The notes under the pieces were generated by a model, which ran no database searches, was not told the origin of the DNA, and worked only from the letters and a program-made list of their open reading frames with translations. A stretch of 20,682 nt of DNA from Ramlibacter sp. (lineage in GTDB: Bacteria; Pseudomonadota; Gammaproteobacteria; Burkholderiales; Burkholderiaceae_C), in the NCBI GenBank assembly GCA_021156245.1, contig JAJNBO010000002.1, positions 1 to 20,682 on the forward strand. The letters are read 5' to 3'. The position numbers and the translations under genes were made by a program. Below, piece by piece: positions 1 to 20,682 of this stretch. Each line of letters begins with the position of its first letter. Position 1 is the stretch's first letter.

Positions 1-1
1 C

Positions 2-625
2 AAGTCAGAGCTCGGACGCTGGCTGGCGCAGGCCGGCCGGCACGCGAACGCCCGCGAGGTGCGCCGCGCCATGGAGATCTGCGTCGACAACGCGAACCGC
101 TCCATCTTCAACGCCGCCAATTCCAACCCGCAGTACAGCGGCATGGGCACCACGCTGGTGGTGGGCGTGTTCCAGGACGGCCGCCTGATGCTGGGGCACA
201 TCGGGGACTCCCGCTGCTACCGGCTGCGGGGCGCCACCCTGGACCAGATCACCAAGGACCACTCGCTGCTGCAGGAGCAGATGGACGCCGGGTTGATCAC
301 GCCGGAACAGGCGGCCACCTCCACCAACAAGAACCTGGTGACCCGCGCCCTGGGGGTCGAAGACGCCGTGCTGCTGGAAGTCAACGAGCACAAGGTCGAA
401 CCCGGCGATCTTTATCTGATGTGTTCCGACGGACTGTCGGATATGCTGGACGACGAGGCCATCGCCCGCATCATGGCGAGCGAGGTTCCGCTGGAACAAA
501 AGTCGGTGCAGCTGGTGGACGCTGCGAACGCGAACGGCGGACGGGACAACATTTCGGTGCTGCTGGCGCATGCCAGCAGCGGCTCGAGGAAACGGGGACT
601 GATCTCGCGCTGGCTCGGACAATGA
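2..625 (+). CDS. PP2C-family Ser/Thr protein phosphatase (5' truncated)
   Basis: The reading frame is open from the left edge, so the true start lies outside the window; the GTG at 59 and ATG at 71 are internal. Visible PP2C motifs in order are GMGTT (nt about 143-157), GHIGDSR (about 196-216), the KDHS region (about 254-265), CSDGLSD (about 422-442) and GGRDN (about 536-550). The Asp residues of SDG and RDN are expected metal ligands; the first metal-binding motif near the N terminus is cut off. The family (Stp1/PrpC type) removes phosphate from Ser/Thr residues of cytoplasmic proteins and usually opposes a Hanks-type kinase. No kinase is visible here, but one may lie upstream. The FHA gene begins 44 bp downstream, which fits a phospho-Ser/Thr signalling operon. 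Family call is firm; the substrate is unknown. Confidence 0.93.
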   Translation, partial: KSELGRWLAQAGRHANAREVRRAMEICVDNANRSIFNAANSNPQYSGMGTTLVVGVFQDGRLMLGHIGDSRCYRLRGATLDQITKDHSLLQEQMDAGLITPEQAATSTNKNLVTRALGVEDAVLLEVNEHKVEPGDLYLMCSDGLSDMLDDEAIARIMASEVPLEQKSVQLVDAANANGGRDNISVLLAHASSGSRKRGLISRWLGQ

Positions 626-658
626 AGCGCGCGTGATTGCAGATTTGCATTGAGGAAC

Positions 659-663
659 AGGAG
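659..663 (+). promoter_or_regulatory. Ribosome binding site deciding the FHA start
   Basis: AGGAG lies 6 nt before the ATG at 670. It favours this start over the in-frame TTG at 637, which has no Shine-Dalgarno sequence and would add 11 residues unlike an FHA N terminus. Confidence 0.65.
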
Positions 664-669
664 TCGACC

Positions 670-1371
670 ATGCCGAAGATGATCGTGTCGATCGACGGTG
701 TCGTCATCAAGGAAGTGCAGTTGACCAAGGACCGGACCACGCTGGGCCGCCGTCCCTACAACGACATCGTGATCGACAACCTGGCGGTGTCGGGCGAGCA
801 CGCCGTGCTGCAATTGACCGGGAACGAGGTGTACCTGGAGGACCTGAATTCCACCAACGGCACCTACGTCAACGGCAAGGCCGTGAAGAAACAGTTGTTG
901 CAAAACAACGATACGGTCGAAATCGGGAAGTACAAGATCAAGTTCATCAACGAGGCGCCGGGCGCCACGTTCGAGAAGACCATGATCATGAAGTCCGGCA
1001 TGGTTCCGCCGATGCCGGCCAAGCCCGCGGCCGCTCCCGCCGGCGCGGCGACGGCCACCATGCCCTCGGCGGCGACCGCTTCCGGCGCCCCCGAGGCTGC
1101 CGCCGGATTGAATGCGAGCATCAAGGTGCTGTCCGGCGCCGCCGCCGGCCGCGAGGTCCCGCTGGTGAAGGTGGTCACCACCATCGGCAAGCCCGGCGTC
1201 GCGGTGGCCGCGATCACCAAGCGTTCCCACGGCTTCGTGGTGGCGCACGTCGAAGGCTCCGCCAAGCCCACCCTGAACGGGTCGGCCATCGGGCCCGAGC
1301 CGGTGACCCTGAAGAACGGCGACATGCTGGAACTCGCCGGCACCCAGATGCAGTTCCTCCAGGTGGGCTGA
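670..1371 (+). CDS. FHA-domain protein with a second, degenerate FHA-like half
   Basis: This is a 233-residue protein. The N-terminal FHA domain (about residues 4-95) shows the canonical phosphothreonine-binding elements: G26-R27, S41-x2-H44 and the S-T-N63-G64 loop. It should bind phosphothreonine peptides in the cytoplasm. A low-complexity Ala/Pro linker (about 112-147) joins it to a C-terminal part (about 148-233). That part has an FHA-like strand pattern (TIGKPG, TLNG, LKNGDMLEL) but has lost the GR and SxxH residues, so it probably does not bind phosphopeptides in the usual way. The gene sits between a PP2C phosphatase and an adenylate cyclase. I infer an adaptor that reads the phosphorylation state set by the phosphatase and an unseen kinase, perhaps passing it to the cyclase or the secretion ATPase. 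The partner protein is unknown. Confidence 0.9.
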   Translation: MPKMIVSIDGVVIKEVQLTKDRTTLGRRPYNDIVIDNLAVSGEHAVLQLTGNEVYLEDLNSTNGTYVNGKAVKKQLLQNNDTVEIGKYKIKFINEAPGATFEKTMIMKSGMVPPMPAKPAAAPAGAATATMPSAATASGAPEAAAGLNASIKVLSGAAAGREVPLVKVVTTIGKPGVAVAAITKRSHGFVVAHVEGSAKPTLNGSAIGPEPVTLKNGDMLELAGTQMQFLQVG

Positions 1372-1390
1372 CGCCCGCCGCGCCCGCTCC

Positions 1391-3640
1391 ATGGGCCTGC
1401 TCGCGCGGCACTGGTCGCGCATAGCGATCACGCTGGTTCCCCTGGTGCTCGCCCTGATGCATGCCATCGGGGTGCTGCACATCGGCGTGCTGCAGCGCCT
1501 CGACGACATCATCTACGACGCCCGCCTGCGCGCCACCATGCCGCGCACGCTGGACGAGCGCGTCGTCATCATCGACATCGACGAGAAGAGCCTGGCCGAA
1601 GTCGGGCGCTGGCCCTGGAGCCGCAACCGCCTGGCCGAGATGGTCGACGAGCTGTTCGACCGCCAGAAGATCGAGCTGCTCGGTTTCGACGTGGTGTTCG
1701 CGGAAGCGGACGAGAGCTCGGGCCTGAAGCGCCTGCGCCAGCTCGCGCAGGGCGAGCTGAAGGACCAGGCGGGTTTCGCCGAGCGCGTGGCGCAGCTGCA
1801 GGGGTCGCTGGACTACGACGCCGCCTTCGCGCGGTCGCTGAAGAACCGCCCCATCGTCCTGGGCTACTACTTCACCAGCGACCGCGAAGGCCGCACCTCC
1901 GGCGTGCTGCCCCAGCCCGTGATGGCCCAAGAGGCGCTGCGCGGCCGTCCCATCAAGTTCACCAGCTGGAACGGCTTCGGCTCGAACATCGAGCAGCTCG
2001 CGCGCGCGGCCCCGGTGGCCGGCTTCTTCAACCCGATGGTCGACGGCGACGGCGTGGTCCGGGCCGTGCCGCTGCTGGCGGAACACAAGGGCAGCTACTA
2101 CGAGTCGCTCGCGCTTTCCATGTTCCGCATGCTGGTGGGCTCGCCTGCCGTGGAGCCGGGCTTTCCCACCGAATCCTTCCTGCCCCGCCACTACCAGGGC
2201 CTGGACCACATCCGCCTGAAGCTCGGCGAGCGCTCGCGTGCGATCCCGGTGGCCGAAGGCGTGATCACGCTGGTGCCGTTCCGCGGGGCTGGCGGGCCCA
2301 GCGGCGGCTCGTACACGTACGTGTCGGCGGCGGACGTGATCGGCAAGAAGCTGCCCGCCGAAAGCCTGAAGGGCAAGATCGTCCTGGTCGGAACCACGGC
2401 CCCTGGCCTGCAGGACCTGCGCGTCACGCCCGTTGGCGAGACGTACGCGGGCGTCGAGACGCACGCCAACCTGCTCTCCGGACTCCTGGACAACAAGATT
2501 CCGGTGAAGCCGGACTACGCCCTCGGCTACGACCTGGTGATCCTCGTCGTCACCGGCCTGTTGCTGGCCTTCGCGCTGCCGCTGCTGTCTGCCACGCGCG
2601 CCGTGCTCCTGAGCGTGCTGGTCGCCGCGGCCATCTTCGCGCTGAACTTCTACCTGTACATGGCGCACATGCTGGCGCTTCCGCTGGCGGCGGCGCTCGC
2701 GATGGCCGGCACCGCTTTCGCGCTGAACATGAGTTACGGCTACTTCGTCGAAAGCCGCAGCAAGCGGGAGCTGGCCAACCTGTTCGGAACCTACGTGCCG
2801 CCGGAGCTGGTGGACGAGATGGTGAAGGACCCCGACAGCTACAGCATGAAGGCGACGAACAAGGAGCTGACGGTGATGTTCTGCGACATGCGGGGCTTCA
2901 CCAAGATGTCCGAGCGCATGGAGCCGACGCAGCTGCAGGAGCTGCTCAACGCCGTCTTCAGCCGCCTCACGGACATCATCCGCGCCAACCGCGGCACCAT
3001 CGACAAGTACATGGGCGACTGCGTCATGGCGTTCTGGGGCGCGCCCGTCGACACGCCGAACCACGCGGAGCTGGCCGTGAAGTCCGCCATCGAGATGTCG
3101 CTGGCCGTGCGGCAGATCAACGCGGAGCACCGCGCCAGGGACATGCTGGAGATCGGCGTGGGCGTGGGGCTGAACACCGGCACCATGTGCGTGGGCGACA
3201 TGGGCTCGGACATCCGCCGCAGCTACACGGTCATCGGCGACTCGGTGAACCTGGGGTCCCGGCTCGAGGGGCTGTCGAAAGCCTACGGAGTGGACATCGT
3301 CGTGAGCGAGAGCACCCGCAAGCTGGCGCCGGAGTTCGCCTGGCAGGAACTGGATAGGGTGCGAGTGAAGGGCAAGGAGCAGGCGGTCGGCATCTTCTAT
3401 CCCGTGGCCCCGGTCGCAGGCCTGGACAAGAAGGTGGCGGACGAACTGCGCATCTGGGGCGCCTTCCTCAAGGCGTACCGCGCGCAGGACTGGGACCAGT
3501 GCGACCTGCAGATGCTGAACCTGCAGCGCCTGGGTGCGCAAAAATACCTTTACGAGCTGTACTCCGAACGTGTAGCCTCGATGAGGTTGCTGCCTTTCGA
3601 CCCGAGCTGGGACGGCGCAACCAACTTCGAGACTAAGTGA
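1391..3640 (+). CDS. CHASE2-domain membrane adenylate cyclase (class III)
   Basis: This 749-residue protein has an N-terminal membrane anchor (about 9-28), an extracytoplasmic CHASE2 sensor (about 30-370), three predicted membrane segments (about 377-450) and a cytoplasmic class III cyclase domain (about 485-670). A conserved helical tail of about 80 residues follows. Catalytic residues are complete: metal-binding D499 (in CDMRGFT) and D543 (in KYMGD), adenine-selecting K539 and T613, and transition-state N620 and R624. The Lys/Thr pair indicates ATP rather than GTP as substrate and fits the class IIIb subgroup. It should make cAMP in response to a periplasmic signal sensed by CHASE2; the ligand is unknown. 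The ATG at 1391 lies 19 bp after the FHA stop. No clear Shine-Dalgarno is seen, but later starts would remove the anchor. The next gene looks like a cAMP phosphodiesterase. Confidence 0.93.
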   Translation: MGLLARHWSRIAITLVPLVLALMHAIGVLHIGVLQRLDDIIYDARLRATMPRTLDERVVIIDIDEKSLAEVGRWPWSRNRLAEMVDELFDRQKIELLGFDVVFAEADESSGLKRLRQLAQGELKDQAGFAERVAQLQGSLDYDAAFARSLKNRPIVLGYYFTSDREGRTSGVLPQPVMAQEALRGRPIKFTSWNGFGSNIEQLARAAPVAGFFNPMVDGDGVVRAVPLLAEHKGSYYESLALSMFRMLVGSPAVEPGFPTESFLPRHYQGLDHIRLKLGERSRAIPVAEGVITLVPFRGAGGPSGGSYTYVSAADVIGKKLPAESLKGKIVLVGTTAPGLQDLRVTPVGETYAGVETHANLLSGLLDNKIPVKPDYALGYDLVILVVTGLLLAFALPLLSATRAVLLSVLVAAAIFALNFYLYMAHMLALPLAAALAMAGTAFALNMSYGYFVESRSKRELANLFGTYVPPELVDEMVKDPDSYSMKATNKELTVMFCDMRGFTKMSERMEPTQLQELLNAVFSRLTDIIRANRGTIDKYMGDCVMAFWGAPVDTPNHAELAVKSAIEMSLAVRQINAEHRARDMLEIGVGVGLNTGTMCVGDMGSDIRRSYTVIGDSVNLGSRLEGLSKAYGVDIVVSESTRKLAPEFAWQELDRVRVKGKEQAVGIFYPVAPVAGLDKKVADELRIWGAFLKAYRAQDWDQCDLQMLNLQRLGAQKYLYELYSERVASMRLLPFDPSWDGATNFETK

Positions 3641-3650
3641 AGAGGCGGCA

Positions 3651-4442
3651 ATGAGGGTGCGGGTGCTGGGTTGTTCCGGCGCGATCGCGAAGGACTGCAG
3701 GACCACCTCCTTCCTGATCGACGGCGACGTCCTCGTCGACGCCGGCACGGGCGTGGGCGACCTGAGCCTGCAGGAAATGCGCGGCATCCGCCACGTCCTG
3801 CTCACGCACTCCCACCTCGATCACGTGGCCGCCCTGCCGCTGATGGTGGACGCGGTCGCCTCGCACATCACCGAGCCCATTCGCGTCTGCGCGCTGCCCG
3901 GCACCATTGCCGCACTGAAGGCGCACATCTTCAACAACGTGATCTGGCCAGACTTCAGCCGCATCCCGTCGCCGCAGGCGCCCTTCGTCAGCTTCCACGA
4001 GATCCAGGTCGGCCAGACGCTGGAGCTCAATGGCAAGTACATCGAGGTGCTGCCCGCCGTCCACACCGTGCCCGCATGCGGCTATGCGGTGGCGTCGGGG
4101 CAGGGCTGCTGGGTCTTCACGGGCGACACCGAGCGCAACCCCGCGTTCTGGCGCCGCCTGAACCAGATGGACGTGGCGGCCCTCGTCATCGAGACGGCCT
4201 TCAGCAACCGCGAGCAGGACCTGGCCAGGCGCAGCCTGCACCTGTCGCCGCTTGCGCTGGCCGAGGAGCTGGACTGCATCGACAAGGGCAAGCAGTTCCC
4301 CATTTTCATCACCCACACCAAGCCGGCGGAGACCGAGCTGATCATGACGGAGATCCAGCGCTTCGATCAGACGCAGCCCTTCGGACCGAACGTCACGCAT
4401 GACATCCGCTGGTTGCGCGCGGGCCAGGAGTTCGAGTTATGA
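3651..4442 (+). CDS. Metallo-beta-lactamase-fold cyclic-nucleotide phosphodiesterase (class II type)
   Basis: This 263-residue cytoplasmic protein has no signal peptide. The metal-site residues of the fold are visible: H53-x-H55-x-D57-H58 (in THSHLDH), H138, D159 (in TGDTE) and H222 (in THTKP). The stretch [14 protein letters not shown] (here [10 protein letters not shown], about residues 99-108), the TVPA segment after H138 and the final THTKP resemble bacterial class II 3',5'-cyclic-nucleotide phosphodiesterases rather than beta-lactamases or RNase Z. It would hydrolyse cAMP (or cGMP) to the 5'-nucleotide. AGAGG lies 5 nt before the ATG. The gene starts 10 bp after the adenylate cyclase, so synthesis and breakdown appear co-expressed. 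Its end overlaps the ATPase start by 4 bp (ATGA). The fold is firm; the substrate is inferred from family resemblance and context. Confidence 0.85.
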
Positions 4443-6844
4443 GCGCCGTATTGAAGTCGGCCCGCGACAGCGAGCAGGAGTTTCTGAGTTCCCAGCAGTT
4501 GCCGCCCGAAAAGCGCGGCATCTCCTTCGAAGCGCTGTTCTTCCGGCAGCTGCAGGCGGTCACGACCCGCATCCACGCCACCGAGAACATCGACGAGATC
4601 ATGCTCGAGGCGTCGCAGGACATCTGCAAGCTGTTCAACGCCGACCGCCTCACGCTGTACGCGGTGAACGAGGACCGCAGCGCGATCATCTCGAAGGTGA
4701 AGACGGGCCTGAACACCAGCCGCGACCTGAAGCTGCCGATCAGCCCGCAGAGCATCGCCGGCTACGTGGCGATGTCGCGCGAACTGGTGAACATCTCGGA
4801 CGTCTACGACGACGAGGCGCTCAAGCGCATCCACCCCAGCCTCACGTTCCTGAAGGAAGTGGACAAGCGCTCCGGCTATCGCACCAAGCAGATGCTGGTG
4901 CTGCCCATCCTCGATGGCGACGTGCTGCACGGGGTGCTGCAGGTCATCAACAACAAGAGCGACCAGCCGTTCGGCGAGCTCGAGATGGAAGGCGCTGGGC
5001 AGCTTTGCAAGACGCTCGCCCACGCCATCCGCCAGCGCATGCAGCGCGCCGAGGATGGCGCGCGCCGCAAGGCGACCAAGTACGACGGCCTCATCTCGGT
5101 CGGCGTAATGACGCAGGACGAACTGCAGAAGGCCGTGCAGAAGGCGCGCGAGCGCTCTCTGCCGGTCGAACAGGTCCTGATGTCCGACTTCTCGATCCGG
5201 CCGGCACAGATCGGGCCGTCGCTGTCCAAGTTCTTCGGCGTGCCGTACGAGCCGTTCAACCCGACGCGCATCCGTGTCGATGCGCTGCAGGGCGCGTTGA
5301 AGCGCGAGTTCGTCAACGAGCAGGGCTGGATCCCCCTCGAAGAAGGCCCCGAGGGCCTGGTGGTGATGTGCACGGACCCCGAGGCCGTCCGCAATTCGCG
5401 CATCGTGCCGCAGATCTTCCCGCGGGCGAGCAAGTTCTCGTGGCGCGTGTCGACGCAGACCGAGTTCGAGGAGACGGTCGCGCAGCTGTGGGGCGGCGAT
5501 GCCGGCGACTCCGTCGAGGACATGCTGGCCGACCTGAGCGGCCCGCTGGACGACGACGGCGGCGAAGACTCGCTGGAGTCCGCGGCCGCCGACAACGAGC
5601 TGGTGAAGTTCGTCAACAAGATCATCGTCGACGCGTACAACCAGAAGGCGTCGGACATCCACATCGAGCCGCTGCCCGGCAAGCTCAAGACGGGCATCCG
5701 CTTCCGCATCGACGGCACGCTGGTGCCCTACGTCGAAGTGCCGGCGCACTTCCGCCAGGCCATGGTGACGCGCCTGAAGATCATGTGCGACCTCGACATC
5801 TCCGAGCGCCGCAAGCCGCAGGACGGCAAGATCAAGTTCAAGAAGTACGGGCCGCTGGACATCGAGCTGCGCGTGGCCACCATCCCGTCGGCGGGCGCGG
5901 TCGAAGACGTCGTGATGCGTATCCTCGCCGCCGGCGAGCCGATCCCGATGGAAAAGCTCGGGCTCACCAAGCACAACCGCGAGAACCTCGAGAAGACCGT
6001 GAGCAAGCCCTATGGCCTGTTCTACGTGTGCGGTCCCACCGGCTCGGGCAAGACGACCACGCTGCACTCCATCCTGAAGTTCCTCAACACGCCGGAGACC
6101 AAGATCTGGACGGCGGAGGACCCCGTGGAAATCACCCAGCGCGGACTGCGCCAGGTGCAGGTGAACAAGAAGGCCGGCATCGACTTCGCGCTGGTGATGC
6201 GCGCCTTCCTGCGCGCCGACCCGGACATCATCATGGTGGGCGAGTCACGCGACAAGGAAACCGTGTCCATGGGCGTGGAAGCATCGCTCACCGGCCACCT
6301 GGTGTTCTCCACGCTGCACACCAACTCGGCGCCGGAGTCGATCACGCGCCTGCTGGACATGGGCATGGATCCGTTCAACTTCGCCGACGCGCTGCTCGGC
6401 ATCCTGGCCCAGCGCCTGGCCAAGCGCCTGTGCAGCTGCAAGGAAGCCTACGTGCCGTCGCACCAGGAATTGCGCAGCTTCATCGACGAATACGCGATCG
6501 ACCTGAAGCAGACCGAGGCGTGGGTGGCGGACCCCGGTGGCGAGGCCCAGAAGCTGTACGAGAGCTGGATCGAGAACTACGGCGAAGACGGGCAGCTGAA
6601 GCTGTATCGTGCGGTCGGCTGCGACAAGTGCAACAAGACCGGCTACAAGGGCCGCGTCGGCCTGCACGAACTGCTGGTCGCCGACGACCCGATCAAGCGC
6701 CTGATCCAGGAGCGCGCCCGGGTGGCCACGCTGTTCGTCTCGGCGGTGGCCAGCGGCATGCGCACCCTGAAGATGGACGGCATGGAGAAGATCATGATGG
6801 GCCAGACCGACCTGAAGCAGGTTCGGTCAGTGTGTATCCGTTAG
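4439..6844 (+). CDS. GspE/PilB-type secretion/pilus ATPase with N-terminal GAF domain
   Basis: This 801-residue protein is longer than ordinary GspE or PilB (about 500-570) because a GAF domain (about 35-205) precedes a MshEN/T2SSE_N-like segment (about 215-370) and the ATPase (about 395-795). ATPase motifs are intact: Walker A GPTGSGKT with K538, Asp box (WTAEDPVE), Walker B starting at D594 with E602, and the His box ([11 protein letters not shown]). The zinc-finger position is unusual: C665-x-C667 followed by C728-x2-C731, where the family normally has two CxxC pairs. It should be a cytoplasmic hexameric motor driving type IV pilus assembly or type II secretion. The GAF domain ends with an NK-x4-F-x3-E element (N172, K173, F178, E182) resembling the NKFDE motif of cyclic-nucleotide-binding GAFs. 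No platform (PilC/GspF) or peptidase gene adjoins; pilA lies 146 bp downstream under its own promoter. Confidence 0.93.
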
Positions 6845-6854
6845 CGACAGGATT

Positions 6855-6882
6855 TGTCAGAATGCTCCGACGTTCATGTCAG
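6855..6882 (+). promoter_or_regulatory. Candidate activator (PilR-like) binding sites upstream of pilA
   Basis: Two copies of TGTCAG (6855-6860 and 6877-6882) are spaced 22 bp apart, about two helical turns, and lie roughly 80-105 bp upstream of the predicted pilA start. PilR sites described at Pseudomonas aeruginosa pilA contain a TGTC core at similar distances, so these could be enhancer sites for a PilR-type activator. The short motif makes this tentative. Confidence 0.4.
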
Positions 6883-6933
6883 CTTTGGCGCCGTAGCTGC
6901 TCAGAAAGCGTGCATTTCTTCACGAATCGACGC

Positions 6934-6948
6934 TGGCACGACCCTTGC
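6934..6948 (+). promoter_or_regulatory. Sigma-54 (-24/-12) promoter of pilA
   Basis: TGGCACG, four bases, then TTGC matches the sigma-54 consensus, with the GG (6935-6936) and GC (6947-6948) elements 12 bp apart as required. The predicted start is near 6960, giving a leader of about 30 nt. Sigma-54 control with PilS/PilR is established for pilA in several proteobacteria. It would let pilin be expressed separately from the upstream operon. Confidence 0.88.
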
Positions 6949-6980
6949 GCTAGTTCCTCCGCTTCTTCCCATCAACAACC

Positions 6981-6985
6981 GGAGG
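6981..6985 (+). promoter_or_regulatory. Strong ribosome binding site of pilA
   Basis: GGAGG lies 5 nt before the ATG at 6991. It is among the strongest Shine-Dalgarno sequences in the window, fits a highly expressed pilin, and rules out upstream in-frame starts. Confidence 0.75.
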
Positions 6986-6990
6986 TTTTC

Positions 6991-7491
6991 ATGAAGCGTC
7001 AACTGCAAAAGGGTTTCACCCTGATCGAATTGATGATCGTCGTCGCGATCATCGGTATTCTGGCCGCCGTGGCCCTGCCCGCTTACCAGGACTACACCAA
7101 GCGTGCCAAGATGTCCGAAGTGATCCTGGCCGCTTCCAGCTGCCGCACCTCGATCACGGAAGTGATCCAGTCGTCTTCGGGCACGGCCAACAACCAGCTG
7201 CCGGCCAACGGCGCTTGGGGCTGCGAGCAGACCCAGCCGGGTGGTTCTTCCCAGTACGTGGCGCGCGTCGACACCATCGACAGCCCGCACCGCGGCGTCA
7301 TCCGCGTGACCAGCCAGAACATTCCCAACATGGAAGACGGCGCTCCCGGTGGCATCGTGACGCTGATCCCGTGGGCGAACGTCGACGGCACCGGCCAGCC
7401 GACGCCTTCCTCCACCGTCAAGAAGTGGACCTGCGGCGGCACCGGCACCACCGTTGCCCTGAAGTTCCTGCCCGGCTCTTGCCGCGGCTAA
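6991..7491 (+). CDS. pilA: Type IV major pilin (PilA-like)
   Basis: This 166-residue prepilin begins with a short positively charged leader (residues 1-8). The prepilin peptidase site KG8-F9TLIE follows, with the essential mature Glu5 at E13 and then a hydrophobic helix (about 9-35). Cleavage would leave 158 residues starting with a methylated Phe. Four cysteines are present (C51, C78, C148, C164); C148 and C164 probably close the C-terminal D-loop, and C51-C78 may form a second disulfide. It is the subunit of a type IV pilus used for adhesion, twitching or DNA uptake. It is monocistronic-looking: sigma-54 promoter upstream, intrinsic terminator downstream. The nearby ATPase could be its assembly motor, but a platform protein is not in the window. 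A minor or secreted pseudopilin role is less likely given the strong promoter, ribosome binding site and terminator. Confidence 0.95.
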
Positions 7492-7543
7492 GCGGACAGT
7501 GCGTGGCTCCCCTGGATTGCGGGGGGCCTGCCTGAACCCGCGG

Positions 7544-7576
7544 ACGAGCGGCCCCTGGGCCGCTCGTTTGCTTTTT
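7544..7576 (+). terminator. Rho-independent terminator after pilA
   Basis: A 10-bp GC-rich stem (7544-7553 pairing with 7558-7567) has a 4-base loop and is followed by a T-rich tract (TTTGCTTTTT). It lies 52 bp after the pilA stop and only 16 bp before the glycosyltransferase start at 7593. Confidence 0.88.
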
Positions 7577-7592
7577 CCCGTTTGCATTCCTG

Positions 7593-8810
7593 ATGACTCC
7601 CATGGCCGCCGTGCTCCTCGCCTCAGACCTGCCCACCGACGCTGACGCCGCGCTGGAACTGACGGTCCTGATGCCCTGCCTGAACGAGGCACGGACGGTC
7701 GCCACCTGCGTCGCCGCTGCCCGGCGTTTCCTCCAGGCCTCCGGCGTCCGCGGCGAAGTGCTGGTCGCCGACAACGGATCCACCGACGATTCCCGGGCGC
7801 TGGCCCGTGCTGCCGGAGCCCGCGTCATCTCCGTTCCGCGTCGGGGCTATGGCGCGGCTCTCCACGCAGGCATCGCGTCCGCGCGCGGGCGCTTCGTGGT
7901 CATGGGCGACGCGGACGACAGCTACGATTTCTCCTCGCTGCAGTCCTTCCTGGACGAACTGCGCGGCGGCGCGGATCTCGTGGTGGGCAACCGCTTCCGG
8001 GGCGGCATCGCACCCGGCGCCATGCCTCCGTTGCACCGCTATCTGGGCAATCCCGTCCTCAGCTTCGTTGGACGCCTCTTCTTCCGCACCGGCATCCGTG
8101 ATTTCCATTGCGGCCTGCGCGGCTTCTCCCGCGACGCGATGCACCGGCTCGGCCTGGTGTCGCCCGGCATGGAATTCGCCAGCGAGATGGTGGCGAAGGC
8201 GGCGCTCGCCGGGCTGCGCATCGAGGAAGTCCCGACCACGCTGCGGCCGGACGGCCGCGGCAGGCCGCCGCACTTGCGCACCTGGCGCGACGGCTGGCGG
8301 CACTTGCGCTTCCTCCTGTTGTTCTGTCCTCGCTGGCTGTTTCTCTATCCCGGCCTCGCCCTCATCGTGTCGGGGCTCGCCGGGTTCGCCGCGAGTGCGG
8401 GCGCCATCGGCTTGTTGCAGGTAGGCATCCATTCGCTTCTCTACATGGCGGCTGCCACGGTGCTCGGTGCACAGTTGGTCCAGTTGGCGCTGCTCACCAA
8501 GTGGATGGGCATCATGTCGGGCGTGGTGCCGCCCCAGCGCTGGCTCGAGCGCCTGGATCCGTACCTGAAGCTGGAGAACGGCCTGGTCGCCGGCGTGCTG
8601 CTGGTGGGCGTGGGGCTGACGTGGTCCGCCTGGCTGACGCTGGACTGGGGCCGCATGGGTTTCGGTGCGCTCGACCCGTCGCAGACGATGCGCATCGCCA
8701 TCCCGGCGGTGACGCTCATGATCCTCGGCGCGCAGGTAGCGGCAGGGTCGCTGTTCGCCGGCGCCCTGAACTACAGCTGGGCGTCGTCAGAACGGATTCC
8801 GCCGGCGTGA
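7593..8810 (+). CDS. GT2 family glycosyltransferase with C-terminal membrane segments (polyprenyl-phosphate sugar transferase type)
   Basis: This 405-residue protein has a GT-A catalytic domain (about 20-235). Its motifs are PCLNEA, VADNGSTDDS, the metal-binding GD106-A-D108-D109 and FHCGLRGF. Several hydrophobic helices follow (about 245-400). This layout is typical of DPM1/GtrB-like enzymes that move a sugar from a nucleotide donor to undecaprenyl phosphate at the inner membrane face. The donor sugar cannot be read from sequence. Starts at 7593 and 7602 are both possible; neither has a clear Shine-Dalgarno sequence. The gene is the first of the glycan cluster, 16 bp after the pilA terminator, so its promoter must lie inside or upstream of the terminator, or transcription depends on read-through. 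Its stop overlaps the next start by 4 bp (GTGA). Confidence 0.88.
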   Translation: MTPMAAVLLASDLPTDADAALELTVLMPCLNEARTVATCVAAARRFLQASGVRGEVLVADNGSTDDSRALARAAGARVISVPRRGYGAALHAGIASARGRFVVMGDADDSYDFSSLQSFLDELRGGADLVVGNRFRGGIAPGAMPPLHRYLGNPVLSFVGRLFFRTGIRDFHCGLRGFSRDAMHRLGLVSPGMEFASEMVAKAALAGLRIEEVPTTLRPDGRGRPPHLRTWRDGWRHLRFLLLFCPRWLFLYPGLALIVSGLAGFAASAGAIGLLQVGIHSLLYMAAATVLGAQLVQLALLTKWMGIMSGVVPPQRWLERLDPYLKLENGLVAGVLLVGVGLTWSAWLTLDWGRMGFGALDPSQTMRIAIPAVTLMILGAQVAAGSLFAGALNYSWASSERIPPA

Positions 8811-9652
8811 ACACGGCAGGCGCGACGCCGCTGGAGCGACGCCTCCCCCCCGCGGTGCTGCGGTGGGAGGGAGCGCTCGTGTGCCTCGTCGCCTGGGGGC
8901 TGTTGCTCCTGATCCCGTTGTCCACGGGGGAACTGGGGCTCGCGTGGGACACGCTCAATCACCACATCTATCTGGGGTGGACGGCGGAGCAGCACCGCTT
9001 CGACCGGGACTTCCTCGGCGCGGGGTACCAGTCCTTCCAGTCGCCCTATGTGAACTGGCCGATCTACCGGATGGCGGTCGACGGCTGGTCGGGCCGCTCC
9101 GCGGGCCTGGTGCTCGCTTCGCTGCAGGCGACCGCGGCGTGGCCGGTCTGGATGCTCGCCCGTGCGTGCCTGCCCGGTCCGACGGTCTACGACTTCGCGA
9201 TGCGCGTGCTGGCGGTGGCGCTCGCATTCCTGTCCGGCCTGGTGCTGTCCGCTTTCGGCGCGAGCCTCAACGACCTCCTGGCAGCGACGCCCATGGTGTG
9301 GGCCGTCGCCTTCGCCATGGAGCCCATCGCGCGCGGCGATAGCTGGTCCGGCGCTTCGGCGCGGCGATGCGTGCTGCTCTCGGGCATGAGCGCCGGCCTT
9401 GCGGTGGCCCTGAAGCTGAGCAACGGCCCGTTTGCCATCCTGCTGCCCCTGCTGTGGCTGCAAAGCGCCCCGCACTGGCGCGGCCGGATCGTGGCCAGCG
9501 TGCTGGGCGGCCTGGCCACGGTCGGGGCTTTCCTGCTCGCGTACGGCCACTGGGGATGGATTCTCTGGCGGCACTACGGCAATCCCGTCTACCCCTTCGA
9601 CCACCCCTGGTTCGCTTTGCTTCGCACCTGGATCATGGGCTGGGCTGGCTGA
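8807..9652 (+). CDS. Polytopic membrane protein, N-terminal part of a frame-disrupted gene
   Basis: The GTG at 8807 overlaps the upstream TGA. The 281-residue product is strongly hydrophobic, with multiple membrane helices. An early segment (WDTLNHHIYLGW, about residues 46-57) and a later one (about 210-225, LKLSNGPFAILLPLLWL) resemble large uncharacterised membrane proteins of betaproteobacterial polysaccharide loci, possibly GT-C-like or polymerase-like. Reading stops at TGA 9650-9652, just after a segment ending NPVYPFDHPWFALLR. The sequence that should follow ([13 protein letters not shown] and so on) continues in the next frame from about 9648. One extra base or two missing bases, probably within the GGGCTGGGCTGGCT repeat at 9636-9649, would explain it. 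Joined, the protein would be about 687 residues. A sequencing or assembly error is possible. Confidence 0.72.
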   Translation: MNTAGATPLERRLPPAVLRWEGALVCLVAWGLLLLIPLSTGELGLAWDTLNHHIYLGWTAEQHRFDRDFLGAGYQSFQSPYVNWPIYRMAVDGWSGRSAGLVLASLQATAAWPVWMLARACLPGPTVYDFAMRVLAVALAFLSGLVLSAFGASLNDLLAATPMVWAVAFAMEPIARGDSWSGASARRCVLLSGMSAGLAVALKLSNGPFAILLPLLWLQSAPHWRGRIVASVLGGLATVGAFLLAYGHWGWILWRHYGNPVYPFDHPWFALLRTWIMGWAG

Positions 9653-9653
9653 C

Positions 9654-10868
9654 GTGCGATTCCAACCCGACACCTGGCTGGAGGCGGCATTGCGGCCGCT
9701 CGCGATGGCGGCGGCGGACGCCCACGTCTACGTCGAGATCATGGCGCCGGACTTCCGCTTCGTCTTCGCGCTCGCGTTGGCGCTGGGCGTGCTGGGCGCC
9801 CTGCTTTTCCGCCGCGTGCCGCGCGACGCCGCCCGCGGGTTGGAAGGCCCGCGCGTCCGGGTGGTGCTGGTCCTGCTGGCGGTCCTGGCGCTGGCCTTCG
9901 TGCCGTGGCTCGCCGTGACCGGCAACGGCCGCTACTTCATGGCGGGACTGCTGCTGGCCGGGCCCGTGTGCGTCGGGCTCGCCTGCCTGCTGCCCGTGAC
10001 GAAGGCCATGCGACTGGCGATCGTTGTCGGCATGGTCGCATTGCAGGCCTTCGCCGTGCAGCAGAGCGCGCCACTGCGCGCGTGGGGCCTCGCTGCCTGG
10101 ACCGAGCCGCCCTACTTCCATGTGGACCTCGGGGCCGAAGCGAAGGCGGACCCGGCGACCTACGTGACCCTGTCCGCCATCACCTACTCGCTGATCGCCC
10201 CCAGCCTGCATCCGCGCTCCCGCTGGATCAGCCTGCACAACGCGGGTGCGCCGGACAGCGCAGCGCACGATGCCCGTCGCACGGCGGCGTTCCTGGACCA
10301 GGCGGAAAAGGGGAGGATCGTGCTGCTGGTGCCGGTGGTGGCGGGCATGCTCACCCCGGATCGCCTGCCCAACGACCAGGTGAGCCAGGCGATCGCAGGC
10401 CAGCTCGCGCGTTACCGGCTCGCGTTTTCGCAGCCGCAGTCGTGCCGCTTTCTGGCCTCCCGCACCCTGGCGTCGATGGGCCTGGGCGAGAAGTCCGAGG
10501 AGCAGCGCGCCAGCTCGGGGTTCTGGCTCTGCGAACTGGTGCGCCTGCCGCGGGGGACGCGAGTCGACGACTCGATCGGGACCCGTCACGACGACGTGTT
10601 CAAGGCGCTGGAGTCCCAGTGCGCGCGCTTCTTCCCGGCAGGGGGCGACGGCGCCAGCGTCGCGATCCGATCTGGCGAGGTGCGCAGCTACCATCAGGCG
10701 GAAATGAAGGCCTACGTCTACGACAACGGCGAGGTGTACTACAAGTACAACCGCGCCCTGAACGCCGTGCGCATCGGACTTGCCCCCGACGTCGTGGCCG
10801 GCCGCTCGCGCATCGACTGCGCGAACATCCCGGGCCGCACGGGGCTGCCCTGGAACCGCGGTTTCTGA
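9654..10868 (+). CDS. C-terminal part of the same disrupted membrane protein
   Basis: This frame (up to 404 codons from a GTG at 9654; an ATG occurs at 9705) directly continues the preceding protein after the frame change. It has further membrane helices (about nt 9760-9830, 9860-9915, 9930-10080). A long soluble region follows (about 10100-10868), probably periplasmic, rich in Arg, Tyr and Asp with a few Cys. No strong ribosome binding site precedes either start, so it is more likely the continuation of one gene than an independent gene. If the disruption is real, this part may be untranslated or produced only by reinitiation right after TGA 9650. Function is unknown; by location it may be a lipid-linked sugar transferase, polymerase or other membrane glycan factor. 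Confidence 0.65.
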
Positions 10869-10882
10869 GGCAAGGCCACGGC

Positions 10883-13108
10883 ATGCAGGACACCACCACG
10901 CCCGCTTCCTCCACGGCCACTGGGCCCGCCGGCGGCGCGCGCGCCTGGCTGCGAAAGGCGGCGCACGCCTGCTACGTCTTCACTCCGCTGCCGCTGCCGT
11001 GGAAGAACCGGGTGGCGCATGCCTTGTACGGGCTCACCGGCTGGATCTTCCGGGGCGACCGCAACTACGAGTTGTGGAGCCGGGCGAACACGGGCCGTCA
11101 CATCGCGGTCGAAGTGGCGCCGGTGCAGGATCACGAGATCGCGTCCCTGCTGCAGGAGATCCGATTTCCAGTCGTCGCGCAACCCGCGGTGTCGATCATC
11201 ATCCCCGCGTACGGGAACATCCACCACACCCTCGCTTGCCTGCGTTCCATCCACCGCTGCATGCCGGCCGTCCCGATCGAGGTGATCGTGGCGGAAGACG
11301 CTTCCGGCGATCCGCAGATCCTTCGCTTGCGCGAGATCGAGGGCCTGCGCTTCCTGCTGCATGACGAGAATCTCGGCTTCCTGCGCTCCTGCAATGCCGC
11401 AGCCCGCCAGGCGCGGGGCCAGTACCTGCACTTCCTGAACAACGACACCGAAGTCACCGCCGGGTGGCTGGACGCGATGCTGCGGCTGTTCGCCGACGAA
11501 GCGGGCTGCGGGATGGTCGGCTCCATGCTCGTGTTTCCCGACGGCCGCTTGCAGGAGGCCGGCGGCATCGTCTGGCGCGACGGCGGCTCCGACAACTTCG
11601 GCCGGCTCGCGTCGCCTTGGCGCAGCGCGTACAACTATGTCAGGGACGTGGACTACTGCTCCGGCGCTTCGCTGCTGATCGGGGCCGATCTCTTTGCCTC
11701 GCTCCAGGGCTTCGACGAGGCGTTCGCCCCGGCGTACTGGGAAGACACGGACCTGGCGTTCCGTGTCCGAGCCGCGGGCAAGCGCGTGCTGTACCAGCCG
11801 CAATCGCTGGTGATCCACCATGAAGGCCTGTCCAACGGCAAGGAGGTGACCTCCGGCGTCAAGGCCTATCACGTGCGCAACCGCGCCAAGTTCCGCGAGC
11901 GCTGGCAGCACGTGCTGGCCAGCGAACACCCCGAGCCCTCCTGGGACCCGGAGCGCGCCTACGACCGGGGCGCGCAGCGCCGGATGTTGCTCGTGGTCGA
12001 CCATCACGTGCCGCAGCCCGACCAGGACGCGGGCTCGCGCTCGATGTGGTGCATCCTGCGCGCGCTGAAGGCGATGGGACTGGTGGTGAAGTTCTGGCCC
12101 GAGGACCAGGCGCACGACCCGGTCTACACCGACTGGCTGCAGCAGGCCGGCATCGAAGTGTTGCTCGGAGAGGCCGGCAGCAAGCGCGACTTCGCACGCT
12201 GGCTCGCGGCGAATCGTGGCCAGCTGGACTACGTCCTCCTGAGCAGGCCCGCGGTGGCGACGGCCTTCCTCCCCGAACTGCGCCGCAGCAGCCAGGCGCG
12301 CGTCCTGTTCTACGGCCATGACCTGCACTACGCGAGGCTGGAGACAGAGCACGCACACACCGGCTCCCTCGTCGCGCGCCGCGAAGCAGAGTCGATGAAG
12401 AAGCTGGAGTCGTCGCTCTGGCGGCGGGTCGATGCCGTGTACTACCCATCGTCGGCCGAGACGGAAGTGGTGCGCGCCGAAGTCCCAGGCCTGCCTACCA
12501 TCACGATGCCGCTGTACTACTTCGACGCGCCGGCAGCCCCACCGGAGCCGGGCGGCCGACATGGCATCCTGTTCGTCGCCGCCTTCGACCGGCCGCCGAA
12601 CGTGGATGCTGCCAAGTGGCTCGTCCGGTCGATCATGCCCCTGGTGCGTGCTGCATCGCCGGAGCCCGTGCGGCTGTGGCTGGTCGGCTCCAATCCCAAC
12701 GACGAGGTGCGACGGCTGGCGGGGCCCGACGTCGAAGTCACCGGCTTCGTGACGGACGAACAACTCCAGGCGTTCTATCGCCAGGCACGCGTGGCGATCG
12801 TTCCGCTGCGGATGGGTGCCGGCATGAAGGGAAAGGTCATCGAGGCCTTGCACGAAGGCTTGCCGCTGGTGACCACGCCGGTCGGTGCGCAGGGCCTGGA
12901 AGGGCTGGAGGCAGTTGCGTGCGTGTCGGTCGATGAGGGTGCGTTGGCGCATGCGCTGGTCGCACTGCTTCGGGACGACACGGCCTGGCGCCGGGCCTCC
13001 AGCGCGCAGCAGGCGTACATGCAGGGGCGCTTCTCGCTGGCCGCCATGCAGCAGGCGCTGCGGCTCGGCATGGGCCACGCGCAGGCTGCCGTGGCGACGC
13101 CGTCATGA
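10883..13108 (+). CDS. Bifunctional GT2-GT4 fusion glycosyltransferase
   Basis: This 741-residue protein contains two glycosyltransferases. The N-terminal GT2 (GT-A fold, about 95-350) shows [10 protein letters not shown]138-D139, the NND188TE metal motif and the W-E287-D288-T-D catalytic-base motif typical of rhamnosyl and related transferases. The C-terminal GT4-like domain (GT-B fold, about 368-730) begins MLLVVDHH, has GFVTDEQL and ends with the donor-binding segment around E654 (KVIEALHEG). A single chain would add two consecutive sugars to a growing lipid-linked glycan at the cytoplasmic face. The ATG at 10883 lies 14 bp after the preceding stop with only a weak ribosome binding site. 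Its end overlaps the next gene by 4 bp (ATGA), suggesting translational coupling. Specificities are unknown. Confidence 0.9.
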
Positions 13109-14292
13109 AAGTGGTGCTGGTCTCCAGCTTCCCGGCATTCCCGACGAGCGCCGGCAATCGCAGCCGCATCCGACAGCTGGCGGCCGCGGTCCGCGAGCTG
13201 GGGCACGAGCTCACTTTCGTCTACCTGGAGTCGCCCTGGGAGGCCTGCGACGATGCGGCGCATGAAGATTCCTTCGGGACGTTCGTGCGCATTCCCAGGA
13301 AGCACTGGCGACTCAAGTGGGCGCGCGACGTGCTCGTCGGAGGCGTCAAGCGGGTGCTGCGCCTGGCCGGAGTCGACGCGGCGCACTACTCCCGCCTGGA
13401 CCGCTTTCGCGACCGGGGCTTCCTGGCCGCTCTCCGGGCGCTGCAGTTGAGGCCTGACGCGGTGATCGTGGAATACGTGCTCGACTCGTGGGCGTTCGCT
13501 GCGTTCCCGGCTTCGGCGCGCCGCGTGCTCGACACCCATGATGCCTTCGGCGACCGCCACAGGACGTATGTGGAGCGCGGGATCCGTGACTACTGGATCT
13601 CCCTCAGGCCCGGCAGCGAGAATGCCGGCCTGCGACGGGCGCATGTCGTGCTGGCCATCCAGGAGGAGGAAGCGCGGCGCTTCCGCGAGCAACTCGCGGG
13701 CGACGGCGCAGCGGACAACCCGGAAGTGGCTGTCGTCGGTCACCTGCTGGCGTTGAGCGAGGCGCGACCGAACCACTCGATCGACCACGTGGCGGTTTTC
13801 ATCGCCTCCGACAATCCCGCGAATCGGCATGCTGCGGACGGTTTGCTGCGCGACATCCTGCCGCGAGTGCTGCGGGAGATGCCGGCTTTCGAGCTGAGGC
13901 TCGCCGGGTCGATCTGCCGGGCCGTGCCCGATACTCCGAACGTGACGAAGCTGGGCTGGGTGGAGGATCTCGCTGCGGTGTTCGCGCGTGCGCCGCTGTC
14001 GGTCAATCCGATGCAGGCCGGAACCGGCATCAACATCAAGCTGCTGGAATCGATGGCCGCTGGCGTGCCGACCGTCTCGACGGCCACGGGCGCCCGCGGG
14101 TTGCCCGAATCCGCCCTCGCGGGGGTGTTCGTGGTGCCAGACCAGGATCCGCAGGCTTTCGCGCAGGCCGTGATCCGCTTCGCCAGCGACGCTGCTCTGC
14201 GCCGGCAAACCGGGCAGGCAGCTCGGGAACAGGCCGCGCGACTGAACGCGCGGCAACTCGCGCAGCTGGATCGCGCCCTGGGCGGCAACTGA
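13105..14292 (+). CDS. GT4-family glycosyltransferase
   Basis: This 395-residue GT-B-fold enzyme starts [17 protein letters not shown], the Rossmann start with a Gly-containing acceptor loop. A C-terminal donor-binding segment (about 305-335) has TGINIKLLE315SMAAGVP. It is soluble or membrane-associated and would transfer a sugar from a nucleotide donor to a lipid-linked intermediate. It overlaps the upstream GT2-GT4 gene by 4 bp, and the flippase starts 4 bp after its stop, so the three are probably made together. Donor and acceptor cannot be assigned. Confidence 0.88.
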
Positions 14293-14296
14293 GAAC

Positions 14297-16006
14297 ATGT
14301 TCGGCAAATACCTTCAGCTCTGGTCGCACCTCGCTCCGCTGCACCGCGCGGGCGCCGTCGCACTCCTCGTCGGCAACCTGGCCGGATCGGTGCTCGAGGT
14401 GATGGGGCTGGCGCTGTTCGGCGCCGTCCTGCTGGGGCTGACCGGTGGCGAATCCCCCATGGCCGGCCTGTGGGCCGGCGGCCTGCCCGCACTGGTCGAC
14501 CGGGCCGACCTGTCTTCCCTGACCATCGCCTGCGGGGTCGTCTACGTTGCCAAGAACGCCTTGCTGCTGTTCCTCGCGTGGCTCGAGGCCCGGCTTTCCT
14601 TCGGGGTGCAGTCGCACCTGAGCGAGCACGCCCTGGCCGCGATGCTGCGACAGGACTACGAGGACGTCAGCCGCGCCAACCAGAGCGCCAGGATCAACCT
14701 GCTGACGGGTGGCATGTACGCGCTGGCGTTCAACGTGCTGCTGCCAGGGCTCACGATGCTCTCCGAAGTCATCCTGATGCTGGCGCTGGTGCTGTTCCTG
14801 GTGCTCACCCAGGCGGCGTTCGTCAGCGGCATGCTGGCGACGCTGTGCGCCGTCGCGGCGGCGCTGGTGCTGGTCAGCCGGCGGGTCGTGCTGCGGCTCG
14901 GGCAGTCGCGCCACCGCTCGGAGGATGACAAGCTGCAGTTGCTGAGCGGCATCTTCGGTCACCTGCGCGAGATGTACATCTATTCGGCGGGGCCGCGCGC
15001 GGTGGCCCACCTCCATGGCCTGCAGGCGCCGCTGGCGGCGACGTACCGCGGCTTCCACATGATGCAGACCGGGCCCCGCTTCGTGCTGGAAGTGGCGCTG
15101 GTGGGCGTGCTGCTCGCGACGGTCTACTGGCAATCGAGCGGCGGGCTCGCCCCCTCGCTGGTGGTCAGCATCGGCGTGTTCGGCGTGGCAGGCTTCAGGT
15201 TGCTGCTGGGCATCAACCGGGTGGTGGGTTGCGTGCAGGCGATGCGCTTCGCGGGGCCGACCATCGAGCGGATTGCCGCGGCCCTGACCGTTCCGGCGGC
15301 GCCTGCGGTCTCGGCACAGCCGGGCGGCGCGGTGCGCGGGAGCAGCTTGCGGCTCGTGGACGTCCACTACGGGTACGCCGCGGACAAGCCGGTGCTCCAA
15401 GGCGTGGACTTCGAGCTGCCGCGGCGCGCGCTGGTGGCGATCCGTGGCCGCTCCGGCGCCGGAAAGAGCACGCTGCTGGAAATCATGGCGGGCCTGCGCA
15501 CCCCCACCGCGGGCTCGGTGGAGCTGGATGGCCGCAGGATCGCGCACAAGCAGGAGCTGACGGACCGCATCGCCTACGCGGGACAGCAGCCCGCGGTGTT
15601 CCCGGACTCCATTCGCGCGAACGTCGCGTTCGGCCGGCCACCGCAGTCGATCCGCGACGATGACGTCTGGCGCGCGCTGGCACGCGCGCACCTCGACGAC
15701 GTCGTGCGCGGCCTGCCAGGAGGCCTCGACTTCCGCCTCGGATTCGCGCAGGCCCTGTCGGGCGGGCAGATCCAGCGCCTCGCGCTGGCGCGGGCACTCT
15801 ACGTCGACCGCGACTACCTGTTGCTGGACGAGCCGACCGCGGCGCTGGACGCCGAGACGGAATTGCAACTGCTGGCGACCCTGAAGGAACTGGCGGCCAC
15901 CACCGGCATCGTGGTGGTGTCCCACCGGCTCGCGCCCATCGAGGCGGCCGACGCGGTGCTGGAACTGTCTGGCGGGCGGCTGGTGCGGCCGTCGTCCTGC
16001 AACTAA
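14297..16006 (+). CDS. ABC transporter half-molecule, lipid-linked glycan flippase type (PglK/MsbA-like)
   Basis: This 569-residue half-transporter has an N-terminal membrane domain with about six helices (about 20-330) and a C-terminal nucleotide-binding domain (about 350-565). The ATPase site is intact: Walker A GRSGAGKST with K390, signature LSGGQ from 487, Walker B LLLD511-E512 and the H-loop H543. The fused half-transporter layout, a homodimer in the family, matches PglK- and MsbA-like exporters that flip polyprenyl-linked glycans or lipids across the inner membrane. Placed among glycosyltransferases, it probably exports the finished oligosaccharide-lipid. No O-antigen ligase, oligosaccharyltransferase or Wzx/Wzy gene is visible in the window. 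The ATG at 14297 follows the previous stop by 4 bp. Confidence 0.9.
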   Translation: MFGKYLQLWSHLAPLHRAGAVALLVGNLAGSVLEVMGLALFGAVLLGLTGGESPMAGLWAGGLPALVDRADLSSLTIACGVVYVAKNALLLFLAWLEARLSFGVQSHLSEHALAAMLRQDYEDVSRANQSARINLLTGGMYALAFNVLLPGLTMLSEVILMLALVLFLVLTQAAFVSGMLATLCAVAAALVLVSRRVVLRLGQSRHRSEDDKLQLLSGIFGHLREMYIYSAGPRAVAHLHGLQAPLAATYRGFHMMQTGPRFVLEVALVGVLLATVYWQSSGGLAPSLVVSIGVFGVAGFRLLLGINRVVGCVQAMRFAGPTIERIAAALTVPAAPAVSAQPGGAVRGSSLRLVDVHYGYAADKPVLQGVDFELPRRALVAIRGRSGAGKSTLLEIMAGLRTPTAGSVELDGRRIAHKQELTDRIAYAGQQPAVFPDSIRANVAFGRPPQSIRDDDVWRALARAHLDDVVRGLPGGLDFRLGFAQALSGGQIQRLALARALYVDRDYLLLDEPTAALDAETELQLLATLKELAATTGIVVVSHRLAPIEAADAVLELSGGRLVRPSSCN

Positions 16007-16030
16007 GATGGCCCGGCTGCCACCCAACCC

Positions 16031-17203
16031 ATGAAGACCCTCCGCTCGCGCCTCGACCTGGCCATCCACGGCGCACCACCCATGTTCGCCGACGCCGTCC
16101 ACGTGGGCCGTCCCAACATCGGAAACCAGGCCGCCTTCCTGCGCCTGACCCAGGACTTGCTGGAGCGCCGCTGGCTGACCAACAACGGTCCCCTGGTGCA
16201 GCAACTGGAGCGGTCCATCGCGGAGCTCCATGGGGTGGCGCACTGCGTGGCCATGTGCAACGGCACCGTGGCCCTGGAGATCGCGATCCGCGCGCTGGGC
16301 ATGAGCGGCGAAGTGATCGTGCCCTCGTACACCTTCGTCGCCACGGCGCACGCGCTGTCCTGGCAGGGGATCACGCCGGTCTTCGCGGACATCGACCCCT
16401 TGACCTACAACCTCGATCCGCAAGCCGTGCGCCGCATGATCACGCCGCGCACCACCGGCATCATCGGAGTGCACCTGTGGGGCCGGCCGGCCCCGGTCCA
16501 TGCGCTCGAGACGCTGGCCGGCGAGCATGGCCTGCAGCTGATGTTCGACTCGGCCCATGCCTTCGGTTGCAGCGCCGGCGGCCGGCGCATCGGTGGTTTC
16601 GGCCGCTGCGAGGTCCTCAGCTTCCATGCGACCAAGGTATTCAATACGTTCGAAGGCGGCGCAGTGCTGACGGACGACGCGGAACTTGCGGAGACCATGC
16701 GGCTGATGCGCAACTTCGGCTTCGCGGGCTTCGACAACGTCATCCATCCCGGCACCAACGGGAAGATGCCCGAGATCAACGCAGCCATGGGCTTGTCGAA
16801 TCTCGGCGCGCTGCCGGAGGTTGTCGAGGCCAACCGCGAGCGGCACGCGGCGTACGCACGCGCATTCTCGGGGGCCGAGGGGGTCCGGTTGCTGCCCTAC
16901 GACGCCGCCGACACCCCGAACTACCAGTACGTGGTGGTGGAGGTGGATCCCGGCATCCGCGACGCCATGGTGGCGGCCCTGCATGCCGAGAACATACTTG
17001 CGCGCAAGTACTTCTGGCCGGGATGCCACCGCATGAAGCCCTATCGTGAGCTGTACCCGCATGCGGGCCTGCTGCTGCCCGCGACCGAGTCGGTGGCGGG
17101 CCGCGTCATCGTCCTGCCCACGGGCCCGTCGCTTGCGCTGGCCGACATCGATGCGATTGCGGCCGTGGTCCTGCATCTGGTGAAGAACCATGGTGCCGCC
17201 TAA
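16031..17203 (+). CDS. DegT/DnrJ/EryC1-family sugar aminotransferase (VioA/WecE-like)
   Basis: This is a 390-residue PLP enzyme. Family landmarks are LTNNGP near residue 50, PSYTFVATAH (about 97-106), the cofactor Asp in FDSAHAFG, and the Schiff-base lysine K202 in SFHATKVFNTFEGG. It would transfer an amino group from glutamate to a nucleotide-linked 4-keto (or 3-keto) 6-deoxyhexose. The overall pattern resembles VioA and related dTDP-4-keto-6-deoxyglucose 4-aminotransferases, and the adjoining acetyltransferase and GT56 genes support a 4-amino sugar. 3-amino products (FdtB-like) remain possible. The ATG at 16031 lacks a clear Shine-Dalgarno sequence; the ATG at 16082 is an alternative. It overlaps the acetyltransferase by 14 bp. 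RmlA/RmlB-type precursor genes are not in the window. Confidence 0.9.
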   Translation: MKTLRSRLDLAIHGAPPMFADAVHVGRPNIGNQAAFLRLTQDLLERRWLTNNGPLVQQLERSIAELHGVAHCVAMCNGTVALEIAIRALGMSGEVIVPSYTFVATAHALSWQGITPVFADIDPLTYNLDPQAVRRMITPRTTGIIGVHLWGRPAPVHALETLAGEHGLQLMFDSAHAFGCSAGGRRIGGFGRCEVLSFHATKVFNTFEGGAVLTDDAELAETMRLMRNFGFAGFDNVIHPGTNGKMPEINAAMGLSNLGALPEVVEANRERHAAYARAFSGAEGVRLLPYDAADTPNYQYVVVEVDPGIRDAMVAALHAENILARKYFWPGCHRMKPYRELYPHAGLLLPATESVAGRVIVLPTGPSLALADIDAIAAVVLHLVKNHGAA

Positions 17204-17864
17204 CCCGCACTTTCGACCGGAGCCCGGCTTCGGCCTGCTGTACATCCTGGGCGCCGGGGGATTCGGCCGGGAAGTGGCGTGGCTCGTCGAGCAATGCTGG
17301 GGCGAGGCGCTGGAGAAGGTCTTCCTCGTGGACAAGGACGAATTCCTCTGTCCTCCGATCGGCGGCGTCCCGGTACGCCGGCTGGCCGACGTCCGGTCCC
17401 AGCGCGATGCCAGGTACATCGTGGCCGTCGGCGACCCGGCGCATCGGCGTCGCGCGGTGGCCCTCTGCGAAGGCGCGGGCCTCGCTCCGGCGACATTGAG
17501 CCATCCGCGCGCGGAAATGTCGCGCCAGGTCGTGCTCGGCGCCGGCAGCATCGTCTGCGCGGGCGTGATCGCCACCGTCGACATCGAGCTGGGCGCGCAC
17601 GTGCATGTCAATCTCGATTGCACCATCGGGCACGACGTGCGCATCGGCGAGTTCTCCACGCTGTCGCCCGGCGTCCACGTGTCGGGACGTGTCCACATCG
17701 GCCCGGACGTCTTCATCGGCACGGGCGTGAACATCATCAACGGGTCTTCCGGCGAGCCCCTCGTCATCGGAGCCGGGGCCGTCGTCGCAGCGGGCGCCTG
17801 CGTCACCCGCGAGGTGGAACCCGGAGCGATGGTGGCCGGCGTGCCCGCCGTCCGCAAACGCTGA
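17190..17864 (+). CDS. Sugar O/N-acyltransferase, left-handed beta-helix (PglD/VioB/NeuD-like)
   Basis: This 224-residue protein has an N-terminal nucleotide-sugar-binding Rossmann segment (ILGAGGFGREVA, about 19-30). A hexapeptide-repeat beta-helix follows (about 105-215). The catalytic base candidate is H148 in CTIGHDVRIG, matching the active-site position of PglD-type enzymes. These trimeric enzymes use acetyl-CoA to N-acetylate UDP- or dTDP-4-amino-4,6-dideoxy sugars. The overlap with the aminotransferase implies that it acetylates the amine made there, giving a 4-acetamido-4,6-dideoxyhexose. Its TGA overlaps the next ATG by one base (TGATG). An O-acetyltransferase role is possible but less likely in this context. 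Confidence 0.88.
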   Translation: MVPPNPHFRPEPGFGLLYILGAGGFGREVAWLVEQCWGEALEKVFLVDKDEFLCPPIGGVPVRRLADVRSQRDARYIVAVGDPAHRRRAVALCEGAGLAPATLSHPRAEMSRQVVLGAGSIVCAGVIATVDIELGAHVHVNLDCTIGHDVRIGEFSTLSPGVHVSGRVHIGPDVFIGTGVNIINGSSGEPLVIGAGAVVAAGACVTREVEPGAMVAGVPAVRKR

Positions 17865-19123
17865 TGTCGCCGCGCGCGATGCTTTCCACGCCGCTCGCTC
17901 CGGCACCCGGGCGATTCCTGCACCTGATCCACGACGAGAAATTCATCGAGGCGGCGCGCGGGATCTTCGAAGAGGCCGCGCCGGGTGCGCACGATTTCCT
18001 GGTAATCGGCGGCTCCGCACCGCTGCGCCACATCCGCACGTTCGCGCCTGCCAGGCTGGAACTCGACGCCGCCCTGCGGCGCGCGTTCCTGTCGGAGCTG
18101 CCGCTCTATGCAGCGGTGTTCGTGCACTACCTCGGAGAGCCTGCGCGGCTCATCGTGGCGCGGGCGCCATCCTCGACGCGCTTCGTGTGGCTCGGGTGGG
18201 GCGCGGATTACTACCACCTGATCGCGTCGCCGGAGGAATTGCTGCTGCCCAGGACGCGTTCTCTGGTCGCGGAACTGGCGGCGCGCCTGCCCGCGCCACC
18301 CGGCCGGGCGGCGGCTGTGATGGGGCACGCGGCGGGCCTGCTGCGCGCGGCCACGCAGCCGCTCGCGGCGCTGCGGCGCTTTCGTACGCGCCGAACCCTG
18401 CGCCGCATCGGCCCAGGCGCACCGGGCGAGGCGGCGCTCGTCAACACCTTCCACGCCGTCGCGATGCCGATCGAGGAGGACTACGCGGCGATGCGGGCCC
18501 GGCAACCGCTGCTGCGCGTACCGTTCCTTCACTGGAACTACTGGACCGAAGGTTTTCGCGCCCACGCCGCTGCAGGCGCTCCAAGCGGCAACAACATCCT
18601 GCTCGGAAACAGCGCGACACCCGCCGGCAACCACCTGGATGCGCTGGAGCGTCTATGCGACATCCTGCCGCCCGGCCGCGCGGTGATCTGTCCACTGAGC
18701 TATGGCGATGCGCGCTATGGCGACGCGGTCGAGGAAGCGGGCCGCCGCCTGCTGGGGAGCCGGTTCATCGCGCTGCGCGATTACATGGATCCAGCCGCCT
18801 ACTCGGAGGTGATCGCCAGCTGTTCCATCGTGTTGATGAACCACGTTCGCCAGCAAGCGCTGGGCAACATCATCCTGGCTCTCAGCATGGGCGCCCATGT
18901 GTTCCTCCATGCGAAGAACCCCATCCAGGCGGCCATGCGGCGATTGGGCGTTCCGGTGCACGACATCGATCGACTGGCGGGCTTCATGCACCAGGGCGAG
19001 CCAGCCGTGGGAGAGACAGAGCTGCAGTCGCGCCGGTCCAGGCTCGAAGACGCCTTCGGCCGCCCGGCCATCCTGCGCAGGACGCACAGTCTCCTGGGCG
19101 AGCTTCGGCAGGGGGCCGCGTAA
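17864..19123 (+). CDS. GT56-family 4-acetamido-4,6-dideoxyhexose transferase (WecF-like)
   Basis: This 419-residue protein is somewhat longer than E. coli WecF (about 360). GT56 hallmarks in the C-terminal half are GN249SATPAGNH, CPLSYGD from residue 276, and the N326-H327-x-RQQALGN motif. WecF moves Fuc4NAc from TDP-Fuc4NAc to a lipid-linked disaccharide in enterobacterial common antigen. Here the adjacent VioA/WecE-like aminotransferase and acetyltransferase would supply a comparable donor. The N-terminal part (about 15-75, FLHLIHDEKFIEAA, HDFLVIGG) also fits the family. About 50 extra residues (about 125-195) are rich in Ala and Arg with no recognisable domain. Family membership is confident; whether the sugar is Fuc4NAc or Qui4NAc is not decided. 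Confidence 0.87.
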   Translation: MSPRAMLSTPLAPAPGRFLHLIHDEKFIEAARGIFEEAAPGAHDFLVIGGSAPLRHIRTFAPARLELDAALRRAFLSELPLYAAVFVHYLGEPARLIVARAPSSTRFVWLGWGADYYHLIASPEELLLPRTRSLVAELAARLPAPPGRAAAVMGHAAGLLRAATQPLAALRRFRTRRTLRRIGPGAPGEAALVNTFHAVAMPIEEDYAAMRARQPLLRVPFLHWNYWTEGFRAHAAAGAPSGNNILLGNSATPAGNHLDALERLCDILPPGRAVICPLSYGDARYGDAVEEAGRRLLGSRFIALRDYMDPAAYSEVIASCSIVLMNHVRQQALGNIILALSMGAHVFLHAKNPIQAAMRRLGVPVHDIDRLAGFMHQGEPAVGETELQSRRSRLEDAFGRPAILRRTHSLLGELRQGAA

Positions 19124-19127
19124 GGCA

Positions 19128-20261
19128 ATGGCCAAGATCCTGGCGGTGTCGCATGACGCGTACCTGTACGGGGCCCAACGCTCCTTGCTGGACACAGTGG
19201 TTGGCCTGGCCGATGCGGGCCACCAGGTGGAAGTGTGTGTGCCGCACGAGGGCGCCCTGGTCGAGCGCCTGCGGGATCACGGCGTTCCAGTGCACGTCGT
19301 GCCGTTCCTCCGCTGGATCCCGGCCGCGTCGGAGCCGGCGGTACGCAGCTGCCTGCGCTTCGTCCTGCGTTTCCCGGCCGGCCTGCTCAGGGCCTCCCGG
19401 CTGATCCGGGCTGGAAACTACGACGTGGTCTACACCAACACGGTCACGGTGCTCGACTTCGCCCTGGCGGCCCGCATGCGCCGCGTCGCCCATGTGTGGC
19501 ATCTCCGGGAGGCCGCGGCGGACAACCCGCAGCTGCGAAGCCCGCTCTCCAATGCGCGGGTGGCCGCGCTGGTGAGGGCCTTGTCGGCCCGGGTGATCTA
19601 CAACTCCCACGCGCTGTGGGCCCGCTATGGAGCGTCGAAGAGCGGCAAGGACGTGGTCGTGCACAACGGACTGCGTCCCCCGCCGGAACGGGCGCGTCCG
19701 CCACGAGCGGCCGGCGCCCGTCTGTGCGTCGTCACTGCCGGCTTCATGGACCGGCGCAAGGGACTGGACGTGTTGCTGGATGCATTGGTGCTGCTGCCGC
19801 CGGAACTGCGCGCGGGCATGGTCTTGCGTGTCGCCGGGCACGTGGAGGACCGGATGGCAAGAGAGCTCGCGCCGCGTTTGCAACGGCTGGGCGACAGCGT
19901 GGAATTCGTCGGCTGGGCGGACGGGTTGGAGGAGTTGCTGGACGCAGCCGACCTGCTGGTCTCGAGCGCGCGCGACGAGCCGTTCGGCCGGACCCTGGTG
20001 GAGGCGATGATGGCCGGTGTCCCCGTGCTGGCTACGCGCAGCGGCGGGCCGGAGGAGATCATCGTCGATGGGGTCACCGGCGTGCTGGTGCCCCCCGACG
20101 ATCCGGCCCGGCTGAGCGCCGCGCTGGCCCGCATGCTCGAACAGCCGCAATTGCGAGCGTCCTGCGGCCGCGCTGGTCGCGAGCGAGCCCACGCGCAGTT
20201 TTCGCTGGCGACCTACGTGCGCGGCGTCGAACAATGCCTGCTGACCGCCATTTCGCCATGA
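19128..20261 (+). CDS. GT4-family glycosyltransferase
   Basis: This 377-residue GT-B enzyme starts MAKILAVSHDAYLYGAQ, 4 bp after the GT56 stop; AAGG at 19122-19125 is a modest ribosome binding site. The nucleotide-sugar site shows HNGL (about 181-184), DRRKGLDVLLDA (about 207-218) and the GT4 EX7E motif, E284-PFGRTLV-E292, followed by SGGPEEII. It would add a further sugar to the lipid-linked glycan in the cytoplasm. The in-frame ATG at 18897 lies inside the GT56 gene and is not a credible start. Its end overlaps the WbsX-type gene by 4 bp (ATGA). Donor and acceptor are unknown. Confidence 0.9.
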   Translation: MAKILAVSHDAYLYGAQRSLLDTVVGLADAGHQVEVCVPHEGALVERLRDHGVPVHVVPFLRWIPAASEPAVRSCLRFVLRFPAGLLRASRLIRAGNYDVVYTNTVTVLDFALAARMRRVAHVWHLREAAADNPQLRSPLSNARVAALVRALSARVIYNSHALWARYGASKSGKDVVVHNGLRPPPERARPPRAAGARLCVVTAGFMDRRKGLDVLLDALVLLPPELRAGMVLRVAGHVEDRMARELAPRLQRLGDSVEFVGWADGLEELLDAADLLVSSARDEPFGRTLVEAMMAGVPVLATRSGGPEEIIVDGVTGVLVPPDDPARLSAALARMLEQPQLRASCGRAGRERAHAQFSLATYVRGVEQCLLTAISP

Positions 20262-20682
20262 CCCCGACCCTTACCCCGGAAGAGGGCAGGAGTGCGCTGC
20301 GCTGCGTCGCCTTCCACCTGCCGCAGTACCACCCCATCCCGGAAAACGACGCCTGGTGGGGGAAGGGCTTCACCGAGTGGACCAACGTGGCGGCCGCGCG
20401 GCCGGTCGTTCCCGGCCACCAGCAGCCCCACCTTCCGGCGGACCTCGGTTTCTACGACCTGCGGCTGCCCGAGACCCGGCAGGCGCAGGCCGAACTCGCG
20501 CGCGCGCATGGCGTCGATGCGTTTTGCTACTACCACTACTGGTTCACGGGACGCCAGGTGCTGCAGCGTCCCGTCGACGAGATCGTCGCCAGTGGCCAGC
20601 CGGACTTTCCTTTCTGCCTGTGCTGGGCCAACGAGGACTGGACGCGTGCCTGGGACGGTCGTTCGGGACAGGTCCTGCTGCA
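20258..20682 (+). CDS. WbsX-like glycan biosynthesis protein (3' truncated)
   Basis: The gene begins with ATG at 20258 (ATGA overlap) and runs off the right edge after about 141 codons. The N-terminal sequence has the WbsX family hallmarks: FHLPQYHPIPEN (about 19-30), WWGKGFTEWTNV (about 33-44), GHQQPHLPADLGFYDLR (about 53-69), CYYHYWF (about 91-97) and CWANEDWTRAWDG near the edge. WbsX proteins (related to GH99-type folds) are found in O-antigen and capsule clusters and are often annotated as glycosyltransferases; their exact reaction is poorly established. Full-length members are often fused to other glycosyltransferase domains, so more may lie beyond the window. Confidence 0.9.
   Translation, partial: MTPTLTPEEGRSALRCVAFHLPQYHPIPENDAWWGKGFTEWTNVAAARPVVPGHQQPHLPADLGFYDLRLPETRQAQAELARAHGVDAFCYYHYWFTGRQVLQRPVDEIVASGQPDFPFCLCWANEDWTRAWDGRSGQVLL

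Follow-up and report, generated by a model that had tools for sequence, protein, structure and literature searches.

A possible cAMP-gated pilus motor encoded with its own cyclase and predicted phosphodiesterase in Burkholderiales

Can a second messenger steer a bacterial pilus motor directly, with the enzymes that make and destroy the messenger encoded beside the motor itself? The question is raised by a gene cluster in a 69%-complete, Ramlibacter-like assembly, from which we analysed a stretch of 20,682 nucleotides (the window). An earlier note had proposed that this cluster encodes a local cAMP circuit, possibly gated by phosphorylation, that tunes a pilus or secretion motor. Type IV pili of Pseudomonas aeruginosa are under the control of cAMP through the Pil-Chp/CyaB/Vfr system, which is described as acting on transcription via Vfr; the same source describes extension motors that take c-di-GMP as their input, this messenger being bound near the N-terminus via MshEN (PMC11656802). 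In the literature searched, whose scope excluded most subscription papers, we found no report of a GAF-bearing pilus motor or of this cluster.

The cluster is real. Genes for a PP2C-type phosphatase, an FHA-domain protein, a CHASE2-class III adenylate cyclase, a metallo-beta-lactamase-fold (MBL) protein and a motor ATPase stand in tight succession, all five where they were first described, and their Pfam matches all exceed the curated cut-offs (Table 1). The close packing reported for the MBL gene, no more than 10 bp behind the cyclase gene and overlapping the motor gene by 4 bp, was found as well: the gap is 19 nt between the FHA and cyclase genes and 10 nt between the cyclase stop and the MBL gene, and the motor start and the MBL stop share the four bases ATGA. 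The PP2C frame is open from base 2, and the gene is therefore cut by the contig start; it lies outside the interval 670..6844 of the earlier description, and in this incomplete state it scores 193.7 bits against the NCBIfam Stp1/IreP PP2C model (cut-off 230). Relatives carry a CHASE2-Ser/Thr kinase gene upstream of the cluster, which is absent from the earlier description and which, if it exists here, would lie past the contig edge.

Table 1. Features of the cluster and its 3' flank (positions in the window)
Feature	Positions	Strand	Evidence
PP2C-type Ser/Thr phosphatase, 5'-cut	2..625	+	PF13672 (PP2C_2) 34.3 bits, scored on 59-625
FHA-domain protein, phosphothreonine reader	670..1371	+	PF00498 87.3 bits; ATG 670, TGA ends 1371
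CHASE2-class III adenylate cyclase	1391..3640	+	PF05226 182 bits (CHASE2, ~1454-2560); PF00211 (Guanylate_cyc) 92.7 bits, cut-off 21.9 (cyclase, ~2858-3385)
MBL-fold protein, predicted class II 3',5'-cAMP phosphodiesterase	3651..4442	+	PF02112 (PDEase_II) 47.4 bits, cut-off 23.7
GAF-MshEN-T2SSE motor ATPase	4439..6844	+	Pfam: GAF 43.9 bits (~4589-5029); degenerate MshEN (~5234-5488); T2SSE 378.5 bits (~5588-6823)
-24/-12 sigma54-type promoter-like site TGGCACGACCCTTGC, before pilin	6934..6948	+	Pattern match
Type IV pilin, PilA-like, 166 aa	6991..7491	+	PF00114 43.8 bits; PF07963 (N_methyl) 39.6 bits
Intrinsic-terminator-like hairpin after pilin	7540..7571	+	14-pair stem then T run

The survey of gene neighbourhoods across Burkholderiales that the earlier note had called for shows that synteny extends well past close relatives. 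The cyclase, MBL and GAF-motor genes occur in cis at 34 of 51 loci and recur in the window's order in 19 of the 30 families sampled; the cluster is therefore not a product of chance, nor is it limited to close relatives. Within the 51 loci the motor is most often accompanied by an upstream MBL gene (46 loci); FHA and PP2C genes are present at 41 loci each, a cyclase gene in cis at 35, an HD-GYP gene at 30 and a Ser/Thr kinase gene at 29. At eight of the 51 loci a second cyclic-nucleotide-binding protein, a CNB-rhodanese, is encoded between the MBL protein and the motor, and all eight copies carry FGEEAL..RNA as their phosphate-binding cassette. Among 74 assessable named loci, whose counts are not independent events since the loci come from related genomes, the cyclase and MBL genes are both present at 46 and both missing at 23, with one alone at 5.

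The two enzymes that would make and break cAMP were assessed residue by residue. The Guanylate_cyc match places the cyclase in class III, and the claim that it has all catalytic residues is borne out: in an alignment of 96 rows, none of D499, K539, D543, T613, N620 and R624 varies among the 93 rows that are ungapped there. We take D499 and D543 to be the metal aspartates, K539 the adenine-selecting lysine, and N620 and R624 the transition-state asparagine and arginine. The MBL protein had been called class II phosphodiesterase-type, and its family score, its metal motif, its profile match and its model structure all agree with this. HxHLDH is found in 115 of 119 MBL open reading frames and HxHMDH in 2, with neither found in the remaining 2; H53, H55, D57 and H58 are kept in 116/116 ungapped rows, and H138, D159 and H222 in 118/118. 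Yeast PDE1 (PDB 4ojv) is the closest match by sequence and shares the fold, the HxHLDH motif and the conserved HxFNxxxWPDF segment, although with 369 residues it is longer than the MBL protein (263). With the AlphaFold model, VIA-align places yeast PDE1 first; Foldseek places it fourth by E-value, behind 1zkp in first place, and gives it the highest query TM-score (0.84) among the best 50 matches. Sequence, profile and model thus agree in placing the protein with yeast PDE1 or close to it, and hence among predicted class II cAMP phosphodiesterases. It also resembles the atypical class II enzyme Rv1339 in fold and HxHLDH, but falls short of the NCBIfam model for cyclic nucleotide-degrading phosphodiesterases (NF041851, 31.4 bits against an equivalog cut-off of 400), which we take to represent the Rv1339 group. 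Assignment to RNase Z was rejected (TIGR02651, 47.5 bits against an equivalog cut-off of 292.95). We give very little credence to the idea that the MBL protein processes RNA or another nucleotide, so that no make-and-break circuit exists: PF02112 stands above its cut-off, both motifs are conserved, yeast PDE1 is the best match by sequence and by VIA-align, and the cyclase and MBL genes are often adjacent and, in the named loci, mostly present or absent together. Where no motor was found in the stretch examined, the cyclase gene still lies directly upstream of the MBL gene at 10 of 18 hand-picked loci.

If cAMP is made and destroyed here, the motor's N-terminal GAF domain is the candidate receptor. 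Its best sequence match is the Anabaena cyclase CyaB2 (PDB 1ykd), and a profile built without the reference GAFs matched 43 PDB sequences. Of the best 20, 19 come from cyclases, cyclic-nucleotide phosphodiesterases or Lcd1, and the other is the GAF-HD-GYP protein 4mcw. A complete NKFDE motif is found in most, though not all, characterised cNMP-binding GAFs; in the motor GAF N171 and F178 are invariant and the K, D and E positions vary. The cAMP contacts of CyaB2 are R291, T293 and D356 (PMC4411481), corresponding to motor R70, T72 and D142, which are invariant in alignments of 36, 16 and 8 rows and in all four groups of loci compared. The Q and N/F positions are also common to the two proteins; at Q168, Q is found in CyaB2 and PDE10A (cAMP) and E in PDE2A (cGMP). 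CyaB2 differs in having tandem GAFs that regulate a cyclase, whereas the window has a single GAF fused to a motor ATPase, with the K and D/E of NKFDE not kept. In the outer pocket, R148 and T149 are each present at 35 of 35 loci of the 51-locus set with the cyclase-MBL pair in cis, a slightly tighter motif than at those without it (14/16 and 13/16, respectively). Fold comparison did not reproduce the nearest-relative result from sequence: a search with the GAF model (pLDDT 87) returned a mixture of PtsP, PDE, Lcd1 and phytochrome GAFs, and fold therefore does not name the ligand. Among 30 GAF loci in four genomes, that of the window and three others of its genus, only the four GAF-motors match the profile (E<=1e-3), and the motor GAF is thus unlike the other GAFs of these genomes; only three of the other domains could be aligned, loosely, which gives no frequency for R-x-T. 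We infer from sequence that cAMP is the ligand.

The cyclase-phosphodiesterase pair may instead be genuine while cAMP acts through CRP-family regulators or the CNB-rhodanese, the GAF binds some other small ligand and co-location serves only the joint expression of pilus functions and cAMP signalling. Each of the same four genomes has 8-22 cyclic-nucleotide-binding-domain matches, and the signalling genes are found with pilins and no motor at some loci (e.g., L086, L087, L094 and L095). The GAF pocket is invariant in the 23 named loci that have neither cyclase nor MBL gene, some Comamonadaceae retain it intact with neither gene at the locus, and the incomplete NKFDE motif points the same way. 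However, the nearest solved relatives of the motor GAF are mostly cAMP or cGMP binders, the R, T and D contacts of CyaB2 are invariant, and no CRP-type gene appears among the gene families tracked in these loci, which cover part of the genes there. We consider this explanation unlikely, though by no means negligible.

A further alternative takes the phospho-switch as the core of the system, with the CHASE2-kinase, PP2C and FHA proteins controlling the motor, the GAF serving mainly for oligomerisation and the cyclase-MBL pair an optional addition. PP2C and FHA genes are indeed commoner in cis than the cyclase, and PP2C-FHA-motor is mostly kept in the named loci that lack the cyclase and MBL genes. 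Across the 51 loci the most frequent partner is nevertheless the MBL gene, which pairs with the cyclase gene in the absence of PP2C and FHA at loci L089, L096 and L097, and an invariant ligand pocket is not expected of a purely structural GAF; we regard this alternative as decidedly improbable.

The catalytic positions of the motor are intact (K538 and E602 in 136/137 ungapped rows, D561 and H627 in 136/136, in an alignment of 138); it falls below the equivalog cut-offs for PilB (TIGR02538, 462.4 bits against 675.65) and GspE (TIGR02533, 431.7 against 630.25). In a tree from which PilB L102 and GspE L103 had been dropped on length, a single branch (support 92/97, not starred) unites 51 GAF-motors from Burkholderiales with L078, a copy that has no GAF. 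The MshEN domain scores 23.9 bits (cut-off 23.1), compared with 65.7-76.0 in five GAF-less homologues. The c-di-GMP receptor motif of MshEN is a repeated R-L-G..., in place of which the window has K-Y-D; by eye the motif is absent from the MshEN of the window, L007 and L040, and present or partly so (RLG or KLG, then LGEIL) in the GAF-less L079, L063 and L049. Judged by these comparisons, the domain is degenerate and lacks the c-di-GMP motif. MshE/MshEN motors (MshE of V. cholerae, PilB of M. xanthus and PilB2 of C. perfringens) are described as c-di-GMP-gated and thus also place a messenger at the N-terminus of an extension ATPase, but in the window motor a cyclic-nucleotide-type GAF stands in front of the degenerate MshEN and the predicted messenger is cAMP. 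No T2SSF (pilC) gene was found among the window genes scanned by Pfam, and a same-genus relative has a separate PilB-like gene (L102) beside a T2SSF gene, and a separate GspE too. TfpB of Acinetobacter baylyi, a second type IV pilus extension motor beside canonical PilB, is likewise a PilB-like ATPase whose gene is not next to pilC (PMC8213720). The window motor is not TfpB itself: it has 801 residues against 584 model positions and scores 387.9 bits with NF053534 (equivalog cut-off 850).

Just 3' of the motor gene lie a pilin gene and a sigma54-type site, both missing from the earlier description. A pilin gene is found downstream of the motor at 31 of 51 loci, and these neighbouring genes suggest that the motor may belong to a pilus machine. 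A match to one of three variants of the sigma54-type pattern occurs in 46 of the 86 regions upstream of pilin genes, compared with 43 of 1720 segments of 200 nt taken at random from these loci. The terminator-like hairpin is weak evidence by itself, with 3 such sites in positions 1-8000 against a mean of 4.4 in shuffles.

On balance we lean towards reading the locus as a self-contained cAMP module: an accessory type IV pilus motor gated by cAMP and served by a cyclase, a phosphodiesterase and a phospho-switch of its own. The membrane CHASE2-cyclase would detect an outside cue and make cAMP, which the adjacent class II phosphodiesterase would destroy; cAMP would bind the N-terminal GAF of the PilB-like hexameric motor and alter its assembly or activity. 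This would in turn affect how pili are extended, their subunit being the PilA-type pilin encoded next to the motor. In a parallel branch, made up of the CHASE2-Ser/Thr kinase, PP2C and FHA proteins, at least one of these components may be phosphorylated. The motor would then be an accessory extension ATPase alongside canonical PilB and GspE. Synteny, the class II assignment and the sequence kinship of the GAF favour the local circuit of the earlier note; its strictly local form is not universal, since 16 of the 51 loci have no cyclase in cis. An enzyme attached to a GAF can respond to cAMP, as described for Leptospira Lcd1 (GAF-GGDEF; PDB 5w10), where binding raises its activity (PMC6416229); the output there is c-di-GMP synthesis, whereas here it is a pilus motor.

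More tentatively, and with slightly less than even confidence, we propose that these proteins form a new subfamily among the extension motors of type IV pili, switched by 3',5'-cAMP via a CyaB2-type GAF that replaces a decayed c-di-GMP-binding MshEN, with the cyclase, phosphodiesterase and Ser/Thr phospho-switch of the same cluster forming a local, transcription-free circuit in much of Burkholderiales. In contrast to the transcriptional Pil-Chp/CyaB/Vfr system, the predicted route into the motor is direct and post-translational. The idea can be tested in named environmental relatives (Ramlibacter, Caenimonas and Polaromonas sp. JS666). If it is true, a motor that responds to cAMP and comes with the enzymes that make and break it could be steered directly and not solely by switching genes, along a fast and possibly spatially confined route. 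CHASE2 cyclases and class II phosphodiesterases of Burkholderiales would thereby acquire a function, and local cAMP pools in bacteria could be tested in a system that already exists.

All five genes from PP2C to the motor ATPase (GAF-MshEN-T2SSE) that the earlier note had placed in one arrangement are borne out in the window, which is an entire contig of a 556-contig assembly that is 69% complete. The genes are spaced, in order, by 44, 19, 10 and -4 nt. The note's gene list was right for these five but overlooked the type IV pilin. After the pilin, positions 7593-20261 encode glycosyltransferases, an ABC transporter, a DegT aminotransferase and a NeuD-type acetyltransferase, a putative surface-glycan or pilin-glycosylation cluster.

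Features of the window from PP2C to the pilin
Feature	Positions	Remark
PP2C	2-625	5' part cut off by contig start
FHA	670-1371	
CHASE2-cyclase	1391-3640	
MBL (metallo-beta-lactamase fold, predicted class II cAMP phosphodiesterase)	3651-4442	
GAF-MshEN-T2SSE motor	4439-6844	
-24/-12 site upstream of pilin	6934-6948	
Type IV pilin, 166 residues	6991-7491	next gene after motor

Of 300 Burkholderiales genomes searched with the motor, 127 have a match at E<=1e-140, GAF-less relatives included. One to three full-length matches per family (42 loci, L006-L047; family numbering from the search tool), eight loci from the window's genus and the window itself make up a set of 51 loci from 30 families, which was scanned with the window proteins and three proteins of locus L007; absences in this set are upper bounds because contig ends truncate some loci. 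On the same strand 5' of the motor, MBL is found in 46 loci, the cyclase in 35, FHA and PP2C in 41 each and a Ser/Thr kinase in 29, while HD-GYP (30/51) and pilin (31/51) lie 3'; the pilin count leaves out the window's own, because its stop-to-stop frame starts before the motor end. Eight loci have a CNB (PF00027)-rhodanese fusion between MBL and motor (for example L007:11118-12212), a predicted second cyclic-nucleotide receptor of the cluster. The full layout, as read from these partner counts, is CHASE2-kinase, PP2C, FHA, CHASE2-cyclase, class II phosphodiesterase, (CNB-rhodanese), GAF-motor, (HD-GYP, often with GAF) and pilin. The conserved-neighbourhood survey called for by the earlier note places cyclase and MBL together in cis, 5' of the motor, in 34 of the 51 loci and 19 families. 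Taken over all results, the note's observation is much strengthened, and its interpretation as a local cAMP circuit tuning a pilus or secretion motor is supported in part.

L006 retains PP2C, FHA, MBL and motor, but of its cyclase only a 60-residue remnant is left. A set of 80 named loci has an unsplit GAF-motor ORF in 78 and is assessable for cyclase and MBL in 74, of which 46 have both genes, 23 have neither and five have only one. The joint absence may represent one or a few events, since Rhodoferax is in the title of nine of the 23 and most of the remainder are MAGs. At G014:C1:3933493-3935897, in a same-genus genome, the motor is read in two overlapping frames, through a frameshift or an assembly error.

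The cyclase scores well above cut-off for PF05226 and PF00211, and its catalytic positions are identical in 93/93 ungapped rows (96 rows aligned). Its product is likely cAMP, because K539 and T613 match the K/T pair with which class IIIb enzymes select adenine.

The closest named relative of the window GAF is from a Ramlibacter MAG (98%, L106). In a single-sequence search the PDB entry nearest to this GAF is 1ykd (1.5e-26), in which the GAFs of Anabaena CyaB2 have cAMP bound. A family profile built without reference GAFs finds 1ykd at 6.7e-38, and the top 20 of 43 rows comprise 19 GAFs of cyclases, cyclic-nucleotide phosphodiesterases or Lcd1 plus the GAF-HD-GYP 4mcw; row 21 stands at 1.2e-8. 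The CyaB2 GAFb contacts R291, T293, D356/N359 and I308, as given in PMC4411481, correspond to window R70, T72, D142/S145 and V87. R70, T72 and D142 are invariant in 36 rows counted as cyclase-positive (including L006 with its remnant), 16 counted as negative (including L074, cut at a contig edge) and eight non-Burkholderiales motors; position 145 is S or T, and position 87 is V/I/L/F in Burkholderiales and F or Y in those eight motors. Q168 is as in CyaB2 and PDE10A (cAMP), unlike PDE2A (cGMP). Against a cyclic-nucleotide GAF counts the NKFDE motif, which is incomplete in the motor GAF. PMC11977230 states both that NKFDE marks cyclic-nucleotide GAFs while making no ligand contact and that single NKFDE changes in PDE2 GAFb abolished cGMP binding. 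The AF2 model has a good GAF fold (pLDDT 87), and fold comparison intermingles cyclic-nucleotide GAFs with other GAFs. Other GAF loci in four genomes of the window's genus gave no match to the motor-GAF profile at E<=1e-3. Directly 3' of the motor in many families lies a GAF-HD-GYP protein of c-di-GMP phosphodiesterase type. In L007 (L007:14788-16383) the GAF of this protein has FDKKTGYRS, close to VDKRTGYRT of the same-locus motor GAF, which suggests cAMP to c-di-GMP cross-talk.

The motor keeps its Walker A motif, the catalytic Glu and the His box in 136/137 or 136/136 ungapped rows. Assignment as PilB, GspE or TfpB was rejected, the motor falling below the equivalog cut-off of all three; in the same-genus genome G013, a separate PilB-like gene adjoins a T2SSF gene (L102), and next to a T2SSN gene lies one resembling GspE (L103). 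The motor MshEN scores at threshold and no R-L-G motif was found in it, against MshEN scores of 65.7-76.0 in five homologues of 800 residues that have no GAF; this suggests that one messenger input was swapped for another. Those ~800-residue T2SSE ATPases (L049, L063, L079, L080, L082) carry an N-terminal part of ~200 residues to which no domain is assigned apart from weak DUF4388 in some. L078, a motor copy lacking a matched GAF, is nested among GAF-motors in the tree, a possible GAF loss after duplication.

Several results weigh against a strictly local circuit. At most 16 of the 51 loci lack a cis cyclase. Among the 15 such genomes searched (all but that of L006), seven have a full-length CHASE2-cyclase elsewhere (39-47% identical) and 13 some cyclase match at 1e-15; PF00211 matched in 6/6 tested, including both without a 1e-15 match (weakly in G257). 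MBL was found in 0/11 genomes of named loci lacking cis cyclase and MBL (a twelfth, L133, served as positive control); three of the 11 have a full-length cyclase elsewhere, and PF00211 is present in 7/7 tested genomes of this kind. The GAF pocket is not relaxed in the 23 named loci without the pair; in the 51-locus set two positions are a little looser, R148 being kept in 14/16 and T149 in 13/16 loci without it, against 35/35 each with it. Either cAMP made by another cyclase or a different ligand would account for this pattern. Beyond the Burkholderiales, motor, cyclase and MBL are only weakly linked (2/8 and 1/8). One GAF-motor there, L051, adjoins a divergent MBL, with a CHASE2-cyclase ~10 kb off, possibly an independent assembly of the same circuit.

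The cyclase-MBL pair also occurs independently of the motor: in 18 hand-picked loci with MBL and no GAF-motor within the fetched stretch, the cyclase lies directly 5' of MBL in 10, five have PP2C-FHA-MBL without cyclase and three neither arrangement. Pilin is still 3' in several.

Pseudomonas pilA is under sigma54 control. With any of three -24/-12 pattern variants accepted <=200 nt 5' of pilins found after the motor, a site precedes 46/86 pilins and occurs in 43/1720 random stretches (2.5%) from the same loci; given this enrichment, the pilin probably forms a sigma54-driven unit of its own adjoining the signalling cluster.

In the most likely mechanism, CHASE2 would receive a cue from the periplasm and cAMP would rise near the membrane, MBL would hold the pool small or short-lived, and cAMP bound in the GAF would reshape the N-terminal ring of the motor hexamer, promoting or blocking pilus extension. 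That the kinase also carries CHASE2, a twin of the cyclase's, suggests that one class of cue feeds two outputs. The chemistry is plausible by analogy with Leptospira Lcd1, a bacterial GAF enzyme that binds cAMP according to PMC6416229. No description of a GAF fused to a pilus motor was found in the literature searched. Second-messenger control of pilus motors is a known theme, and a cAMP-type GAF fused to the motor would be new.
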